Assembly (NCBI RefSeq): GCF_947499265.1
Contig: NZ_CANMNK010000009.1
Location: 1 to 64,000 of the forward strand
Reading direction: 5' to 3'
Length of the DNA: 64,000 bases
DNA from: an uncultured Roseobacter sp.
GTDB taxonomy: Bacteria; Pseudomonadota; Alphaproteobacteria; Rhodobacterales; Rhodobacteraceae
The notes below the pieces were generated by a model. The model was not told where the DNA came from. It was given only the letters and a program-made list of their open reading frames with translations, and did not search any database. Of this stretch, positions 1-64,000 are shown piece after piece (position 1 is the first letter of the stretch; each line of letters begins with the position of its first letter). Position numbers and translations under genes: made by a program.

Positions 1-378
1 TCAACATGCGTCCACCCGTCCCAGAAACCATTTTAGAGAAAGCCCAAATTTGTGGCCCAGGATCAGGGGGCTAGACATGGTAAGCCTCATCATGTGTGAG
101 GTTGGTCGCTCTTCCTTATTCGGTCGGCATCCACACGCCGCGTTGCTCGGTGTCAATGAGGCCAGCTTGGCGAGGTAGAAGCGCGCCCATCCTACCTTAT
201 TTTCGAACTTTGATTGCCCGCCTTTTGTAGTACCTTCGATCTCGGCTTGGGGAATGTCGTGATGCTCGGCGATCCAGCTGTAGACTTCTTTGGGCTTTGC
301 AGAAGAGCCCAGGTCTCGAAACCCGTCAATAACCGGCTGGAAATATTGGACGAACTTTGGACCCTTTAGTTTTGACAT
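1..378 (-). pseudogene. Decayed Mrr N-terminal (winged-helix) domain protein
   Basis: The start at 378 (MSKLKGPKF) has a purine-rich GAGGAAGAA leader. The first about 65 codons resemble the Mrr N-terminal winged-helix domain (PF14338), with the typical VGWARFYLAK helix near position 180. Directly after LAK the reading frame fails. The expected continuation, AGLIDTEQRGVWMPTE, is present but in another frame. That second frame then meets TAA where a Lys codon would be expected (TE-stop-GRATNLTHDEAYHV) and later a TAG. One frameshift plus two stops make the gene a likely pseudogene; no Mrr catalytic (PD-(D/E)XK) domain is visible, and it would lie past the window edge. It sits 10 bp behind the TIR/deoxyribosyltransferase-like ORF on the same strand, suggesting a decayed defence-type operon. 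Confidence 0.7.
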
Positions 379-388
379 TTCTTCTTCC

Positions 389-820
389 TCACCCCAACCC
401 GTAGAATTTTGAGACCTGTTCCTTAACTGCCTCGCGAAGTGCGTTGGTGTCATTCAGTCGCAGTTGCTTTACCCCAGCAATGTTGAAACCGATGTCCTTC
501 CTCATGTCGCCGATGGACGCGTTGTGCACCAGCAAGAAGTTCTCGTGGGCAAGTCCCTTGCCTTGGTTCAAACCCATTAGGTAGCCGATCTCTTGATAAA
601 CGTTCATGTTCCCATGGGTAAGGTCCGCGATCAGCAATCCAGAATCCTCGATCAGGCGCAGGAATTCCGCGTTGATCTCGTAGGAATAACCGGCGTCAAA
701 CTGGTCAATCCGGATGGGTCTGATCGCGATGTCAAGATCGTGCGCGGCGTTTAGGTCGTCGACCGCGCTCTTGATCGCGTCGAAATTTGGTTTCGTGTCG
801 TCGCTGAATTGCATCGACAC
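389..820 (-). CDS. Nucleoside deoxyribosyltransferase/TIR-like domain protein (possible 3' half of a split gene)
   Basis: This 143-residue protein begins at GTG (VSMQFSDD). It has the alternating strand/helix pattern of nucleoside 2-deoxyribosyltransferase-like and bacterial TIR-like folds: a first strand ending SMQF, then GYSYEINAEFLRLIEDSGLLIADLT as a segment, and the motif ADLTHGNMNVYQEIGYLMG. In these families the Asp/Asn-x-Asn-Val-x-x-Glu-(I/L)-Gly stretch lies at the nucleotide pocket. The ORF is in the same frame as the ORF at 827-1321 and is separated from it only by one TAG and two codons (VF). The first strand of the fold would naturally read VFVSMQF, so the stop cuts it. Either a nonsense mutation split one roughly 310-residue protein, or the GTG reinitiates. 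The exact family cannot be decided by eye. Confidence 0.55.
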   Translation of the reverse strand: MSMQFSDDTKPNFDAIKSAVDDLNAAHDLDIAIRPIRIDQFDAGYSYEINAEFLRLIEDSGLLIADLTHGNMNVYQEIGYLMGLNQGKGLAHENFLLVHNASIGDMRKDIGFNIAGVKQLRLNDTNALREAVKEQVSKFYGLG

Positions 821-826
821 AAATAC

Positions 827-1321
827 CTACCGTTTGCGCGATTGTGCAATCTTGCTGAAAATCTTGATCAGGTCGGCGGCGTTGATCGACGTCAGCTCAT
901 ACTGGTGGGTCCGCAGCACCCAGTTGGTGAATTGTTCATAGGTGCCCCGCTTGCGATCTTCAGACAGCTGGAAGTAGAGGAAGGCCGCAAACAAGCCCTG
1001 CGCCATCGAGGCTTGCAGCCGCTTGTCGCCATAAGTGTCATTGATGCGTTTGATCGCCTCGAACACAGCTTCGGTGTCGAGGGTAGTATTGGGATCGATT
1101 TGCCCGCGCACGTCCTGCAAGGATTGGATCAGCACGGAACGCGCACACTCGTCCTGGCCCTTGTTCTTGCCGAACACGCTTTTGAGGTTCGACAAGTAAG
1201 AGAAGTCGAGCCTGTCCTTGAGCTGGCGGCATTGTAGGTACGTCACTGGTCTGTTTGGGGTGGTAAGCGTCCGCCCATGTTGATCGCCAAAGCCGACTGG
1301 GCAGACACTTATCTCTGTCAT
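827..1321 (-). CDS. Hypothetical helical protein (possible 5' half of a split gene)
   Basis: The 164-residue product is not recognised. It looks largely helical, with a conserved-looking core QASMAQGLFAAFLYFQL and a basic C-terminus (AQSRKR) that runs straight into a TAG stop, followed in frame by the deoxyribosyltransferase/TIR-like ORF. The simplest reading is an N-terminal helical domain of a two-domain protein whose ORF was cut by a nonsense codon. The N-terminus (MTEISVCPVGFGDQHG) begins 22 bp downstream of the 3' end of the AraC gene, so the element abuts conserved chromosomal sequence there. Function unknown. Confidence 0.5.
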   Translation of the reverse strand: MTEISVCPVGFGDQHGRTLTTPNRPVTYLQCRQLKDRLDFSYLSNLKSVFGKNKGQDECARSVLIQSLQDVRGQIDPNTTLDTEAVFEAIKRINDTYGDKRLQASMAQGLFAAFLYFQLSEDRKRGTYEQFTNWVLRTHQYELTSINAADLIKIFSKIAQSRKR

Positions 1322-1343
1322 TGAGCGGGAACGCTATATGCTC

Positions 1344-2255
1344 TCATCTGACTTTTCGCGATGCCCGGAAATCACTTGGCGATTGGCCAGTCTTAGCTTC
1401 AAATGCGCGGGTAAAGGCACTGCGTGATGCAAAGCCAACGAGGTCCGCAACACGTTTTATCGGTAAATCTGTCTTTCCCAGCAGGTGGCCCGCACGCCTC
1501 ATCCGCAAATCGCGAAGAAGCTCTATTGGTCCCGATCCATACGCGTCGGCAAAGCGTTTGGCGAATGCAGCCCGACTCATGCTTACATGTCTGGCCAGGC
1601 TTTCGACGGTGTGAGGATCGCCCGGTTCGTCTAACATCACCTTTAAGGCGCTCCATATAGATGGATCAGCCAGCGCGGCCATCCATCGCATGGCGTCTCC
1701 TTCCTCGGTCAAACGCTTGCGCAGCATGTCGATCACGCATTGCATCAAAAGAGCGCGGATCATCGCGCGACTGCCCAAAGACGGGTTGGACACCTCGGTG
1801 AGCAATGCCTGCAATGCCGGACGCATATGACTGGGAGACGATACGTTCTCGATCATGGGTTCGCGGATAACGTCAATGATATCCCTGATGCCGCGCAGAC
1901 CGACAGTAACGTGGGCGCAAAGCGCGGTGAGTTGCCCACTTTCAACGTGTTCTGACCCGGCCATAAGGCTGGCTAGCTTCAGCGCTGCGGGCTTGCACTC
2001 AGGTATCGGGTGATTGTTGCCACCAAAACTGTGCAATGCATGGCTTTGCAAAGCGGGTATGAAAACCAACATACCGCGCGACACTTTTATAGGCGCACGC
2101 CCGCGCAGGCTGATTTCCCCTTCACCCGACAATATGTAGTGCAACGTAGCCGATGCATCCCGTCCAAGCCCAAGATCACTGGCCCCGCGCAGCTCGCACA
2201 ATGCGAACGGGTCGGTGACAATTTCCAGCTCATCAAAGATATGATCGTATTTCAT
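1344..2255 (-). CDS. AraC-family transcriptional regulator
   Basis: A 303-residue regulator. The N-terminal half (about 1-190) is a cupin-like sensor with a strand-rich core (LHYILSGEGEISLRG, then a GMLVFIPALQSHAL turn), of the type often called the AraC cupin domain. The C-terminal about 100 residues hold the double helix-turn-helix: the first around VESLARHVSMSRAAFAKRF, the second around IKRVADLVGFASRSAFTRAF. The start at 2255 (MKYDHIFDEL) was chosen over an upstream ATG at 2369 because the intervening 38 residues look like non-coding hydrophobic translation. It is divergent from the isochorismatase-like gene at 2384, with 128 bp between the starts, so it may control that gene (inference). 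Confidence 0.85.
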   Translation of the reverse strand: MKYDHIFDELEIVTDPFALCELRGASDLGLGRDASATLHYILSGEGEISLRGRAPIKVSRGMLVFIPALQSHALHSFGGNNHPIPECKPAALKLASLMAGSEHVESGQLTALCAHVTVGLRGIRDIIDVIREPMIENVSSPSHMRPALQALLTEVSNPSLGSRAMIRALLMQCVIDMLRKRLTEEGDAMRWMAALADPSIWSALKVMLDEPGDPHTVESLARHVSMSRAAFAKRFADAYGSGPIELLRDLRMRRAGHLLGKTDLPIKRVADLVGFASRSAFTRAFEAKTGQSPSDFRASRKVR

Positions 2256-2383
2256 GCCGCAGAGTAACCAGAATTTAGACGGAAAGGCACCCCTGACTTT
2301 GCCTGGGAGCCAAATCAAGACGAAAAGATACATCGCCATTCCTAACTTTGGGTCATCGAAACACAACACGAAGGATCAACCCA

Positions 2384-3199
2384 ATGTGCAACTGCGATGA
2401 CCACGATCACCACCACACTCATCAACCCCTCACGCGGCGTGCAGCGCTGCGACGGCGGCGGCTGTCGCGGTCGGCGCAACAGCCGCCACTGCACAGCAGG
2501 CCGACCCTTACGCAGCACCGGCAGAGCCTGCGTTGCCACCCCGACATGGAACTTGACCTGTCGCGCGCGGCTCTGGTTGTGACGGACCCGCAGGTGGATT
2601 TCCTGCACCCCGACGGCGTGACCTGGGGTGTCATCGGGGCGAGCGTGATGGAGCACAATACTGTCGACAACATCGAAGCTCTGTTCAAAGCGGCCAAGGC
2701 TGCCGATATCACGACGGCCGTCTCCCCGCACTACTACTACCCGACCGACCACGGTTGGAAGTTCGAAGGGGCGCTGGAAAAACTGATGCACAAGATCGGC
2801 ATGTTTGACCGCAAGGGCCCGTTGAATCTTGATGGGTTTGAGGGATCCGGCGCGGATTGGATGCCGCAATACAAAAGGTACATCGAGGACGGCAAAACCA
2901 TCGTGACATCACCGCACAAGGTCTATGGAAACGACACCAACGACCTGTCCCTGCAGCTTCGGAAACAAGGCGTCGATCAAGTCATCCTGGCGGGTATGTC
3001 GGCCAGCCTTTGCACTGAGAGCCATATGCGTGAACTGCTCGAAGACGGGTTCGAAGTGGCCGTCGTACGCGACGCCACCGCTGCGGCCATGCTGCCCGAG
3101 GGCGACGGATACCTCGCCGCTCTTATTAACTTCCTCTACATGGCGAACGCGGTGTGGAGCACGGAAGAAGCCGTCGCAAAGATCAAAGCAGCGTCTTAA
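2384..3199 (+). CDS. Isochorismatase-family cysteine hydrolase with frame-shifted Tat leader
   Basis: The catalytic part (from about residue 53) is an isochorismatase-like hydrolase with the expected triad: Asp in VVTDPQVDF, Lys in TSPHKVYG and Cys in SASLCTESH. The start at 2384 has AAGGA eight bases upstream. The first residues (MCNCDDHDHHHTHQPLTRRAAL) look like a His-rich tag followed by a twin-arginine motif. About residues 21-52 are then a low-quality Arg-rich stretch. Reading the neighbouring frame over 2446-2540 gives a proper leader (AATAAAVAVGATAATAQQ, then ADPYAAPAEPALPP) that rejoins DMELDLSRAAL. A one-base loss near 2445 and a one-base gain in the CCCC run at 2539-2542 would explain this. 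The protein as encoded would have a damaged export signal; a sequencing error is the alternative. Confidence 0.8.
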   Translation: MCNCDDHDHHHTHQPLTRRAALRRRRLSRSAQQPPLHSRPTLTQHRQSLRCHPDMELDLSRAALVVTDPQVDFLHPDGVTWGVIGASVMEHNTVDNIEALFKAAKAADITTAVSPHYYYPTDHGWKFEGALEKLMHKIGMFDRKGPLNLDGFEGSGADWMPQYKRYIEDGKTIVTSPHKVYGNDTNDLSLQLRKQGVDQVILAGMSASLCTESHMRELLEDGFEVAVVRDATAAAMLPEGDGYLAALINFLYMANAVWSTEEAVAKIKAAS

Positions 3200-3211
3200 A
3201 ACTCGCGAGAA

Positions 3212-3247
3212 AAGAAACCTACCTTGCGAAAGAAAGGTAGGTTTCTT
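3212..3247 (+). terminator. Strong hairpin after the isochorismatase-like gene
   Basis: Perfect 14-bp inverted repeat: AAGAAACCTACCTT at 3212-3225 and its complement at 3234-3247, with an 8-base loop. The right arm ends in TTTCTT and the left arm starts AAGAAA, so it could terminate transcription from both sides. It starts 12 bp after the stop codon. The rest of the gap to 3521 (about 270 bp) shows no credible gene. Confidence 0.75.
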
Positions 3248-3521
3248 GAAGCCAGTCACCTTGTGTTATCTTTCCGACAGCTCAGTCGAGAATTCAGTCG
3301 CACTGAATGCAGCGCCGGACTTTCGCGCCTCGCAAGTACACAGGATCCGAGATTACCTCGAACCAGCACCACGTTGGCAGCTATTGCGTTGACCTCGCAC
3401 CGAGATATGTACCCCAACTCATCCCGTGGCCGGGCACACATGGCAGATAGAAACCTGACCCAACAAACGGCTTGGGTGGGGCAATCTGCTTGCGCAAAGC
3501 CTCTTTGCTGAGGCGCCCCCG

Positions 3522-4706
3522 CTACCCAAGCCCTGAGACAGCAGCCTTTTCTGGGTCGCCATAATGCCCAGTCCTGGGCCAGAGCACCGCGAGGATCATT
3601 GCGGACAAAATCGTGGGGACGAACAACAAAGAGACCGCGTCATAAACTTCAGCCAGCACGCCGCCGATCATTGGCAGCACAAACGCAAGCGCATAGCCGA
3701 TGAGCGTGATGCCGCCCGTCAACCTTGCCACGGCACTCCCCGATGCGACGATTGGGGGCAACGACATGATCAGGATCAGTTGCACGGTGGAGGCGAAACC
3801 CGCCAGCAGAGCGCACGCAAATCCCACCGCGCCCGGCAGCAGCGCAAACCCAGCCATGCCGATGACCCCGGCGATGCCTGTGGCGACGACAGGCCCGCGC
3901 CGACCGATGAACGAGCTCCCACACCACAAGAGTAAGAAAGAGGCCAGCAAGGGTGTCGCATTATAGATCAGCAGAAGAGTTGCAAGCTGAGGCGCGCTGT
4001 CGTGCGCATCGAGCGTTGTTTTCATATACGCGTTGATCGAAAAGAATACTGCAATTGAAATCGCCAGCCAAAGGCCAAGCTCCCATGTCAACGGCTCTCG
4101 CCAATCAGGCCTCCAAGGGCCGGGTGGAGATGGCTCGCCTTTGTCCCTCGGGAGCAGGGCCAACACGGCGATGATGATCGCAGGTAATGCCCAGATCAGA
4201 AAGGCGCGCCGCCAGTCGCCATCTGCAAGCGGCAAGATGACCGGAAGGGTCAAACCGGCACCGGCCAGTTCTCCCACCATCATACCATTGAGATAAACCG
4301 CACTGCCAAGGGTGGCGCGCGTCGGCAACCAGGATCGCACGGCAGAAGGCAAAGCCGTTTGAAACAATACAATGCCAAGGCCCATCCCTGTTGATGCGGC
4401 AAGGATCATCACGGCTGATGGGGCCCACCCACGTGCGGCGGAAAGCGCGGAGCCCAAGACAAGCCCAATCGCAATCGTGCGACCAATGCCCAAACGTGTG
4501 ACCAGCAGCGCCGCGAAGGGCGCGGCCAGTGCAAGTACAACCACGGGAAGCATGGTCAGCGCCCCGGTCTGGGCTGTCGACAGATCCAGATCTGCTGCAA
4601 TATCGCCCGCCAACGCTGGTGCAGCCAGCACCGGGATGCGCAGGAACAGACCTATCGCCCAGAGCAGTGCGAGCAGGCCAATATCATGAAGCGTCAGCCC
4701 TTTCAT
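3522..4706 (-). CDS. MFS transporter, CynX/NimT type
   Basis: A 394-residue integral membrane protein with about twelve hydrophobic segments in two halves of six, separated by a hydrophilic loop (LPRDKGEPSPPGPWRPDWRE) near residue 200. The short loop between TM2 and TM3 carries a degenerate MFS motif (TRLGIGRTIAIG). Length and layout fit the CynX/NimT branch, which includes cyanate and nitroimidazole-type efflux proteins; the substrate cannot be inferred. Its ATG overlaps the TGA of the upstream cyclase-family gene by four bases (ATGA), so the two are translationally coupled and probably act on the same compound. Confidence 0.85.
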   Translation of the reverse strand: MKGLTLHDIGLLALLWAIGLFLRIPVLAAPALAGDIAADLDLSTAQTGALTMLPVVVLALAAPFAALLVTRLGIGRTIAIGLVLGSALSAARGWAPSAVMILAASTGMGLGIVLFQTALPSAVRSWLPTRATLGSAVYLNGMMVGELAGAGLTLPVILPLADGDWRRAFLIWALPAIIIAVLALLPRDKGEPSPPGPWRPDWREPLTWELGLWLAISIAVFFSINAYMKTTLDAHDSAPQLATLLLIYNATPLLASFLLLWCGSSFIGRRGPVVATGIAGVIGMAGFALLPGAVGFACALLAGFASTVQLILIMSLPPIVASGSAVARLTGGITLIGYALAFVLPMIGGVLAEVYDAVSLLFVPTILSAMILAVLWPRTGHYGDPEKAAVSGLG

Positions 4707-5380
4707 GGTGCGTCTGCAAAGGCGCGCACGGTCATGGCAGCCGCACCCTGCGCCTTGATCGGGACCGCAAAGAACCTGAACGGTCCTTCGGGTAGGGCAG
4801 CGAGGTTTGTAAGGTTCTCGACGATCAATATGTCGCGCGACAACAGTTCTGTATGCACAGGGCGGATAGGATCGGTCCGGTCATCGGCATTAAACGTGTC
4901 CATTCCGACCAGCTTTGCCCCACCACGGATCAGACGGTCGATGATGTCCGGGCCAATGAAGGGGTAGGTTTCATATGTGTCGGTCCCCCAGTGCTGATCC
5001 CAGTCGAACCGAAACAGCACGGCTTTACCTTCGATATCATCGGGCAATGTGTAATTGTCGAGGCCAACGGGACGTCCTGCTTGCGCATTCGGAACATGCA
5101 CGACTACGCCATCAAGTACGACGTCCTCCAGACGCAGGCCCGAGATGTCTCGCATGCCCTGAAACCGATGTGCCGGCGCATCCAGATACGTCCCGATTGA
5201 GGTTTGAAACGTGATCTCGGTCAGTTCAAACGAGGCCTTGCCCTGATAGAAGGGCGCGGAGGTTTCGTGCGTCAGGAAAGGCTTGATCGATGCACTGAAG
5301 GTTTCTTCGCGCCCTTCCGGTGTACGGATGGTGAAGCCGGGCATTCCATCGGCGAAAGTGTGGGAAAGATCTATAAGCAT
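4703..5380 (-). CDS. Cyclase-family (kynurenine formamidase-like) hydrolase
   Basis: 225 residues from ATG at 5380 (MLIDLSHTFADGMPG), preceded by AGGAC. The start motif is typical of the cyclase/PF04199 family of metal-dependent amidohydrolases. The metal-ligand region appears as TYLDAPAHRF, where family members usually have an HxDxPxH-like pattern; here the first ligand is Thr-Tyr-Leu-Asp, with Asp and His retained. A second segment, DTYETYPFIGPDIIDRL followed by GMDTFNADD, fits the family core. The substrate is unknown; relatives hydrolyse N-formylkynurenine or cyclic amides. The longer ORF start at 5446 was rejected because those codons lie in the divergent promoter region. Confidence 0.8.
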   Translation of the reverse strand: MLIDLSHTFADGMPGFTIRTPEGREETFSASIKPFLTHETSAPFYQGKASFELTEITFQTSIGTYLDAPAHRFQGMRDISGLRLEDVVLDGVVVHVPNAQAGRPVGLDNYTLPDDIEGKAVLFRFDWDQHWGTDTYETYPFIGPDIIDRLIRGGAKLVGMDTFNADDRTDPIRPVHTELLSRDILIVENLTNLAALPEGPFRFFAVPIKAQGAAAMTVRAFADAP

Positions 5381-5488
5381 GGTCGTGGTCCTTCTGATCA
5401 AGTGTCGGCCGCTTTTGTCACGATCAGGTCTCACGTTCTTGGACAATACTGCCGCATCTGGTACGATCCTGTCGAGAAAGGGGAAGCC
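5381..5488. promoter_or_regulatory. Divergent promoter region, cyclase/MFS versus AraC
   Basis: The 108 bp between the two start codons must hold the promoters of both the cyclase-MFS pair (minus) and the AraC regulator (plus). No convincing operator palindrome was seen. Control of the pair by the adjacent regulator is an inference from the divergent layout. Confidence 0.4.
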
Positions 5489-6343
5489 ATGAACCTCGAT
5501 TATTCCGTTGCCAAATCACTCAAGGACTCTGCAAACCTGCTGCGCAGCGTGACCTCCCCTGCCGGGATCGGCCTGGCGTTGTGGGAAAGGCGTGGCGGGC
5601 GCGATCTGAGTTACCGCCGCCCCGCCCATCACACGATCAGCCTTTATCTGCGTGGCGGAAATTATGTGCGTCACATCACAGACGGCACAGGGCAGCGCGG
5701 AAAATCCAATGTGTCCGGCAGCCCCGGCGCCATTTGTATCATGCCTGCCGGATGCGAGGCTCGATGGGACAATCGGGGCTATGTCCGGTGGCTGCACATC
5801 TATTTTCGAGGCGAGCACATGCAACAGGCCACGTCAGGGATGACAGATAGCCCCACAGAGCTTGTGTTCGGGTGCGACCCTGCCTTTCGGGAAATGGCCG
5901 AACGTTTTGTCTTGGCCCTGGATTGGACAGCGGCGAATGACCGTCTGGCGCTGGATCATGCCCTTTATGCGCTTCTCGCGCGGTCCTTGGAGATCAAACG
6001 AACGACCGCGACGTTTCGTGCACCGAACGGTGGCTTGACAGGAGCGCAATGCCAAGCCCTGGAAGACGCCGTTGCGGCATCTCTTGAAAAACGGATTACC
6101 GTGGCGGACCTTGCTGAGATTGCCGGTTTGAGCTCCCGGCAACTCTCACGGGCCTTCCCGGTAAGCTACGGCATGCCGCCTTACGAATGGGTGTTGCGCC
6201 GCCGCCTTGATGCGGCACGCAGCCTGCTGGATCAGGGGCGCGAAGCACTGGACGTCGCCGCCGCCTGCGGTTTCTCTTCTCAAAGCCACATGATCCGTCG
6301 CTTTCGTGCAACATTTGGATACACGCCAGGTGCGATGCGTTGA
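5489..6343 (+). CDS. AraC-family transcriptional regulator
   Basis: 284 residues from ATG at 5489, preceded by AAAGGGGA. The N-terminal domain (about 1-170) is a cupin-like ligand sensor (HHTISLYLRGG, then GSPGAICIMPAGCEARW). The C-terminal AraC domain shows both helix-turn-helix units, ITVADLAEIAGLSSRQLSRAF and ALDVAAACGFSSQSHMIRRF, and the closing FRATFGYTPGAMR typical of the family. It faces the cyclase/MFS pair and is the natural candidate for their activator, responding to the compound handled by those proteins (inference). Confidence 0.88.
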   Translation: MNLDYSVAKSLKDSANLLRSVTSPAGIGLALWERRGGRDLSYRRPAHHTISLYLRGGNYVRHITDGTGQRGKSNVSGSPGAICIMPAGCEARWDNRGYVRWLHIYFRGEHMQQATSGMTDSPTELVFGCDPAFREMAERFVLALDWTAANDRLALDHALYALLARSLEIKRTTATFRAPNGGLTGAQCQALEDAVAASLEKRITVADLAEIAGLSSRQLSRAFPVSYGMPPYEWVLRRRLDAARSLLDQGREALDVAAACGFSSQSHMIRRFRATFGYTPGAMR

Positions 6344-6683
6344 GGTAGTTCAGAGATGGGGAGATTCAGAACCGGTGGGAGCAACGTTTGTAAAATCGGG
6401 TGGCTCCTATTCGTCGGCAAAAGCTTACTTCGTCCCGCGCCGGTATCACAGGAGCCGCTTGCTGCTAAGGTCTGGATCGAGCCCAAAGTGACAGATGATA
6501 CGAACAGTTCAAATGCCTGGTAATGCGTAGAGCATTGTTCCGACGCCCTTCCAAATAACACCGTCGAACCCAAACGGCTTTGCAGATCAATATGCTGATT
6601 GATGTGTGTCAACGCTTGTTTGCCGCACCACTGCTAACCTCAGTTTACGGACAAGGAACTCAACGCATTGAATCGAAGGTCAT
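6344..6683. other. Intergenic region without recognisable gene
   Basis: About 340 bp with lower GC than its surroundings. Short ORFs in it have no domain-like character. It probably carries the promoter for the small membrane protein at 6684. Confidence 0.4.
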
Positions 6684-6812
6684 ATGACTATGTCACCGAT
6701 GCTCTTTATCTGCCTCTTCTTCGCCGGTTTCGGAGTTTTCCTGATCGGAGCGGGTGTGATCTGGTGGGTCTCCTTGCAGGCCAGAAAGCTGGCCCATGAA
6801 AGCAGAGGGTAA
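6684..6812 (+). CDS. Small single-pass membrane protein (42 aa)
   Basis: Short ORF beginning MTMSPMLFICLFF, with one strong hydrophobic span (about residues 5-30, including GFGVFLIGAGVIWWVSL) and a positively charged tail (QARKLAHESRG). An AAGGT sequence lies about six bases before the ATG. The hydrophobic span followed by a basic cytoplasmic end is what a real small membrane protein looks like; no family is recognised. The DUF4332 gene follows 75 bp downstream on the same strand. Confidence 0.45.
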   Translation: MTMSPMLFICLFFAGFGVFLIGAGVIWWVSLQARKLAHESRG

Positions 6813-6887
6813 ACCTACGACCGCGACTTCATTTTGGATTTCGTTCTTTGGCTGTTGAACGCCAAAAACCATCTTTAAGGAAAGACG

Positions 6888-7550
6888 GTGACACCTTACT
6901 ACCTGGACGATCGCGCAACCGATCTGACCGAATTGCAGAAACGGCTGGAAACCTCCGATCTGATTCCAAGCCAGGAGCCTTTGCTTGATGAACTCGACAC
7001 AAAATTTGCCGCTCTTCGCACCGCAGGCATAGGGTCGCTCGCGGGTCTTCGCGCTGCGCTCAATTCATCGAAATCGCTGGCATCCCTGTCAACAGCATCC
7101 GGTGTCGATCCAGATTACCTTCGGTTACTCAAGCGAACAGTCGGTGGGTTCTTCCCGAAACCAAGATCCCTGAATGAGATCGGCTGGCTGGAAAGGAGCG
7201 CGGTCTCGCGTCTGAAAGCGGCGGGCCTGACGAACACCAAGAAGCTATTCGATGCTGCGCAAGATGGTGTAGATTTGCTGGCGACCAAAGTTGGCTTGGA
7301 CGTCGCCGACTTGATGGAACTCGCTGCAATCTCTGATCTGTGCCGGATTCAGTGGGTCAGCCCGAAATTCGCAAGGGCATTGTTGGCCAGCGGTCACGTC
7401 AATGCCGCATCCGTTGCCAAGGCTGATCCTGATAGCCTGTGCGACGCGATCGTGGAGGCGAACAAGGGCAGCAAATTCTATAAGGGCAAGGTGGGCTTAA
7501 GAGACGTCAAGCGACTGGTGATGGCAGCCGCATATGTTCCCGGGCACTGA
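6888..7550 (+). CDS. DUF4332 domain-containing protein
   Basis: 220 residues from GTG at 6888, preceded by AAGGAAAG. The repeats LRTAGIGSLAGLRAAL, LKAAGLTNTKKLFDAA, and a third around LLASGHVNAASVAKA have the helix-hairpin-helix-like character of DUF4332. Members are predicted to bind DNA or protein through tandem helical hairpins, but no biochemical role is established. The protein has no signal peptide or membrane span, so it is probably cytoplasmic. It stands alone, with the integrase remnant on the opposite strand downstream. Confidence 0.7.
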   Translation: MTPYYLDDRATDLTELQKRLETSDLIPSQEPLLDELDTKFAALRTAGIGSLAGLRAALNSSKSLASLSTASGVDPDYLRLLKRTVGGFFPKPRSLNEIGWLERSAVSRLKAAGLTNTKKLFDAAQDGVDLLATKVGLDVADLMELAAISDLCRIQWVSPKFARALLASGHVNAASVAKADPDSLCDAIVEANKGSKFYKGKVGLRDVKRLVMAAAYVPGH

Positions 7551-7686
7551 AATATGAGGGTGCGGACGCAGCCGAAATCAATCGCGACCGATGTTGCCTT
7601 CGTTAAGCGCCTACCCAATGGAGAGAACTTCTTTCTGATGGGGGAGTGTTTGAAAATTGGTCGAAGCGAGGTTTAAGCCTTTTCAT

Positions 7687-8440
7687 TTATATTTCGATCA
7701 TGCGTAGGGTTTTTGCGTGAATGCTAAATAGAGGATCGTCCCGAACGCTGCGCAGAATACCGCCAAGTATCTGATATTCTACTTCGCTCAACCGGCGATC
7801 CAGCACTTTGTACCTTGGCTTCTTGAGGCTATGCGTCGGGTTTTGATTGATGATTCCTGCCGCGATCGCATGGGGGAAAACGTCGGCGAGGAGGCCCATG
7901 GCGCGGATGGCGGTGCCGCGGCCGCCACGCATGATCGGCTTTGCTGCGCAGCTTCTCGGTCTTCATCACGACGCTTGTCTTGCCGACGATAATGTCCTTC
8001 ATCCTCCGTGTCCCGAGCAGCGGTATGATGTGCCCGCGGATGTGCCCGGAATCGGTCGCGACCGTGGTCGCCTTCTTAGGACGGCCACCTTTCCCGAGAA
8101 CGAGGCCTGCTTTCATGTTTGCGATGTACTTTTGACAGAGCTCCCGAACGGTAACTGCGCGACGTTCCTCTTCTCTTTCAGTCGCGGGATCCTGCCCTTG
8201 CGCGATCTGGCCAAGCACTGTCTTGGCTTCCCGTCGCGCGGTCTCTGGTGTCCAGACTCCATGGATTCCGATCCTTATAGCGCCGTGAGCGACCTTTCAC
8301 TCTGTATTGGATGAGGTAGCTTCGTTTTCCTGAGGGATAAACACCAAGGCCAAAGCTCGGCAGTTCGTAATCCCAGACGACGTGACCTTTGCTTTTTGGG
8401 CTACGGACTCGACAAATCGTTTCGTCAGCTGCTCATGCTC
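7687..8440 (-). pseudogene. Tyrosine-integrase remnant (N-terminal and core-binding parts only)
   Basis: Read on the minus strand, three frames together give the N-terminal half of a P4-type integrase. First comes an arm-binding start (LTKRFVESVAQKAK, about 8430), then VVWDYELPSFGLGVYPSGK and YLIQYRVKGRSRRYK. Next is IRIGIHGVWTPETARREAKTV with LGQIAQGQDPATEREEERRA, and then the SAM-like core-binding region (VRELCQKYIANMKAGLV, TDSGHIRGHIIPLLG). After another shift it continues as IRAMGLLADVFPHAI and ends ISYLAVFCAAFG-like near 7690. At least three frameshifts are needed, and the catalytic R-H-R-Y domain is missing. This is the scar of an old genomic island. Confidence 0.8.
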
Positions 8441-9065
8441 CGGTCCTTCGAAGACCCGCTTTCACGCAAGCACCAAGCAAGTGGGCGGAAGTCAGGGCAT
8501 AATCTCGAATAGAGCCTTCGGAGCGATGAACTGTAAAATCTAGTACTTTCAGATGCCTATCGTGCCCTGGCGTGCTTTATCGTGCAATTCGGAAAGGTTA
8601 TTTGACCATCTCCGAGAGCAGAGGCTAGAGTTTCTCATCCTCTAGGGCCCGCGATAAAATCAATAACTTTGCCATTCGTCCTCTCTTCAGTATCTGTTCC
8701 GCGTAAAAAAAGTTTGTACGCCTTCACTGTAACGGATACGCCTAGGTCTTTGTTGTTGTTAATGGCCTCTCAAGCTCTGTTTCTATTCATGTCTTCGATT
8801 GCGTGCTGCACTGGGGCGATCGCATCAATGATCCCCTTTTCAACTTCCTTGAACGCCCTGCGACATCTTTCGAATGGACAATCGCATCGCCCTGTATTTT
8901 CACACGCGCTGTGGCCACCGCTCACATAATTGTACTTTCTTCCAAAGCCTCCGAAGCTAGATTGCATCGCATGGACGCAATGTTAAACCGAGCCCGGCAG
9001 GCAAGCGCTTTCCGTCCTTTCCGGAAAGCTTGAATGGGATCAGCAGATGTACAGGTCAGGGTGAA
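8441..9065. other. Intergenic region beside the integrase remnant
   Basis: About 620 bp of lower GC. Two opposed short ORFs (8669-8929 plus; 8770-8967 minus) overlap each other, and neither shows a recognisable domain or a good ribosome site. It is probably decayed island DNA plus the promoter of the hydrolase at 9066. Confidence 0.4.
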
Positions 9066-10505
9066 ATGTTGAGAGCGCTTCTAGCGATTGCCGCGATCCT
9101 GACCTCGCTTTGGGTTCTCGAAAGCGCGCGGCAGGACGTTGATATTTCACGCTTTGATATCGGGCAGACGCCTGTCACCGAATTTTCCATCGCGGAGAGC
9201 GACGGGCCGGTGGTGGTCATGGCGCACGGCTTTGCCGGCTCGGCCCAGATGATGCAGGGGTACGCGCTGCCCCTGGCGCGGGCCGGATACCGGGTGGTTG
9301 TGTTTGAATTCCTCGGTCACGGGCGGCACCCGGACCCGATGTCCGGCGATGTCAACGCGATTGACGGCACGACGCGCGTGCTCGTGGAGCAAACGCAGGA
9401 GATCATCGATGCTGTGACGCCGGGTGATCATCCCGTCGCATTGGTTGGTCATTCCATGGCGACTGATATTCTGGTGCGCACAGCCACGACGCGGCAGGAT
9501 ATTGGCCCCATTGTCCTGATCTCCGCCTTTTCGCAGGTGATTGATGCCCAAACCCCCCAAAATCTTTTGCTGGTGACCGGGGCCTGGGAGCCCGGGCTGC
9601 GCGGTTTTGCGCAAGAGGCGTTGCAAATGGTGGCACCGGGTGCGGCCGAAGGTGAGACGGTGACCAAGGGGGATGTCTCGCGCCGCGCCATTGCTGCGCC
9701 TTTCGCCGAGCATGTCTCTGTCTTGCAGAGCCGCGCGGGGCGGCGCGAGGCGCTGGCCTGGCTTGATCGGGCCTATGACCGGCGCTCGGACGTCGATATC
9801 TTGCCCACCGGCTGGGCAATCCTTGGTCTGCTCTGCGGGCTGGTACTGCTCTTCGTGAGCCTCGCAAAGCATCTGCCAGCACGCGATTTTTCCGCGCCGG
9901 AACTGAGCCGCACGCGGTTTTCGATCCTGGTGTTACTGCCGATGATGCTCGCGCCGATGATCGGCGTGCCCATGAATCCAGAGTTCCTGCCCGTCCTTGT
10001 TGCTGACTATCTGGTTTTGCACCTGATGATTTTCGGTGCGGTGCAACTTGCCTTGCTTTGGATGTGGGGCGCACGGGCAGGGTGGCTTTGTTTCACTGCT
10101 TTCCTTGTGCTTCTGCTTTTCTGTGCGCTTTTTGGGGTGGCCCTTGATCGATATGCCGCGAATTTCTGGCCAACGCCTGAGCGGCTTGCCATCATTGCCG
10201 CGATGCTGCTCGGTGCGGTGCCCTATATGCTTGCGGACGCAATGCTGACGACAAATGCCACGCGTCTCAGACGCCTTGGATTGCGCATGGGCGTGCTGAT
10301 CTCGCTTTTCGGCGCTGTTACGTTGGATTTCGACAGCCTGTTTTTCCTGGTGATGATCGCGCCGGTTCTGGTGCTGTTCTACCTGGTTTTCGGGACCATG
10401 GGCCGCAGTGCCGCGACAAGGTCAGGGCCGCTCGCATCGGGTCTCGCACTGGGTATCGTGCTGGCCTGGGCGCTTGGCGTCAGTTTCCCACTTTTCCAAG
10501 TATAA
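9066..10505 (+). CDS. Alpha/beta hydrolase with multi-pass C-terminal membrane domain
   Basis: 479 residues from ATG at 9066 (MLRALLAIAAIL), which opens with a membrane anchor or uncleaved signal. Residues about 45-240 form an alpha/beta hydrolase: strand plus oxyanion turn VVVMAHGFAGSAQMMQG, then VVVFEFLGHGRHP, and the nucleophile elbow LVGHSMATD with Ser as likely catalytic residue. From about residue 255 to the end there are roughly seven hydrophobic spans separated by short loops. The hydrolase part should face the periplasm if the first helix is an anchor. The substrate is unknown. An upstream in-frame ATG at 9030 is possible but lies before the best leader (CAGGGTGAA). Confidence 0.75.
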   Translation: MLRALLAIAAILTSLWVLESARQDVDISRFDIGQTPVTEFSIAESDGPVVVMAHGFAGSAQMMQGYALPLARAGYRVVVFEFLGHGRHPDPMSGDVNAIDGTTRVLVEQTQEIIDAVTPGDHPVALVGHSMATDILVRTATTRQDIGPIVLISAFSQVIDAQTPQNLLLVTGAWEPGLRGFAQEALQMVAPGAAEGETVTKGDVSRRAIAAPFAEHVSVLQSRAGRREALAWLDRAYDRRSDVDILPTGWAILGLLCGLVLLFVSLAKHLPARDFSAPELSRTRFSILVLLPMMLAPMIGVPMNPEFLPVLVADYLVLHLMIFGAVQLALLWMWGARAGWLCFTAFLVLLLFCALFGVALDRYAANFWPTPERLAIIAAMLLGAVPYMLADAMLTTNATRLRRLGLRMGVLISLFGAVTLDFDSLFFLVMIAPVLVLFYLVFGTMGRSAATRSGPLASGLALGIVLAWALGVSFPLFQV

Positions 10506-10658
10506 ACTTATCTCGGTCGGCTTTTTAGAATGGCTTCGCGCGGCGCGCCATCTGCCATGAACCTCAGCAACCGACGCATTTGGCCGAACAGACCGGCGGT
10601 GATTGACAGCACCCCTGACGAAGGGTCCTTTGTCCATGAAGTTGAATGAGGTTCCGAA

Positions 10659-11129
10659 ATGTCCAAAAGTATCCGCCGCGTCGAAGAGGCCGCGCGCGCG
10701 GCATCGCTGCAGATTGAAATAGAACGCATGCCAGACAGCACCCGCACCGCCAGCGAAGCCGCCGAGGCCTGCGCGTGTTCCGTCGCCCAGATCGTGAAAT
10801 CCATGGTGTTTGAAGGGGCCAGCACGGGCAGGCTCAAGCTTTTGCTGATCAGCGGAAAACATGATGTTGATCTTGACAAAGCCAAGGTGCTTTTCGGCGA
10901 AGAATTGATCCGTGCCGATCCCAAACGGGTGCGGTCGGAAACCGGTTTTGCCATTGGCGGTGTCTCGCCCCTTGGCCATCTGTCGGAAATCGAGACCTGG
11001 ATGGACACCGAATTGCTGGCGCATGACACCGTATGGGCCGCCGCTGGCGCGCCAAATGCGGTTTTCAGTGTCGCGCCAGAGGGGCTTCTGACCGCAACTG
11101 CGGCCAAAATGCTGGACCTGAGCGGCTAA
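10659..11129 (+). CDS. YbaK/EbsC-type aminoacyl-tRNA deacylase
   Basis: 156 residues. The protein matches the YbaK/ProX editing-domain family that hydrolyses mischarged aminoacyl-tRNA: ACSVAQIVKSMVFEG near residue 45, the Lys following IV being the catalytic one in the family. The strand LKLLLISGKHDVDLDKAK and the C-terminal signature ETGFAIGGVSPLGH complete the fold. It is a freestanding cytosolic editing factor. The gene ends convergently with the LysR gene: the TAA at 11127-11129 overlaps the LysR stop at 11126-11128. Confidence 0.88.
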   Translation: MSKSIRRVEEAARAASLQIEIERMPDSTRTASEAAEACACSVAQIVKSMVFEGASTGRLKLLLISGKHDVDLDKAKVLFGEELIRADPKRVRSETGFAIGGVSPLGHLSEIETWMDTELLAHDTVWAAAGAPNAVFSVAPEGLLTATAAKMLDLSG

Positions 11130-12073
11130 CCTTTCACCCGGCTTTGCGGTGCTGCGTCAACATCCTGCAACATGGCCATCAATTCGCGCGCCCAGCTGTC
11201 CTTGATCCTGCGCGCCAACTGCGACAGTGGACGATGCAGCGGGGTCAATATCGAATACTCATACCGGATCGCATCTTCCATCGGGACAAAGACAATCTCT
11301 CCCCGACCGATCTTCAATTCACGCTCCGTGACAACCGTCAAGGGATCGACAATGGACAGACAATGACCGGAGGTGATGAACGGCATCAGCGGCAGGAAAA
11401 ACTGACTTGCATTCACAACATTGAAACGCGCACCAACCTGATCAAACGCCCGGGTGAGGGTCCGTGACAAGGGATGATTTGCATGGAGCGTGCCCATGGG
11501 CTGGTTGTCCAGGTCGGCGACGGAAATTACCGCCTGGCGCGCCAGTGGATGATCCCGGTGCAGCGCGCAAAAGCAGCGCGCATCAATGATTTCCGCATGG
11601 TATTGCGGGGTCTTTCCAATCGGGTCGTCAAAATCTGCAAAACCGAAATCGATGCTTTGGGTGCTGGCCAGCTCGCGGATTTGAGGAGAGCTGCGAGAGG
11701 AAAACGTGATCCTGAAATCCGTGGTTTCCGCGACTGTGCGGCTGATGAAACGGGGGAAAATGAACGCCGAAGGTCCGGGCATCGCAGCAACGTTCAGATT
11801 ACCGGATTGCGCGTTGCGCAGGCTTTTCATGGTGCCGGACACGGTTGTAAGCCGATCAAGTATTTCGGAGGATTCCGCCAGCAGATATCGCGCCTCCGGC
11901 ACCGGCACAAGTTGGCGTCCCCGGCGTTCAAAGAGCTTCAAATCAAGTGATTTTTCCAGATTCTTGATGGCCAGGCTGATGGCGGGCTGGGTCCGGCCAA
12001 GTTTCTTGGCTGTTTGCGAAATGGACCCGGATTCCATGACCTCGCGGAAGACGGTGAGTTGGGTGAGATTCAT
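11126..12073 (-). CDS. LysR-family transcriptional regulator
   Basis: 315 residues from MNLTQLTVFREVMESGS. Residues 1-60 form the winged helix-turn-helix (SISQTAKKLGRTQPAISLAI), followed by the linker helix and an about 220-residue substrate-binding domain. The start at 12073 was preferred to MEYR at 12085 because it matches the usual LysR beginning. A much longer same-frame extension to 12874 runs antisense through the TRAP binding-protein gene and was rejected. It is divergent from the TRAP-TAXI operon, the classic arrangement for a LysR activator of that operon. Confidence 0.88.
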   Translation of the reverse strand: MNLTQLTVFREVMESGSISQTAKKLGRTQPAISLAIKNLEKSLDLKLFERRGRQLVPVPEARYLLAESSEILDRLTTVSGTMKSLRNAQSGNLNVAAMPGPSAFIFPRFISRTVAETTDFRITFSSRSSPQIRELASTQSIDFGFADFDDPIGKTPQYHAEIIDARCFCALHRDHPLARQAVISVADLDNQPMGTLHANHPLSRTLTRAFDQVGARFNVVNASQFFLPLMPFITSGHCLSIVDPLTVVTERELKIGRGEIVFVPMEDAIRYEYSILTPLHRPLSQLARRIKDSWARELMAMLQDVDAAPQSRVKG

Positions 12074-12078
12074 CCGAT

Positions 12079-12092
12079 ATTCCATAAGGAAT
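12079..12092. promoter_or_regulatory. Inverted repeat at the LysR start, candidate operator
   Basis: ATTCC-N4-GGAAT lies just upstream of the LysR start, beside AT-rich DNA (12100-12130) in the otherwise GC-rich divergent region. Such dyads often bind the adjacent LysR protein, but the spacing is shorter than the usual T-N11-A box. Confidence 0.35.
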
Positions 12093-12202
12093 ACTTTGTG
12101 AAAGTTAAATATATTAAATTTGTTTTTATGTGATTTCCCGTTAGGCTGGTCGTCGCAATAATCGGGAAAACCGATACAGAAAACCTCAACCGGGAGACCA
12201 CA

Positions 12203-13210
12203 ATGACATTCACAAAGACACTGGCAGGGATCGCCCTGACCGCTGCGTTGGCCGTGCCTGCACTTGCGCAGGATCCTACGTTTTTCCGCATCGGCACGGG
12301 CGGGGCAGGCGGGACCTATTTCCCCATCGGCGGGACCATTGCAAATGGGATCTCCGCGCCTCCCGGTTCGCGGGCCTGCGACGAGGGCGGCCAATGCGGC
12401 GTGCCCGGGCTGATCGCGATTGCGCAATCGACAACGGCCTCGGTTTTCAACAACGCCGCCGTGCAGAACGGTGAGCTGGAAGCGGGGCTGGCCGCGGCCG
12501 ATGTGACCCGCTCGATGTATCTGGGCGAGGGCAAGTTTGAGGGCAAACCGCACCCCAAGCTGCGCATCATCGCGAACCTCTTCCCCGAAGACCTGCATCT
12601 GGTGATGCCGCAGGGCAGCGAAATCAGCAATCTGGGGGATCTTGCGGGCAAGCGTGTGGGTATCGCTCAGGCGGGGTCCGGCACACAGGTGGCCGTGCTG
12701 CAGATGCTCGACGCCTGGGGCGTGAATCGCGACAATATGGAAGAGGCGGAGCTGAACAACAGCCAGTCCGCCGAACGGCTCGCCGATGGTCAGATCGACG
12801 CCTATTTCTACGCTGCGGGCTGGCCGGTTGCCGCGATGGTGCAGCTCGCGTCCACCAAGGGCATGAGCCTGCATTCCTTCTCCGAGGAAGATCTGGCCAA
12901 GATCAACGAGATCATTCCCGCCTATATCCCGTCGAAAATTCCGGCCGGTGTCTATGAAGGGGTCGACGAAGACATCCTGACACCTGCCGTCTCGGCGATG
13001 CTGGTTGTCTCCTCGGATCTAAGCGACGAGTTGGTCTACGGTCTGACCAAGGCGCTGTGGAACGACAACACCCGCAAGCTGCTCGACAACGGCCACGCCA
13101 AGGGCAAGCAGATCACGCCAGACACAGCGCTGGATGGCGTCGAAGCCCTGGGTGTTCCGCTGCACCCCGGTGCCGAGAAATTCTACAAAGAAGCCGGTCT
13201 TCTGAAGTAA
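12203..13210 (+). CDS. TAXI-family TRAP transporter substrate-binding protein
   Basis: 335 residues with a cleavable signal peptide (AGIALTAALAVPALAQ, cut after about residue 22). The mature start FFRIGTGGAGGTYFPIGG is the signature of the TAXI (TRAP-associated extracytoplasmic immunogenic) family. A ligand-site stretch, GKRVGIAQAGSGTQV, follows near residue 150. The leader GGGAGACCACA gives a good ribosome site. It captures the substrate in the periplasm for the fused permease encoded next. The transported compound is unknown; the neighbouring flavoprotein and racemase-like protein point to an amino acid or related acid (inference). Confidence 0.9.
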   Translation: MTFTKTLAGIALTAALAVPALAQDPTFFRIGTGGAGGTYFPIGGTIANGISAPPGSRACDEGGQCGVPGLIAIAQSTTASVFNNAAVQNGELEAGLAAADVTRSMYLGEGKFEGKPHPKLRIIANLFPEDLHLVMPQGSEISNLGDLAGKRVGIAQAGSGTQVAVLQMLDAWGVNRDNMEEAELNNSQSAERLADGQIDAYFYAAGWPVAAMVQLASTKGMSLHSFSEEDLAKINEIIPAYIPSKIPAGVYEGVDEDILTPAVSAMLVVSSDLSDELVYGLTKALWNDNTRKLLDNGHAKGKQITPDTALDGVEALGVPLHPGAEKFYKEAGLLK

Positions 13211-13241
13211 TAACCTGACCCTTTCTGGTCAAAACCCAGGC

Positions 13242-13267
13242 CGGTGCCCCGACAATCAGGGGCACCG
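13242..13267 (+). promoter_or_regulatory. Stem-loop between binding-protein and permease genes
   Basis: Perfect 9-bp arms CGGTGCCCC (13242-13250) and GGGGCACCG (13259-13267) with an 8-base loop and no T-tract. Such stem-loops after a binding-protein gene usually protect that part of the mRNA, so more binding protein than permease is made. Confidence 0.55.
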
Positions 13268-13305
13268 CACTCTCCGAATGCAAGCATTGCCAAGGGGGCA
13301 TTCCA

Positions 13306-15522
13306 ATGTCGGACCCATCTCAGACCGATCAGCACGACCTGACCGACGCGGAACTGGCCGCGATCGAAGAGAAATATGACGAGGGGTCCGCGACCCGATC
13401 CGTCGGGCCGACCACCGGGCATATCCTGCGTGCTGTCTCGCTTGTCTTCGCACTCTATCACTACATCACTGCGGGTTTCGGTCTTCCAGCGGATCACTGG
13501 CATATGGGTTGGCATCTTGCCGGGCTGTTCATTCTGACCTACGCGCTTTTCCCGATCATTGGCGCAAAAAGCCTTTATGCACAGAAGCTCAGCGCCTTTC
13601 GCATCGGCAATATCCCCCTTTATGACCTTGTTTTCATGGCGCTTGGCGTTGCCTCTGCCCTCTACGTCGGCCTTGCGTGGCGCGGCGTGCCGAGCTTGGG
13701 GATCGAAGAGCAGACCTTCCGCATGGGGAACCCCAATGGCTATGACGTGTTTTTCGGTGTGGTCATCATTTTGCTGGTGCTCGACATCGCGCGGCGCACG
13801 CTGGGCTGGGTGCTGCCGCTGATCATCTGTGTGTTCATTTCCTATGCGCTGCTGGGCCCCTATTTCCCCGGCCTGCTGCAACATCCCGGGGTGAATTTCA
13901 AAACCTTCGTCTCCTCGATGTACTTCCCGCAGGAGGGCATCTTTGGCGTCACGCTCTGGGTGGTGTCGACCATTGTGTTCCATTTCGTGCTCTTCGGGGT
14001 GATCGCGCAGCGCACCGGTCTGGGGCAGCTCTTCATCGACAATGCCACGATCCTTGCGGGCCGTTACACGGGCGGTCCGGCCAAGGTCTCGGTGGTGTCC
14101 TCCGCCTTTTTCGGCACGATTTCCGGCTCGTCGGTCGCAAATACCGTGTCGACCGGGGCGCTCACCATTCCCAATATGAAACGCCTCGGATACCCCGGCC
14201 ATTTCGCGGGCGGCGTCGAAGCGGCGTCTTCTGCCGGGGGGCAGATCACGCCGCCGATCATGGGGGCAGCGGCCTTCATCATGGCGGAATTTCTGGAGCT
14301 TCCCTACACCACCATCGTGATTGCCGCGATCTTTCCCGCGCTGCTGCACTACGTAGGCGTCTTCACCGTTGTGCACCTGATGGCGCGCAAGCTGGACCTC
14401 AAAGGCCTGACCAAAGATCAATTGCCCAAGCTTGCCGCGGTCTGGCGCGAGGGCTGGGCCAATATTGTGCCGCTGATCGGCCTGCTGGTGGTGCTGTTTT
14501 CGGGCTATACACCCTTTATGTCCGCCTTCTGTGGCATTTCGCTGGCCGTTGTTGCGGGGATGTCGCGGCTCAGGGAGCCGCCGACGCTGGTCTATGCGGC
14601 CGCCTTCATCGCCTTTGTGCTCTGGAAGTTTTCCGACGGCGGGTTTGACCTGACAATGACCATCATCCTCTGCGCGGGCTCGGCCATCGCCACGCTCAAC
14701 CCACAGGCGCGGATCAGGATCCCGGAGATGGCCGCCTCGATGGAACTCGGCGTGAAATACGCGCTGGCCGTAGGGGCCGCCTCCGCCGCCGTGGGCATCG
14801 TGGTTGGGGTGATCAACACAACCGGGATCGGCTTTCGCATCGGTTTCATGGTGACGCAGGGCGCGGGCAACCTCGCCACCGACATCTTTGGCTTCATGAC
14901 CCTGGGCGGGCTGTTGGAGCTCTTTACCGTGCAGGATTTGCAGCTCTTTATCTCTCTGGTTTTCATCGCCATCGCCTGCATTCTGATGGGCGCGGGCATT
15001 CCTACTACGGCGCTCTACATCATGCTGGTGTCGGTCGCTCAGCCCGCGCTGGCACAGCTGGGCGTGCCCCCCATCGCGAGCCATATGTTCGTGCTCTACT
15101 ACGGGGTTGTGTCTGAGATCACGCCGCCGGTTTGCACTTCGGCCTATGCCGCTGCGGCCATTGCCAATTCCAACCCATTCCGCACCGGGCTGTCGGCCTT
15201 CTCGCTGGGGCTGGGCAAGGTGGTGGCGCCCATGGCCTTCGTCTATGCGCCGGTGCTGCTCTTTGTGTCCTCGACGGGCTTCGACCTGTGGGAATTCACC
15301 TATACGGCCAGTTCCTGCATCGCCGGTGTCGTGGCCCTGTCGGCGTCGGTCGTCGGCTACTGGCTGGTGCCGATGGGGCGGGTGTCGCGCATCCTGATGG
15401 CGGTGGCCGGTCTGGTCTTTGTCGCACCGTCCTTGTCGGCGGATCTGGTGGCCCTGCTCATCGCGTCGCCGGTCATTGTGACGCAGATCATTGCCCGGCG
15501 CGCCGCCGTGGCGCCTGCCTGA
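13306..15522 (+). CDS. TRAP transporter fused permease (DctQM-type, TAXI partner)
   Basis: 738 residues, the usual size of the 4TM/12TM fused TRAP permeases that work with TAXI proteins. A soluble N-terminal stretch of about 40 residues is followed by the small-subunit-like helices (to about residue 190) and then the large-subunit DctM-like domain. That domain holds the conserved GTISGSSVANTVSTGALTIP and SSAGGQITPPIMGAAAF segments and, in the second repeat, the matching LMGAGIPTTALY and SEITPPVCTSAYAAA. It drives ion-coupled import across the inner membrane. The FAD oxidoreductase follows after five bases. Confidence 0.92.
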   Translation: MSDPSQTDQHDLTDAELAAIEEKYDEGSATRSVGPTTGHILRAVSLVFALYHYITAGFGLPADHWHMGWHLAGLFILTYALFPIIGAKSLYAQKLSAFRIGNIPLYDLVFMALGVASALYVGLAWRGVPSLGIEEQTFRMGNPNGYDVFFGVVIILLVLDIARRTLGWVLPLIICVFISYALLGPYFPGLLQHPGVNFKTFVSSMYFPQEGIFGVTLWVVSTIVFHFVLFGVIAQRTGLGQLFIDNATILAGRYTGGPAKVSVVSSAFFGTISGSSVANTVSTGALTIPNMKRLGYPGHFAGGVEAASSAGGQITPPIMGAAAFIMAEFLELPYTTIVIAAIFPALLHYVGVFTVVHLMARKLDLKGLTKDQLPKLAAVWREGWANIVPLIGLLVVLFSGYTPFMSAFCGISLAVVAGMSRLREPPTLVYAAAFIAFVLWKFSDGGFDLTMTIILCAGSAIATLNPQARIRIPEMAASMELGVKYALAVGAASAAVGIVVGVINTTGIGFRIGFMVTQGAGNLATDIFGFMTLGGLLELFTVQDLQLFISLVFIAIACILMGAGIPTTALYIMLVSVAQPALAQLGVPPIASHMFVLYYGVVSEITPPVCTSAYAAAAIANSNPFRTGLSAFSLGLGKVVAPMAFVYAPVLLFVSSTGFDLWEFTYTASSCIAGVVALSASVVGYWLVPMGRVSRILMAVAGLVFVAPSLSADLVALLIASPVIVTQIIARRAAVAPA

Positions 15523-15527
15523 TCCCC

Positions 15528-16766
15528 ATGCAGCCACCTGTGACCATTATTGGCGCCGGGATCGTCGGCATCTGTTGTGCCCTGTCATTGCAGGAGCGTG
15601 GTGTGCAGGTGCGTCTGATCGACCGCGGCGCACCGGGGCAGGAGACCTCCTTTGGCAATGCCGGGGTGATCTCGCCCTGGTCAATTGTGCCGCAGGCGGT
15701 GCCGGGCATCTGGAAAAGCATTCCCGGTATGTTGCTGAACCCGTCGGGGCCGCTGTCGGTGCAAGCGCGTTTCTGGCCTCGGATGATCCCCTGGGGGCTG
15801 CGGTTTCTCGGCAAATCAAGCGCATCAAGCACGCGCCGTGTCGCGGATGCGATGGAGCTACTCTGCGGGCCTTCCGTGATGCTCTTTCGTCGCCACCTGT
15901 CGGGCACAGGCCATGAGGATCTGGTGGTGGACAGCTGCTATGTGCACGCCTTTCGCAAAGCTGAAAAAGCCAGTCTGTCGGATCTGGGATACGCGATCCG
16001 GCATGAAAAAGGGGCGGAGATGGAAGTGGTCGGGGCGGACGCACTGCACCGGTTGGAGCCCGCGCTGTCGCGGGATTTCAAAGCCGCTATCCTGATCAAG
16101 GGGCAAGCGCGTGCGCGGGCGCCCGGACGGATCGCAAAAGTGCTGGCCGAAAAGATCCTCCAGCAAGGCGGATCATTTGTCAGTGCCGACGTCACAGCGC
16201 TGGAGCGGGCAGGGGATGACGGCTGGTGGGTGCGGACCACGGGCGAGGATATTTCGGCCCAAAAGATCATTCTGGCCGCAGGGGTCTGGAGCGCTGCGCT
16301 GCTGAAACCCCTTGGCCTCTCCGTCCCGCTGGCTGCGGAACGTGGGTATCACGTCGAATTTCCACATGCCGCCGTTGCACTTGAGAATTCGGTCATGGAT
16401 GTGGATGCCAAAATCGTCGCGAGCGCGATGGAGGGCGGTGTGCGGGTGGCGGGATCTTCTGAATTCGCCACACCGGATGCACCGGCCAATCCGCGCAAGA
16501 AGGCGCTGCTGGCGCGACAGGCGAAAGCGATGTTGCCTGATCTGGAGATGCGCGATGTCAGGTTCTGGATGGGGCGGCGCCCCTCATTCCCCGACAGCTT
16601 GCCCGCTCTGGGTGAAATCAACGGCCGACCGGATCTTTTTGCGGCCTTCGGGCATTCGCATTACGGGCTGATGATGGCGCCAAAAACTGGCGAATTGGTG
16701 GCGGATCTGGTTGCTGGTGTGGTGCCCAATCTGGATCTCAGCCCGTTTGATCCCGGCCGGTTCTGA
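15528..16766 (+). CDS. FAD-dependent oxidoreductase, D-amino-acid dehydrogenase-like
   Basis: 412 residues from ATG at 15528, six bases after the permease stop. The N-terminal dinucleotide-binding fold reads VTIIGAGIVGICCALSLQERG, with the acidic residue of the second strand in RLIDRG; the family's SFGNAGVISPW follows. The second FAD-contact region (KIILAAGVWSAAL) and the C-terminal AFGHSHYGLMMAPKTGEL match the DadA/DAO family. It probably oxidises an imported amine or D-amino acid to the keto acid. A 132-codon upstream in-frame extension lies inside the permease gene and was discarded. Substrate assignment rests on family only. Confidence 0.85.
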   Translation: MQPPVTIIGAGIVGICCALSLQERGVQVRLIDRGAPGQETSFGNAGVISPWSIVPQAVPGIWKSIPGMLLNPSGPLSVQARFWPRMIPWGLRFLGKSSASSTRRVADAMELLCGPSVMLFRRHLSGTGHEDLVVDSCYVHAFRKAEKASLSDLGYAIRHEKGAEMEVVGADALHRLEPALSRDFKAAILIKGQARARAPGRIAKVLAEKILQQGGSFVSADVTALERAGDDGWWVRTTGEDISAQKIILAAGVWSAALLKPLGLSVPLAAERGYHVEFPHAAVALENSVMDVDAKIVASAMEGGVRVAGSSEFATPDAPANPRKKALLARQAKAMLPDLEMRDVRFWMGRRPSFPDSLPALGEINGRPDLFAAFGHSHYGLMMAPKTGELVADLVAGVVPNLDLSPFDPGRF

Positions 16767-16793
16767 AACATCCCTTTTGGAAAGGAACATCTC

Positions 16794-17531
16794 ATGGTGA
16801 AATATGCGGGCGGGCAGAACATCTGCGGCGCAATCATTGGCGTATTATGTCTGGAAAGCTATTTTCCCAAACCGCCCGGCCATATCAAGAACCCTTCAAG
16901 CCTCCCATTCCCGGTGCTCTATGAGATGATTGAGGGCGTGAAAGTGCCCGATTTATTGCATGATCCCAGCCCTGCCTTGTTGGAGCCGTTTCTGGAGGGC
17001 GCGCGCCGTCTGGAGCGGAGCGGGGTGCGCGCCATCACCGGCAGCTGCGGGTTTCTGGCACTTTTCCAGAAAGAGCTGGCTGCGGCAGTCGATATCCCGG
17101 TGTTTGCCTCAAGCCTGATCCAGGTGCCTTTGGCGTTTCACATGACGGGGGCTGCGGCACCCGTTGGCATATTGACGGCGGATGCCTCCGCCCTGACACC
17201 CGGACATCTTGAAGCTGTCGGCGCGGGCGACGTGCCCATCGCCGTTGAAGGGCTTGAACAAAGCGCAGAATTTGCCGCCGTTATTCTGCGCTACGAGCGC
17301 ACTGCGCTGGATCTCGATAGGGTCGAAGAGGAGGTGCTGGCTGCGGCGCATCGGCTTAAATCCCGCGCTCCTGACATCCGTTCGCTTGTGCTGGAATGTA
17401 CCGATCTGCCGCCCTATGCGGCGCGGTTGCAGGGCGCTTTGAAACTGCCGGTCTTTGATCTGATCACCCTGGCCACGATGGCAAATGATGTCACAACGCG
17501 GCGCGGGTACAGTGGTTTTATGCCGTGGTAA
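16794..17531 (+). CDS. Asp/Glu/hydantoin racemase-family protein
   Basis: 245 residues. The two-domain racemase layout shows a first catalytic Cys in ITGSCGFLALF (near residue 83) and a second in VLECTDLPPYA (near residue 203), as in aspartate/glutamate/hydantoin racemases. The N-terminal AIIGVLCLESYFPKPPGHIKNPSS-type opening is seen in uncharacterised members. It lies 27 bp after the FAD oxidoreductase, with AAAGGAACA before the ATG. Together with the TRAP system and the dehydrogenase it suggests import, racemisation and oxidation of an amino-acid-like compound (inference). Confidence 0.75.
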   Translation: MVKYAGGQNICGAIIGVLCLESYFPKPPGHIKNPSSLPFPVLYEMIEGVKVPDLLHDPSPALLEPFLEGARRLERSGVRAITGSCGFLALFQKELAAAVDIPVFASSLIQVPLAFHMTGAAAPVGILTADASALTPGHLEAVGAGDVPIAVEGLEQSAEFAAVILRYERTALDLDRVEEEVLAAAHRLKSRAPDIRSLVLECTDLPPYAARLQGALKLPVFDLITLATMANDVTTRRGYSGFMPW

Positions 17532-17567
17532 GCGCAAGGCGGTGTGGTGCGCCAGTCTGCCATTTGA

Positions 17568-18020
17568 CTAGTGGTCGCCCAGATCACCGGGCCACACGCC
17601 GGTCCATTCGTGGTGACCTCTGGCGTTCAGAATGGCCGCCAGTTTGATCCCCTCGTCAGTAGACACCAGAAGGGCCGAGGAGGTGAAAGGCGGTGCTGCG
17701 CGGAGGTTCTTGCGCATCAGATTGGTCTCGTAAGTCCCGATCCAGGTGCCGTCCATGCAGTTTTCCAACCCCAGGGGGCGCCGGTAGATATTGTCGAGCT
17801 GCATGATGTCACACGCCGTCAGGTAGTGATCGAAATTCTTGCGCAACTCCTCCTCTGTCGACAAAAACACCGGCCCATCCTTGGTGACCATCGAAATGGG
17901 CAGGATGATCAGGCTGCGCCATGCCGCGAAATCCCGCTCGATAAAACACGCCGACATCCGGTCCAGCAAATCCTGGAACTCCTGCACGTGAATGGAAGAA
18001 GGCGGTTTCGATGACGGCAA
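17568..18020 (-). CDS. NTF2-like (SnoaL-type) hypothetical protein
   Basis: 150 residues with the cone-shaped NTF2-like pattern: an N-terminal helix pair (EFQDLLDRMSACFIERDFAAW), a strand ILPISMVTKDG, a helix EELRKNFDHYLTACD, then antiparallel strands (TWIGTYETNLMRK, FTSSALLVSTDEGIKLAAI). No catalytic residues can be named. It is last of four small minus-strand genes; the upstream neighbour is a second NTF2-like protein. Confidence 0.65.
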   Translation of the reverse strand: MPSSKPPSSIHVQEFQDLLDRMSACFIERDFAAWRSLIILPISMVTKDGPVFLSTEEELRKNFDHYLTACDIMQLDNIYRRPLGLENCMDGTWIGTYETNLMRKNLRAAPPFTSSALLVSTDEGIKLAAILNARGHHEWTGVWPGDLGDH

Positions 18021-18120
18021 GGTATTTGGGACCCTATCAGAGATGACCTAAGTGCAGCGTTACGGTCATGAGCGTTGCCCAGAACCGCATCAACGATAGG
18101 GTCTGCGGATTGCTATTCCC

Positions 18121-18558
18121 TTAACCTGCGACGCTGTTTTTCTTTTTCGGCAGGATCGCGTCGGCCACAGCGGGCGAGGGCAACTGCAGATATTCCACCA
18201 GCATGATGTTCATCGGCTGGTCCTGCACATGAGACACGAAAAAGCGAATGAAGCTCTTGCCGAGCATCGCACCGCCTTCGCGGTAGTGCGACCATTGCAC
18301 CCAAACCGATTTTCGATCGCCACGCGTAAGCGATTGCGCAATCACATCGCAGGCCGTGTGCGTATAGCCTGCGCCCTGCAACAATTGCCGGTATTTCCCG
18401 TGAGCGTCGACCATCTCCTCTGCGGAGTTCATGACGATCATATGATCCTGATAGTAAACTGCGGTCGGGAAGGAGAAATGCGCCGCGATCCGGTGCAATT
18501 CGCCGGACGTAAAATGCCGGGCCAGTTGTTCGAAATGAGTTTCGAGCGTCAGTTTCAT
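18121..18558 (-). CDS. NTF2-like hypothetical protein
   Basis: 145 residues. The pattern parallels the next gene: helix THFEQLARHFTSGEL, the segment FPTAVYYQDHMIVMNSAEE, a helix HGKYRQLLQGAGY, then strands SVWVQWSHYREGG and SFIRFFVSHV. These suggest the NTF2-like fold. Its ATG overlaps the TGA of the upstream gene by one base (TGATG), so the two are coupled. Function unknown; its pairing with another NTF2-like protein suggests a heteromer or duplication. Confidence 0.65.
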   Translation of the reverse strand: MKLTLETHFEQLARHFTSGELHRIAAHFSFPTAVYYQDHMIVMNSAEEMVDAHGKYRQLLQGAGYTHTACDVIAQSLTRGDRKSVWVQWSHYREGGAMLGKSFIRFFVSHVQDQPMNIMLVEYLQLPSPAVADAILPKKKNSVAG

Positions 18559-18974
18559 CAGGTTCCCCTCCGCTTTTCAAACCCAGCAGTTTCTAGCTGC
18601 GCCCGCACCACAGACAGAACGTCCCGCAGGCTGGGCACACCTTGAAAATGCATCTGCGAGCCGCTTTGTTCCATCAGGTTGCCCATCCAGCGCGGGTTGA
18701 ACCGCGCATATGTCATGACAAGCGGGTCGCTTCCTGACAGCAGAGAGACAACCTCGCGGAGGCTCTCCAGGTTTTCCGCGCTGAGCGGATCGACCGGCCA
18801 CAACAGCGCATCCACCGTCATGGTTGCCGCTTTGGCTCTGAAATCCTCAACACAGGCAAAGCGCAGGACCGACCATCCTGCGTCCTGCATAAATTCAGGG
18901 GCATTCGGAAAGTCGTCGCGCGCGTTCCAAAGAAGCAGGCTATGTGACGGGGTCACAGGGGTGCGAATATGCAT
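18558..18974 (-). CDS. Hypothetical protein, possibly receiver-like alpha/beta fold
   Basis: 138 residues from ATG at 18974, which has a strong AGGAGG nine bases upstream; an earlier in-frame ATG at 19007 precedes this ribosome site and was rejected. Alternating strands and helices (SLLLWNARDDF, GWSVLRFACVEDF, VDALLWPVDPLS, SLLSGSDPLVMTY, LRDVLSVVRAQL) recall a CheY-type receiver. The phospho-acceptor Asp position is occupied by a Trp-Pro-Val-Asp turn, so phosphorylation is doubtful. Identity is uncertain. Confidence 0.6.
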   Translation of the reverse strand: MHIRTPVTPSHSLLLWNARDDFPNAPEFMQDAGWSVLRFACVEDFRAKAATMTVDALLWPVDPLSAENLESLREVVSLLSGSDPLVMTYARFNPRWMGNLMEQSGSQMHFQGVPSLRDVLSVVRAQLETAGFEKRRGT

Positions 18975-19019
18975 TTTCTGCCCCTCCTGACGGGCATGGG
19001 TCTTCAAAAATGAATGGAT

Positions 19020-19265
19020 CTAATTTGTTTGTTCTGATGATGATGTGTCCTGGGCCAGGGACAGGTCTTCCAACCGCGCGGCCAGCAGCAGCAATTCGGC
19101 CACGCGGTGCCCCGGACTATGCTGGGTGACACAATTTGCGGCCTCGTCCACGAAGGCGGCCGCAGCCATCATGCACATGCGATAATTATCCGGATACTGC
19201 CGTTCCGAGGCACGTGTTGCGAGCTGAGACAGCAAGGTGTCGAAGTCACCCGGTGAATGTGTCAT
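19020..19265 (-). CDS. Hypothetical protein, 81 aa
   Basis: A short, mostly helical product (DTLLSQLATRASERQ, then CMMAAAAFVDEAANC, then VAELLLLAARLEDL) with AGAAGGAAAA before the ATG. No family is recognised. It is the first gene of the four-gene minus-strand group and 45 bp separate it from the next start, so co-expression is likely. Confidence 0.55.
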   Translation of the reverse strand: MTHSPGDFDTLLSQLATRASERQYPDNYRMCMMAAAAFVDEAANCVTQHSPGHRVAELLLLAARLEDLSLAQDTSSSEQTN

Positions 19266-19476
19266 GCGTTTTCCTTCTGGTTTTCAAGTCCAAGATTTCA
19301 GTGCGGGATCGAAAACGACCGCTGGCTGAGGATCTTTTTGGTTCAGCCTGCCCGAGTGGCAGCTGATCGGCGCCTTGTGCGAAAAGCGTGACGGAAAAAC
19401 CAGTTTCAAAGGGTATGTAACAGGTTACATCACCTCGTTAGATATTGAAAATATTTGAGTATTTAAGGAAGCACGC

Positions 19477-21129
19477 TTAGAGGCGCGGGGTCATCGCCTT
19501 TGCCAGCGTGACATAGTTTTCGATAAAGGGCGCTGCGGAGTCTTCCTCTGAACACAGGCGCGGTATCGTGACTTTGGCAAAATGCTCCGGGCTGATGTCG
19601 GGCCAGTTGACCTGTTGGCTGCGAATGACATCGGCGGCCGCGTCGGGCCTGCCCAATTTATTCAGCAAGACCGCGCGGCGCATGAAGGTATAGGGGATCT
19701 GAAAAATCAAGGCGGCCTCGGTCTCCGCCTCAAGTGCGGCGCTGTATTCTTCGCGGTGCAAATGCAGCCATGCGATCCAGGTCAGGGTCAGCCAGCGGAT
19801 CGGGTTATCGGGGGAGAGATTGGCGTCAAACCCGATGGCCTCGGCCAGCGTATCATCCGGTGCCACACGACAGGTATAGGGGATCACAAGCGCCAGAAAA
19901 CGCGCCAGATCGTGGCTCCGGTCCAGGGCGACGACGCGGCGCATGGTTTGTTCGCTGTCATGGATATGGCCACTGTGCCATTGCGATTGGGCAACGTTGA
20001 ACATCACATCCGGGTCGAGCGGCGCCAGTTCCAGCGCCCGCTGCGCATGCCAATGGGCCTGGTCACGCAGCGCAGGGGTGTCGGACGGGCCGTAGACATT
20101 GGCCAGATAGGCCAGTTTATCCGCCAGCACGGAATGCGCCGCCCCAAATTCCGGGGATTTTTCCAGCGCCATCTGCATCAACTCGATGCGTTCCAACTCC
20201 CATTCAACCGCATTGGTGGCGGGGCCGGGCACCCATGTCGCCATGACAAAGAGCTGTTCGGGGCTCAGCCGGTTGGGGTCGCGGCCCTCCAGTACATTCT
20301 TGGTGACACCAAAGAGCCGCACACGCAGCTCATTGCCGATGGTCTTGGCCAACGTCTCTTCGAGGCGCTCACCGTTTTGGAGGGCGACGGATTTGGCCCA
20401 GACGGTGCGGCTGGTCTGTGCGTTGATCAATTCCACGCTGGCCTGCTTTTGATCATCCACCTCCAGAATGGCACCGCGCAGGACAAACTCCGCATGGGGG
20501 TGCAGCTTGGCATCTTCGGGTGCCGATAGAACCGTGATCGCCTTATTGCGCGCCAGCACACGGCGTAAGATCAACCCGGCCTGCTGACCGGATTGGTCAC
20601 TGCCTTTGAGATCGTCAATCTGCACCGCAATCGCGTTTTCTGCCGGGTCCTGCCGGGGCGCGTAGAACTCCAGCCACCCGATCCAGAGCAGTGTGGTGGC
20701 AATCGCTGTGACAGCAACGGTCCACCAGTTGCTTTTGCGCTGGCGTGTCGCGCGCGGCTCTGCCGCGATCTGTGCGGTGGGCGTATACGTGGCACGGTGG
20801 GTGATGCTTGGCCGGTAGGTGCCAACCGGAATGTCGATGCGGATGTCGGTATCCGCAAATGTGCTCGCCTCAAAAACGGCGATGGCCGTGCGCAGCCTGC
20901 CAACCTCGACCCGCACGATGCTGTCGGTCGAGGGGTCGAAATCTTCTGACTTGTCGAAGATGTCCAAAGCGATGGTATAGGCCTTGAGCTGGTCGCCCTT
21001 ATCCAACACCTCGGCCTTGGCCAAATGCTCCAGCAGCCGCAACCTGCGCTCGCTCTTGCCCATGGCGCCGGAGGCTCTGATGCGTTCGATGTAAGCGTCG
21101 ACGTCCTGCAATGTGATCGTCGGGGTCAT
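19477..21129 (-). CDS. Membrane-anchored TPR protein with N-terminal CadC-like regulator domain
   Basis: 550 residues. The N-terminal 105 residues (SERRLRLLEHLAKAEVL, KAYTIALDIFDKSEDFDP, DSIVRVEVGRLRTAI, IRIDIPVGTYRPSI) match a domain found at the front of many proteobacterial TPR or adenylate-cyclase-like proteins; it resembles a transcription-regulator head. One membrane span follows near residue 135 (TVAVTAIATTLLWIGWLEF). The periplasmic part has a strand-rich module (about 165-265) and TPR-like helices (about 300-500). The layout suggests a one-component sensor reaching through the inner membrane. It lies upstream of the four small minus-strand genes and could control them. Confidence 0.6.
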   Translation of the reverse strand: MTPTITLQDVDAYIERIRASGAMGKSERRLRLLEHLAKAEVLDKGDQLKAYTIALDIFDKSEDFDPSTDSIVRVEVGRLRTAIAVFEASTFADTDIRIDIPVGTYRPSITHRATYTPTAQIAAEPRATRQRKSNWWTVAVTAIATTLLWIGWLEFYAPRQDPAENAIAVQIDDLKGSDQSGQQAGLILRRVLARNKAITVLSAPEDAKLHPHAEFVLRGAILEVDDQKQASVELINAQTSRTVWAKSVALQNGERLEETLAKTIGNELRVRLFGVTKNVLEGRDPNRLSPEQLFVMATWVPGPATNAVEWELERIELMQMALEKSPEFGAAHSVLADKLAYLANVYGPSDTPALRDQAHWHAQRALELAPLDPDVMFNVAQSQWHSGHIHDSEQTMRRVVALDRSHDLARFLALVIPYTCRVAPDDTLAEAIGFDANLSPDNPIRWLTLTWIAWLHLHREEYSAALEAETEAALIFQIPYTFMRRAVLLNKLGRPDAAADVIRSQQVNWPDISPEHFAKVTIPRLCSEEDSAAPFIENYVTLAKAMTPRL

Positions 21130-21288
21130 GTGGCGGATACTCAGCTAGAGTTTAAAATGCCGTGATCGCAACATCCTAGCTTCAATCCATCACGCGATCA
21201 ACTTATTGGAGAGCGGATGCAAGAAATCCCATTCATGCGTGTATGGTTGCGTCCAACCCTATGCGTTTACGTCAAAGCCGGGGATGAA

Positions 21289-21316
21289 GTGGCGCCTGAA
21301 TAATCGCAGGCGCCAC
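21289..21316 (-). terminator. Hairpin after the LLM monooxygenase gene
   Basis: Perfect 10-bp arms, GTGGCGCCTG (21289-21298) and CAGGCGCCAC (21307-21316), loop of eight, starting 6 bp beyond the stop of the minus-strand gene. No clear T-tract follows on that strand, so termination may be partly Rho-assisted. Confidence 0.5.
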
Positions 21317-21322
21317 CGCGGT

Positions 21323-22513
21323 TTATTCCGCCGGTTCGCTCACCGTTTTTGTGCGGCTTTCCTTTTCGGCGGCATAGTTGGTCTGCGCCGTCTCCACCGC
21401 CTTGGCGTGGATTTCCGCCAGTTCAGGCCGCATTTTCTGCGCGCGCATCGCTGCGTTCATCGTCGACATATGCTGCCCCTGGAAATGCGGGAAGACTTCT
21501 CGGGCGATCAGCTCGTAGCTGCGCCGTGTCGCGTCAAAATTCGCCCAGTTATGCGCCAGCATCAGATAGGCGCCAAAGCCGCCGTTGCTCTGTTTCCAAA
21601 GCCGGTCGATCTGTGCCCGGCACATCTCCGGCGTGCCGATGGCGCCAAAGCCGCTGTCATTGATGAAATCAATCATCTCCTTGGCATTCTGGCCGGGCAT
21701 GGACATTTGCGGGAAGGCGGCAATTTCCTGGAAATAGTTGAACCAGTGTTCAATGCCGTATTCCACATCGCGGTGTGCCTGTTCCATCGTTTCCGCGATG
21801 TGACAGAGGCCCACCAGCCGCCATTTGGACCGATCCGGCATGTGACCGTAGTGTTTGGCCTCTTCCTCGATCACATCCCAATGCAGGGCCAGCGCATCAA
21901 ACCCGGCGGCGGTGGTTGCGCCGATGGAGATCATGCCCGTGCCGTATTTCCCTGCCAGTTTCGGTCCGGTGGGCGAGGCCACAGCGGCGGTGGCAAGGTC
22001 GAAATTGGAGTAGGGGCGCAGATGCAACCGCGCGTCCTTCAGCACCCAGCGATCGTTTTCGAAATTCACCGGCTCATCGGAGCGCAGCAACCGCGTGATG
22101 ACATCGAGCCCGTCCGCCAGCAACCCGCGTGTGTCCTTTTGCGACAGCCCGATCATCGCGGCATCCGTGGGCAGAGAGCCAGGCCCCAACCCCAACATCG
22201 CCCGCCCGCGTGTCAGGTGGTCCAACTGCACGATCTTCTCGGCCACCCAGAGCGGGTTGTGATAGCTGACGGACACAACCCCGGTGCCCAGCTTGATGCG
22301 GCGCGTTCGGGGCGCGGATGTGGCGATCATGATCTCCGGACTGGCGGAAATCTCTGATCCTGCGGAGTGATGCTCGCCGAACCAGACCTCGTCATAGTCG
22401 CACCGGTCGAGCCATTCGACCAGTTCAAGGTCCTGTTCTAGCGCCAGTGTAGGATTGATACCCGGTTTGTGGAACGGGGCCAAAAAAATGCCGAAACGCA
22501 TACGATCCGTCAT
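21323..22513 (-). CDS. LLM-class flavin-dependent oxidoreductase
   Basis: 396 residues, a luciferase-like monooxygenase of the alkanal/limonene-monooxygenase-like group. The TIM-barrel opening RFGIFLAPFH and the conserved YDEVWFGEHH are visible, as are SYHNPLWVAEKIVQLDHLT and RAMLGLGPGS, the flavin-phosphate region. It would need an FMN reductase from elsewhere. The substrate is unknown. The gene stands alone between the TPR protein and the VPLPA-CTERM protein and has its own hairpin downstream. Confidence 0.88.
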   Translation of the reverse strand: MTDRMRFGIFLAPFHKPGINPTLALEQDLELVEWLDRCDYDEVWFGEHHSAGSEISASPEIMIATSAPRTRRIKLGTGVVSVSYHNPLWVAEKIVQLDHLTRGRAMLGLGPGSLPTDAAMIGLSQKDTRGLLADGLDVITRLLRSDEPVNFENDRWVLKDARLHLRPYSNFDLATAAVASPTGPKLAGKYGTGMISIGATTAAGFDALALHWDVIEEEAKHYGHMPDRSKWRLVGLCHIAETMEQAHRDVEYGIEHWFNYFQEIAAFPQMSMPGQNAKEMIDFINDSGFGAIGTPEMCRAQIDRLWKQSNGGFGAYLMLAHNWANFDATRRSYELIAREVFPHFQGQHMSTMNAAMRAQKMRPELAEIHAKAVETAQTNYAAEKESRTKTVSEPAE

Positions 22514-22636
22514 GTGGTTTTACCTCCCTATGTGCCGGGGCGTTGTGCGCCCGGCATTAGGACAGGGTAAACCAAGCAGGCCTATCCACCAATTCAATTT
22601 TAGGTAGCAGGTACCGGCACTTCCGCGCTGGCAGGG

Positions 22637-23257
22637 TCAGGCCGCTTTTTTCTGCCGACGCCGGGCAATCATCCCCAGCCCGCCCAGACCCAGCGCCAAA
22701 AGCGGCAACGTGGCGGGCACAGGCACGGCGACCGGCGTGAAGGTATAGGTCAAATAGGCCGCTTCCCAGGACCCATTGTCGGTGCTGCCGTAAAACCCGA
22801 TCAATTCAGGGGACCATTCCAGATAAAGCATCTCGCCCTTCATCGTTGACCCGTAGAAATCAAAGACTTCATCATAGGGCAGCGAGATGTCGACATCTTC
22901 GGGTGTTGCCTGAGCGCTTTCGTTGTTGTTGCAGGAAAAATTGCCCAGATAGCAGTTGGTCGCGATGCCACGGTTCTCTGACCCGCCGCCGTTTTCGATT
23001 GTGGCGGTGAAGCTGAAAACCTTGCCGATATCGTCATATCCAAAAGGACCGGGCGTGCGGAAAATGTCGTTCAGACCCCACACATCAGAGGATGATTCCA
23101 GAGAGTCATATTCTGTTCTGCCGGAGTCCGTATCGACGATCAGGCCGATCCATTCGATCTTTTCCAATCGCACGTTTTTTTCAAAGGAATGGACGGTGCC
23201 CGCCGTGGCTGAAACACCAAGCGACAGAAAAAACAGGGAACTCAGAAACCGGAACAT
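22637..23257 (-). CDS. VPLPA-CTERM sorting-domain exported protein
   Basis: 206 residues. An N-terminal signal peptide (FLSSLFFLSLGVSATAG) leads a roughly 150-residue strand-rich region. At the C-terminus there is VPVPATLPLLALGLGG followed by a short spacer and RRRQKK. This proline motif, hydrophobic span and basic tail is the VPLPA-CTERM signal, recognised and cleaved by an exosortase. The mature protein is probably displayed or released with extracellular polysaccharide. No exosortase gene is in the window. Confidence 0.85.
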   Translation of the reverse strand: MFRFLSSLFFLSLGVSATAGTVHSFEKNVRLEKIEWIGLIVDTDSGRTEYDSLESSSDVWGLNDIFRTPGPFGYDDIGKVFSFTATIENGGGSENRGIATNCYLGNFSCNNNESAQATPEDVDISLPYDEVFDFYGSTMKGEMLYLEWSPELIGFYGSTDNGSWEAAYLTYTFTPVAVPVPATLPLLALGLGGLGMIARRRQKKAA

Positions 23258-23624
23258 GACACATGCCTCATAATTAAGGAAAAATTAATACTTTAGCACT
23301 TGGACAGGGTTTGTGCTCCGGTTTCAAAGGAAAAGATGGATTGGCGCTTCCCTCAGCGGATTTTGCGCCCATAGGTTGCGGGACCTCAGCGCCGCTCCCC
23401 CTCAAGCGGTGGAAAGTCCTGCATCGGCCCCGTTTTTCAAAGCGCTTTATTGGCCGTTAACCTTTTGATTCGTCTCCAGATAGCGGCGAATTCCATCTTC
23501 GATTGAATTTTCTTGCGCGCCTCGGAGGCCGAATTCACTATCAATCCTTTGAATGCTAAGAGATTGCTGCCCAAAGCGGGCCGACGCGGCGAAAAATGGC
23601 ACTCATCTTAAAGTTGCACTGCTG
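23258..23624. other. Intergenic region without recognisable gene
   Basis: About 370 bp between the exported-protein start and the 3' end of the response regulator. It should contain the promoter for the VPLPA-CTERM gene; no gene, repeat or clear terminator was found. Confidence 0.4.
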
Positions 23625-24332
23625 CTAGGACACGAGGGCCGCGAGCTTGTACCCGACCCCATGTACCGTGCGGATCAGGTCCTCATTCTGCGTTGCGCCG
23701 CCAAGTTTCTTGCGCAGGCGCACGACATGGGCGTCGATGGCCCGGTCGGTGATCTGTACCGAGTTGCCATAGACCGTCGTCAAAATCTGCTCCCGGGTCA
23801 GAACCTCACCCTGCGCATCGGCAAGCGCGCGCAGCAGGGCAAATTCGGTGCTCGTGAGCCGCAGTTCGCTGTCATTGTGAATGTTGCGCACGACCGAGCG
23901 GATCAGATCGATTTCCAGTGCGTCAAAACGCAGCGCCTTGGCGGAAGTTTCAGGGCGCGACCCGCCACCTGCGTAGCGCCGCATCACCGAGCGCATGCGC
24001 GCCAGCAATTCCCGTGGCTCATAGGGTTTGGTGACGTAGTCATCCGCGCCCAGTTCCAGCCCGACAATCCGGTCATAGACCTCATCCCGCGCGGTCAGCA
24101 TGATCAGCGGCGTTTCCATCTCGCTGCGGATGCGCTTGGCCACCTCAAAACCGTCTTCATCCGGCAGGATAAGATCGAGGATGATCAGATCAAAACTTTC
24201 GGTTTCCAGAATTTTGAAGAGCTCAGCCGCGGTGGCCGCGGTCGCAGATTGATACCCGTGACGTGCAAAGAACCGTTCCAGAAAGGAGGTCACCTGCTGG
24301 TCGTCATCAACCACCAGAATTTTCTGTTCCAT
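23625..24332 (-). CDS. OmpR-family response regulator
   Basis: 235 residues from MEQKILVVDDDQQ. The receiver domain (1-118) has the acidic pair DDD, phospho-acceptor Asp in LIILDLILPDEDG (near residue 54), Thr in MLTARDE and Lys in DDYVTKPYEP. The C-terminal winged helix (about 140-235) shows LTSTEFALLRALAD and DRAIDAHVVRLRKKL followed by VHGVGYKL. It is divergent from the hybrid kinase gene, 76 bp apart, and the pair immediately precedes the iodate-reductase-like cluster, making it the leading candidate regulator (inference). The start was placed at 24332; six extra codons upstream (24350) look less likely. Confidence 0.88.
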   Translation of the reverse strand: MEQKILVVDDDQQVTSFLERFFARHGYQSATAATAAELFKILETESFDLIILDLILPDEDGFEVAKRIRSEMETPLIMLTARDEVYDRIVGLELGADDYVTKPYEPRELLARMRSVMRRYAGGGSRPETSAKALRFDALEIDLIRSVVRNIHNDSELRLTSTEFALLRALADAQGEVLTREQILTTVYGNSVQITDRAIDAHVVRLRKKLGGATQNEDLIRTVHGVGYKLAALVS

Positions 24333-24408
24333 ATCCCTACACTCCCACACCCGCAGCTTTAGCGTATTTTAACTTGTGGCGGGCCGCAACTCGCGACAGG
24401 CTGCGGCC

Positions 24409-26610
24409 ATGACAGAGTCCAGAGCCCATGTCTCGATGCACCGCCCCCTGCGCGCAGCCCTGTCAGCTTTGGCATTGGTTCTGGTCACCGTCATTCTGGG
24501 CGGTGTTCTGGGCGCGCTGACGCAGGCGCAATTCAAGGAAGTCCGGCAAAGTTGGCTCGACTATTCAACCGGAACGGAACGCAAAGGCATCCTGATCAGC
24601 GAAGTGCGCGCCTTACTGGGCTATGGCGGCCTGATCCACAATTACAAGAACTTCGTGCTGCGCCAGGAGGATCGCTACCTGGGCGAGACACAGCGGCAAC
24701 TTGTGGAATTCGATGAAGTCCTGTCCCGGTTCCGGGCGCTTGACCTCTCGGGGGACGAAGAGGCCGCGCTCAGCGCGATCGAGCGGACGATTGCGGAATA
24801 CAACGCCAATCTGCCGCTCGCGATCCGCGCTGCGGACGAGGGCTGGTCTGCAGAGCGTACGGACGCACAGGTGCGCGTCGATGACAGCCAGGCGATTGCA
24901 GGGCTGGCACAATTGGAGCGCATCTGGTCGGAGCTGCAGGCGTCGAGCACGCGGCGCTTGCTGGCGGCCGTGGGGCAGGGGCAGCAGCTGATCTGGATCG
25001 GGTTTCTATCGATCGCGGCACTGGTGATGGCGGCTCTGGTCGTGGGGTGGTTGTTGGTCCTGCTCTTTCGCGATCTGCGCCATGCGGTGGCGGATCTGGC
25101 GAATGAATTGTCGGAACGCAAAAGGCTGGAGGCCTCCGAGGGGCGGCTGGCCACCGCTGTTGAGCAGAGCCCGGCGACGATCATAATCACGGACACAAAT
25201 GCGCAGATCCAATATGTGAACGCCAAATTCACACAGCTGACCGGCTGGACGCTGGATGATGTCCGGGGGCAGACGCCCGCGTTCCTGCAATCCGGCGACA
25301 CCGAAGACAGCGTCTACCGCGACATCCGCGCCGGGCTCTCAAATGGCGAAGCCTGGCACGGTATCTTTCGCAACCGCAAGAAGGATGGATCAAGCTATTG
25401 GGCGGAAACGACCATCCTGCCCTTGCTGTCGCCCGAAGGCAGCATCCAGAACTTCATCGGTATCAGCGAGGACATCACCGAAAAACGGCAGGCCCGCGAT
25501 CAGGTCGTGCGCGCGCAAAAACTCGAAGCCGTGGGGCAATTGGCGGGCGGCGTGGCGCATGATTTCAACAACATCCTGACGACAATTGTGGGCTCCGCGC
25601 ATCTGGCATCGCTGGATGCTTCCGAAGGCAGTGATCTTGCCGGAGAGATTGCCCAGATCAACATCGCGGCGCGGCGCGCGCAAAGTCTGGTGAACGAACT
25701 GCTGACCTTTGCGCGGCGTGAGCCCGGAGACATGCGCGCGGTGGATCTTGGGCAGATCATCGAGGAGGTGACCGGGCTGCTCAAGGCCTCGACGCCGCCG
25801 ATGATCACCATCCGTTTCGACCCCGAGGGCGCACACCATTTCGTGCGCGGGGATCCGACGCACCTGCACCAGATCGTCATGAACCTTTGTCGCAACGCCG
25901 CTGAGGCGCTCGAGGGATCACAGGGAACCATCGACCTGAAGCTCTCCGCTGTTGCGCCGCCCGCCAACGCCGCCCCCCGTGCCGAGGGCTGGGTGAGTCT
26001 GACGGTGAGAGATGACGGGCCGGGCATGTCCGCCGAAACCCAGCGGCATCTCTTTGAGCCGTTTTTCACCACCAAGCCACTGGGCAAAAGCTCCGGTCTG
26101 GGGCTGTCCGTGGTCTACGGGCTGGTCAATGAGATGGGGGGCGAGATTTCCTTTGTCAGCGATCTTGGCGCCGGCAGCACCTTCACCATCATTCTGCCCG
26201 GGGCGGAAGCTGCAGAAGAAACTCTGGCGTCGAAGGATGATGCCATCCCGCGCGGCACCGAACGCATTCTGCTGGTGGACGACGAGGCCGAGGTTCTGGG
26301 CACCTTCCGGCGCCTGCTGACGCGGCTGGGGTATCGGGTTGAAGCCTTCAATTCACCCATGACCGCGCTGGAACGCTTCAAGGCGGACCCGGCCCGATTT
26401 GACATCCTGATTTCGGACATGGTGATGCCGGACATGAGCGGCGAAGATCTGGTGCGCGCCGTGCGGGATCTGCGCGACGACATCCCGGTCATCTATTGCT
26501 CTGCCTATAAACCGCGCCGTGTGACCGTGCCGGGCCCTGCACCAATCCTCATCGACAAACCCGTGCAGCCCGCAAAACTGGCGCGGGAAATTCGCACACT
26601 TCTGGACTAA
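24409..26610 (+). CDS. Hybrid sensor histidine kinase with PAS and receiver domains
   Basis: 733 residues from ATG at 24409. The first membrane span is about residues 16-37, followed by a helical periplasmic sensor of about 155 residues (to 193), then a second span at 195-220. Next come a PAS domain (about 245-365, TDTNAQIQYVNAKFTQLTGW), a dimerisation helix with phospho-acceptor His near residue 384 (GGVAHDFNNILT), and an ATPase domain with N-box HQIVMNLCRNAAEAL, DDGPGM and GLGLSVVYGLV. A C-terminal receiver has its Asp near residue 670 (DILISDMVMPD). No HPt domain is seen, so the C-terminal receiver may be autoregulatory. The paired regulator is encoded divergently. Confidence 0.9.
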   Translation: MTESRAHVSMHRPLRAALSALALVLVTVILGGVLGALTQAQFKEVRQSWLDYSTGTERKGILISEVRALLGYGGLIHNYKNFVLRQEDRYLGETQRQLVEFDEVLSRFRALDLSGDEEAALSAIERTIAEYNANLPLAIRAADEGWSAERTDAQVRVDDSQAIAGLAQLERIWSELQASSTRRLLAAVGQGQQLIWIGFLSIAALVMAALVVGWLLVLLFRDLRHAVADLANELSERKRLEASEGRLATAVEQSPATIIITDTNAQIQYVNAKFTQLTGWTLDDVRGQTPAFLQSGDTEDSVYRDIRAGLSNGEAWHGIFRNRKKDGSSYWAETTILPLLSPEGSIQNFIGISEDITEKRQARDQVVRAQKLEAVGQLAGGVAHDFNNILTTIVGSAHLASLDASEGSDLAGEIAQINIAARRAQSLVNELLTFARREPGDMRAVDLGQIIEEVTGLLKASTPPMITIRFDPEGAHHFVRGDPTHLHQIVMNLCRNAAEALEGSQGTIDLKLSAVAPPANAAPRAEGWVSLTVRDDGPGMSAETQRHLFEPFFTTKPLGKSSGLGLSVVYGLVNEMGGEISFVSDLGAGSTFTIILPGAEAAEETLASKDDAIPRGTERILLVDDEAEVLGTFRRLLTRLGYRVEAFNSPMTALERFKADPARFDILISDMVMPDMSGEDLVRAVRDLRDDIPVIYCSAYKPRRVTVPGPAPILIDKPVQPAKLAREIRTLLD

Positions 26611-26933
26611 TCTGTCGCATTTGAAGGACCTCGTGCGGGCCCGTTTCATATCGCAACATTTCGTCGCAATTAGTTACAAATCGCAACTCCGCGCGCAACA
26701 TATCCCGCGAGAATAGGCGTTAACCTTAGGTCAAACGGAACGGTTGGGACCCACCTCGCCAGTGCGCCCCAACCGCCTCATGTCGCATAAAAACCAAAGG
26801 GACAGGACTTAAAAAGTCTCATCTGAAGGTGTTTTCCAAAGCGGTGTCTCGCGGCACCGCACCCGTCGCGGCTGCGCATTTCGCAGCTGAATTACAGCTA
26901 GGCCATTCATCGCCCAGCAAGAAGGAGAGCTCG
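26611..26933 (+). promoter_or_regulatory. Upstream region of the iodate-reductase-like cluster with TCGCAA repeats
   Basis: About 320 bp without a gene. TCGCAA occurs at 26651, 26664 and 26681, and GCGCAA at 26693, within 50 bp. A related CCGCAAC lies between the regulator and kinase starts (24384). Tandem direct repeats of this sort are what OmpR-type regulators bind, but the spacing here (13, 17 and 12 bases) is irregular. The ribosome site of the next gene is GAAGGAGAG at about 26920. Confidence 0.4.
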
Positions 26934-28010
26934 ATGAAACGGACACTGCAAGCGGTTTGCGTGCTGGTTCTGGGGGCGAGTGCTAGTGCCGCACAAGACG
27001 TCACACCTGACCCTGCCATAGAAGTAGACGCCGCCCGCGCCGAACTGGGAAAGCGCATGTTCTACGACACGCGGCTCTCGGGCGATACCTCGCTGTCCTG
27101 TGCCAGCTGTCACCAGCCCGACAAGGCCTTTACCGACGGCGAGGCGCTGAGCCAGGCCTATACGGGTGCCGGACATTTCCGAAACGCGCCGACACTGGCG
27201 AATGTCGGGTTCCGCGACGCCTGGATGCACGATGGCCGTCTGGGCACTAACCTCAATGATGTCGCGCGGGAAATGATCACCGAAACCTATCTGATGAACA
27301 TGGACATGCGCATCATGCAGGAGCGCATGAAGCAGGATCCGGTGTACCGCGAGATGTTCGCCGCCGCCGGCATGTCGGAACCGTCGAATGGGGGCGCGCG
27401 CAATGCGCTGATGGATTTCATGAAGACGATCCAGTCGCGCAATGCGCCTTTCGACACCGGCGAGATGTCGGCGGCGGCGATGCGCGGGCAGGGCATCTTT
27501 GAGGGCAAGGGGGGCTGCGCCGCCTGCCATTCCGGCGCGCGCTTCACCGATGACAAACCCCATAACACCGGCGTGCCGACCAACCCCGACATCTGGGCCG
27601 ATCCGCTGCGGCACTCGGCCTTTGTCACCTACGCCAAATTCATGGGTGTCGAAAACTATATGAACCTGCGCGAGGATCTGGGCGCCTATATCCGCACCCA
27701 CCGTGAAGAAACCAAACGCACGTTCCTCACACCCTCGCTGCGGGAGCTGACCTATACCGCGCCCTACATGCATAACGGCACCTTTGCGACGCTGGCGGAT
27801 GTGGTCGATTTCTATGATGCCGGCGGCGGCAACGACACGGGAAAGGACGCGCGCTTGCAGCCGCTTGGACTGGTGCCCAGTGAAAAGGCCGACCTGATCG
27901 CCTTCCTCGAAAGCCTCTCCGGCGACAGCTTCGACACCGATGCCTACGTCTGGCGTGAAGATGATTACGATTACGAACTGATCGAAAACTGGCGCGAGCA
28001 GCCAAACTGA
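26934..28010 (+). CDS. Diheme cytochrome c peroxidase, IdrP-like
   Basis: 358 residues from ATG at 26934 with GAAGGAGAG upstream; an earlier in-frame start at 26829 lies in the leader region. A signal peptide (TLQAVCVLVLGASASAAQ) sends it to the periplasm. Two heme c sites are visible: CASCH at about 56-60 and CAACH at about 195-199. The length and the C-terminal LTYTAPYMHNGTFATLADVV fit bacterial cytochrome c peroxidase/MauG. It is the first gene of a four-gene run ending in the molybdoenzyme. In described iodate-reductase clusters two such peroxidases (IdrP1, IdrP2) are thought to remove hydrogen peroxide released during iodate reduction. Which of the two this one matches is not clear. Confidence 0.85.
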   Translation: MKRTLQAVCVLVLGASASAAQDVTPDPAIEVDAARAELGKRMFYDTRLSGDTSLSCASCHQPDKAFTDGEALSQAYTGAGHFRNAPTLANVGFRDAWMHDGRLGTNLNDVAREMITETYLMNMDMRIMQERMKQDPVYREMFAAAGMSEPSNGGARNALMDFMKTIQSRNAPFDTGEMSAAAMRGQGIFEGKGGCAACHSGARFTDDKPHNTGVPTNPDIWADPLRHSAFVTYAKFMGVENYMNLREDLGAYIRTHREETKRTFLTPSLRELTYTAPYMHNGTFATLADVVDFYDAGGGNDTGKDARLQPLGLVPSEKADLIAFLESLSGDSFDTDAYVWREDDYDYELIENWREQPN

Positions 28011-28021
28011 TAGAGGGCATC

Positions 28022-29149
28022 ATGACACATAAAACCCGGATCGCCGCCTTCCTCATGGTCACCTGCCTGGCGGGGGTGGGCATGGCGGATGGGCACAGAC
28101 CGTCAGAGCTGGCAGCGCTGGATCCACCGGCGGCCCCCGCTGATAACCCGCAGACACCGGAGAAGATCGCCCTGGGCGAGTTGCTGTTCTTTGACCCGAT
28201 CCTGTCGGGCAACGGCGAGATGTCCTGCGCCTCCTGTCACCGGCCCGAAGCGGGCTGGGCGGTGCAGGACAAGATCAGCTTTGGCTATCCCGGCACCACC
28301 CACTGGCGCAACAGCCAGACCGTGGTGAATTCGGCCTACTACAAGAAGCTCTTCTGGGCCGGGGCGAGCGGTAGCCTTGAGCATCAGGCGCGCTCGGCCG
28401 CCCGCGGCGGCGTGGCTGGCAATGGTGAAGACGACATGATGGAGGCGCGGCTGGCCTTTGTGCCGGAATACCGCGAGGCCTTCCGCGAGGTGTTTGGCGA
28501 TGACTGGCCGCTGGTGCGCCATGCCTATATGGCGCTGGCCTCATACCAACGCACCTTGGTCCAAACCGACACCCCCTTCGACACGTATATGCGCGGCGAT
28601 GATGCCGCACTGAGCGAGGCGCAGAAACGCGGGCTGGATCTCTTCACCGGTAAAGCCAATTGCGCGGCCTGCCACAATGGCGCGCTGCTGTCGAACGAGG
28701 CCTATTACAACATCGGCGTGCCACCCTACGACGGCTGGGAAGAGGATGAGTTGGCGCAGATCACCTTCCGGTTCGAACTCTACGCCAAAGGCTCCACAGA
28801 AGAGATGTACCGCAAGACCAAGGATGATCCGGGCCTCTATTTCCGCACCAAGCAGAAGGCCGACAAGGGCAAGTTCCGCGTGCCCAGCCTGCGCTACACC
28901 AAATACACCTATCCCTACATGCACAACGGCATGCTGGAGACGCTGCGCGACGTGGTGGTCTTTTACAACGCGGGCGGCGGCGAGAATGAATTTGCCGCCA
29001 ACAAGTCCGAACTGATCCAGCCTCTGGGACTGGAGGAGGCGGAAATCGACGATCTGGTGGCCTTTCTCGAAAGCCTGAGTGGGCCGGAAATTCTGGTCGA
29101 CGATCCGGACCTGCCCGAAATGCAACCCCTGCCAGCGACACAGAATTGA
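28022..29149 (+). CDS. Second diheme cytochrome c peroxidase, IdrP-like
   Basis: 375 residues, 11 bp after the first peroxidase. A signal peptide (AAFLMVTCLAGVGMADG) is followed by two heme c motifs: CASCH at about 69-73 and CAACH at about 214-218. The distal segment KYTYPYMHNGMLETLRDVVVFYNAGGG parallels the first protein but the overall sequence is clearly different, so this is an old paralogue pair rather than a recent duplication. Presence of two non-identical diheme peroxidases beside an arsenite-oxidase-like molybdoenzyme is diagnostic of idr-type clusters. Confidence 0.85.
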   Translation: MTHKTRIAAFLMVTCLAGVGMADGHRPSELAALDPPAAPADNPQTPEKIALGELLFFDPILSGNGEMSCASCHRPEAGWAVQDKISFGYPGTTHWRNSQTVVNSAYYKKLFWAGASGSLEHQARSAARGGVAGNGEDDMMEARLAFVPEYREAFREVFGDDWPLVRHAYMALASYQRTLVQTDTPFDTYMRGDDAALSEAQKRGLDLFTGKANCAACHNGALLSNEAYYNIGVPPYDGWEEDELAQITFRFELYAKGSTEEMYRKTKDDPGLYFRTKQKADKGKFRVPSLRYTKYTYPYMHNGMLETLRDVVVFYNAGGGENEFAANKSELIQPLGLEEAEIDDLVAFLESLSGPEILVDDPDLPEMQPLPATQN

Positions 29150-29162
29150 TGAGGAAGCAAGC

Positions 29163-29750
29163 ATGACACAGGTCGATCCTAAGATCCGCGCGGCGATCAA
29201 CGGCGAGAACGGCGAGGCCGCCAGGGCCGGCACCCGCAACTGCCTGATGAACCGGCGCGAATTCCTGCTCACCAGCGGCATTGCCACCAGCGTGGTGATG
29301 GTGGGCGTGCCGGGCATGCCGCAGGCGCAGACACCCGCTGTGGTCTCCACCTATCCGCGCAAGCTGATCGCCAAGCTCAGCGCGCTGACCGTCGATGAAC
29401 CGTTTGATTTCGAATACCCCGACGAGGGCGAATATGCGGAATCCATTCTGGTTAAACTGGGTCGGGCAGCAGGGGGCGGGCTTGGCCCGGACAAGGATGT
29501 GGTGGCATTCAACTACACCTGCACCCATCAGGGCGGCCCGCTGCAAGGCACCTATCAGGCCGCGGACAAGGCGCTGGGACCATGCCCGCTGCACCTGACC
29601 ACCTTCGATCTGACACGGCACGGGATTTTCATCGCCGGGCAGGCCTATCAGTCGCTGCCGCAGGTGCTCTTGGAACTGGATGGCGACGATATTTACGCCG
29701 TCGGCATGTTTGGCCTGATCTACGGCCGTTTTGACAATCTGCAAGGCTGA
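29163..29750 (+). CDS. idrB: Rieske iron-sulfur subunit, IdrB-like
   Basis: 195 residues from ATG at 29163 (GAGGAAG leader). A Tat signal is present at about 30-55: NRREFLLTSGIATSVVMVG. The Rieske [2Fe-2S] ligands appear as CTHQGG and CPLH. This is the small-subunit fold of arsenite oxidase (AioB) and iodate reductase (IdrB). The protein carries the only Tat signal of the pair, so it probably exports the cofactor-loaded catalytic subunit with it and passes electrons to it in the periplasm. Assignment as IdrB rather than AioB rests on the adjacent peroxidases. Confidence 0.75.
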   Translation: MTQVDPKIRAAINGENGEAARAGTRNCLMNRREFLLTSGIATSVVMVGVPGMPQAQTPAVVSTYPRKLIAKLSALTVDEPFDFEYPDEGEYAESILVKLGRAAGGGLGPDKDVVAFNYTCTHQGGPLQGTYQAADKALGPCPLHLTTFDLTRHGIFIAGQAYQSLPQVLLELDGDDIYAVGMFGLIYGRFDNLQG

Positions 29751-29761
29751 GGAGCGCACCC

Positions 29762-32437
29762 ATGTCCACGCCATATTATGTCCCGGAAACCGCCGTGCCG
29801 CTGCCGCCGCCAGACGCCGACGTCATTTCAACCGCCTGCGACTATTGCGTTGTCGCCTGTGGCTACAAGGTTTACCGCTGGCCGGTTGCGGGCGGCAAGG
29901 TCGGTGGCCCGAAAGCCGAAGACAACGCCTTTAACGAAGATTTCCCCGTTGCCCCTCTTGGGGCCTGGGTGGCTCCGAACCAACACAATATCGTGCTGCA
30001 CAACGGTGCGCCGCACCATGTGGTCATCATCCCGGACAAGGACGCCGAATTCGTCAATTATTCCGGCAATTCGTCAATCCGGGGCGGGGCGCTGGCGCAA
30101 AAGGTCTATAACCCGCAAACCCCCACGCGCGACCGTCTGAAATCCCCGATGGTGCGGATGTTCGGCGTGCTGATGCCCGTTACCTGGGACTTCGCGCTGG
30201 AGATCGCGGCAGAGGTCGGCAATCACGTGCTCGAAAAACACGGCACCAACGCCTACGGAGTAAAAACCTTCTCCTATGGCTATATGGAGAATACCTATGC
30301 GATCACCAAATATGCGCTGCGCCATGTGCGCACGGCGAATTTCACCTTTCACGACACGCCCTCGGATGTAACCTCCACGCCCGGTTTCCGGGATGCGGGT
30401 TTTGACAATTTCGGGCCCAGCTACGACGACTGGGCTGAGGCCGACACGCTGTTGATGTGCGGCACAGACCCCTACGAATCCAAGACCATCCTCTTCACCG
30501 ATTACATCATGCCTGCGATCCAAGGCGGTCAGAAGGCGATCTTTTTGCTGCCGCGCCGCACCTCCGGCACTGCCTTCGCGGAAAAGAACGGTGGCATGGT
30601 GATCGATATTCAGCCCGGCACCGACCTGCCGGTGGTGCTGGCCATCGCGCGGGTGATTGTCGAGAACGGCTGGGAGGACAGTGAATGGATCCAGAACTGG
30701 GTCAACAACAAGTGGGAAAGCTCTTCCGGCTTCGGGCAGGGCACGCGCAACACGCCCTGGCAGTGGCGCACCACCTGGGGCAAATTCCAGACGGCCGGTT
30801 TTGAGGATTGGAAGGAATGGCTGCTGGCCCAGGATTATTCCGAGCCGGAAAAGGCCGCGGAGATCGCCCAGATCGACGTGCAGAAAATCTACACCGCTGC
30901 CGAATGGATGGCCAAACCGAAAGAGGACGGCACCCGCCCCAAGACCTCCGTGATGATCGAGAAGGGGTTTTACTGGTCCAACAACACCGGCAATACGCAG
31001 GCGATCTCTGCCTTGGGCATCATCACCGGCTGTGGCGGGCGCCCCGGTCAGGTCATCGGGCGCGCCGGGGGCCACCAGCGCGGTGGTCTGCGCGGCGGCG
31101 GCTATCCGCGGAACAAGTCTCCCGAAAAACTCCCCGGTCGCAGGCGGCGCGCCATGGACACCGACCGCTATCTGATGAGCGGTCACACGCGGCTGGCCCA
31201 TGTCATCGGCACCACCTGGGTGCAGGCGATGTGCGGCACGCAGTCGCTGCAGGCCAAGTTTGACGAGCTGACCACGCGAAACCCGCATCAGGTCCAGAGC
31301 TTTGAGAAACAGGACATCATCGACACGCTGAAACGGAGGGCGGATTCAGGCGGTATGGTGGTTTGGAACCAGGACATCTACATGGTCGATCCCATCGGCA
31401 CGCGCTATGCCGACATCGTTTTCCCGGCCAGCGGGTGGGGTGAGGATACCTTTACCCGCGCCAATGGCGAGCGGCGTATCCGGCTTTATCCGAAGTTCTA
31501 CGACGCCCCCGGTGAGGCAAAACCGGATTGGTGGATCATCGCGCAGCTGGCCAGGAAGATGGGCTTTGAGGGGTTCGACTGGAAGGACTCCAACGAGGTG
31601 CTGGAAGAGGGCGCGCGCCATTCGCGCGGTTCGCGTAAGGATTTCTTCATGGTCAAGGTCAAGGCCGATCAGGAAGGCAAGACGCTGCACCAGAAGCTGG
31701 GGGAGTTTGGCACCAATGGCATCCAGGGCCCGGTTCTGATGGACAAGGATGGAACCTTGGTGGAGACCAAGCGGCTGCATGATGTGAACCGGGTACTCCC
31801 CGAGGAGGGACCGATTGGCGCCAATGTGTTCAACAAGAAGCTGACACATTTCAACAGCCAGACCGGCAAATGCAACATCCAGAAAGCACCCTGGGATCTT
31901 TTCTCCAGCTACTGGGAATGGCTCAAACCGCGTGAAGGTGAGATCTGGATCACCTCGGGGCGCATCAACGAGCGGTGGCAATCGGGCTATGACGACCGGC
32001 GCAGGCCGTATATCGTGCAGCGCTGGCCGGAGAACTGGATCGAAATTCACCCGACAGTGGCGGAAGCCAGCGGGATCGAGAATGGCGACTACGTGCAGGT
32101 CTATTCGGACCGGATTCCGGTGCAGACGGATACGATCATCGGGGTCGAAGGCTCTGATTTCGATTTCGCCGAGTTACTCAAGAACGGGCATATCGAGCTG
32201 ACCAAAGCGTCAATCACAGCCGTCGCCATTGTGACGCCGGCGGTGAAGGAAAACCTCGGCTACATGGATTTCCTGCACACCAGCCAGCCTGCAAATGCCC
32301 TCTCGGGTCGCGTCGTCGACTGGATCAGCGGCAACTACAACTACAAGATGGGTGTCGGCAAGGTGCGCAAAATGGGCGAAAGCCCCTATAAATCGCAGTT
32401 CCGGTCGATGTCCTTTGCCCGCCGCGATATCGCGTGA
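29762..32437 (+). CDS. idrA: Molybdopterin oxidoreductase, putative iodate reductase catalytic subunit
   Basis: 891 residues, a DMSO-reductase-superfamily enzyme of the arsenite-oxidase branch. Cys26, Cys29, Cys33 and Ser104 form the pattern C-x2-C-x3-C-x70-S, the same spacing as the [3Fe-4S] site of AioA. The pterin-binding regions include GVLMPVTWDFALEIAAE and VVWNQDIYMVDPIGTRYADIVFPAS. Aligning with AioA residues recalled as arsenite ligands (H195, E203, R419, H423), this protein has His197, Ser205, Arg434 and His438: the Glu is Ser. With two diheme peroxidases and a Rieske subunit alongside, iodate reductase (IdrA) is more likely than arsenite oxidase. No signal peptide; export would be with IdrB. 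Confidence 0.75.
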   Translation: MSTPYYVPETAVPLPPPDADVISTACDYCVVACGYKVYRWPVAGGKVGGPKAEDNAFNEDFPVAPLGAWVAPNQHNIVLHNGAPHHVVIIPDKDAEFVNYSGNSSIRGGALAQKVYNPQTPTRDRLKSPMVRMFGVLMPVTWDFALEIAAEVGNHVLEKHGTNAYGVKTFSYGYMENTYAITKYALRHVRTANFTFHDTPSDVTSTPGFRDAGFDNFGPSYDDWAEADTLLMCGTDPYESKTILFTDYIMPAIQGGQKAIFLLPRRTSGTAFAEKNGGMVIDIQPGTDLPVVLAIARVIVENGWEDSEWIQNWVNNKWESSSGFGQGTRNTPWQWRTTWGKFQTAGFEDWKEWLLAQDYSEPEKAAEIAQIDVQKIYTAAEWMAKPKEDGTRPKTSVMIEKGFYWSNNTGNTQAISALGIITGCGGRPGQVIGRAGGHQRGGLRGGGYPRNKSPEKLPGRRRRAMDTDRYLMSGHTRLAHVIGTTWVQAMCGTQSLQAKFDELTTRNPHQVQSFEKQDIIDTLKRRADSGGMVVWNQDIYMVDPIGTRYADIVFPASGWGEDTFTRANGERRIRLYPKFYDAPGEAKPDWWIIAQLARKMGFEGFDWKDSNEVLEEGARHSRGSRKDFFMVKVKADQEGKTLHQKLGEFGTNGIQGPVLMDKDGTLVETKRLHDVNRVLPEEGPIGANVFNKKLTHFNSQTGKCNIQKAPWDLFSSYWEWLKPREGEIWITSGRINERWQSGYDDRRRPYIVQRWPENWIEIHPTVAEASGIENGDYVQVYSDRIPVQTDTIIGVEGSDFDFAELLKNGHIELTKASITAVAIVTPAVKENLGYMDFLHTSQPANALSGRVVDWISGNYNYKMGVGKVRKMGESPYKSQFRSMSFARRDIA

Positions 32438-32491
32438 TCCCATGTGCGGGTTGGGTCTTTTCGGTCCGGCCCGCCGCACATTCTCGGAGAT

Positions 32492-34612
32492 ATGATGCAA
32501 TCTGATACCCTGCTCAATCCGCGCGCAAAGCTTTCCGCATTTGATGCGTTTCTGACATCGGAGAACGAAGTCCTCCGTTCGGCTGCGGTCTGTGCCTTGC
32601 CCGCCTTGATGGAGGGGAGCGCAAAGGATGTGCGCGCGGCATTGTTGATAGCACGCCTTGACCCCGATCCAGACGTGCGCAGCGACGCGATTGAGGCGCT
32701 GGTGCCTCTGGCAGAGCCCGAAGATGCGGAGGATTTGCTACATTCGCTCGCCGGTGATCCGGTGCGCGAGGTCAAACTGGCTGCCATTCGGACGCTGGCG
32801 CGATTGCAGTCGACGGAGGCTGTCCCCCTGTTGCAGGCGCTGGTGATATCGCGGTCCGAGGATCAGGTGACCTGGGAAGACGCCGGCAGCGATTGGGAAG
32901 ACTGGCTGGATGTTCAAATGGCTGCCATCCGAGCGCTGAGTGACATGCAGGCCGAAGAGGCCATCGACGATCTGATCGTGGCGCTGATGGATGCGTTCGG
33001 GCAATCCGTTGACGTACCCGTCTACCACGCCCTGGCGCAAATGGGCGAGATTGGCGTTGCCACGCTGATCGAGGTCTTCAATCAGATGAAAGGCGTCGCG
33101 CGTCGCCGTGCCGCTGCAGCTTTAGCCAAGGCCGCGCCAGAAAGCTTCGAGATGCATCTGGAAAAGCTGTTGGCGTCAGAGGAGCCTGAATTGCGGGTGC
33201 TGGCGCTCAAGGTGCTCGCGCCCGATGATGCCCGCAGCGAAGCGCTTGCGCGCGACGACCCCGATGCCGATGTCCGCGCTGCAGCACTGCGGCATGCGGT
33301 ATCTGTTCATCCCGATCTCGCGCGCCGCGGCCTTTCCGACAGCAGCGAACGTGTTCGGGTTGCGGCCTTGAACAGCCTCGCGCCGCCGTTTGAGTCAGAT
33401 TTCCACGAAGCACTTGTCGACAACATGCTGATGTGGCTACCGCGTTGTGGGCCTGAGCTGGCGATCTGCGTGATCGAAAGACTGCAGGTGCTCGCGCCCA
33501 ACCGCGCTTTGGGTCCGCTTTTGCAGCTGATTGATGCGCGTGAAAATGACCTGGAGGTGCGCGTTGCGGCGGCAAAAGCGCTCGGAGCAACTGCATTGAA
33601 AGTGCCGGTAGCGCTGATTGCGGAACGTCTGGAAAATCCCGCGCGTCAGGTCCGCGCCACGCTCCTGACCGTATTGATGCACAAGATGGCCAGCGACGAC
33701 GACGCGGTTGATCTCGCCGCAGCCGTGATTGCGGGCGACATCCTGCTGCCCGAGCCCGACCCCGAACAAATGACGGGTGACGTTGCGGTTCCGGACGCTG
33801 GCACGCCCAAGGAAGGGGCCGGGTCCAGCCGCATCTGGATCACGCCTGAGGGTGAGATTGTCGAACGCGAGAACGCCGCCCAGCAAAGCGGGCAGAGCAC
33901 ACTGGATGCAATCCAGTTGGACGCGCATGTGACGCTCTCCGCAGCGCCCCCGATGGCCGGAGAAACGCCCGAAGAATCCGGTGCGAAACGTGCCAAACGA
34001 CGCGTTGTTGAAGGATCCGACGATCTGGCGCCGTCGCTGGCCTGCGACGCGATGCGGATATTCCGCGACTGCGTTGGGGGCAAGCTGACCGAGGCGATGA
34101 TGGCGCGGGTAGATGATCCCGATGAGACGGTGCGCCGCGCGGCCTGGGAGACGTTGGCGGGCAGGGTGGTGGCACCGGCGTTCCGCAAGACCGCCGAGGC
34201 TGGCTTTGCCGACAGCGACCCGCTGATCCGCATGGCGGCGTTTCGCATTCTGTCGCAAGATCCCGATCCTGCCGTGCTGAGCAGGGGGCTCAATGACGCA
34301 GACGCCTTGATCCGCGCCGAAGCCGTTGCGCACTTGCCTGCGAGCCAAGCGCTCGACTTCATCGGCGACACAGCAACCGCTGTGCGGCAAAAAGCGGCGC
34401 AGAAAATCCTGACCTCGGGGGAGACCACGTTTATCCAGGCAGCGATGCGCGCCGCGATCAACGCAGAGCGGTCCGACACCCTCGGGATGCTGGCGCGGCA
34501 AGCTGACGCGGCGCAGGAAACAGCCCTCGAAATCCTTGCAGACAGTGTTGACAATCCCCGCCGCGCGTTGATCATTCTACGCGGGCTTGCCCCGCGCCAC
34601 GACGCTTCATAA
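32492..34612 (+). CDS. HEAT-repeat protein downstream of the iodate-reductase-like genes
   Basis: 706 residues with no signal peptide or membrane span, built from about a dozen HEAT-like helical pairs. Examples are LDPDPDVRSDAIEALVPLA, DPVREVKLAAIRTLARL, DPDADVRAAALRHAV and DPDETVRRAAWETLAG. A low-complexity acidic linker (about 430-530) divides two repeat blocks. Such proteins scaffold protein-protein contacts. Because it follows the catalytic subunit by about 55 bp on the same strand, it may act as a maturation or Tat proof-reading chaperone for the molybdoenzyme; this is inference from position. An ATG three bases later is an equal start candidate. Confidence 0.7.
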   Translation: MMQSDTLLNPRAKLSAFDAFLTSENEVLRSAAVCALPALMEGSAKDVRAALLIARLDPDPDVRSDAIEALVPLAEPEDAEDLLHSLAGDPVREVKLAAIRTLARLQSTEAVPLLQALVISRSEDQVTWEDAGSDWEDWLDVQMAAIRALSDMQAEEAIDDLIVALMDAFGQSVDVPVYHALAQMGEIGVATLIEVFNQMKGVARRRAAAALAKAAPESFEMHLEKLLASEEPELRVLALKVLAPDDARSEALARDDPDADVRAAALRHAVSVHPDLARRGLSDSSERVRVAALNSLAPPFESDFHEALVDNMLMWLPRCGPELAICVIERLQVLAPNRALGPLLQLIDARENDLEVRVAAAKALGATALKVPVALIAERLENPARQVRATLLTVLMHKMASDDDAVDLAAAVIAGDILLPEPDPEQMTGDVAVPDAGTPKEGAGSSRIWITPEGEIVERENAAQQSGQSTLDAIQLDAHVTLSAAPPMAGETPEESGAKRAKRRVVEGSDDLAPSLACDAMRIFRDCVGGKLTEAMMARVDDPDETVRRAAWETLAGRVVAPAFRKTAEAGFADSDPLIRMAAFRILSQDPDPAVLSRGLNDADALIRAEAVAHLPASQALDFIGDTATAVRQKAAQKILTSGETTFIQAAMRAAINAERSDTLGMLARQADAAQETALEILADSVDNPRRALIILRGLAPRHDAS

Positions 34613-34624
34613 TTTGGTCAGACC

Positions 34625-35146
34625 ATGAGAATTGCCTATACGATTGCGCCCGGAAAAGGCGATACGGATCAGCTGCTTTATGGCTTTGCCCGCAAAGCGC
34701 TGACCCTTGGTCATCGCTTGTGCGGTGCCGTGCAGGTCAATACCGACAGCTGCGATGGCGGGCTCTGCGATATGGATGTGAAGCTCCTGCCGGAGGGACC
34801 TGTCATTCGCATTTCGCAAAGCCTGGGCCCTTCCGCGACCGGCTGCAGGCTTGATCCCGAAGCGTTGGAACAGGCCGTGGGTTTGGTCAGCACCGAAGTG
34901 GCCAAGGGGGCCGATCTGCTCATCGTCAACAAGTTCGGCAAACACGAGGCCGCTGGCCGCGGGTTTCGACCGGTGATCGCGGAAGCGCTGAGCCTTGATA
35001 TCCCGGTTCTTGTGGGCCTGAATACCTTAAACCTTGCTGCGTTCATCGCGTTTACGGGGGATTTGGCCCAAGCGCTTCCAGCAGATGAGGCGACACTGAC
35101 TGCATGGTTCGACGCGCAAATCGCGGAACGGAACGCGCCTGCTTGA
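34625..35146 (+). CDS. DUF2478 protein (molybdenum-associated)
   Basis: 173 residues starting MRIAYTIAPGKGDTDQLLYGFA. The glycine-rich start resembles a worn P-loop, and the strand ADLLIVNKFGKHEAAGRGF, about residue 100, resembles a Walker B region followed by a conserved N-K-F-G-K motif. Pfam notes DUF2478 proteins near molybdenum-transport genes. Its place behind a molybdoenzyme cluster agrees with a role in molybdenum handling or cofactor supply. Four cysteines (RLCGAV, DSCDGGLCD, TGCRL) could bind a metal. Twelve bases separate it from the HEAT gene. Confidence 0.75.
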   Translation: MRIAYTIAPGKGDTDQLLYGFARKALTLGHRLCGAVQVNTDSCDGGLCDMDVKLLPEGPVIRISQSLGPSATGCRLDPEALEQAVGLVSTEVAKGADLLIVNKFGKHEAAGRGFRPVIAEALSLDIPVLVGLNTLNLAAFIAFTGDLAQALPADEATLTAWFDAQIAERNAPA

Positions 35147-35274
35147 CCCCCGCCTGGGAACCGCTGCGAAAACACATTGCCCGCGGCATTGCCGTTGACG
35201 GGCCCGATGCGATCCGTCATGCGGGGCCGGGATCAGTCAGGTCCTGGCGCATCGCAGCATCGGAGACCGCGTGA
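35143..35274 (+). CDS. Small overlapping ORF, 43 aa
   Basis: TTG at 35143 overlaps the TGA of the DUF2478 gene (TTGA), and its own TGA overlaps the GTG of the transporter (GTGA), so it is stitched between both genes. The peptide contains WEPLRKHIARGIAVDG and RHAGPGSVRSWRI and has a plausible globular, not low-complexity, composition. The exact fit into the 120-bp gap and overlap at both ends argue for a translated small protein, but the start codon is weak and no family is recognised. Confidence 0.4.
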   Translation: MTPAWEPLRKHIARGIAVDGPDAIRHAGPGSVRSWRIAASETA

Positions 35275-36167
35275 CCCCCAGCATTGCAACCGACAGCAAG
35301 GCCAACCTTGTCGGCAGCCTGTGGATGGTGCTCGCCATGGCCGCTTTCGCAGTCGAAGACGTGTTTATCAAAGCAGCGGCGCAAACGCTACCCGTCAGTC
35401 AGATCCTGATCCTTTTCGGCCTCGGCGGTGCTATCGTCTTTGCCGGTCTTGCCGTGCTCAATCGGGAAAGCCTTTTCACGCGGGATGTCCTGTCCCGCCC
35501 GATGCGGTTGCGGGTCTTTTTCGAGATCACAGGACGTCTCTTTTTCGTGCTGGCGATCACCCTAACGCCGCTGTCGTCGGCCACGGTGATCCTGCAAGCG
35601 ACCCCCTTGGTTGTGGTGGCCGGGGCCGCCCTGGTTTTTGGTGAAAAGGTGGGGCCACGACGCTGGGTCGCGATCTTCATCGGGTTGCTGGGGGTGATCG
35701 TGATCGTGCGTCCGGGCTCAGACAGCTTTTCGCTGCTGTCGTTGTTGGCCGTTTTGGGCATGCTCGGGTTTGCCGGGCGCGATCTGGCGAGCCGCGCGGC
35801 CCCAGCGTCTTTGAGCGCGTCCATTCTGGGGCTCTATGGGTTTCTATCGGTTGTCATTGCCGGGCTGCTGTTCTCCTTGTGGGAAGCGGCGCCCTTTGTC
35901 CGGCCTGATCCCGTGGCGTCTGCGTGCCTCTTGGGCGCCGTGCTGGCCGGTGTGGCAGCCTACACCGGCCTGATGAAGGCCATGCGCACTGGCGAAGTCT
36001 CTGCAGTGACGCCCTTTCGGTACACGCGACTACTTTTTGGCGTTGGCTTTGGTGTTGTCCTTTTTGGCGAGGACATCGGCTGGTCGGTGCTCCTGGGCTG
36101 CGGCCTGATCGTTCTGTCCGGTCTTTTCATTCTTTGGCGCAGCAAACAAACCACCGGTCAGGCATAG
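35271..36167 (+). CDS. EamA/DMT-family transporter
   Basis: 298 residues from GTG at 35271. Ten hydrophobic spans in two five-helix EamA repeats; the first ends near TPLSSATVILQATPLVVVAGAALVFGEKVG, a typical EamA segment, and the second near EVSAVTPFRYTRLLFGVGFGVVLFGE. Drug/metabolite exporters of this type move small metabolites out of the cell; the substrate is unknown. It follows the small ORF with a four-base overlap and precedes the cobalamin riboswitch. Confidence 0.85.
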   Translation: MTPSIATDSKANLVGSLWMVLAMAAFAVEDVFIKAAAQTLPVSQILILFGLGGAIVFAGLAVLNRESLFTRDVLSRPMRLRVFFEITGRLFFVLAITLTPLSSATVILQATPLVVVAGAALVFGEKVGPRRWVAIFIGLLGVIVIVRPGSDSFSLLSLLAVLGMLGFAGRDLASRAAPASLSASILGLYGFLSVVIAGLLFSLWEAAPFVRPDPVASACLLGAVLAGVAAYTGLMKAMRTGEVSAVTPFRYTRLLFGVGFGVVLFGEDIGWSVLLGCGLIVLSGLFILWRSKQTTGQA

Positions 36168-36229
36168 CCCGCGTGCGGAAACACCCGCTTCTGCTTGACA
36201 ATGCCCCTGCTTCTGACGCAACTGAATCG

Positions 36230-36425
36230 CAGTTGGTGCTTCGTGCTTTGAAGTGAAAAGGGAATGTGCAGTCGATTGCTTTCGACGAAGCACAGCCGCC
36301 CCCGCGACCGTGAACGGAAAGGTCTGCCGATACCACTGGACATAGGTCCGGGAAGGTGGCGCAGACCGAAGGCAGCCAGGCTGCCGGGATCCGTGAGCCG
36401 GGAGACCTGCCAGCGACACGTGAGG
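36230..36425 (+). promoter_or_regulatory. Cobalamin riboswitch 1
   Basis: The leader contains the elements of the adenosylcobalamin riboswitch: GGTGCTTCGTGC near 36235 with AAAAGGGAATGTG, CCGCCCCCGCGACCGTGA (36300), a GGTCTGCCGATACCACTGG region, and the conserved B12-box-like AGCCGGGAGACCTGCCA at 36396-36412. It sits about 100 bp before the DUF1636 gene and should repress the whole downstream cobalamin operon when B12 is plentiful. Confidence 0.92.
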
Positions 36426-36522
36426 AAACCGGACGGGGTGTTCCGGTGTCGGGAAAGCCCTGATCCCATCAGGCCCATCTCGTCATCTGACCCACGTCCC
36501 ATGACATATGGGACAAAACACT

Positions 36523-36921
36523 ATGACGACAGACGCAACAGCCTTGACCGGCCCTGCCACAGAATTGCTGATCTGTGTCAAATGCAGGCGCGGTCAGGAG
36601 ATCCCGGAGGACGAACGCCGTCCGGGACAGCGCCTTTATGACACTTTGGCGCAAAACGGGATGCCGCCTGGCATTCGCCTGAAACCCGTGGAATGCCTGC
36701 AGAACTGTGACCATGGCTGCACGATTGCGCTGCGCGGCGGCGACAGGTGGACGTATATTTACGGAAACATCGATGAAGTGTCGCATCCGGACGTCCTGAT
36801 CGATGGGGCGGCCCGCTATAACGCCACGCAGGATGGCCTGATCCCGTGGCGCGAGCGCCCCGACCATTTTAAACGCAACTGTATCGCGCGCATCCCGCCG
36901 CTGGAGAACGACCATGACTGA
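36523..36921 (+). CDS. DUF1636 metal-binding protein
   Basis: 132 residues from ATG at 36523 (GGGAC upstream); an ATG 15 bases earlier has no ribosome site. DUF1636 proteins carry two pairs of cysteines: here CVKCRRG at about residue 18 and CLQNCDHGC near residue 60, a ferredoxin-like or metal-binding arrangement. They are often the first gene under a B12 riboswitch and are thought to aid cobalt handling or CobN chemistry. Its end overlaps the start of cobW by eight bases. Confidence 0.8.
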   Translation: MTTDATALTGPATELLICVKCRRGQEIPEDERRPGQRLYDTLAQNGMPPGIRLKPVECLQNCDHGCTIALRGGDRWTYIYGNIDEVSHPDVLIDGAARYNATQDGLIPWRERPDHFKRNCIARIPPLENDHD

Positions 36922-37972
36922 TCTTGCAAAACTTCCCGTGACCGTGATCACCGGCTTTCTGGGCTCGGGCAAAACCACCCTGATCCGCGAACTGATGCAG
37001 AACCCCGGCGGCAAGCGGCTGGCCGTGGTGGTGAATGAGTTTGGCGATGTGGGGGTCGACGGCGACATCCTGAAATCCTGCGCGATCCCCGATTGCCCGG
37101 CGGAGAATATCATGGAACTGGCCAACGGCTGCATCTGCTGCACCGTGGCCGATGATTTCATCCCGACCATCGAGGCGCTGATGGCGCTGGAGCCGCGTCC
37201 CGATCACATCCTCATTGAGACCTCCGGGCTGGCGCTGCCGAAACCCTTGCTCAAGGCCTTCGACTGGCCCGACATCCGCTCGAAAATCACGGTAGACGGT
37301 GTGATCGCGCTGGCAGATGCCGAAGCCGTGGCGGCGGGGCGCTTTGCGCCCAATGTGGCGGCGGTGGATGCGCAACGCGCAGCGGATGAGAGCATTGATC
37401 ACGAAACGCCCCTGTCCGAGGTCTTCGAGGATCAGATTTCCTGCGCCGATATCATCCTGTTGACCAAGCCCGATCTGGCCGGACCGGAAGGGGTTGCGAA
37501 GGCAAAAGAAATCATCGCCGCCGAAGCGCCGCGCCCCTTGCCGGTGGTCGAGGTTGCCGAAGGGATCGTGGACCCGCGCATCATTCTCGGCCTCGAAGCG
37601 GCGGCGGAGGATGACATGGACGCGCGTCCCAGCCACCACGACGGCCCGCATGATCACGACCACGAGGATTTTGAAAGCATCGTGGTAGATATCCCCGAGC
37701 AAACCGACCCGGCGGATCTGGTGCGCGCGGTGGAGGTGCTGGCCAATGAGCACAACATCCTGCGCGTGAAAGGCTATGCCGCTGTGGCAGGCAAACCCAT
37801 GCGCTTGCTGGTGCAGGCGGTGGGTGCCCGCGTCCGGCATCAGTATGACCGTGCGTGGCAGCCGGATGAGGCGCGGCAGGGGCGTCTGGTGGTGATTGCC
37901 GAGCATGACGATATCAGAGTGGCAACCATTCAGTCCGTGCTGGGCGCCCGCGCCGTCGAGGCCGCAGAGTAA
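36914..37972 (+). CDS. cobW: CobW GTPase, cobalt chaperone
   Basis: 352 residues. Walker A GFLGSGKTTL at residues 14-23, the CxCC metal motif in NGCICCTV, and ETSGLALP (Walker B/switch) are visible. A His-rich loop (HHDGPHDHDHED, around residue 240) adds metal-binding capacity. CobW-family GTPases load cobalt for cobalamin synthesis; it is encoded just before the CobN chelatase subunit and overlaps DUF1636. The C-terminal CobW_C domain is complete. Confidence 0.92.
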   Translation: MTDLAKLPVTVITGFLGSGKTTLIRELMQNPGGKRLAVVVNEFGDVGVDGDILKSCAIPDCPAENIMELANGCICCTVADDFIPTIEALMALEPRPDHILIETSGLALPKPLLKAFDWPDIRSKITVDGVIALADAEAVAAGRFAPNVAAVDAQRAADESIDHETPLSEVFEDQISCADIILLTKPDLAGPEGVAKAKEIIAAEAPRPLPVVEVAEGIVDPRIILGLEAAAEDDMDARPSHHDGPHDHDHEDFESIVVDIPEQTDPADLVRAVEVLANEHNILRVKGYAAVAGKPMRLLVQAVGARVRHQYDRAWQPDEARQGRLVVIAEHDDIRVATIQSVLGARAVEAAE

Positions 37973-37978
37973 CCCCCC

Positions 37979-40900
37979 ATGCACGTCGTTTTCCGCGAAA
38001 GCCATGGGTTGGAGGAGACCGAGACGCCAACGGATCTGGGGCAGAGCCCCGCGGATCTGGTGGTGTTGTCGTTCTCCGACAGTGACCTGGGTGCTTTCGC
38101 GGAGGCCTGGCGGCGGGGCGGCGGGCCAGAGGGCAAACTGCCCACGTTGCGGCTCGCCAATCTGGTGGCACTGAAACATCCGCTGTCGGTCGACACCTAT
38201 GTGGAGCAGACGCTGGCGGGCGCGAAGGGCATCCTGATCCGGCTGATCGGCGGCGTGCCGTACTGGTCTTACGGGCTGCAACAGGTCCGCGCAATGGCCG
38301 AGCGCAAGGGTATCGCGCTGGCGGTGCTGCCTGCGGATGGGCGCGTCGACGCAAGGCTCGATGATTTCGCCACGCTGCCGGTCTCGACCCTGCGACGGCT
38401 CAGTCACCTCTGTGACACCGGTGGCGTTGTTGCCGCGCAGGCGGCGCTGGCGCAGATGTCACTGGCGGCGGGCCTCTATGCAGGGCCGGTCGCAGGTTCC
38501 AAAACGCTGCCGTCTCTTGGCGCCTGGACGCCGGAGCATGGCGTGACCTGTCCTGTTGTGACGCAGGTCGCTGATCCGAAACCGCGCATTCTCATCAGCT
38601 TCTACCGCTCTTACCTCGTTTCTGCCGATCTGGCGCCGATCCATGCGCTTTTTGCGGCTTTCCGCGCCCGGGGCTATGACGTCATTGGCCTCTTTGTGCC
38701 CTCGCTGAAAGCGCCGCAAGCCTCCGGGTGGCTGCGCCGTCAGGTGGCGCACATGAAACCGGCGGCCATCGTCAACGCCACGGCCTTCAGCGGCAAGGGT
38801 GACGATGGCGCATCCCCGTTGGATGTGGGCGATGTACCGGTATTTCAAGTGGCGCTGGCCACCTCGACTCGCGCAGCCTGGGTGGAAGCAGAGCGGGGGT
38901 TGTCACCTGCGGATCTGGCCATGCATGTGGTGCTGCCCGAGGTGGACGGTCGGATCATGGGCGGTGTCGCCTCCTTCAAGGAACCGGGCGTGCGCGACCC
39001 TGATCTTGAGTATTCCCGCTTTGCCCATGCGCCGGAGCCCGACCGGATCGAGGCGATTGCCGATCGCGTGCACGGCTGGCTGACACTGGCAGCGACACCT
39101 GCAGCCGAACGCCGGGTGGCGCTGGTGCTCTCCACCTATCCCGGCAAAGACTGGAACATGGGCCATGCGGTGGGGCTGGATGCGCCCGCCTCGGCGCAGA
39201 CCATCCTGCAAGACCTCGCACAGGCTGGTTATGACGCGCAGGCGGCGGCTGCAGAGATCACGGGTGAGCTCGTGGCCCGCCACGAAACATGGCCTGTGGC
39301 GGATTACATGGCAGCTCTGAGCCAAGTCCCTGATGCGCTGAAAACCGATCTTTTCAACGCCTGGGGCGCGCCAGAAAACGATCCGGATGTCGAGGATGGT
39401 GCGTTCCGCTTTGCCGTGACCCATCACGGCAAGGTGTTCGTGGCGCTGCAGCCCGAACGCGGCACGCCGGATCAGCGCGACGATGACTACCACGATCTGT
39501 CGCGGGTGCCCCGGCATGCCTATGTGGCGTTTTATCTCTGGCTGCAGGCGCGCGCCGACGCCTTGGTGCACATCGGAGCACATGGGACGTTGGAATGGCT
39601 GCCCGGCAAATCGGTTGCACTTTCAGCCACCTGCTGGCCCGAGGCGCTCACCGGGGCGCTGCCGGTCATCTATCCTTTCATCGTCAATGACCCGGGCGAG
39701 GCGGCGCAGGCGAAACGGCGGATCGGCGCGATCACCCTCGGTCATGTCCCGCCACCGCTGCGCGAGAGCGGCACGCCCGAGGGCCTGGTGCGGTTGGAGA
39801 GCCTGCTGGACGAGTTCTCCAACGCCGATGGGTTGGACCCGCGCCGCCGCGACCGGTTGCAGGATGACATCCGCGCCGAGGCGCAGGCGCTGGGTGTCGA
39901 GGACGATCTGGGTCTGGATCGCGCCGGGTGCAGCGCCGAAGCGATCACGCGCATCGACAGGTTTGTCTGCGACATCAAGGAAAGCCAGTTTGGCGACGGT
40001 TTGCACATCTGGGGTAGGGCACCGCGTGCCGACACAGCTTTCGATGTCGAACCCTCGATCCAAGCCGAGCAACACGCGCTGCTGGATGCCCTGGACGGGC
40101 GACGCATTGCGGCGGGGCCCTCGGGGTCGCCCTATCGCGGTCGCACGGATGTCCTGCCCACGGGCCGCAACCTCTTTACCACCGATCCCCGCGCCGTGCC
40201 GACCCGTGCCGCCTATGCGCAGGGCGTGAAGCTGGCCGATGAGCTGGTGCGCCGCCATCTGCAGGATGCGGGGGACTGGCCGCGCGGTCTGATCGTCGAT
40301 CTTTGGGGGTCGGCAACCATGCGCACGGCGGGCGAGGATTTCGCCATGGCGCTGCATCTGCTGGGCACAAGGCCCGTCTGGGACGCCGGATCAGAGCGCG
40401 TGTCCGGCATCGAGGTGCTGCCCATCACCGAATTGGACCGGCCCCGGATCGATGTCACCCTGCGGGTCTCAGGCCTCTTCCGCGATGTCTTCCCCACGCT
40501 TTCGGCGCTCTTTGCCCAGGCCGTGCGCGCCCTGGCTGCGCGGGACGAGGCCGCCGATTGGAACCCCTATGTTGGGAGGGGCGATCTGGCGCGCGTCTAT
40601 GGCCCGGCACCCGGCAGTTTTGGCGTCGGCATGACCGACGCCGCGCAGACCCATACCGAAGCGGGCCGCCGGGCCGCGGGCGAGGCGTGGTTGAAGGCCA
40701 GCGCCTGGGCACTGGACGGCGAAACGGCGAAACGGCAGGATCACGGCATCCGCACCCGGGTCGCGCAGGCGGATACATTTGTGCACGCACAGGACCTGCC
40801 GGAGACGGACCTGTTGCTGGCCGCCGATTACGCGGCGCATGAGGCCGGATTTGCCGCGGCACAGGCCATCACTGGCGGGCAGGCGGCGCTCTATCATCTG

Positions 40901-41272
40901 GACAACACCGATCCCAACCGGCCCCGCGCCCGCGCGCTGCCCGAAGAGATCGCGCGGGTGGTTCAGGCGCGCGCCGCCAATCCAGCGTGGATCGCTGGCA
41001 TGCGCGCCCATGGGTTCCGTGGCGCGGCGGAGATTGCGGCGACGCTGGATCACATGGCGGCCTTTGCGCATCTGGCGGGCGCTGTCTCGCCGCATCTCTT
41101 CGATCTCTATCACGATGCAACGCTGGGTCACGTGGATACGGATCAGTTCCTGCAGGACGCCAATCCTGAAGCGCGCGAGGCCATGGTGCACCGCTTTGCA
41201 GAACTCCATGCTGCCGGGCTCTGGCAAACACGGCGTAATTCGATCCTCGCCGGGCTAGAGGCGGCGCAATGA
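37979..41272 (+). CDS. cobN: Cobaltochelatase subunit CobN
   Basis: 1097 residues, slightly short of the about 1250 of many CobN proteins. The characteristic VHIGAHGTLEWLPGK stretch, the corrinoid-binding core, is near residue 530; KESQFGDGLHIWG is near 665, and LPTGRNLFTTDPRAVP near 725. CobN inserts cobalt into hydrogenobyrinic acid a,c-diamide together with CobS and CobT (not in the window). It starts six bases after cobW and its TGA overlaps the cobG ATG. Confidence 0.95.
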   Translation: MHVVFRESHGLEETETPTDLGQSPADLVVLSFSDSDLGAFAEAWRRGGGPEGKLPTLRLANLVALKHPLSVDTYVEQTLAGAKGILIRLIGGVPYWSYGLQQVRAMAERKGIALAVLPADGRVDARLDDFATLPVSTLRRLSHLCDTGGVVAAQAALAQMSLAAGLYAGPVAGSKTLPSLGAWTPEHGVTCPVVTQVADPKPRILISFYRSYLVSADLAPIHALFAAFRARGYDVIGLFVPSLKAPQASGWLRRQVAHMKPAAIVNATAFSGKGDDGASPLDVGDVPVFQVALATSTRAAWVEAERGLSPADLAMHVVLPEVDGRIMGGVASFKEPGVRDPDLEYSRFAHAPEPDRIEAIADRVHGWLTLAATPAAERRVALVLSTYPGKDWNMGHAVGLDAPASAQTILQDLAQAGYDAQAAAAEITGELVARHETWPVADYMAALSQVPDALKTDLFNAWGAPENDPDVEDGAFRFAVTHHGKVFVALQPERGTPDQRDDDYHDLSRVPRHAYVAFYLWLQARADALVHIGAHGTLEWLPGKSVALSATCWPEALTGALPVIYPFIVNDPGEAAQAKRRIGAITLGHVPPPLRESGTPEGLVRLESLLDEFSNADGLDPRRRDRLQDDIRAEAQALGVEDDLGLDRAGCSAEAITRIDRFVCDIKESQFGDGLHIWGRAPRADTAFDVEPSIQAEQHALLDALDGRRIAAGPSGSPYRGRTDVLPTGRNLFTTDPRAVPTRAAYAQGVKLADELVRRHLQDAGDWPRGLIVDLWGSATMRTAGEDFAMALHLLGTRPVWDAGSERVSGIEVLPITELDRPRIDVTLRVSGLFRDVFPTLSALFAQAVRALAARDEAADWNPYVGRGDLARVYGPAPGSFGVGMTDAAQTHTEAGRRAAGEAWLKASAWALDGETAKRQDHGIRTRVAQADTFVHAQDLPETDLLLAADYAAHEAGFAAAQAITGGQAALYHLDNTDPNRPRARALPEEIARVVQARAANPAWIAGMRAHGFRGAAEIAATLDHMAAFAHLAGAVSPHLFDLYHDATLGHVDTDQFLQDANPEAREAMVHRFAELHAAGLWQTRRNSILAGLEAAQ

Positions 41273-42405
41273 CCGCCACGCCCGATGTCAAAGGCTGGTG
41301 CCCGGGCGCCTACAAACCGATGATGTCGGGGGATGGGCTGATCGTGCGGGTCAGGCCGTTCTTTGCCCGGCTTACCGCGGCCCAGGTGTTAGGTCTGTGC
41401 ACGCTGGCACAGCGGTATGGCAACGGCTTTCTCGACCTGACCAACCGGGCGAACCTGCAAATTCGGGGGGTTGGCGACGGCGCGCTCGACGCGCTGCTAC
41501 AGGACCTGGACGATCTTCACCTGCTCGATGAGACACCTGCGCTGGAAAGCCGCCGCAACATCCTGGTGACGCCGTTCTGGTCCGCTGGGGATGAGACGGA
41601 AGCGCTTGTGGCCCGCTTGTTGAACTCTCTGGCGCAACTCCCTGATCTGCCTGCAAAGTTTGGATTTTCGGTTGACACCGCTGCCGCGCCATTACTGACG
41701 ACAGCCTCTGGGGATATCCGGATCGAGCGGAGCGCGGGGGGCATCATCGTACGGGCGGATGGCGCGGATTTGGGTCGGCTAGTGCCTATGGACGCTGTGG
41801 TGACGGCTGTTCATGACTTTGCGACCTGGTTTGCCACGCACAAACGGCCCGAGGACCGGCGCATGGCCAGCGTTCTGGCACATACGCAACCGCCTGCGGC
41901 ATGGCGGCAATCCCCACCGCTTGCCGCCGCAGCTCTGCCAATCCCCGGCGCCCATCAACAGGGTGCGCTTTTTGGGGCTGCCTTCGGGCAGATCGACGCT
42001 GTTGCGCTTTCTGAACTCATGCAGGAGACGGGTGCTATTGCCTTGCGCGTCACCCCATGGCGGCTCTTTCTGCTCGAAGGGGCGGATATGGTGCATCATG
42101 ATGCGTTTGTGACCACGCCCGACGATCCGCTGCTGCAGGTGGATGCCTGCCCGGGCGCGCCGTTCTGCGCCAGCGCCAGCGTCGACACCCGCATCATCGC
42201 GCGGGCGCTGGCAGGGGCACAAATCGGCAGCCTGCATGTCTCGGGGTGCGCCAAGGGATGCGCGTGCAAGGGCGCCGCCGACACCACAATTGTTGGCCAG
42301 GACGGGCGTTTTGACCTTGTTCGGCGCGGTCATGCATGGGATGCCCCGGAAAAATCAGGGCTATTGCCCCAGGACTTATTGGCGGAATTGACTGGCTCCT
42401 CATGA
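41269..42405 (+). CDS. cobG: Precorrin-3B synthase CobG
   Basis: 378 residues. A siroheme/[4Fe-4S] protein of the nitrite/sulfite-reductase fold: cysteines in VDACPGAPFCASAS and VSGCAKGCAC are the cluster ligands, and DLTNRANLQIRGV marks the ferredoxin-like half. It makes precorrin-3B with oxygen, so the pathway here is the aerobic one. Overlaps cobN at the start and cobH at the end (ATGA). Confidence 0.92.
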   Translation: MTATPDVKGWCPGAYKPMMSGDGLIVRVRPFFARLTAAQVLGLCTLAQRYGNGFLDLTNRANLQIRGVGDGALDALLQDLDDLHLLDETPALESRRNILVTPFWSAGDETEALVARLLNSLAQLPDLPAKFGFSVDTAAAPLLTTASGDIRIERSAGGIIVRADGADLGRLVPMDAVVTAVHDFATWFATHKRPEDRRMASVLAHTQPPAAWRQSPPLAAAALPIPGAHQQGALFGAAFGQIDAVALSELMQETGAIALRVTPWRLFLLEGADMVHHDAFVTTPDDPLLQVDACPGAPFCASASVDTRIIARALAGAQIGSLHVSGCAKGCACKGAADTTIVGQDGRFDLVRRGHAWDAPEKSGLLPQDLLAELTGSS

Positions 42406-43031
42406 CTTATGCTTACGAAACGGACGGCGCTGCGATTTACAAACAATCCTTCGCAACAATACGCGCGGAGGCAAATCTGGCGCGGTTTGCCGAGGATGAA
42501 GAGCAGATCGCGGTGCGGATGATCCATGCCGCCGGGCTGGTCGGGCTGGAAGAGCACATTCGGTTTTCGCCGGGGTTTGCCCGGACGGCACGGGCGGCAC
42601 TGGAAGCCGGAGCGCCGATCCTATGCGACGCGCGAATGGTCAGCGAAGGGGTGACCCGCCCGCGTTTGCCCGCAGAGAACGCGGTGATCTGCACCCTGCA
42701 GAACGATGGCGTGCGCGCCCTCGCGGCGGAGATGCAGAATACCCGGTCAGCGGCCGCCCTGGAGCTCTGGCGCCCGCATCTGGCAGGTGCGCTGGTGGCC
42801 ATTGGCAATGCGCCCACAGCGCTTTTTCATCTGCTGAACATGCTGGAAGACCCTGATTGCCCACGCCCCGCAGCGATCATCGGCTGCCCGGTTGGTTTTG
42901 TCGGCGCGGTGGAAAGCAAGGACGCGCTCTGGGCGGATCAACCGGTGCCCTGCTGTATCGTGCAGGGACGCCTGGGCGGCAGCGCCATCACCGTGGCCGC
43001 TGTCAATGCCATCGCGAGCCGTGCGGAATGA
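42402..43031 (+). CDS. cobH: Precorrin-8X methylmutase CobH
   Basis: 209 residues from ATG at 42402, overlapping cobG by four bases; an in-frame upstream start is within cobG. The catalytic His is His42 in RMIHAAGLVG, and the substrate loop PILCDARMVSEG is present. It moves the C-11 methyl to C-12 to make hydrogenobyrinic acid. Confidence 0.93.
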   Translation: MTYAYETDGAAIYKQSFATIRAEANLARFAEDEEQIAVRMIHAAGLVGLEEHIRFSPGFARTARAALEAGAPILCDARMVSEGVTRPRLPAENAVICTLQNDGVRALAAEMQNTRSAAALELWRPHLAGALVAIGNAPTALFHLLNMLEDPDCPRPAAIIGCPVGFVGAVESKDALWADQPVPCCIVQGRLGGSAITVAAVNAIASRAE

Positions 43032-43756
43032 GCGCTGGGACTCTGCACGGCGTCGGGCTCGGCCCGGGTGATCCGGATCTGATGAGCGTGCGCGCCGACC
43101 GGCTGCTGCGCAGCGCTCGCCATGTGGCCTTCTTTCGCAAGGCCGGCAGGTCGGGGCAGGCCAGACGGATTGTGGAAGGCATGCTGCACAAGGATGTCAT
43201 CGAATTCCCGATGGAATACCCCGTTACCACCGAAATCCCGGTGACCGATCCGAGTTACAACGCGACCCTCTCTGATTTCTACACCACCTGCACCGAGCAT
43301 CTGCGCACATTGGTCGACAGTGGCGAAGATGTTGTTGTGCTCTGCGAGGGCGATCCTTTCTTTTTCGGTTCGTTCATGCATCTCTATACCCGTCTGAGGG
43401 ATGTCGTGCCGGTGCAGGTCGTGCCCGCGATCACCGGCATGTCGGGGGCCTGGACGGCGACGGGTCAGCCGATCACCTGGGGCGACGATATCCTCACGGT
43501 GCTGATGGGCACCCTGCCGTTGGAGATGCTGGTGGACCGCATGGCGCAAAGCGATGCGATTGTGGTGATGAAGATCGGCCGACATATCGAAAAGGTCAAA
43601 TCCGCGCTACAACAGGCGGGCAAATTCGAGGATGCCTGGATCATCGAATATGCCAGTATGCCGAACCAGACGGTGCAGAAACTCTCCCAAGCAGGTGAGA
43701 AGATCACCCCCTATTTCTCGATCATCGTTGTGCATGGGCAAGGGCGCAGACCGTGA
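43028..43756 (+). CDS. cobI: Precorrin-2 C20-methyltransferase CobI
   Basis: 242 residues. The SAM-binding start GVGLGPGDPDLMSVRA, CEGDPFFFGSF and VPAITGMSGAW are the usual motifs of cobalamin methyltransferases, with the CobI-type middle segment. Four-base overlaps with cobH (ATGA) and cobJ (GTGA) support one polycistronic message. Confidence 0.92.
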   Translation: MSAGTLHGVGLGPGDPDLMSVRADRLLRSARHVAFFRKAGRSGQARRIVEGMLHKDVIEFPMEYPVTTEIPVTDPSYNATLSDFYTTCTEHLRTLVDSGEDVVVLCEGDPFFFGSFMHLYTRLRDVVPVQVVPAITGMSGAWTATGQPITWGDDILTVLMGTLPLEMLVDRMAQSDAIVVMKIGRHIEKVKSALQQAGKFEDAWIIEYASMPNQTVQKLSQAGEKITPYFSIIVVHGQGRRP

Positions 43757-44505
43757 GCGGCTGGCTGGTCATTGCGGGGCTGGGGCCGGGGGATGAAAAT
43801 CTGGTCACGCCGGAAGTGCGCGCCGCGCTGGATCAGGCCACGGATGTGGTGGGCTACATTCCGTATGTTGCCCGCGTGGCTGCGCGCGACGGGTTGACCC
43901 TGCATGCCAGCGACAACCGCGTGGAACTCGACCGCGCGCGCCATGCGTTGGAGATGACGGCGGTGGGGCGGCGCGTTGTGGTGGTCTCCTCGGGCGATCC
44001 CGGCGTTTTTGCCATGGCAGCGGCGGTGTTCGAGGCGGTTGAAGCGGGGCCGCAGGACTGGCGTGCGCTGGACATTCGCGTGGCCCCCGGCATCACCGCA
44101 ATGCTGGCGGCGGCGGCCCATGTGGGCGCGCCTCTGGGCCATGATTTCTGTGCCATCAATCTCAGCGATAACCTCAAACCCTGGGCCTTGATCGAAAAGC
44201 GCTTGCGGCTTGCGGCGGAAGCCGATTTTGCCATGGCCTTTTACAATCCGCGGTCCAAATCGCGCCCCGAAGGTTTTGTCAAAACCCTTGAAATCCTCAA
44301 GGAGGTCTGTCGTGACGCGCGCCCGGTGATTTTTGCGCGTGCGGTTTCCACGCCGGAGGAAAAGATCACGGTGGTGCCCCTGACCGACGCCCGGCCGGAA
44401 ATGGCAGATATGCGCACCATGGTGATTGTTGGTGCGTCGAATACCCGGATCATTGCGCGGGACGGCCCCCCGATTGTCTACACGCCCAGATCGGTTGAGG
44501 CATGA
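43753..44505 (+). CDS. cobJ: Precorrin-3B C17-methyltransferase CobJ
   Basis: 250 residues from GTG at 43753. The GLGPGDENLVTPEVRAAL opening, SSGDPGVFAMAAAVFE, PGITAMLAAAAHVGAPLG and LKPWALIEKRL motifs are typical of CobJ, which methylates C17 with ring contraction. Its 3' end overlaps the convergent cobK by 28 bp (44478-44505). Confidence 0.93.
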   Translation: MSGWLVIAGLGPGDENLVTPEVRAALDQATDVVGYIPYVARVAARDGLTLHASDNRVELDRARHALEMTAVGRRVVVVSSGDPGVFAMAAAVFEAVEAGPQDWRALDIRVAPGITAMLAAAAHVGAPLGHDFCAINLSDNLKPWALIEKRLRLAAEADFAMAFYNPRSKSRPEGFVKTLEILKEVCRDARPVIFARAVSTPEEKITVVPLTDARPEMADMRTMVIVGASNTRIIARDGPPIVYTPRSVEA

Positions 44506-45233
44506 TGCACCCAGTCCAGGACCGCCTGAACAGAATGCACCTCGCGGCGCTCCGGCACCTGCGGGCGGTCAATCATGATGACGGGCAGCCTGAGCGCGCG
44601 GGCGGCAAGGATTTTCGCGTAGGCACCAGTGCCACCGGCGTTTTTGGAGACCACAAGCGAGATGTCAAAGGCGCGCATGAGATCCAGATCCCCCTGTGTG
44701 TCGAAGGGGCCGCGGTCCACCACGATGTGATGATCGGGGAAGGGCGGCGGCGTTTCCGGCGGATCCACAAGCCGCAGCAGATAGAAATGCTGCGGGTGCG
44801 GGGCAAAAGCGGGCAGGTTCATGCGCCCGATGGCCAGCATGACCCGCGTGGCGGGCCGGTCCAGGGCGGCAACGGCGGCGTCAATGCTCTGCACCGAGGT
44901 CCATTGGTCACCCTCCTGCGCCATCCAGGGCGCGCGTGTGAGGGCGACCAAGGGCACCCCAACCTCGGCACAGGCGGCAATGGCATTCCGGCTCATCTGC
45001 GCGGCAAAGGGGTGCGTGGCATCCACAACATGGGTGATTTTCTCCGCGCGCAGAAAGGACACCAACCCGGCAACACCGCCGAACCCGCCGACACGTTGCG
45101 GCAGGGGCTGTCTGACCGGGCGCTTGACCCGACCGGCAAAGGAGATTGTGCCCGCCAGTCCGGCTTCAGCCAGCGCACGACACAGTGCCGTCGCTTCGGC
45201 TGTGCCGCCAAGGACAAGCAGGTTTGGCACCAT
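44478..45233 (-). CDS. cobK: Precorrin-6A reductase CobK (inverted in the operon)
   Basis: 251 residues from ATG at 45233. The NAD(P)H-binding start VLGGTAEATALCRAL, DATHPFAAQMSRNAIAAC and SKNAGGTGAYAKI are the conserved CobK segments. It reduces precorrin-6A. The gene lies on the minus strand in the middle of plus-strand cobalamin genes. Its ATG shares the CATG at 45231-45234 with the cobL ATG and its 3' end runs 28 bp into cobJ, so neither side has intergenic DNA. Its promoter must lie inside cobL. A longer in-frame ORF to 45653 is antisense to cobL and was discarded. Confidence 0.93.
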   Translation of the reverse strand: MVPNLLVLGGTAEATALCRALAEAGLAGTISFAGRVKRPVRQPLPQRVGGFGGVAGLVSFLRAEKITHVVDATHPFAAQMSRNAIAACAEVGVPLVALTRAPWMAQEGDQWTSVQSIDAAVAALDRPATRVMLAIGRMNLPAFAPHPQHFYLLRLVDPPETPPPFPDHHIVVDRGPFDTQGDLDLMRAFDISLVVSKNAGGTGAYAKILAARALRLPVIMIDRPQVPERREVHSVQAVLDWVHHASTDLGV

Positions 45234-46431
45234 GTCTGAGGCTCCGTGGTTGACCATCATCGGGTTGGGCGAAGATGGCCTCAAAGGGCTGACCGCTGCA
45301 AGCCAATCCGCGCTGGATAGCGCAGAAATCGTCATGGGACCGGCGCGGCATCTGGCGCTTCTGGGCGATCTGCCCTGCGAAACTGTCGAATGGCCGGTGC
45401 CTTTCGCAGAAGGCGTGCAGCAGTTGTTGTCGCTGCGGGGGCGGCGCGTGGTTGTTCTGGCCTCGGGCGACCCCTTCTGGTTCGGAGCGGGTGCCGTGCT
45501 GGCGCGGCATCTGAACCCGCATGAATGGCAAAGCCTGCCAATACCTTCAGTGTTTTCGCTTGTGGCCAATCGTCTGGGCTGGCCGCTTGAGACGACGCTC
45601 TGCCTGGGCCTGCACGCGGCTCCTTTGACACGGGTGCGACCACATCTGGCCAAGGGGATGCGCTTGATCGTGCTCTTGCGTGACGGTGCGGCGGTCCGCG
45701 ACCTCGCTGATTATCTTGATGACGCGGGTTTCGGCGAAACCTCGATGACAGTCTTTGAGGCTTTGGGTGGACCGCGCGAACGGGTGACCGATATGCACGC
45801 CAAAGCGCTGCCTGATACCACGTTTCAGCACCCCGTCTGCGTGGCCTGCGACATCCTCGGGGTGGGGGCCGCGATGCCTTTGGCCAGCGGGCGCCCGGAC
45901 ACATGGTTTGACAACGACGGTCAGATCACCAAGCAACCGATCCGCGCCATGACCCTCTCCGCCTTGGCGCCACATCCCTTCGAACACCTGTGGGATATCG
46001 GCGGCGGGTCGGGCTCCATCGGCATCGAATGGTTGCTCTGTCACCCGACCTTGCAGGCCACAACGATTGAACCGCGTCCGGATCGCGCGGCGCGCATCAC
46101 CGCCAATGCGGCCAGCCTTGGGGTGGACCGATTGCGGGTTGTGACTGGCGCGGCACCCGAGGCGCTGGCCGGGCTGGACGCGCCGCAGGCGGTCTTCATC
46201 GGCGGCGGGTTGTCTGAAAATCTGCTACACTGGCTGGTGGAAAACCTTGCTGCGGGCACCCGCCTTGTCGCCAACGCCGTGACGCTGGAGACCGAAGCGC
46301 TGCTTTTGCAAGAGCAGGAACACCACGGCGGGGAGCTGATGCGTCTGGAACTGTCCCGGTCCGAACCCCTGGGTCCGCGCCGGGGATGGAAGGCCAGCTA
46401 CCCGATTGTGCAATGGAGCGTGACCCTATGA
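45232..46431 (+). CDS. cobL: Precorrin-6Y C5,15-methyltransferase (decarboxylating) CobL
   Basis: 399 residues with both halves fused. Residues 1-200 are the C5 methyltransferase (IIGLGEDGLKGLTAAS, ASGDPFWFGAGAVL). About residues 215-399 are the CbiT-like domain (HLWDIGGGSGSIGIEWLL, a class I SAM fold), which methylates C15 and decarboxylates. The start codon overlaps that of the opposed cobK. The TGA overlaps the cobE ATG. Confidence 0.93.
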   Translation: MSEAPWLTIIGLGEDGLKGLTAASQSALDSAEIVMGPARHLALLGDLPCETVEWPVPFAEGVQQLLSLRGRRVVVLASGDPFWFGAGAVLARHLNPHEWQSLPIPSVFSLVANRLGWPLETTLCLGLHAAPLTRVRPHLAKGMRLIVLLRDGAAVRDLADYLDDAGFGETSMTVFEALGGPRERVTDMHAKALPDTTFQHPVCVACDILGVGAAMPLASGRPDTWFDNDGQITKQPIRAMTLSALAPHPFEHLWDIGGGSGSIGIEWLLCHPTLQATTIEPRPDRAARITANAASLGVDRLRVVTGAAPEALAGLDAPQAVFIGGGLSENLLHWLVENLAAGTRLVANAVTLETEALLLQEQEHHGGELMRLELSRSEPLGPRRGWKASYPIVQWSVTL

Positions 46432-46796
46432 TTGTAGCAGGTTTCGGATTTCGAAAGGATGCGTCCCAGGGCAGCCTGCAAAATGCCTATGACAGCGCCT
46501 GCGTTTCGGCGCGGCCTGACGTGCTGGCGGCCCCGGATGACAAGGCGACGGCCAAGGCGTTCCGCCTTTTCGCAGAGGAGGCCGACCTGCCCATCAAGGC
46601 GGTGCCCGCCGACATGCTGGAACAGCAGAACACCGTCACGCAATCGCTGAAATCCCTGACAGAGAGGGGCATCGGGTCCGTCGCCGAGGCCTCCGCGCTC
46701 GCAGCCGCAGGCCCCGGCGCCAAGCTACTGACGACACGACATATTTCCGCGGACAGGCTGGCAACCTGTGCCCTGGCCATCAGAGAGACATCATGA
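46428..46796 (+). CDS. cobE: CobE / CbiG C-terminal-type protein
   Basis: 122 residues ([17 protein letters not shown]). The FGFRK start and the closing CALAIRETS are typical of the freestanding C-terminal domain of CbiG, called CobE in aerobic clusters. Its exact chemical step is still unsettled. It overlaps cobL and cobM by four bases each. Confidence 0.85.
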
Positions 46797-47587
46797 CCGT
46801 TCATTTTATTGGCGCCGGTCCCGGCGCGCCCGACCTTCTGACCCTGCGCGGGCGCGATCTGATCGCGTCCTGCCCGGTGTGCCTTTACGCGGGCTCGCTG
46901 GTGCCGGAGGCGATCCTGGCGCATTGTCCGCCCGGCGCGGAGATTGTGAATACGGCTTCGATGAGCCTGGAGGAGATCATGGCGGCCATCAAAGCGGCCC
47001 ATGACCACGGCAGGGACATCGCGCGGCTGCATTCCGGCGATCTGTCGGTCTGGTCGGCGATGGGCGAGCAGATGCGCAGACTACGCGCGGCGGGCATCCC
47101 GGTGTCCGTGACGCCGGGGGTGCCGTCCTTTGCCGCCGCTGCCGCCGCACTGGGCGCGGAACTGACGCTGCCGGGGCTGGCGCAATCGGTGGTGCTGACC
47201 CGCACACCCGGGCGCGCTTCTTCCATGCCCGAAGGCGAGACTCTGCAGAATTTCGCAGCCACCGGCGCGACAATGGCGATCCATCTGTCCATTCAGAACC
47301 TTGACAGCGTAGTGCAAGAGTTGATGCCCGCCTATGGCGGTGACTGCCCCGTTGCCGTGGTCTACCGGGCGAGTTGGCCGGATGAACGCATCATCCGCGG
47401 CACCCTGACGGATATCGCGACCCGGGTGGACGAGGGCATCGTGCGTACCGCGTTGATCTTGGTGGGACCTGCGCTTGCGGGTGAAGGGTTTGATGAGAGC
47501 TGCCTCTATGCGGCGGATTATGACCGGCGCTACCGACCACAAAGCGCCGAAAGCCCCTGGGCAAGCTGGAGCCATGGCGATGACTGA
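46793..47587 (+). CDS. cobM: Precorrin-4 C11-methyltransferase CobM
   Basis: 264 residues. [30 protein letters not shown], the SGDLSVW motif and [18 protein letters not shown] identify CobM. It methylates C11 of precorrin-4 to precorrin-5. Overlaps cobE at the start (ATGA) and ends inside the first codons of cobB. Confidence 0.93.
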
Positions 47588-48899
47588 GATGCCCGGGATC
47601 ATGATTTCAGCGCCGTCCTCCGGCACCGGCAAGACAACTGTGATGTTGGGGCTGCTGCGCGCGCTGGCAGAGGACGGATTGCAGGTGCAGCCGTTTAAGT
47701 CTGGCCCTGACTACATCGACCCGGCCTTTCATCATGCCGCCAGTGGTCGGGCGTCGTTCAACCTCGACAGCTGGGCGATGGGGCCGGATCTGCTGGCGGC
47801 GATCTCTCAGCAGGCGCTTGGCGCGGACATCTGCGTCGCCGAAGGATCCATGGGCCTCTATGACGGGGTCGCCACCCGCGGGCAAAGCGGGTTCGGCAGC
47901 AGCGCCGAGACTGCGCAGCGCATGGGCTGGCCGGTGGTGCTGATCGTTGACGTCAGTGGGCAGGCGCAATCGGCGGCGGCCACCGCGCTAGGGTTTCAGG
48001 CCTATAACCGGCAGGTGCCTTTTGCTGGCGTGATCCTGAATCGTTGCGCATCGCCCCGTCACGAGCGGCTGGCGCGGCTGGGCATGGAAAACGCGGGCGT
48101 CAACGTGCTGGGCGTGCTGCCGAGGCGCGGTGATCTGACCCTGCCGGAACGGCACCTCGGGCTCATTCAGGCGGTGGAGCACCCGGATCTGGAGGCCGCC
48201 ATCGCCGGATACGCGACCTTCCTGCGCGAACATGTGGACATCAGCGCCATTCGGGATGCAGCGAAAGGGCAGTTGCCGGAGCACGCCGGCGCACAGTTGC
48301 CGGTACCGCCCGCGCAACGGATCGCCCTGGCGCGGGATGCGGCCTTTTCCTTCACCTATCCGCATGTGCTGGAAGGCTGGCGCCGGGCGGGTGCCGAAAT
48401 CCTGCCGTTCTCGCCTCTGGCCAATGAGGCCCCTGACGCAACGGCCGATCTGGTCTGGTTGCCCGGTGGCTACCCGGAACTGCACGGGTGTACTTTAGCT
48501 GCGGCGGATAACTTCCTGTCTGGCATCAGAAAACACGCGGAAACACGCCCCGTGCATGGGGAATGCGGTGGCTACATGGCCTTGGGCGATACACTGATCG
48601 ACAAGGAAGGCACGCACCACCGGATGGCGGGCCTGCTCGGCCTGGTGACCAGCTATGAAAAACGCAAATTCCACCTGGGTTACCGCCGCGCGGTGTTGGA
48701 CGCGCCCTTGCCGGGATATGCACCCGGTGCCGCGCTCAGAGGCCACGAGTTCCACTATTCAACCATACTCGAACAACCGGACGCACCGCTGGCGCAGGTG
48801 GCGGATGCGGATGGCAACCCGGTGCCTGAGACAGGATCGTACCGGGGCAATGTCTCCGGCACCTTTTTCCACCTCATCACGGCGGAGGAGGGTGCGTGA
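47580..48899 (+). CDS. cobB: Cobyrinic/hydrogenobyrinic acid a,c-diamide synthase CobB
   Basis: 439 residues from ATG at 47580, with GGAG about nine bases upstream. An N-terminal P-loop ATPase ([25 protein letters not shown]) is followed by a class I glutamine amidotransferase whose nucleophile Cys is in [10 protein letters not shown]. It amidates the a and c side chains from glutamine. Alternative ATGs at 47574 and 47589 are possible. Its end overlaps cobA (GTGA). Confidence 0.9.
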
Positions 48900-49615
48900 C
48901 CGGTTTCGTCAGCTTCGTGGGCTCCGGCCCCGGCGATCCAGAACTGCTGACCCTCAAGGCGGTCGACCGGTTGAAGCGCGCGGATGCGGTGCTTTTTGAC
49001 GATCTCTCCTCTGGGCCGATCCTGAGCCATGCACGATCGGGTGCCGATCTGGTGGGTGTGGGCAAACGCGCGGGCAGGCCATCGCCCAAGCAGCATCACG
49101 TCAGCCGGTTGCTGGTGGAATATGCACAGATGGATCAACGCGTGGTGCGGCTGAAATCCGGGGACAGCGGCCTTTTTGGCCGTCTCGAAGAGGAGCTGGT
49201 GGCGCTGCGAGAGGCAAATATCCCCTATGAGATCATCCCCGGCATCCCCTCCGCCTGCGCTGCCGCGGCGGCGGCAGGCATTCCGCTGACCCGGCGGCTG
49301 ACGGCCCGCCGCGTGCAGTTTGTCACCGGCCATGACGTGTCGGGGCAATTGCCTGAGGATCTTGACCTCGAAGCCCTGGCAGACCCGTCAGCCTCCACCG
49401 TGGTCTTCATGGGCAAGCGGACCTTCCCACGGCTGCTTGAGGCGCTGACCCGGAAAGGGCTGCCAAAAGACACGCCCGCTATTCTCGCGGAAAGCGTCAG
49501 CGGTCCGGATCAGCAGATCACCCGATCCACCGTGTCGGAACTGGCCGAACAACTGGCGCAGGACGTCGGCGAAAAACCGGCTTTGATCCTCTATGGGCCG
49601 TTTGCTGAGAGTTGA
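48896..49615 (+). CDS. cobA: Uroporphyrinogen-III C-methyltransferase CobA
   Basis: 239 residues from GTG at 48896. FVGSGPGDPELLTLKAVD, the RLKSGDSGLFGR stretch and PGIPSACAAAAAAGIPLT are the SUMT motifs. It commits uroporphyrinogen III to precorrin-2, the entry to cobalamin (and siroheme). It is the last gene of this operon run before the second riboswitch. Confidence 0.92.
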   Translation: MTGFVSFVGSGPGDPELLTLKAVDRLKRADAVLFDDLSSGPILSHARSGADLVGVGKRAGRPSPKQHHVSRLLVEYAQMDQRVVRLKSGDSGLFGRLEEELVALREANIPYEIIPGIPSACAAAAAAGIPLTRRLTARRVQFVTGHDVSGQLPEDLDLEALADPSASTVVFMGKRTFPRLLEALTRKGLPKDTPAILAESVSGPDQQITRSTVSELAEQLAQDVGEKPALILYGPFAES

Positions 49616-49654
49616 AAGTCGCTTTTTTGTTGTTCGGACCGGAGCATCAGCGAT

Positions 49655-49825
49655 AGGACTAGAAATACGGTGCCACATTCTGTGGCTGAAAAGGGAATTG
49701 GGTGAAAGGCCCGAACTGCCCCCGCAACTGTAAGCGGCGAGCGCAACGGAAAGACCCACTGGCCGCAAGGCCGGGAAGGACCCGCGCGCCGTGACCCGCA
49801 AGTCAGGAGACCTGCCGTACCAACC
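49655..49825 (+). promoter_or_regulatory. Cobalamin riboswitch 2
   Basis: GGTGCCACATTCTGTGG and AAAAGGGAATTGGG near 49690, CCCGAACTGCCCCCGCAACTGTAAGCGG near 49710-49735, then GGCCGCAAGGCCGGGAAGG, and the B12 box AGTCAGGAGACCTGCC at 49801-49816, all typical of the adenosylcobalamin riboswitch. It precedes the CbiM-like permease. Confidence 0.95.
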
Positions 49826-49886
49826 CACAACCCGTTTGCAAACGGATCAGACGCTGCCGGAGGGGCAGCACAGAAAGGACAAAAAC

Positions 49887-50564
49887 ATGCATATCGAACC
49901 CGGGATCGTAGATGGTGCCAAAATGGCCTTCGCCTATGCCACCGCAGCAGGTGCGGCGGGCTATACCGCCAAGCTCGCGCTGAAGGATCTGAACGACCAC
50001 ACCATCGGATCCTTTGCCGTGCGCACGGCACTGGCAACCATTGGGACGTTCATCTTCTTTGAGGTGCTGCCGCACTTCCCCGTGGGCGTCTCTGAAGTGC
50101 ACTTCATTCTGGGCACCACGCTGTTTTTGCTGATGGGCGCCGCACCTGCCGCCTTGGGTCTTGCGCTTGGTCTGCTGGTGCAGGGCACCTTCTTCGCGCC
50201 AAGCGATCTGCCAATGTTCTTTGTGAATGTGACCACCTTGCTGGTACCGCTCTTTGCGATCTCGGCGCTGGCGCAGAGGTTCATTCCCGAGCATAAAGCC
50301 TACGTTGATCTGGCCTATGCGGACGTCTTCAAACTGTCCGCGATGTATCAGGGTGGTGTCGTGGCATGGGTCGCATTCTGGGCCTTCTATGGTCAGGGTG
50401 TCGGCGCCGAGACGTTACAGTCGGTCCTGACCTTCGGGGCGGCCTATATGCTGGTTGTGATCATCGAACCGATTGCCGACCTTGCGGTATTGGCAGGGGC
50501 CAAGGCCATGCGCGCGAACAAGGCCACAGGTCTCTTTACCCAGCGCCTCTTCAACGCGGCGTAA
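49887..50564 (+). CDS. CbiM-like cobalt transport permease
   Basis: 225 residues from ATG at 49887, preceded by AGAAAGGAC. The N-terminal MHIEPGIVDGAK recalls the cobalt-binding N-terminus of CbiM (family usually MHIxxG). Seven or so membrane spans follow. Its position behind a B12 riboswitch supports cobalt uptake. No CbiN, CbiQ or CbiO is adjacent, so it is a CbiM-type S-unit on its own here; partners would be elsewhere. Confidence 0.8.
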   Translation: MHIEPGIVDGAKMAFAYATAAGAAGYTAKLALKDLNDHTIGSFAVRTALATIGTFIFFEVLPHFPVGVSEVHFILGTTLFLLMGAAPAALGLALGLLVQGTFFAPSDLPMFFVNVTTLLVPLFAISALAQRFIPEHKAYVDLAYADVFKLSAMYQGGVVAWVAFWAFYGQGVGAETLQSVLTFGAAYMLVVIIEPIADLAVLAGAKAMRANKATGLFTQRLFNAA

Positions 50565-50582
50565 ATCGCTGCTAGACAACCG

Positions 50583-50616
50583 TCCCGGATCCCTGCCGTG
50601 GGGTCCGGGATTTTTT
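50583..50616 (+). terminator. Strong intrinsic terminator before cobF
   Basis: Stem TCCCGGATCCC (50583-50593) with its partner at 50600-50610, one G-U pair, 6-base loop, then six T (50611-50616). It lies 19 bp after the CbiM-like stop and only 14 bp before the cobF start, so cobF needs readthrough or its own promoter. Confidence 0.9.
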
Positions 50617-50630
50617 GTGAGGGTTGCACA

Positions 50631-51371
50631 GTGATCGACACGCTCTGGCTTATCGGGATCGGCACTGGATCCACCGATCATGTGACCGGGCAGGGGATGG
50701 CGGCGCTGCGCGACGCGGCGGTCATTCTGGTGCCGCATAAGGGCGCGGGCAAAGACGATCTGGCAACCCTACGGCACCGGATCATCGACGTCAGCGGGTC
50801 GCAGGCCGAGATCATTCCCTTTGACTACCCGGTGCGGGACCCGGACCTGCCTTATGCAGAACGTGTGGCGCGCTGGCACGACGAGATCGCCCGGCGCTGG
50901 CAGGCCGCTGTGGCAGGAACCAACATCAAAGGGCCGGTGGCGCTGCTGGTCTGGGGCGATCCCTCGCTCTACGACAGCACCATCCGCATTGCGCAGCGCC
51001 TGGATCCCAAGCCCGATATCCGCGTGGTGCCGGGCATCACCGCCATTCAGGCGCTAACCGCGGCCCATGCGCTGCCGCTCAACACGGTGAACGGCCCCGT
51101 TCTGATCACCACCGGGCGGCGTCTGCGCGATCAGGGCTGGCCCGAGGGCGCCGAGCGGGTGGTGGTGATGCTGGATGGCGAGGCCAGTTTCCAAACGCTG
51201 GACCGTAGCGATCTGCATATCTGGTGGGGCGCCTATCTGGGCATGCCGGAGCAAATCCTGGATCAGGGCAGGCTCGCTGATGTGGCGGAACGCATCGTGA
51301 CAACGCGGGCCGAGGCACGCGCGCGCCATGGCTGGATCATGGACACCTATTTGCTCAGCACCTGCAACTGA
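50631..51371 (+). CDS. cobF: Precorrin-6A synthase CobF
   Basis: 246 residues from GTG at 50631 with GAGGG upstream. LIGIGTGSTDHVTGQGMAAL, VWGDPSLYDSTIRIA and VPGITAIQALTAAHALPLN identify CobF, which adds the C1 methyl with loss of acetate. It follows the terminator described at 50583. This is the last cobalamin gene in the window. Confidence 0.92.
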   Translation: MIDTLWLIGIGTGSTDHVTGQGMAALRDAAVILVPHKGAGKDDLATLRHRIIDVSGSQAEIIPFDYPVRDPDLPYAERVARWHDEIARRWQAAVAGTNIKGPVALLVWGDPSLYDSTIRIAQRLDPKPDIRVVPGITAIQALTAAHALPLNTVNGPVLITTGRRLRDQGWPEGAERVVVMLDGEASFQTLDRSDLHIWWGAYLGMPEQILDQGRLADVAERIVTTRAEARARHGWIMDTYLLSTCN

Positions 51372-51384
51372 GCCGGTCGCGGCG

Positions 51385-53664
51385 CTACTTCTTTGCGGCC
51401 GCCGCAGCCTGCTGTTCCGCGATATGCTGGTCCACCGCACTTGAGGCCGCTGCCTGAACCGCGGCTTTTTCATTCTCTTCAAGGCTTTCAATGTCTTCCA
51501 TGCCCGGGATTTCGACCCGCACCTCACGCCGCGCAAATTCGATCCCATTGGCTTTGAACTCGTTGCGCACACGGTTGTAGATTTCCTTGCGGATGGTGAA
51601 TTGCGTGCCCGGCTTGGCCATGAATTTGCCGCGCATCACGATGCCCACATCGTCAAACTGGAAGACGCCCTGGCTTTTGAAGGGTTCCAGGAAATCATCC
51701 TTGAAGAGCGGATCCTCCAGCATCTCCGCGCCGATCTTCTTGAAGATCTTTTTGACCCGGTTGGGATCGGTATCAAAGGGCACGGTGAACATCAGTTTCA
51801 TGATCACCCAGTCGCGGCTGAAATTGGTGACCTTTTCGACGCTGCCATAGGGAATGGTGTGCACATTGCCGCGGTGATGGCGCAGCTGCATCGAGCGGAT
51901 GGAGATTTTTTCCACCGACCCCATGGTGCCGCCGACATCGACATATTCACCCACCCGGAACGCGTCATCCACCAGAAAGAAGATGCCCGAGACGATGTCG
52001 GTGACCAGCTTTTGCGCGCCGAACCCGATGGCCAGCCCCAGAATACCGGCCCCGGCGAGCAGCGGGGTGATGTCGATGCCCAGGCTGCCCACCGCCAGCA
52101 GGCCAAAGATCGTGGCAATCGCCGCTTGTGCGGCCATCAGCACCAGCGGCAGGACCGTGGCCAGACGTGATCCACCGGCACCGCCGCCTTCGCCGGCTTC
52201 TTGATCCGAGGTGACTTCGGAGGTGATTTCACGCGTCAGGCGCCGATTGATCCACAAGGACACCAATTCGTAAACGACGTAGCCAAAGGCCGCGACCACG
52301 ATGAATTCGATGATATTGCCCGCAATGGCCGAGCCGCCGTCGGACGCGCCGACATCGGAGAGGTTGATGTTCCAGGCATTGGCAATGATCAGCACGATGG
52401 ACCCCAGCGCCAGCACCCGGCCGATGCGGATCAGGCTGCGTTTATTGGACTTATAGGCCTGTTCCGCAATCGGTCCTTCGCCAATCATCGGGGGCTGCAA
52501 ATGGCGCACCAGACCGCGGATCGCGGTGTCGATCAGCGGTGTCATCAGCAGCCAGAACATGGTTTTGAGGTGTGGCGCGGTGATGAGCAGGCCGAAATAC
52601 CCATAGCCCGCGACGATGTTCGCAATGATCCAGGTGACCGCCGAGGCGCAGATGGCGAAGATCGGATAGGCATGGGCCACCTGCGCGTCAAACGCGGTGC
52701 GGTCCGGGTCGGTGCCTAGCATCATCTTTGTCAGCCCTTCCTTGCCGTACCAGGCGATGGCGATGATGTAGAGGTGCAGGGCGAGGCTAAACCAGAAACC
52801 GATCCGAGTTTCAGAAAGCGGCACGCCAAACCGGATATTGAACCCCATCAGGAAAAAGCCGAAGCCCACCACCAGCGCCAGTGTCACAAAGTGCCGGTGG
52901 AAGAAGGCCGCCCGGGCATCGTCGATGCTGACCAAGCGATAGTCGGGTTGTTTCGGGGCCAGCGCAAAGCGCGAGAGGGCGGCGGCAAAGCGCGGGATCA
53001 TGATCATGTTGAGCACGGCTGGCGCGGCAATCGCGATCTGATCCAGCGTCAGCAGGAATTGCCCGACCGTGCGGGTGACGACGTAGAACACAACAAGACC
53101 CAAGATTTCGCGCCAAAGCCTGCGCACCAGAAACCCCATTGTACTGCGCAGCGACGCACTGTCGGGCGTCCCCAGCCCCTGGTCGCGCCGTTTGCAGATG
53201 GCCAGCACCACGCGTTCCGCGGCGTAGCCCGCCGCCAGTGCAATCACCGTCAGGCCAATCAGCATGAAAATCCCTGTGATGCCAAACGCCGTGGCAAAAT
53301 TCGAGAAAGCCTCGCCCTGTTTGACAAAGAGCGTGGGCAGCAAACCGACCGCATCCAGAACCGGCGTGTAAAATGCCTCCCAGGTGTCGGTCAGCCGTTC
53401 ACTGAAGGTCAACTGTGCCGCGTTCTCCGCAGCTTCTGTCTGCGCAACCGCGTCGAGCCGCTCCAACAGCATCTGTCGCACTTGATCATCCGACATCTGC
53501 GCCACCATTTCCCGCACCGCTTCGGGGCTGGTGAGTTCTACCGGCTCCGCGGTTTCTGCGGCCGATGAGGACGTGGGCAATGCAACCTGAGCCTGCACGG
53601 TTGTCGCGACAAGACAGTTGATCAACAGGGTAAGTAGAAGTGCGATTGCGTGTCTCATGGTCAT
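51385..53664 (-). CDS. Large mechanosensitive channel of the MscS family
   Basis: 759 residues. An N-terminal signal (HAIALLLTLLINCLVATTVQAQ) and periplasmic domain (to about residue 120) precede roughly ten membrane spans. The conserved MscS core follows: LAIGFGAQKLVTDIVSGIFF, the pore-lining helix region, then EYVDVGGTMGSVEKISIRS and the beta domain TIPYGSVEKVTNFSRDW. The C-terminal tail is charged and Ala-rich. It resembles long MscK/YnaI-type channels that release solutes on osmotic downshift. An ATG six bases later (53658) is an alternative start with better spacing. Confidence 0.88.
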   Translation of the reverse strand: MTMRHAIALLLTLLINCLVATTVQAQVALPTSSSAAETAEPVELTSPEAVREMVAQMSDDQVRQMLLERLDAVAQTEAAENAAQLTFSERLTDTWEAFYTPVLDAVGLLPTLFVKQGEAFSNFATAFGITGIFMLIGLTVIALAAGYAAERVVLAICKRRDQGLGTPDSASLRSTMGFLVRRLWREILGLVVFYVVTRTVGQFLLTLDQIAIAAPAVLNMIMIPRFAAALSRFALAPKQPDYRLVSIDDARAAFFHRHFVTLALVVGFGFFLMGFNIRFGVPLSETRIGFWFSLALHLYIIAIAWYGKEGLTKMMLGTDPDRTAFDAQVAHAYPIFAICASAVTWIIANIVAGYGYFGLLITAPHLKTMFWLLMTPLIDTAIRGLVRHLQPPMIGEGPIAEQAYKSNKRSLIRIGRVLALGSIVLIIANAWNINLSDVGASDGGSAIAGNIIEFIVVAAFGYVVYELVSLWINRRLTREITSEVTSDQEAGEGGGAGGSRLATVLPLVLMAAQAAIATIFGLLAVGSLGIDITPLLAGAGILGLAIGFGAQKLVTDIVSGIFFLVDDAFRVGEYVDVGGTMGSVEKISIRSMQLRHHRGNVHTIPYGSVEKVTNFSRDWVIMKLMFTVPFDTDPNRVKKIFKKIGAEMLEDPLFKDDFLEPFKSQGVFQFDDVGIVMRGKFMAKPGTQFTIRKEIYNRVRNEFKANGIEFARREVRVEIPGMEDIESLEENEKAAVQAAASSAVDQHIAEQQAAAAAKK

Positions 53665-53894
53665 GTCCCCGGTGTAATCTTTTCACTTTGAAAGCGTTTT
53701 TATGGTCGGTTTTCAGTGCACTGGGCGTAAAATTCCAATGCAGGAGTGGTTCAATGGTGTCGTTTGCGGGGGCCAGAAAAAATACGGCACGGGCCCTCTT
53801 TCAAATCAGAGCCTTACGACGTTTTTAAAAATACACAAGTTTTCTCTCGCTCAGGTAGATCGCCAGCCGGGCTTGGCGGGTCATTACGATTGGC

Positions 53895-54491
53895 TTATTC
53901 GGATATTGCGGTCTCAGCGGGATCGTTTGGCCGGAGATGACGCAGGATCGAGCACTCGGGAAAGCCATAGCCCCAGCGCCAGGGTAGGCCGGAGCAGGGG
54001 CCGCCGCCCAACCGAACCGCCAGGTACATCCCCTGAGCGATCCCCTTGTAGGTGTAGTCAATCGTCTCCACGCTTAGACCATAGCGCACCGCCAGGGTAT
54101 CGCGGTCCTGCGCGCCTTGTGACAAGATGCAGGCACGCAGCTCTTCATCTGCCCTCAGGCGCGCATCATAGCTCTGCCCGGCTTCTGTCGCGCCATTCGC
54201 GGAATGATAGAGCCGGTCGTGGGCCACGCAGCAAGCCTCCCAGGGTGGCTTTTCGCCCTGATTTTCGGCCCAGGCCGGGAATTGCGCCGCAGTGGCCGTC
54301 CAGATATCCGACATCCCGCCGCTGCAGCCGTCGCTGACAAAGGGGGTCAGTTTGGCCTCCGCACGATGGGCCATCAGCGTGCGATGCGCTGGCAATTCCG
54401 CTGTCTCGCCAAAACCAGAGAGGGACTGCGCGTTGGCAGGCTGCAAAATAATACTCACAAGCATCGCGGCCCAAATGCGCGCAGATTTCAT
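53895..54491 (-). CDS. Secreted phospholipase A2-like protein
   Basis: 198 residues with a signal peptide (AAMLVSIILQPANAQ). The region SDGCSGGMSDIW followed by WEACCVAHDRLYHSAN mirrors the phospholipase A2 pattern: a Ca-loop like DGCSGG and a helix with the CC-x2-HD catalytic pair (His and Asp here about residue 90). Cysteines (four near the active site, others C-terminal) suit disulfides in the periplasm or outside. The substrate is inferred from the motif only. Bacterial PLA2-like proteins of this length are known but vary. Confidence 0.6.
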   Translation of the reverse strand: MKSARIWAAMLVSIILQPANAQSLSGFGETAELPAHRTLMAHRAEAKLTPFVSDGCSGGMSDIWTATAAQFPAWAENQGEKPPWEACCVAHDRLYHSANGATEAGQSYDARLRADEELRACILSQGAQDRDTLAVRYGLSVETIDYTYKGIAQGMYLAVRLGGGPCSGLPWRWGYGFPECSILRHLRPNDPAETAISE

Positions 54492-54916
54492 CTAGCCACT
54501 CCCTCATCGTCCAGATCAGCGTAAATTGTCCCGCGTTGGCGTCTGTGCTGATCAAACCCGACCCTACCGGTTGGCATCATCTTTGTCGTCCGCATTTCGC
54601 CTTGGCGTGTCACCTTATGAAAGGGGAAAATAGGGCAGGGATGACACGGTAATTTGTGCCAAGCCCGGCACATTCCCCACGCGCGTGACATTTACCATGT
54701 CGTTATGTTGAGCGAATTCGGTTGTGAGACTGCGCAGTTAGCGCCTATGCTCATGCAAAAGCTGATAGATATCGACGGCTTGCGTCGCCGATGTTCCGGG
54801 GGATCACACATCACACAGGTACCGAAACTGCCGCAGGACTTGGGGAGTGCCAGGATCGACGTGCAGATACCCCAATAGCCGACACAAAAGCGATTTCGAA
54901 TTTAAAGGAGAAGACC
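54492..54916 (+). other. Upstream region of the spermidine/putrescine-type operon
   Basis: About 425 bp without a recognisable gene. A short ORF at 54654-54878 has no domain features. The ribosome site AAAGGAGAAG before the binding-protein ATG is clear. A promoter must lie here, but no distinct operator was seen. Confidence 0.4.
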
Positions 54917-55978
54917 ATGAAAACAACTTTGATGCTTTCAACCGCTGCAGCGATGATGCTGTCGTCCGTGGCGGTGCATGCCGATACTTTGCGCCTGCTG
55001 ACCTGGGGCGGCTACGCGCCTGAAGAGGTCATTGCCAAGTTCGAGGCGGAAACCGGTCATACCGTCGAAGTCACGAAATCCAACAACGAAGAGATGATTG
55101 CCAAGCTGCGCGCCACCAATGGCGGCGGCTTTGATCTGGCGCAGCCCAGCCAGGACCGGATCGCCGGGGCGCAGGCTGAATTTGGCATCTATAAGCCAAT
55201 TGACATGTCCAAGATCGACAAAAACCTCTTTATCCCGTCGATGTTGGAAGCCACCAAGATCTACACCACGCTGGAGGGCGACGTATACGGCGTGCCGCAT
55301 GTCTGGGGCACCAGCGGTCTGGTGGTGAATACCGCCGAAGCGGCAGGCGTGCAGGACTATACGGATCTTTGTGGCGCCGATGTTGCGGGCAAGGTGTCTT
55401 ATCGTCTGAAACGCCCGACGCTCATTGGTTTTGCCTTCTCCATGGGGCTCGATCCCTTTGCCGCTTATGCTGACCCGGATGCCTATCAGGAGGTATTGGA
55501 TCAGGTCGAGGCCAAACTGATCGACTGTAAGGCCAATGTGAAGACCTATTGGGATGGTGGCGACGAGATTAAGAACCTGCTGCGGTCGGGCGAGGTCACG
55601 GCCTCCATGGCCTGGGACACCGGTGGCTGGCAGCTGAACGACGACAACAAGGACATCACCTTTGTGGCGCCCAAGGCTGGGGCGCTGGGGTGGATCGACA
55701 CCTTCGCCATTCCCTCGCGGGGCCGCGCGGATGAGGCCGCCTATGCCTGGATCAACTTTGTCATGCGCCCGGATATTGCGGCGATGATCACCAATACCGC
55801 GGGCAACTTTACCGCCTCGCAGGGGGGTGATGCGGGTGTCGATGCTGCGCTGAAGGAAAAGTATCAGGCGAGCTTTACCCCCGAAGCGCTCAACAACATC
55901 AAGTGGTACCCTGCAGTACCGCCCGGGTTGGAAGCGCTGGAAGGGGCCACGTTGGACCGCATCAACGCGGCCAAGTAA
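54917..55978 (+). CDS. Polyamine-type ABC transporter substrate-binding protein
   Basis: 353 residues with a signal peptide (TLMLSTAAAMMLSSVAVHA). The mature start TLRLLTWGGYAPEEVIAKFEAETG is the PotD/PotF-type opening, and VPHVWGTSGLVVN and SMAWDTGGW are ligand-site regions. The ATG at 54917 follows AAAGGAG; an upstream in-frame extension was dropped. It likely captures putrescine, spermidine or a related amine in the periplasm. A strong hairpin lies 22 bp after the stop. Confidence 0.88.
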   Translation: MKTTLMLSTAAAMMLSSVAVHADTLRLLTWGGYAPEEVIAKFEAETGHTVEVTKSNNEEMIAKLRATNGGGFDLAQPSQDRIAGAQAEFGIYKPIDMSKIDKNLFIPSMLEATKIYTTLEGDVYGVPHVWGTSGLVVNTAEAAGVQDYTDLCGADVAGKVSYRLKRPTLIGFAFSMGLDPFAAYADPDAYQEVLDQVEAKLIDCKANVKTYWDGGDEIKNLLRSGEVTASMAWDTGGWQLNDDNKDITFVAPKAGALGWIDTFAIPSRGRADEAAYAWINFVMRPDIAAMITNTAGNFTASQGGDAGVDAALKEKYQASFTPEALNNIKWYPAVPPGLEALEGATLDRINAAK

Positions 55979-56000
55979 CCCGTTTCGAAGATACGACCTG

Positions 56001-56030
56001 TGGAGCGCGGATGCCGCGCTCCATCTTTTT
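56001..56030 (+). terminator. Hairpin between binding protein and ATPase genes
   Basis: TGGAGCGCGG (56001-56010), loop ATG, and CCGCGCTCCA (56014-56023), then TCTTTTT. Perfect 10-bp stem with a T-tract; likely attenuates transcription so the binding protein is made in excess of the inner-membrane parts. Confidence 0.8.
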
Positions 56031-56049
56031 CGCGAAAGCCTGACCCATA

Positions 56050-57153
56050 ATGTCCGACATCCCCGACCTCGAATGCCGCGCTGTTTCCAAAAGTTATGAT
56101 GATTTTCAAGCGGTTCAGGATGTAAGCTTCAGCGTTCCCAAGGGCACATTCTTCTCCATTTTGGGACCCTCGGGCTGTGGCAAGACCACGCTCTTGCGTA
56201 TGATCGCAGGTTTTCAGAATCCGACCGGGGGCGATCTGCTCATCAAGGGCAAATCGGTGCTGGAGGTGCCGCCCAACAAACGCCCGGTGTCGATGGTGTT
56301 TCAACACCTCGCCCTGTTCCCGATGATGAACATCGGGGCCAATGTGGGCTTTGGCCTGCGCCAGCTTGGGGTCAATAAGACCGACATCAAGGCACAGGTG
56401 GAGCGGGTGCTGGAACGGGTTGGTCTGGGTGGCGTGGCGGAGCGATCCGTCTCATCGCTTTCCGGCGGGCAGAAACAGCGTGTGGCCATCGCGCGCTGTA
56501 TGGTGCTGGAACCCAGCGTTTTGCTGCTGGATGAACCGCTGGGTGCGCTCGACCTGAAACTGCGCGAGCACATGAAGGTGGAGCTGAAAAAGCTGCAATC
56601 CGAATTCAACACCACCTTTGTCTACATCACCCATGACCAGTCCGAAGCGCTGGTGATGAGCGATCAGATCGCGGTGATGAACAAGGGGGCGTTTGAGCAG
56701 ATCGGCACGGCCAAGGACCTCTATTACCAGCCCCAAACCGCATTTGTGGCCGGGTTCGTCGGTGAGGCGAACAAATATACCGCCAAGGTCGAGGCAGCGG
56801 CGGCAAATGGCCTGCATCTGGTCACCCGCGACGGCGTTCACCTGCGCGGCGTCGACACCGGCGACAGGCTTGGACAGGGTGATACCGCGCAGGTTTTTGT
56901 GCGCCCAGAAGCGATCCGGTTGTCACGCAAGAGCGCGGATATGGATCAAATGGCCAATACCGGCGCGGGGCAGGTGGAAAGCGTGCTTTTCAACGGGGCC
57001 AACAGCCAGTTGATCCTGCGCGATGCGCGCACGGGCAGCGAGTTGAACGTGGCCCTGCCGCAAACCGCCGAATTTCGTGACCTGACGAAAGGGGATCAGA
57101 TCCATTTCGGCTGGGAAGCGGATCAGACCCGATGCTATCGGCAGGGCACCTGA
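56050..57153 (+). CDS. Polyamine-type ABC transporter ATPase
   Basis: 367 residues. Walker A GPSGCGKTT, Q-loop VFQHLALFP, signature SLSGGQKQR, Walker B LLLDEPLGALD and the switch His in THDQSEALVMSD are present. A C-terminal TOBE domain follows (about 285-360). It powers the two permeases encoded next. Overlap with the next gene is nil; one base separates the stop from the next ATG. Confidence 0.92.
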   Translation: MSDIPDLECRAVSKSYDDFQAVQDVSFSVPKGTFFSILGPSGCGKTTLLRMIAGFQNPTGGDLLIKGKSVLEVPPNKRPVSMVFQHLALFPMMNIGANVGFGLRQLGVNKTDIKAQVERVLERVGLGGVAERSVSSLSGGQKQRVAIARCMVLEPSVLLLDEPLGALDLKLREHMKVELKKLQSEFNTTFVYITHDQSEALVMSDQIAVMNKGAFEQIGTAKDLYYQPQTAFVAGFVGEANKYTAKVEAAAANGLHLVTRDGVHLRGVDTGDRLGQGDTAQVFVRPEAIRLSRKSADMDQMANTGAGQVESVLFNGANSQLILRDARTGSELNVALPQTAEFRDLTKGDQIHFGWEADQTRCYRQGT

Positions 57154-57154
57154 G

Positions 57155-58018
57155 ATGACGTCGGACAAGTCCAAACTGGGGTTTATCCTGCTGCTGGCGC
57201 CTTTGCTGATCTGGCTGATCACGCTGATCGTGCTGCCGCATGTCGGCATGTTTCTGGTGTCTCTGCGGGAAAAGACCGGCATTCGCGAATATGAAACCAG
57301 CTTTGCCAATTACGCGGTGTTCTTTAACGAACCGCTCTATTGGAATACCTTTGCCCGCACCGCCTATATGTCTATTGCGGCCACGGCGCTGACGCTGCTG
57401 ATCGGCTTTCCGGTGGCCTATTACATCGCGAAACTGACCCGAGGGCGCACCAAGACCACGCTCTTTCTGATGTGCCTCATTCCGTTCTGGGTCAGCGAGC
57501 TGGTGCGGACTTTCGGCTGGATGATCCTGCTGCGCGAGACCGGCGTGCTGTCGTCCTTCCTGCAATATCTCGGCGTGGTCAGCGGGCCGGTGGAGTTCCT
57601 TTACAATGACGCGGCGATCATGACGGGGCTGGTCTACACCTCCATGCTTTTCATGGTCGTCCCGCTTGTCACCACGCTCGACAGCCTCGATGACAGTCTG
57701 ATTGAGGCGGGCTATGATCTGGGCGGCACCAATTGGTCGATCCTGCGCGAGATTATCATCCCGCACGCCATGCCGGGGATCGTGTCGGGCTGCATCGTGG
57801 TGTTCATGCTGAGCCTTGGCAATTATCTCACGCCCATCCTGCTCGGTGGCAAGGACAGCCTGTGGTTCACCGGGCTGATCTACAACCAGTTCATCACGCG
57901 GTTCAACTGGGAGCTTGGCTCCGCCTTTGGCTTCTTGCTGCTGGGGCTATCCTCGCTGATCGTGTTTCTGGCGCTGAAACTGTCCGGGCAGTCGCTGGGC
58001 AAGACGATGGGGCGCTGA
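57155..58018 (+). CDS. Polyamine-type ABC transporter permease (PotB-like)
   Basis: 287 residues with six membrane spans and the EAA loop DDSLIEAGYDLGGTNWSILREIIIPHAMPG near residue 190, which docks the ATPase. Part of the same operon; the partner permease follows with one base between stop and start. Confidence 0.9.
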   Translation: MTSDKSKLGFILLLAPLLIWLITLIVLPHVGMFLVSLREKTGIREYETSFANYAVFFNEPLYWNTFARTAYMSIAATALTLLIGFPVAYYIAKLTRGRTKTTLFLMCLIPFWVSELVRTFGWMILLRETGVLSSFLQYLGVVSGPVEFLYNDAAIMTGLVYTSMLFMVVPLVTTLDSLDDSLIEAGYDLGGTNWSILREIIIPHAMPGIVSGCIVVFMLSLGNYLTPILLGGKDSLWFTGLIYNQFITRFNWELGSAFGFLLLGLSSLIVFLALKLSGQSLGKTMGR

Positions 58019-58019
58019 G

Positions 58020-58865
58020 ATGATCACGACGATCCCGCAATCGGCCCCGTTCAAGTGGTCCTACCGGCTCTATGTAACGCTGTTTTTCCTCTACCTCGCG
58101 CTGCCGCTGGTCACGGTCTGTGTCTTTGCCTTCAACGACAGCGTCTTTCCCTCGCTGCCGTGGGACGGCTTCACATGGGACTGGTTTTTCGGCACCGAAG
58201 CGCCCCGCATCGGGGTCTTTCACGAACGCCCCATTCTGCGCGCCATCGTCACCTCCGGCGTCGTCGCTTTCTGGGTCTCGGGCCTCTCGGTGATCGTGGG
58301 GACCTGCAATGCCTTCCTCTTTGTGCGCCATGATTTCGCGGGCAAGAATTTCCTCTATATCCTGATGCTGTTGCCGCTGATCATCCCGGGCATCATCCTG
58401 GGCATCTCCATCCTGGTCTTCAGCAGTTCCATCGCCAACGCGCTGGAGGAGGCCACGGGGCTCTGGTTCGACGGCCTGCGCCCGGGCTTGCTTCTGGTGA
58501 TCCTGGGGCAGTTTTCCTTCATCACTACTTTCGCCACGCTGGTGATCTCCGCCCGCCTGCAAAAGTTCGACACCAGCCTCGAAGAGGCGGCGCTCAATCT
58601 CGGCGCCACGAAATGGGGCGCGATCCGTCAGGTCACGCTGCCGTTCCTCTTCCCGGCGATGCTGGCGGCCGCCGTGGTGGCGGTGCTGATGAGTTTTGAG
58701 AATTTCAACACCACGCTGATGCTGGTGGGATCAGACGCGCCCTTGACGGTGACGATGTTTGATCGGCTCAAGCTCGGATCGACGCCGGTGCTGAACGCGG
58801 TCTCACTGCTCCTGATCATCGTCTCGGCTCTTCTCGGCCTCTTGTCTCTGGTGCTGAAACGCTAA
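58020..58865 (+). CDS. Polyamine-type ABC transporter permease (PotC-like)
   Basis: 281 residues, six membrane spans. The EAA loop is DTSLEEAALNLGATKWGAIRQVTLPFLFP near residue 185. It forms the transmembrane channel with the preceding permease. Its stop overlaps the convergent TauE/SafE gene by four bases (58862-58865). Confidence 0.9.
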   Translation: MITTIPQSAPFKWSYRLYVTLFFLYLALPLVTVCVFAFNDSVFPSLPWDGFTWDWFFGTEAPRIGVFHERPILRAIVTSGVVAFWVSGLSVIVGTCNAFLFVRHDFAGKNFLYILMLLPLIIPGIILGISILVFSSSIANALEEATGLWFDGLRPGLLLVILGQFSFITTFATLVISARLQKFDTSLEEAALNLGATKWGAIRQVTLPFLFPAMLAAAVVAVLMSFENFNTTLMLVGSDAPLTVTMFDRLKLGSTPVLNAVSLLLIIVSALLGLLSLVLKR

Positions 58866-59620
58866 CGGTCTCCCCAAAGATCCATACCGCCGGCATAGAT
58901 CAACCGCAGGGCCAGAATGGTCAGGATGCCATTCAGCACCAGTTTGAACCGCGCCTCGTTCATGCGAAACAGCACGCGCCGCCCGACCATGGTGCCCAGA
59001 AAGCCTGAGAGGATCAGCAGAACGATCAGACCGGCCCACTGCGCAAAGGCAAAGCCCAGCAGGCCAAAGGCCGCGGTTTTCAGCAGATGCTGGAGGGTCA
59101 TGAAAGTTGCATGGGTGGCCACATGTTGGACCCGGTTCAATTCAATCGATTTCAGATAGGTTGCGACAAAGGGGCCGGTGGCCCCCACGAACATGGTCAG
59201 AAAGCTGGAGATAGCGCCCGTCAGCGCGGCGGATTTGCGCAAGAAAGCCGGGGGGCGGGACACGACGCTCCACAGGATAAACGCGCCCAGGGTGATCTGC
59301 AGCGTGCCCGCATCCAGTTGCACGACAAAGGCGCTGCCCAGGGCAATGCCGATCAGTGACCCCAGCAGAAACGGCCCGACAGCGGAGCGGTATATCTCCC
59401 GGCGGAACAGATAGGTGCGCCCGGCGTTGGAGCCCACTTGGACCAGACCGTGCACCGGAATGACGGCCACAGCGGGCAAGAGCGTGGCAAGGGCGGCCAG
59501 CACAACCGCGCCGCCGCCGATGCCAAAGGCCGCCGTGATGAAGGAGCCCAGAAAGCTCACGGCGATCAGGAGGGTTGCGATGGGCCATCCAAGCCCGGCG
59601 TGGATGAGATCGGCGGTCAT
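58862..59620 (-). CDS. TauE/SafE (TSUP) family membrane protein
   Basis: 252 residues with about eight hydrophobic spans in two repeats. The opening GSFITAAFGIGGGAVVLAALATLLP and the second half VGATGPFVATYLK are typical TSUP motifs. Family members export sulfite, sulfoacetate or organosulfonates; the substrate here is unknown. The gene converges on the PotC-like gene. Confidence 0.85.
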   Translation of the reverse strand: MTADLIHAGLGWPIATLLIAVSFLGSFITAAFGIGGGAVVLAALATLLPAVAVIPVHGLVQVGSNAGRTYLFRREIYRSAVGPFLLGSLIGIALGSAFVVQLDAGTLQITLGAFILWSVVSRPPAFLRKSAALTGAISSFLTMFVGATGPFVATYLKSIELNRVQHVATHATFMTLQHLLKTAAFGLLGFAFAQWAGLIVLLILSGFLGTMVGRRVLFRMNEARFKLVLNGILTILALRLIYAGGMDLWGDR

Positions 59621-59660
59621 GCTGTTATTCTAGCGGTCGCATGATTGGCCCGCATGAGCA

Positions 59661-60347
59661 TCAGACAACGGTGACGGTCATGCTGCCCAGCCCGTCAATC
59701 GCCACTTCGATCACGTCGCCTCTGACCACCGGGCCGACGCCGGCGGGCGTGCCCGACATGATCACATCGCCCGCCGCCAGTTCGAAATACTCCGACAAAT
59801 AGGCAATCATTTCCGGGACCTTCCAGATCAACTGGTTCAGGTCACCCGCCTGCCGCAGATCGCCGTTGACCTTCAGCGAAACGGCTCCCTCATCGAGATG
59901 CCCCACCTGAGACGCGGGGTGGATCGGTCCCACCGGGGCGGAGCGCTCAAAGGCCTTGCCGATCTCCCAGGGACGCCCGGCCTTTTTCATCTCGCCCTGA
60001 AGATCTCTGCGGGTCATGTCGAGCGACAGCGCATAGCCGAAGACGTGCTCCAGCGCATCCGCCACCGCGATATTGGTGCCGCCCGACCGCAGCATGACCG
60101 AAAGCTCGGCCTCATGGTGCACATCCGCGGTTTTCGGCGGGTAGGGGAAGGTGCCGCTGGGGTCGAGGTTGTCAGGATTTTTCTGAAAGAAGAATGGCGC
60201 TTCGCGGTCCGGGTCATGCCCCATTTCAATCGCATGGGCCGCGTAGTTGCGACCGATGCAGTAGACCCGGCGCACCGGGAAAAGCGCGTCCGTATCTGCA
60301 ATCGGCAAGGCAACAACGGGCGGTGTTTCAATGGCATAAAGTGGCAT
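59661..60347 (-). CDS. Fumarylacetoacetate hydrolase-family protein
   Basis: 228 residues, the size of the single-domain FAH proteins. CIGRNYAAHAIEMG, the metal-ligand acidic pair in HHEAELSVML (the HEAELSVM-type motif), GYALSLDMTRRDLQ, and VIMSGTPAGVGPVVRGD are the conserved segments. Relatives are acylpyruvases or oxaloacetate decarboxylases; the substrate is uncertain. It lies beside TSUP on the same strand, 40 bp apart. Confidence 0.88.
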   Translation of the reverse strand: MPLYAIETPPVVALPIADTDALFPVRRVYCIGRNYAAHAIEMGHDPDREAPFFFQKNPDNLDPSGTFPYPPKTADVHHEAELSVMLRSGGTNIAVADALEHVFGYALSLDMTRRDLQGEMKKAGRPWEIGKAFERSAPVGPIHPASQVGHLDEGAVSLKVNGDLRQAGDLNQLIWKVPEMIAYLSEYFELAAGDVIMSGTPAGVGPVVRGDVIEVAIDGLGSMTVTVV

Positions 60348-60606
60348 ATGGTGACCTGAGGTGGTGAGCGTTCGGGCGCACCATATACCGTTTGACGGTG
60401 ATCACAATCGCAGGCCTGCCGGTCTGTTTTCCGTGGTTTCACCACAAGAAAGGCGCGGGATGAGGGGCAAAACCAATCCCGACCAAGCTCGGTTGCAGGT
60501 GTCAAGCCAGGCAACCGGCGAAAAGGCCGCAGCCAGCGGTGTCGGTTTGTCTTGCGCATCCGTAAAAATGCGCCATGTCTTTAGGGACATCGGCACAGGG
60601 CAATCC

Positions 60607-61290
60607 ATGGTATTGAAGATTTCCAATCTGGCAAAGCACTACGGCACCGGCGCGGACGCCGTTGTGGTGCTGCAGGATGTCTCCTTTGCCATGTCGCGCG
60701 GCGAGACACTGGCGCTGGAAGGCGAATCCGGCAGCGGCAAAAGCACGCTTTTGCATCTGGTGGCCGGGCTCGATGCCGTAAGCGGTGGCAAGATCGAGGT
60801 GGACGGCGTTGATATCACGCGCTTTTCCGACGCTCAGACCGCGCAGATGCGCCGCGATGCCGTGGGGCTGATCTTTCAGCAGTTCAACCTGATCCCGAGC
60901 CTGACGGTCGAGAGCAACATCGCCTTTCACGCGCGGCTGGCCGGTCGCCATGACCCACGGCTGGCCGCGCATTTGTCGGAGAAGATCGGATTGCAGGACC
61001 ATCTGGCGAAGTATCCCGAGGCCTTGTCCGGGGGACAACAGCAACGCGTTGCGATTGCGCGCTCCCTTGCGGCCCGTCCGAAACTGTTGTTGGCGGATGA
61101 GCCCACGGGCAATCTGGATGAAGCGACGGCGGACGCGGTGCTGGGGTTGATGTTGGAAAGTGCTGCTGAAACCGAAACGGCCATCCTGATGGTCACCCAT
61201 TCGCCCCGACAGGCGGCGCGCATGCAGCGGCGCCTGACCCTGTCGCGCGGTTCTGTGCGCGGCACCGAGATGTCCGCGGCCTCCGCATGA
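60607..61290 (+). CDS. ABC transporter ATPase (LolD/MacB type)
   Basis: 227 residues from MVLKISNLAKHYG; an 82-codon extension upstream is not supported. Walker A GESGSGKST, Q-loop FQQFNLIPSL, signature LSGGQQQR and Walker B LLLADEPTGNLDE identify the LolD-like group. It works with the FtsX-type permease that overlaps its end (ATGA at 61287). Confidence 0.9.
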   Translation: MVLKISNLAKHYGTGADAVVVLQDVSFAMSRGETLALEGESGSGKSTLLHLVAGLDAVSGGKIEVDGVDITRFSDAQTAQMRRDAVGLIFQQFNLIPSLTVESNIAFHARLAGRHDPRLAAHLSEKIGLQDHLAKYPEALSGGQQQRVAIARSLAARPKLLLADEPTGNLDEATADAVLGLMLESAAETETAILMVTHSPRQAARMQRRLTLSRGSVRGTEMSAASA

Positions 61291-63671
61291 CCTGGCTGGG
61301 CCTCACCGCCTTGCTGTCGCATTGGCGCGCCAATCCCTGGCAATTGATCACGCTGATCGCGGGGCTCGCTCTGGCCACCGCCCTATGGTCCGGGGTGCAG
61401 GCGATCAACGCCGAGGCGCGCGCCAGCTATGACACGGCGGCGGATCTGGTGACGGGCAGCGGGTTGCGCCAGATGCGCCGCGCCGACGGGGCCGTGCTGA
61501 GCACAGCGGAATATGTGGCGCTGCGCCGGGCGGGTTGGCAGGTGAGCCCGGTGCTGGAAGGGCAGTTGCGCCTCAAAGGGCAGTCGCTGCGCCTGATCGG
61601 GCTGGAACCTCTGACACTGCCGCAAACTGCCCCCCGCGACGAGGCCGCTACAACAAGTGCCTTTGCCCAGACCGATCTCTTTGACAGCGCTGAAACGGTG
61701 GTTGCACATCCCGAGGACGCGGCGCTCTTTGAAGGGATGTCCGTGGAGGTCAGGGCGGATGACACCCGCGCTCAGGGCACTGCGCTCACGGATATCGCCA
61801 CCGCGCAACGTTTGCTAAACACCCCGGATCAGATCACCCGACTGATTGTGGATGCTGCACAGCCGCTGGGTCTAGAACCTTTGCCGGACCGCTATGAGAT
61901 GTCCCAGCCCGCGCCCCAGAATGATGTCGCGCGGTTGACGGAGAGCTTTCACCTCAACCTGACCGCCTTTGGTCTGCTCTCCTTCGCTGTCGGGATTTTC
62001 ATCGTCTACGGTGCGGTCGGGCTGGCGTTCGAACAACGGCGCGCTGTCTTCCGCACGCTGCGCGCTCTGGGAGTGCCGCTGCGTACGCTGATGGCGCTCC
62101 TCGCGCTGGAACTTGGCGTCTTCGCGCTGCTGGCCGGGGCCGTGGGCGTGGCGCTGGGGTATCTCATTGCTGCGGCCCTTTTACCGGATGTTGCGGCCAC
62201 ATTGCGCGGCCTCTACGGGGCGGAAATCACTGGTCAATTGCAATTGCGCCCGGCGTGGTGGCTGTCTGGCCTCGGCATGGCCCTGGCGGGCACCGGCGTT
62301 GCGGCAACCGCGGCCCTGATCAAGCTCGCGCGCCTGCCGTTGCTGTCCTTCAACCACCCTCGCGCCATGAGCATGCATGCCGCGGCCAGCGCGCGGTGGC
62401 TGGCGCTGCTGGCCTGTGTCCTGCTGGTGGCCGGGCTGGCGCTCGCGGTGTGGGGGCAGGGGTTGTTTGCCGGGTTTGCGCTGCTCGCCTGTTTGCTGAT
62501 CGGGGCGGCGTTTTTGTTGCCCTTGCTGCTGGGCGGGGCGCTGAACCTGGCAGGCCACCTGCATCAGGGCGCATTGGCCGCATGGTTCTGGGCGGACAGC
62601 CGCCAGCAATTGCCGGGCCTCTCCATGGCGCTGATGGCGCTGTTGCTGGCGATGGCCGCGAATATCGGCGTCTCCACGATGGTATCGAGCTTCAGGCTGA
62701 CCTTCACCGGCTATCTGGACCAGCGCCTTGCGTCCGAGCTTTATCTGAATACCAGAACCCCGGCGCAGGCCGCCGCCATTACCTCCTATCTTGAGGAGAA
62801 GGGCGTGACGGTGCTGCCGATCCTTTCCGAAGATCTGCGGATTGGCGGGTTGCCTGCAGAGATCTACGGCGTACGCAACCACGCGACCTACCGGGAAAAC
62901 TGGCCCGTGCTCGCGGCCCTGCCAGCGGCCTGGGACCGGCTGGCCGCAAGCGAGGGGGCGTTTATCAATGAGCAACTGGCCAGACGCAATGATCTCGCCC
63001 CGGGTGATTATCTGGAGACCGGCGATCTGATCCTGGGCGTCTACAGCGATTATGGCAATTCAGCCGGGCAGGTCGTGATCTCAGAGCCGCAGTTTGCACA
63101 ACGCTACCCGCAAAAGCGGGCACAGCGATTTGGGTTGCGAACGCAGGACCCAAGCGCACTGGCAACAGATCTGCGGCAACGGTTCGATCTTGCCGAAGAT
63201 GCGCTGATCAATCAGGCGGATCTCAAGGCCTTCTCGCTGTCCGTCTTTGAGCGCACCTTTTCGGTGACTGCAGCGCTGAACCTGCTGACGCTTTCTGTGG
63301 CGGGGCTTGCCATCCTGATCAGCCTGCTGACGCTGGCAAGCCTGCGGTTGCCGCAGCTCGCCCCGGTCTGGGCGCTGGGGCTGACACGGCGTCACCTGGC
63401 TATGCTGGAGTTGCTGCGGGCGGTATGCCTGGCCGCGGCCACGGGGCTGCTCGCCATCCCGCTGGGTCTGGCGCTCGCCTGGGTGCTGCTGACAGTGGTG
63501 AATGTCGAGGCCTTCGGGTGGCGGTTGCCGATGTTCCTGTTTCCCTGGGAATATCTCAAGCTGGGGATGCTGACGCTGCTGGCTGCTGTGCTGGCGGCGC
63601 TCTGGCCCGCGATCCGACTGGCGCGCACCCCACCGGACCGATTGCTGCGCGTGTTTAGCAATGAACGGTAA
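61287..63671 (+). CDS. FtsX-like ABC transporter permease
   Basis: 794 residues with two FtsX permease domains: the N-terminal helix (LITLIAGLALATALWSGV), a large periplasmic domain (about 40-215), a three-span bundle around residues 220-350, a middle hydrophobic region to 440, a second periplasmic part, and a closing three-helix FtsX domain (about 660-785). The first and last spans resemble LolC/MacB-type proteins that move lipoproteins or lipid-linked substrates. An AttH-type secreted protein follows, as in other bacteria. Confidence 0.88.
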   Translation: MTWLGLTALLSHWRANPWQLITLIAGLALATALWSGVQAINAEARASYDTAADLVTGSGLRQMRRADGAVLSTAEYVALRRAGWQVSPVLEGQLRLKGQSLRLIGLEPLTLPQTAPRDEAATTSAFAQTDLFDSAETVVAHPEDAALFEGMSVEVRADDTRAQGTALTDIATAQRLLNTPDQITRLIVDAAQPLGLEPLPDRYEMSQPAPQNDVARLTESFHLNLTAFGLLSFAVGIFIVYGAVGLAFEQRRAVFRTLRALGVPLRTLMALLALELGVFALLAGAVGVALGYLIAAALLPDVAATLRGLYGAEITGQLQLRPAWWLSGLGMALAGTGVAATAALIKLARLPLLSFNHPRAMSMHAAASARWLALLACVLLVAGLALAVWGQGLFAGFALLACLLIGAAFLLPLLLGGALNLAGHLHQGALAAWFWADSRQQLPGLSMALMALLLAMAANIGVSTMVSSFRLTFTGYLDQRLASELYLNTRTPAQAAAITSYLEEKGVTVLPILSEDLRIGGLPAEIYGVRNHATYRENWPVLAALPAAWDRLAASEGAFINEQLARRNDLAPGDYLETGDLILGVYSDYGNSAGQVVISEPQFAQRYPQKRAQRFGLRTQDPSALATDLRQRFDLAEDALINQADLKAFSLSVFERTFSVTAALNLLTLSVAGLAILISLLTLASLRLPQLAPVWALGLTRRHLAMLELLRAVCLAAATGLLAIPLGLALAWVLLTVVNVEAFGWRLPMFLFPWEYLKLGMLTLLAAVLAALWPAIRLARTPPDRLLRVFSNER

Positions 63672-64000
63672 GTCTTTGATCATAATTACCATTGCGTGGC
63701 TTCTGAGCGCTGCGATCGTCGCCGCACAAAGCTTTGCGGGCCTGGGCAGTGACGCGGAAGGGTTCGATCTGCCCGAACGCGGCACCCCCTTTGAGTTTCC
63801 TGCCGATCACGGGGCCCACCCCTCTTATCGCATTGAATGGTGGTATCTGACCGCCAACCTGAAGGATGCCGCTGGCATCGACTATGGCCTGCAATGGACC
63901 CTGTTCCGCAGCGCGTTGGAACCCGAAGAGCGCCCCGGCTGGGACAGCCCCCAGCTTTGGCTGGGGCATGCGGCTGTCACCACTCCCACGGCGCATTACG
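63661..64000 (+). CDS. AttH/CrtC-like (lipocalin-type) secreted protein, partial
   Basis: The gene starts at ATG 63661, overlapping the FtsX gene by 11 bases, and runs off the window end, so only about 113 residues are seen. A signal-like start (KSLIIITIAWLLSAAIVAAQ) precedes DHGAHPSYRIEWWYLTANL, the hallmark of the AttH/CrtC domain family. It is probably the periplasmic partner of the ABC-FtsX pair. Confidence 0.8.
   Translation, partial: MNGKSLIIITIAWLLSAAIVAAQSFAGLGSDAEGFDLPERGTPFEFPADHGAHPSYRIEWWYLTANLKDAAGIDYGLQWTLFRSALEPEERPGWDSPQLWLGHAAVTTPTAHY

Follow-up and report, generated by a model that had tools for sequence, protein, structure and literature searches.

Organization of the locus

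The window, a 64,000-nucleotide stretch of DNA from an uncultured Roseobacter sp., carries four intact and uninterrupted open reading frames (ORFs) on the plus strand, separated by gaps of 11, 13 and 11 bp. The first two, named here by the published order, encode members of the diheme CCP/MauG family: idrP2 (26,934–28,010; 358 aa; PF03150, 127.7 bits), with CxxCH motifs at 56 and 195, and idrP1 (28,022–29,149; 375 aa; PF03150, 149.3 bits), with CxxCH motifs at 69 and 214. Both proteins also matched the MauG and MbnH equivalog models with scores below the cut-off (NCBIfam/Pfam), both carry Sec-like signals as judged by eye, and the PDB relatives of the second one are cytochrome c551 peroxidases, the di-heme enzyme 6e1c and MauG. 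The third gene, idrB (29,163–29,750; 195 aa), encodes the Rieske [2Fe-2S] subunit, which scored 120.5 bits against TIGR02694 (cut-off 95.65) and has PDB matches to AioB. IdrB contains NRREFL and an exact CXHX18CX2H Rieske motif, its Tat-like signal being judged by motif and by eye; this frame was analyzed from 29,157, two codons upstream of the ATG read from the sequence at 29,163. The fourth gene, idrA (29,762–32,437), encodes the catalytic molybdopterin subunit of 891 aa (TIGR02693, 415.4 bits; cut-off 359.05). A signal peptide was absent from IdrA by eye, and its [3Fe-4S] motif residues C26, C29, C33 and S105 are conserved as CX2CX3C plus a serine, with 71 residues between C33 and S105; the published IdrA motif is CX2CX3CX70S. 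The close run of two diheme peroxidases, a Rieske protein with a Tat signal and a molybdoenzyme, as described in the original prediction, is thus borne out by the reading frames, motifs and spacing.

These four genes are real, but the run probably extends past 32,437, because two more genes follow on the same strand: a HEAT-repeat gene (32,492–34,612, plus strand; 706 aa; HEAT_2, 85 bits) 54 bp after idrA, whose product we propose as a partner in IdrAB assembly, and a DUF2478 gene (34,625–35,146, plus strand; PF10649, 171.9 bits) 12 bp after the HEAT gene, which we regard as an optional last gene of the run.

Placement of the catalytic subunit

The 891-aa protein could in principle belong to an arsenite oxidase (Aio) relative that oxidizes arsenite, as the best curated family models are arsenite-oxidase subunits, matched above cut-off, and IdrA is 26–31% identical to annotated or likely AioA among the plasmid records listed. 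The locus shares with AioBA these family models, the [3Fe-4S] and Rieske motifs and the order of B before A. We examined whether the protein falls inside the AioA clade. It was placed outside, within a supported IdrA group of 65 rows and apart from the 27 AioA rows, likewise a supported group, each group standing on one side of a branch (SH-aLRT 98, 100). The tree was a quick one with SH-aLRT support only, built after 2 of 96 rows had been dropped (L003, an outgroup fragment, and L028, a frame with a stop); the Azonexus plasmid L041 served as the nearest named betaproteobacterial stand-in for the SCT and IR-12 sequences, which the tree did not include.

The active site points the same way. The arsenite-site residues of A. 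faecalis AioA, which we take to be H195, E203, R419 and H423, are matched in the window at three of four positions (H197, R434 and H438), and S205 stands in place of the glutamate. This arsenite-contacting glutamate was kept in 27/27 AioA rows and absent from all 65 IdrA rows, which have S, D or A instead. TIGR02693 scores over the cut-off were likewise split across the family, at 399–433 bits for IdrA-type and 485–1244 bits for AioA-type proteins, fragments included. Furthermore, aioXSR accompanies the Aio genes on pSinA and no peroxidase is annotated at that locus, in contrast to the two peroxidase genes of the window. An arsenite oxidase was rejected on the separate tree group and the lost glutamate, and we consider it extremely improbable. 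Together with the Rieske motif, the Tat-like signal, the two diheme peroxidases and the iodate reduction demonstrated in marine aerobic Alphaproteobacteria that carry idr (PMC11445184), the tree and the active-site pattern indicate that the cluster almost certainly belongs to the iodate-reductase (Idr) family, and its main substrate is predicted to be, very probably, iodate.

Gene order and flanking genes in related loci

Related loci were compared by tblastn in the best 80 of 481 confirmed relatives, so the counts from this sample speak for close relatives only. Among these 80, relatives of the first peroxidase, second peroxidase and idrB genes were found in position in 70/70, 72/72 and 77/77 loci with enough flank, and the order P, P, B, A was present in all 70 testable loci. 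The same order, idrP2, P1, B, A, is termed characteristic in the available part of PMC10989891, where it is given for Ca. M. iodofontis, SCT and Denitromonas IR-12, and it is also published in PMC8801600. The original prediction had read the order as different from idrABP1P2; that was wrong, since 'idrABP1P2' is a label and the published order is that of the window, and gene order was dropped as a novelty. One of the 80 loci, L134, is titled Anaerolineae and another, L083, only Proteobacteria; L134 is probably mis-binned, because its IdrA is almost identical to that of an alphaproteobacterial MAG.

Upstream of the core lie a hybrid histidine kinase gene (24,376–26,610, plus strand; PAS, HisKA, HATPase and receiver domains by Pfam), a candidate signal sensor, and, divergent to it, an OmpR-type response regulator gene (23,625–24,350, minus strand; Pfam). 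Among the loci of the best 80 of 481 with 6 kb upstream, a kinase relative was found in 30/64 and a minus-strand regulator relative in 20/64, in 18 together with the kinase. Between the kinase gene and idrP2, an exploratory search revealed a direct-repeat array of TCGCAA/TTACAA (26,651–26,686, plus strand; spacing 13, 10 and 7), a candidate regulator site with similar arrays in L059–L062. With a motif chosen after viewing the sequences and with mononucleotide shuffles, such arrays reached shuffle p ≤ 0.02 in 6/32 regulator-bearing loci (window included) versus 0/39 loci lacking the regulator. In scans for generic sigma-70 promoters and for terminators, the number of matches did not exceed what shuffled sequences gave.

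Downstream, the DUF2478 gene has a THEP1-like fold (best Foldseek match THEP1 1ye8, E 1.9e-4) and is the sole copy in its own genome. It was found in 15 of the 80 idr loci (best 80 of 481) and also beside aioA in L185; as it is present in 160/295 family genomes, we rejected it as idr-specific. Comparison of 18 DUF2478 regions for recurring neighbors, with L185 and L044 added, yielded no constant molybdoenzyme partner.

A HEAT-repeat gene linked to idr

The HEAT gene follows idrA in 77/77 loci with enough flank among the best 80 of 481, and HEAT was the third most widespread ORF group of these 80 loci; the ORF-group counts are lower bounds because the longest non-overlapping ORFs are sometimes in the wrong frame, which leaves the tblastn counts unaffected. 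In a 295-genome sample, 13/13 full-length HEAT matches lay in idrA-bearing genomes, and the same held for every full-length match in a 385-genome sample (Fisher p ~4e-20 and ~2e-20, with relatedness ignored). The best two or three candidates per genome were scored in these whole-genome searches, and one true copy was missed (G418, found in L204); all candidates were scored in the window's own genome, G685 and G156. Row L138 of the HEAT alignment (A2) was in a wrong frame (584 bits in the true HEAT frame); it was retained for the genome searches, structure model and motif, and left out of the distance tests and of the local HEAT model.

Adjacent genes move together, and the protein distances of all five genes correlate, so HEAT might be co-inherited cargo of an idr island that has no functional link to it. 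However, loci from many alphaproteobacterial families retain the gene even though their other neighbors vary, in G578 it is retained on the contig of idrA although ~13.5 kb away, and neither genome sample held a full-length HEAT match in a genome lacking idrA. Passive cargo is therefore very unlikely in our assessment, and we hold with good confidence that HEAT is a dedicated functional partner of Idr. Across 44 loci and the window, its protein distances correlate with those of IdrA (r 0.88), IdrB (0.85), the first peroxidase (0.92) and the second (0.91); because the peroxidases are tracked at least as well as IdrA, these distances do not single out IdrAB as the partner.

The linkage is confined to part of the family, and more distant idr loci are without the gene. 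The HEAT gene was not found in idrA-bearing G156 (~50% IdrA identity; 27/27 candidates scored), G685 (65%; 9/9 scored) or G173 (~50%; best two or three scored), nor by a six-frame check of the stretches L041, L042, L044, L049, L212, L213 and L214. On the Vibrio plasmid L040, a weak HEAT-like gene lies at a different position, and a plasmid search with the HEAT protein gave zero matches at E 1e-5. Since idrA-bearing genomes without HEAT exist, the protein is not needed by every IdrAB. A published neighborhood study describes the surroundings of idr as poorly conserved, and our literature search found no mention of a HEAT-type gene accompanying idr; its near-constant presence beside idr in close relatives thus appears to be new and unreported.

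Possible role of the HEAT protein

A signal and a membrane segment were absent from the HEAT protein by eye, and it is probably cytoplasmic. The structure model predicts a two-lobed alpha-solenoid with a flexible linker that carries a conserved STLxAI-like motif (pLDDT 85.3), a W-rich stretch spans residues 128–142, and the top 50 Foldseek rows shown for this model were generic solenoids. Only HEAT_2 and HEAT were matched in Pfam, and no catalytic domain scored over the cut-off in Pfam or NCBIfam. PADLOC gave no match for HEAT as a phage-defense part. AioF as an arsenite-oxidase chaperone was not borne out, as published work describes AioF as a regulator.

We tentatively suggest that the HEAT protein has a cytoplasmic role in assembling IdrAB or in Tat proofreading; of the roles considered we think this one the most likely, although its probability is somewhat below even. 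The likeness to the TorD/DmsD/NarJ chaperones (PF02613) lies in this proposed role only, that of an enzyme-specific cytoplasmic partner of a Tat-exported molybdoenzyme; in contrast to them, the HEAT protein lacks PF02613 (TorD/NarJ chaperone; Pfam) and consists instead of 706 aa of HEAT repeats. An assembly role is favored by the absence of a signal or membrane segment by eye, by the solenoid with its flexible linker and conserved motif, and by the placement of the PF02613 genes: each of the two in this genome has a match to some other molybdoenzyme less than 2 kb away (one of these matches is weak, 24 bits), and none lies near idr. HEAT scaffolds bind many things, which counts against an assembly role.

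Cytoplasmic HEAT scaffolds often serve signaling, and many idr loci have two-component or CRP-type genes beside them, so that the protein might instead be a regulatory or signaling scaffold, for example a kinase-linked one. Such a constant gene beside changing regulators fits poorly with this: among the best 80 of 481, HEAT is present in 77/77 loci and the kinase upstream in 30/64, and the 20 loci with a CRP-type gene are without a kinase relative in the stretch examined, so HEAT goes with different regulators. We regard a signaling role as unlikely. A function in protecting or repairing cells exposed to hypoiodous acid or iodinated products would agree with the published mechanism, which predicts reactive iodine, and with HEAT distances that track those of the peroxidases no less closely than those of IdrA; the lack of a catalytic domain over the cut-off (Pfam, NCBIfam) and a location judged by eye to be cytoplasmic, as opposed to the periplasmic chemistry, make it quite unlikely. 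Returning to assembly or Tat proofreading, a bolder version, less likely than not, is that HEAT is the first member of a new class of assembly/Tat-proofreading factors, each specific to one molybdoenzyme and unrelated to TorD/NarJ. Such a factor would have arisen together with the marine Idr lineage or been recruited to it, and would be required for active IdrAB there and not in distant HEAT-less lineages.

Comparison with published clusters and proposed mechanism

Pseudomonas sp. SCT and Denitromonas IR-12 have the same four genes in the order idrP2, P1, B, A, according to the published text available; the SCT flanks hold c-type cytochrome and molybdenum cofactor genes, unlike those of the window. 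Azoarcus DN11 shares the four genes, the cofactor motifs, the Tat signal of IdrB and two CX2CH per peroxidase, whereas its published flanks carry AtoS/AtoC-type sigma-54 two-component genes; the window has an OmpR-type regulator with a hybrid kinase, and a HEAT gene downstream. The nearest tested relatives are most likely Roseovarius azorensis, Notoacmeibacter marinus and Aliiroseovarius sediminilitoris, which are of the same class and habitat type and carry the four idr genes (PMC11445184, available part). We predict a HEAT gene in their loci; the Aliiroseovarius MAG L084 has one, and the available part of PMC11445184 does not mention it. That part reports that three idr-bearing marine aerobic Alphaproteobacteria almost completely reduced 2 mM iodate under static conditions, that idr expression of R. 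azorensis with iodate rose 59–102-fold in static and 8–14-fold in shaking culture, and that the aerobic idr-bearing relatives showed no anaerobic growth with iodate. No paper joining iodate, cytochrome bd and idr was found in the literature search.

By the published Denitromonas model, IdrA would pair with IdrB and be exported on the Tat signal of IdrB, which is seen here. In the periplasm, electrons would pass via c-type cytochromes to the IdrB Rieske center and on to IdrA, which would reduce iodate to hypoiodous acid, whose disproportionation would yield iodide and iodate. The two diheme peroxidases are hypothesized in published work to clear peroxide or related oxidants. Iodate reduction by this cluster may serve respiration, detoxification or as an electron sink. 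We infer that the upstream kinase and regulator probably activate the operon in response to iodate, low oxygen or both, and that the HEAT protein is very probably a fifth functional partner, which may act in cytoplasmic IdrAB assembly or Tat proofreading. As a whole, the run is likely an iodate-reductase operon of a type common in marine Alphaproteobacteria, with a HEAT partner.

If the iodate reductase of these bacteria does need a fifth protein, four-gene marker surveys, heterologous expression and models would miss a part of the system. The HEAT gene also offers a sequence mark that sets the common alphaproteobacterial Idr lineage apart from the Azonexus/Thiothrix-like loci seen here, and it can therefore be asked whether HEAT accompanies the kind of iodate reduction reported for marine aerobes, which is non-respiratory and oxygen-limited.

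Idr-type cluster with the usual gene order

The idr run consists of four intact genes on the forward strand, encoding two CCP/MauG-family diheme peroxidases (26934-28010 and 28022-29149), the Rieske protein IdrB (29163-29750) and the 891-aa molybdoenzyme IdrA (29762-32437). The gaps between them are 11, 13 and 11 bp, in agreement with the original prediction of four genes spaced by 11-13 bp. Curated models assigned the Rieske and 891-aa proteins to the arsenite-oxidase-type small and large subunits, both above cut-off, and a search of the window's genome returned one such large subunit above cut-off. A quick tree of 94 proteins, inferred by maximum likelihood (support by SH-aLRT only; two outgroup rows on very long branches) separated 65 IdrA-type rows from 27 rows of the arsenite oxidase large subunit AioA as two supported groups, and the window protein fell outside the AioA group and within the IdrA-type group. 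The [3Fe-4S]-binding residues were conserved in the alignment. Of the four positions at which AioA contacts arsenite (numbering of A. faecalis AioA), three were likewise kept. The fourth was S, D or A in all 65 IdrA rows and E in all 27 AioA rows. IdrB carried a CXHX18CX2H Rieske motif and an RR-type signal, and no signal was seen by eye on IdrA. As far as the available text of the literature gives them, the Idr sequence features are present in the window proteins, with 71 residues before the [3Fe-4S] serine of IdrA versus 70 in the published motif. Judged by the tree, the lost AioA glutamate, the Rieske motif and the IdrB signal, the prediction of an Idr-type cluster holds at the sequence level, and the cluster is a sound family member with the usual gene order.

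That order, peroxidases first and idrA last, had been predicted to be unusual relative to 'idrABP1P2'; this did not stand, since published and related loci share it, and 'idrABP1P2' is a label rather than a gene order. The available text of PMC10989891 gives idrP2,P1,B,A for Ca. Methylomirabilis iodofontis, matching Pseudomonas sp. SCT and Denitromonas IR-12, and terms this order, shared by all three with the window cluster, characteristic; the accessible part of PMC8801600 states that two peroxidase genes always precede idrAB. Among the best 80 of 481 loci confirmed in one genome scan (75-96% identity), the Rieske gene upstream of idrA, the second peroxidase gene and the first peroxidase gene were in place at 77/77, 72/72 and 70/70 loci with enough flank, respectively. 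The same order was found on the plasmids of Azonexus hydrophilus and Vibrio THAF190c. Just one further genome in the sample, G266, belongs to the window's genus; it had no idrA-type match (best E 1.6e-27), so the operon looks accessory.

A HEAT-repeat gene linked to idrA

A gene encoding a 706-aa protein (32492-34612, forward strand), whose sole Pfam matches are HEAT repeats, begins 54 bp after idrA. Within the best 80 of 481 loci, a relative followed idrA on the same strand at every one of the 77 whose downstream flank reached 600 bp; in the remaining three this flank was at most 345 bp. All but two of these 80 records bear alphaproteobacterial names, the exceptions being titled Anaerolineae (L134) and Proteobacteria (L083). 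When ORFs of the 80 loci were grouped without prior choice of genes, the widespread groups were the peroxidases (75, one group), IdrA (71), HEAT (70) and Rieske (60), followed by the regulator (33), the kinase (30), MoeA (24) and a CRP-type regulator (20). Genes around idrABP1P2 are described as poorly conserved in the available text of Reyes-Umana 2021, and the open literature searched held nothing relevant tying a HEAT-repeat gene to iodate or a molybdoenzyme. The conserved HEAT gene is the reportable part of the cluster.

We scored 2-3 candidates per genome for the HEAT gene in samples of 295 family and 385 class genomes, which overlap in some genomes, the window's own included. Full-length matches (471-758 bits) occurred in 13 of the 295 family genomes, 12 already counted as idrA-bearing; the 13th, G019, has an idrA cut at a contig edge directly before the HEAT gene. 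Three of the 16 idrA-bearing genomes recognised there had no HEAT gene: the contig of G095 stops 100 bp past idrA, and the IdrA of both G156 and G173 is distant (about 50% identity). Eight further weak family matches (42-52 bits; short frames of 321-346 aa) resemble generic HEAT proteins. Of the 385 class genomes, 12 encode an IdrA-type protein at 56% identity or more, and 10 of these gave a HEAT match at E<=1e-15, including a weak one in G488 (141 bits); in G418 reading the locus revealed the gene, and in G352 the locus is cut by the contig end. No match was obtained outside these 12 class genomes. Among 339 phylum genomes, the IdrA search found four, the window's, G691, G879 and G685. The IdrA proteins of G691 and G879 are closer to that of Azonexus, and no HEAT gene was present in their examined stretches (L213, covering 4.3 kb after idrA and almost nothing before it, and L214). 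G685 (65% to the window) had none near idr (L212) or elsewhere, with 9/9 candidates scored, and a six-frame check found none at the Azonexus plasmid locus L041 or at loci L042, L044 and L049. Given these loci, the HEAT gene is not a feature of all Idr; it marks the alphaproteobacterial Idr lineage and a deeper branch (G418, G488). On the Vibrio plasmid, a weak HEAT-like gene that encodes an STLAAL motif is oriented divergently to the first peroxidase gene; at 14.7-14.9 bits and an hhalign probability of 10%, its kinship is only suggestive.

Regulation and other neighbours

Upstream of the idr run lie a hybrid kinase gene (24376-26610, forward strand) and a divergent OmpR-type regulator gene (23625-24350, reverse strand). 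Among the best 80 of 481 loci, 64 had 6 kb of upstream sequence, and a kinase relative lay upstream at 30 of these 64 and kinase plus regulator at 18; kinase/regulator relatives were also present at L044, L049 and L214. Twenty of the 80 had a CRP/FNR-like regulator gene near idr (e.g., L076:4839-5621), and the examined stretches of these 20 contained nothing related to the window's kinase, so idr loci may be under two styles of control. In an exploratory comparison, a TCGCAA/TTACAA repeat array before the operon (26651-26686) was shared with close relatives (L059-L062) and may be where the OmpR-type regulator binds.

Cytochrome bd-like subunits were encoded near idr at L204, L205, L206-L207, L051, L137, L138, L184, L045, L055, L057, L161, L162 and L173, several with cytochrome c and EB_dh-domain proteins as well; these genes are candidates for a dedicated quinol-to-IdrAB route. 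The Denitromonas idr cluster is without a quinone oxidoreductase in the available text of PMC8692401, and no cytochrome bd-like or EB_dh genes were seen in the examined part of the window. Directly after the idr run is a cobalamin-type cluster, with ORFs judged by eye to be DUF1636-like, CobW-like and CobN-like (36508-41272) and tetrapyrrole methylase and CobB/CobQ-type matches onward to about 48900. A small secreted protein with, by eye, a VPxPA C-terminal sorting-like tail and RRR is encoded at 22637-23257.

The DUF2478 gene (34625-35146) starts 12 bp after the HEAT gene. Its predicted model (mean pLDDT 88.0) resembles THEP1 nucleoside triphosphatases, but no Walker-A motif was seen by eye in the window sequence. 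DUF2478 is common in the family and near idr only sometimes; in another genome it lies directly after aioA (L185:8902-9393). Its position in both settings hints at a role with the Idr/Aio enzyme family.

Proposed role of the HEAT protein

The predicted structure (mean pLDDT 85.3) comprises two HEAT solenoids with a mostly disordered linker (about residues 420-504) between them. In an alignment of 28 rows, one in the wrong frame, a linker motif near residues 469-474 was conserved (S 28, T 25, L 26, I 23), as was a W-rich stretch spanning residues 128-142. By eye, neither a signal peptide nor a membrane segment was evident, so the protein is probably cytoplasmic. Evolutionary distances of the HEAT protein correlated with those of IdrA (r = 0.88), IdrB (0.85) and the peroxidases (0.92 and 0.91), which fits a co-inherited unit and does not single out IdrAB as its partner. 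The idr run contains no TorD/NarJ-type chaperone gene, and both such genes of the window's genome lie within 2 kb of other molybdoenzyme matches (one match weak). Tat-exported molybdoenzymes are loaded with cofactor in the cytoplasm. The published model has IdrA exported on the Tat signal of IdrB. Since IdrA would then acquire its cofactor in the cytoplasm and leave on that signal, our leading, though still tentative, reading is that the HEAT protein may act as an assembly or proofreading partner.
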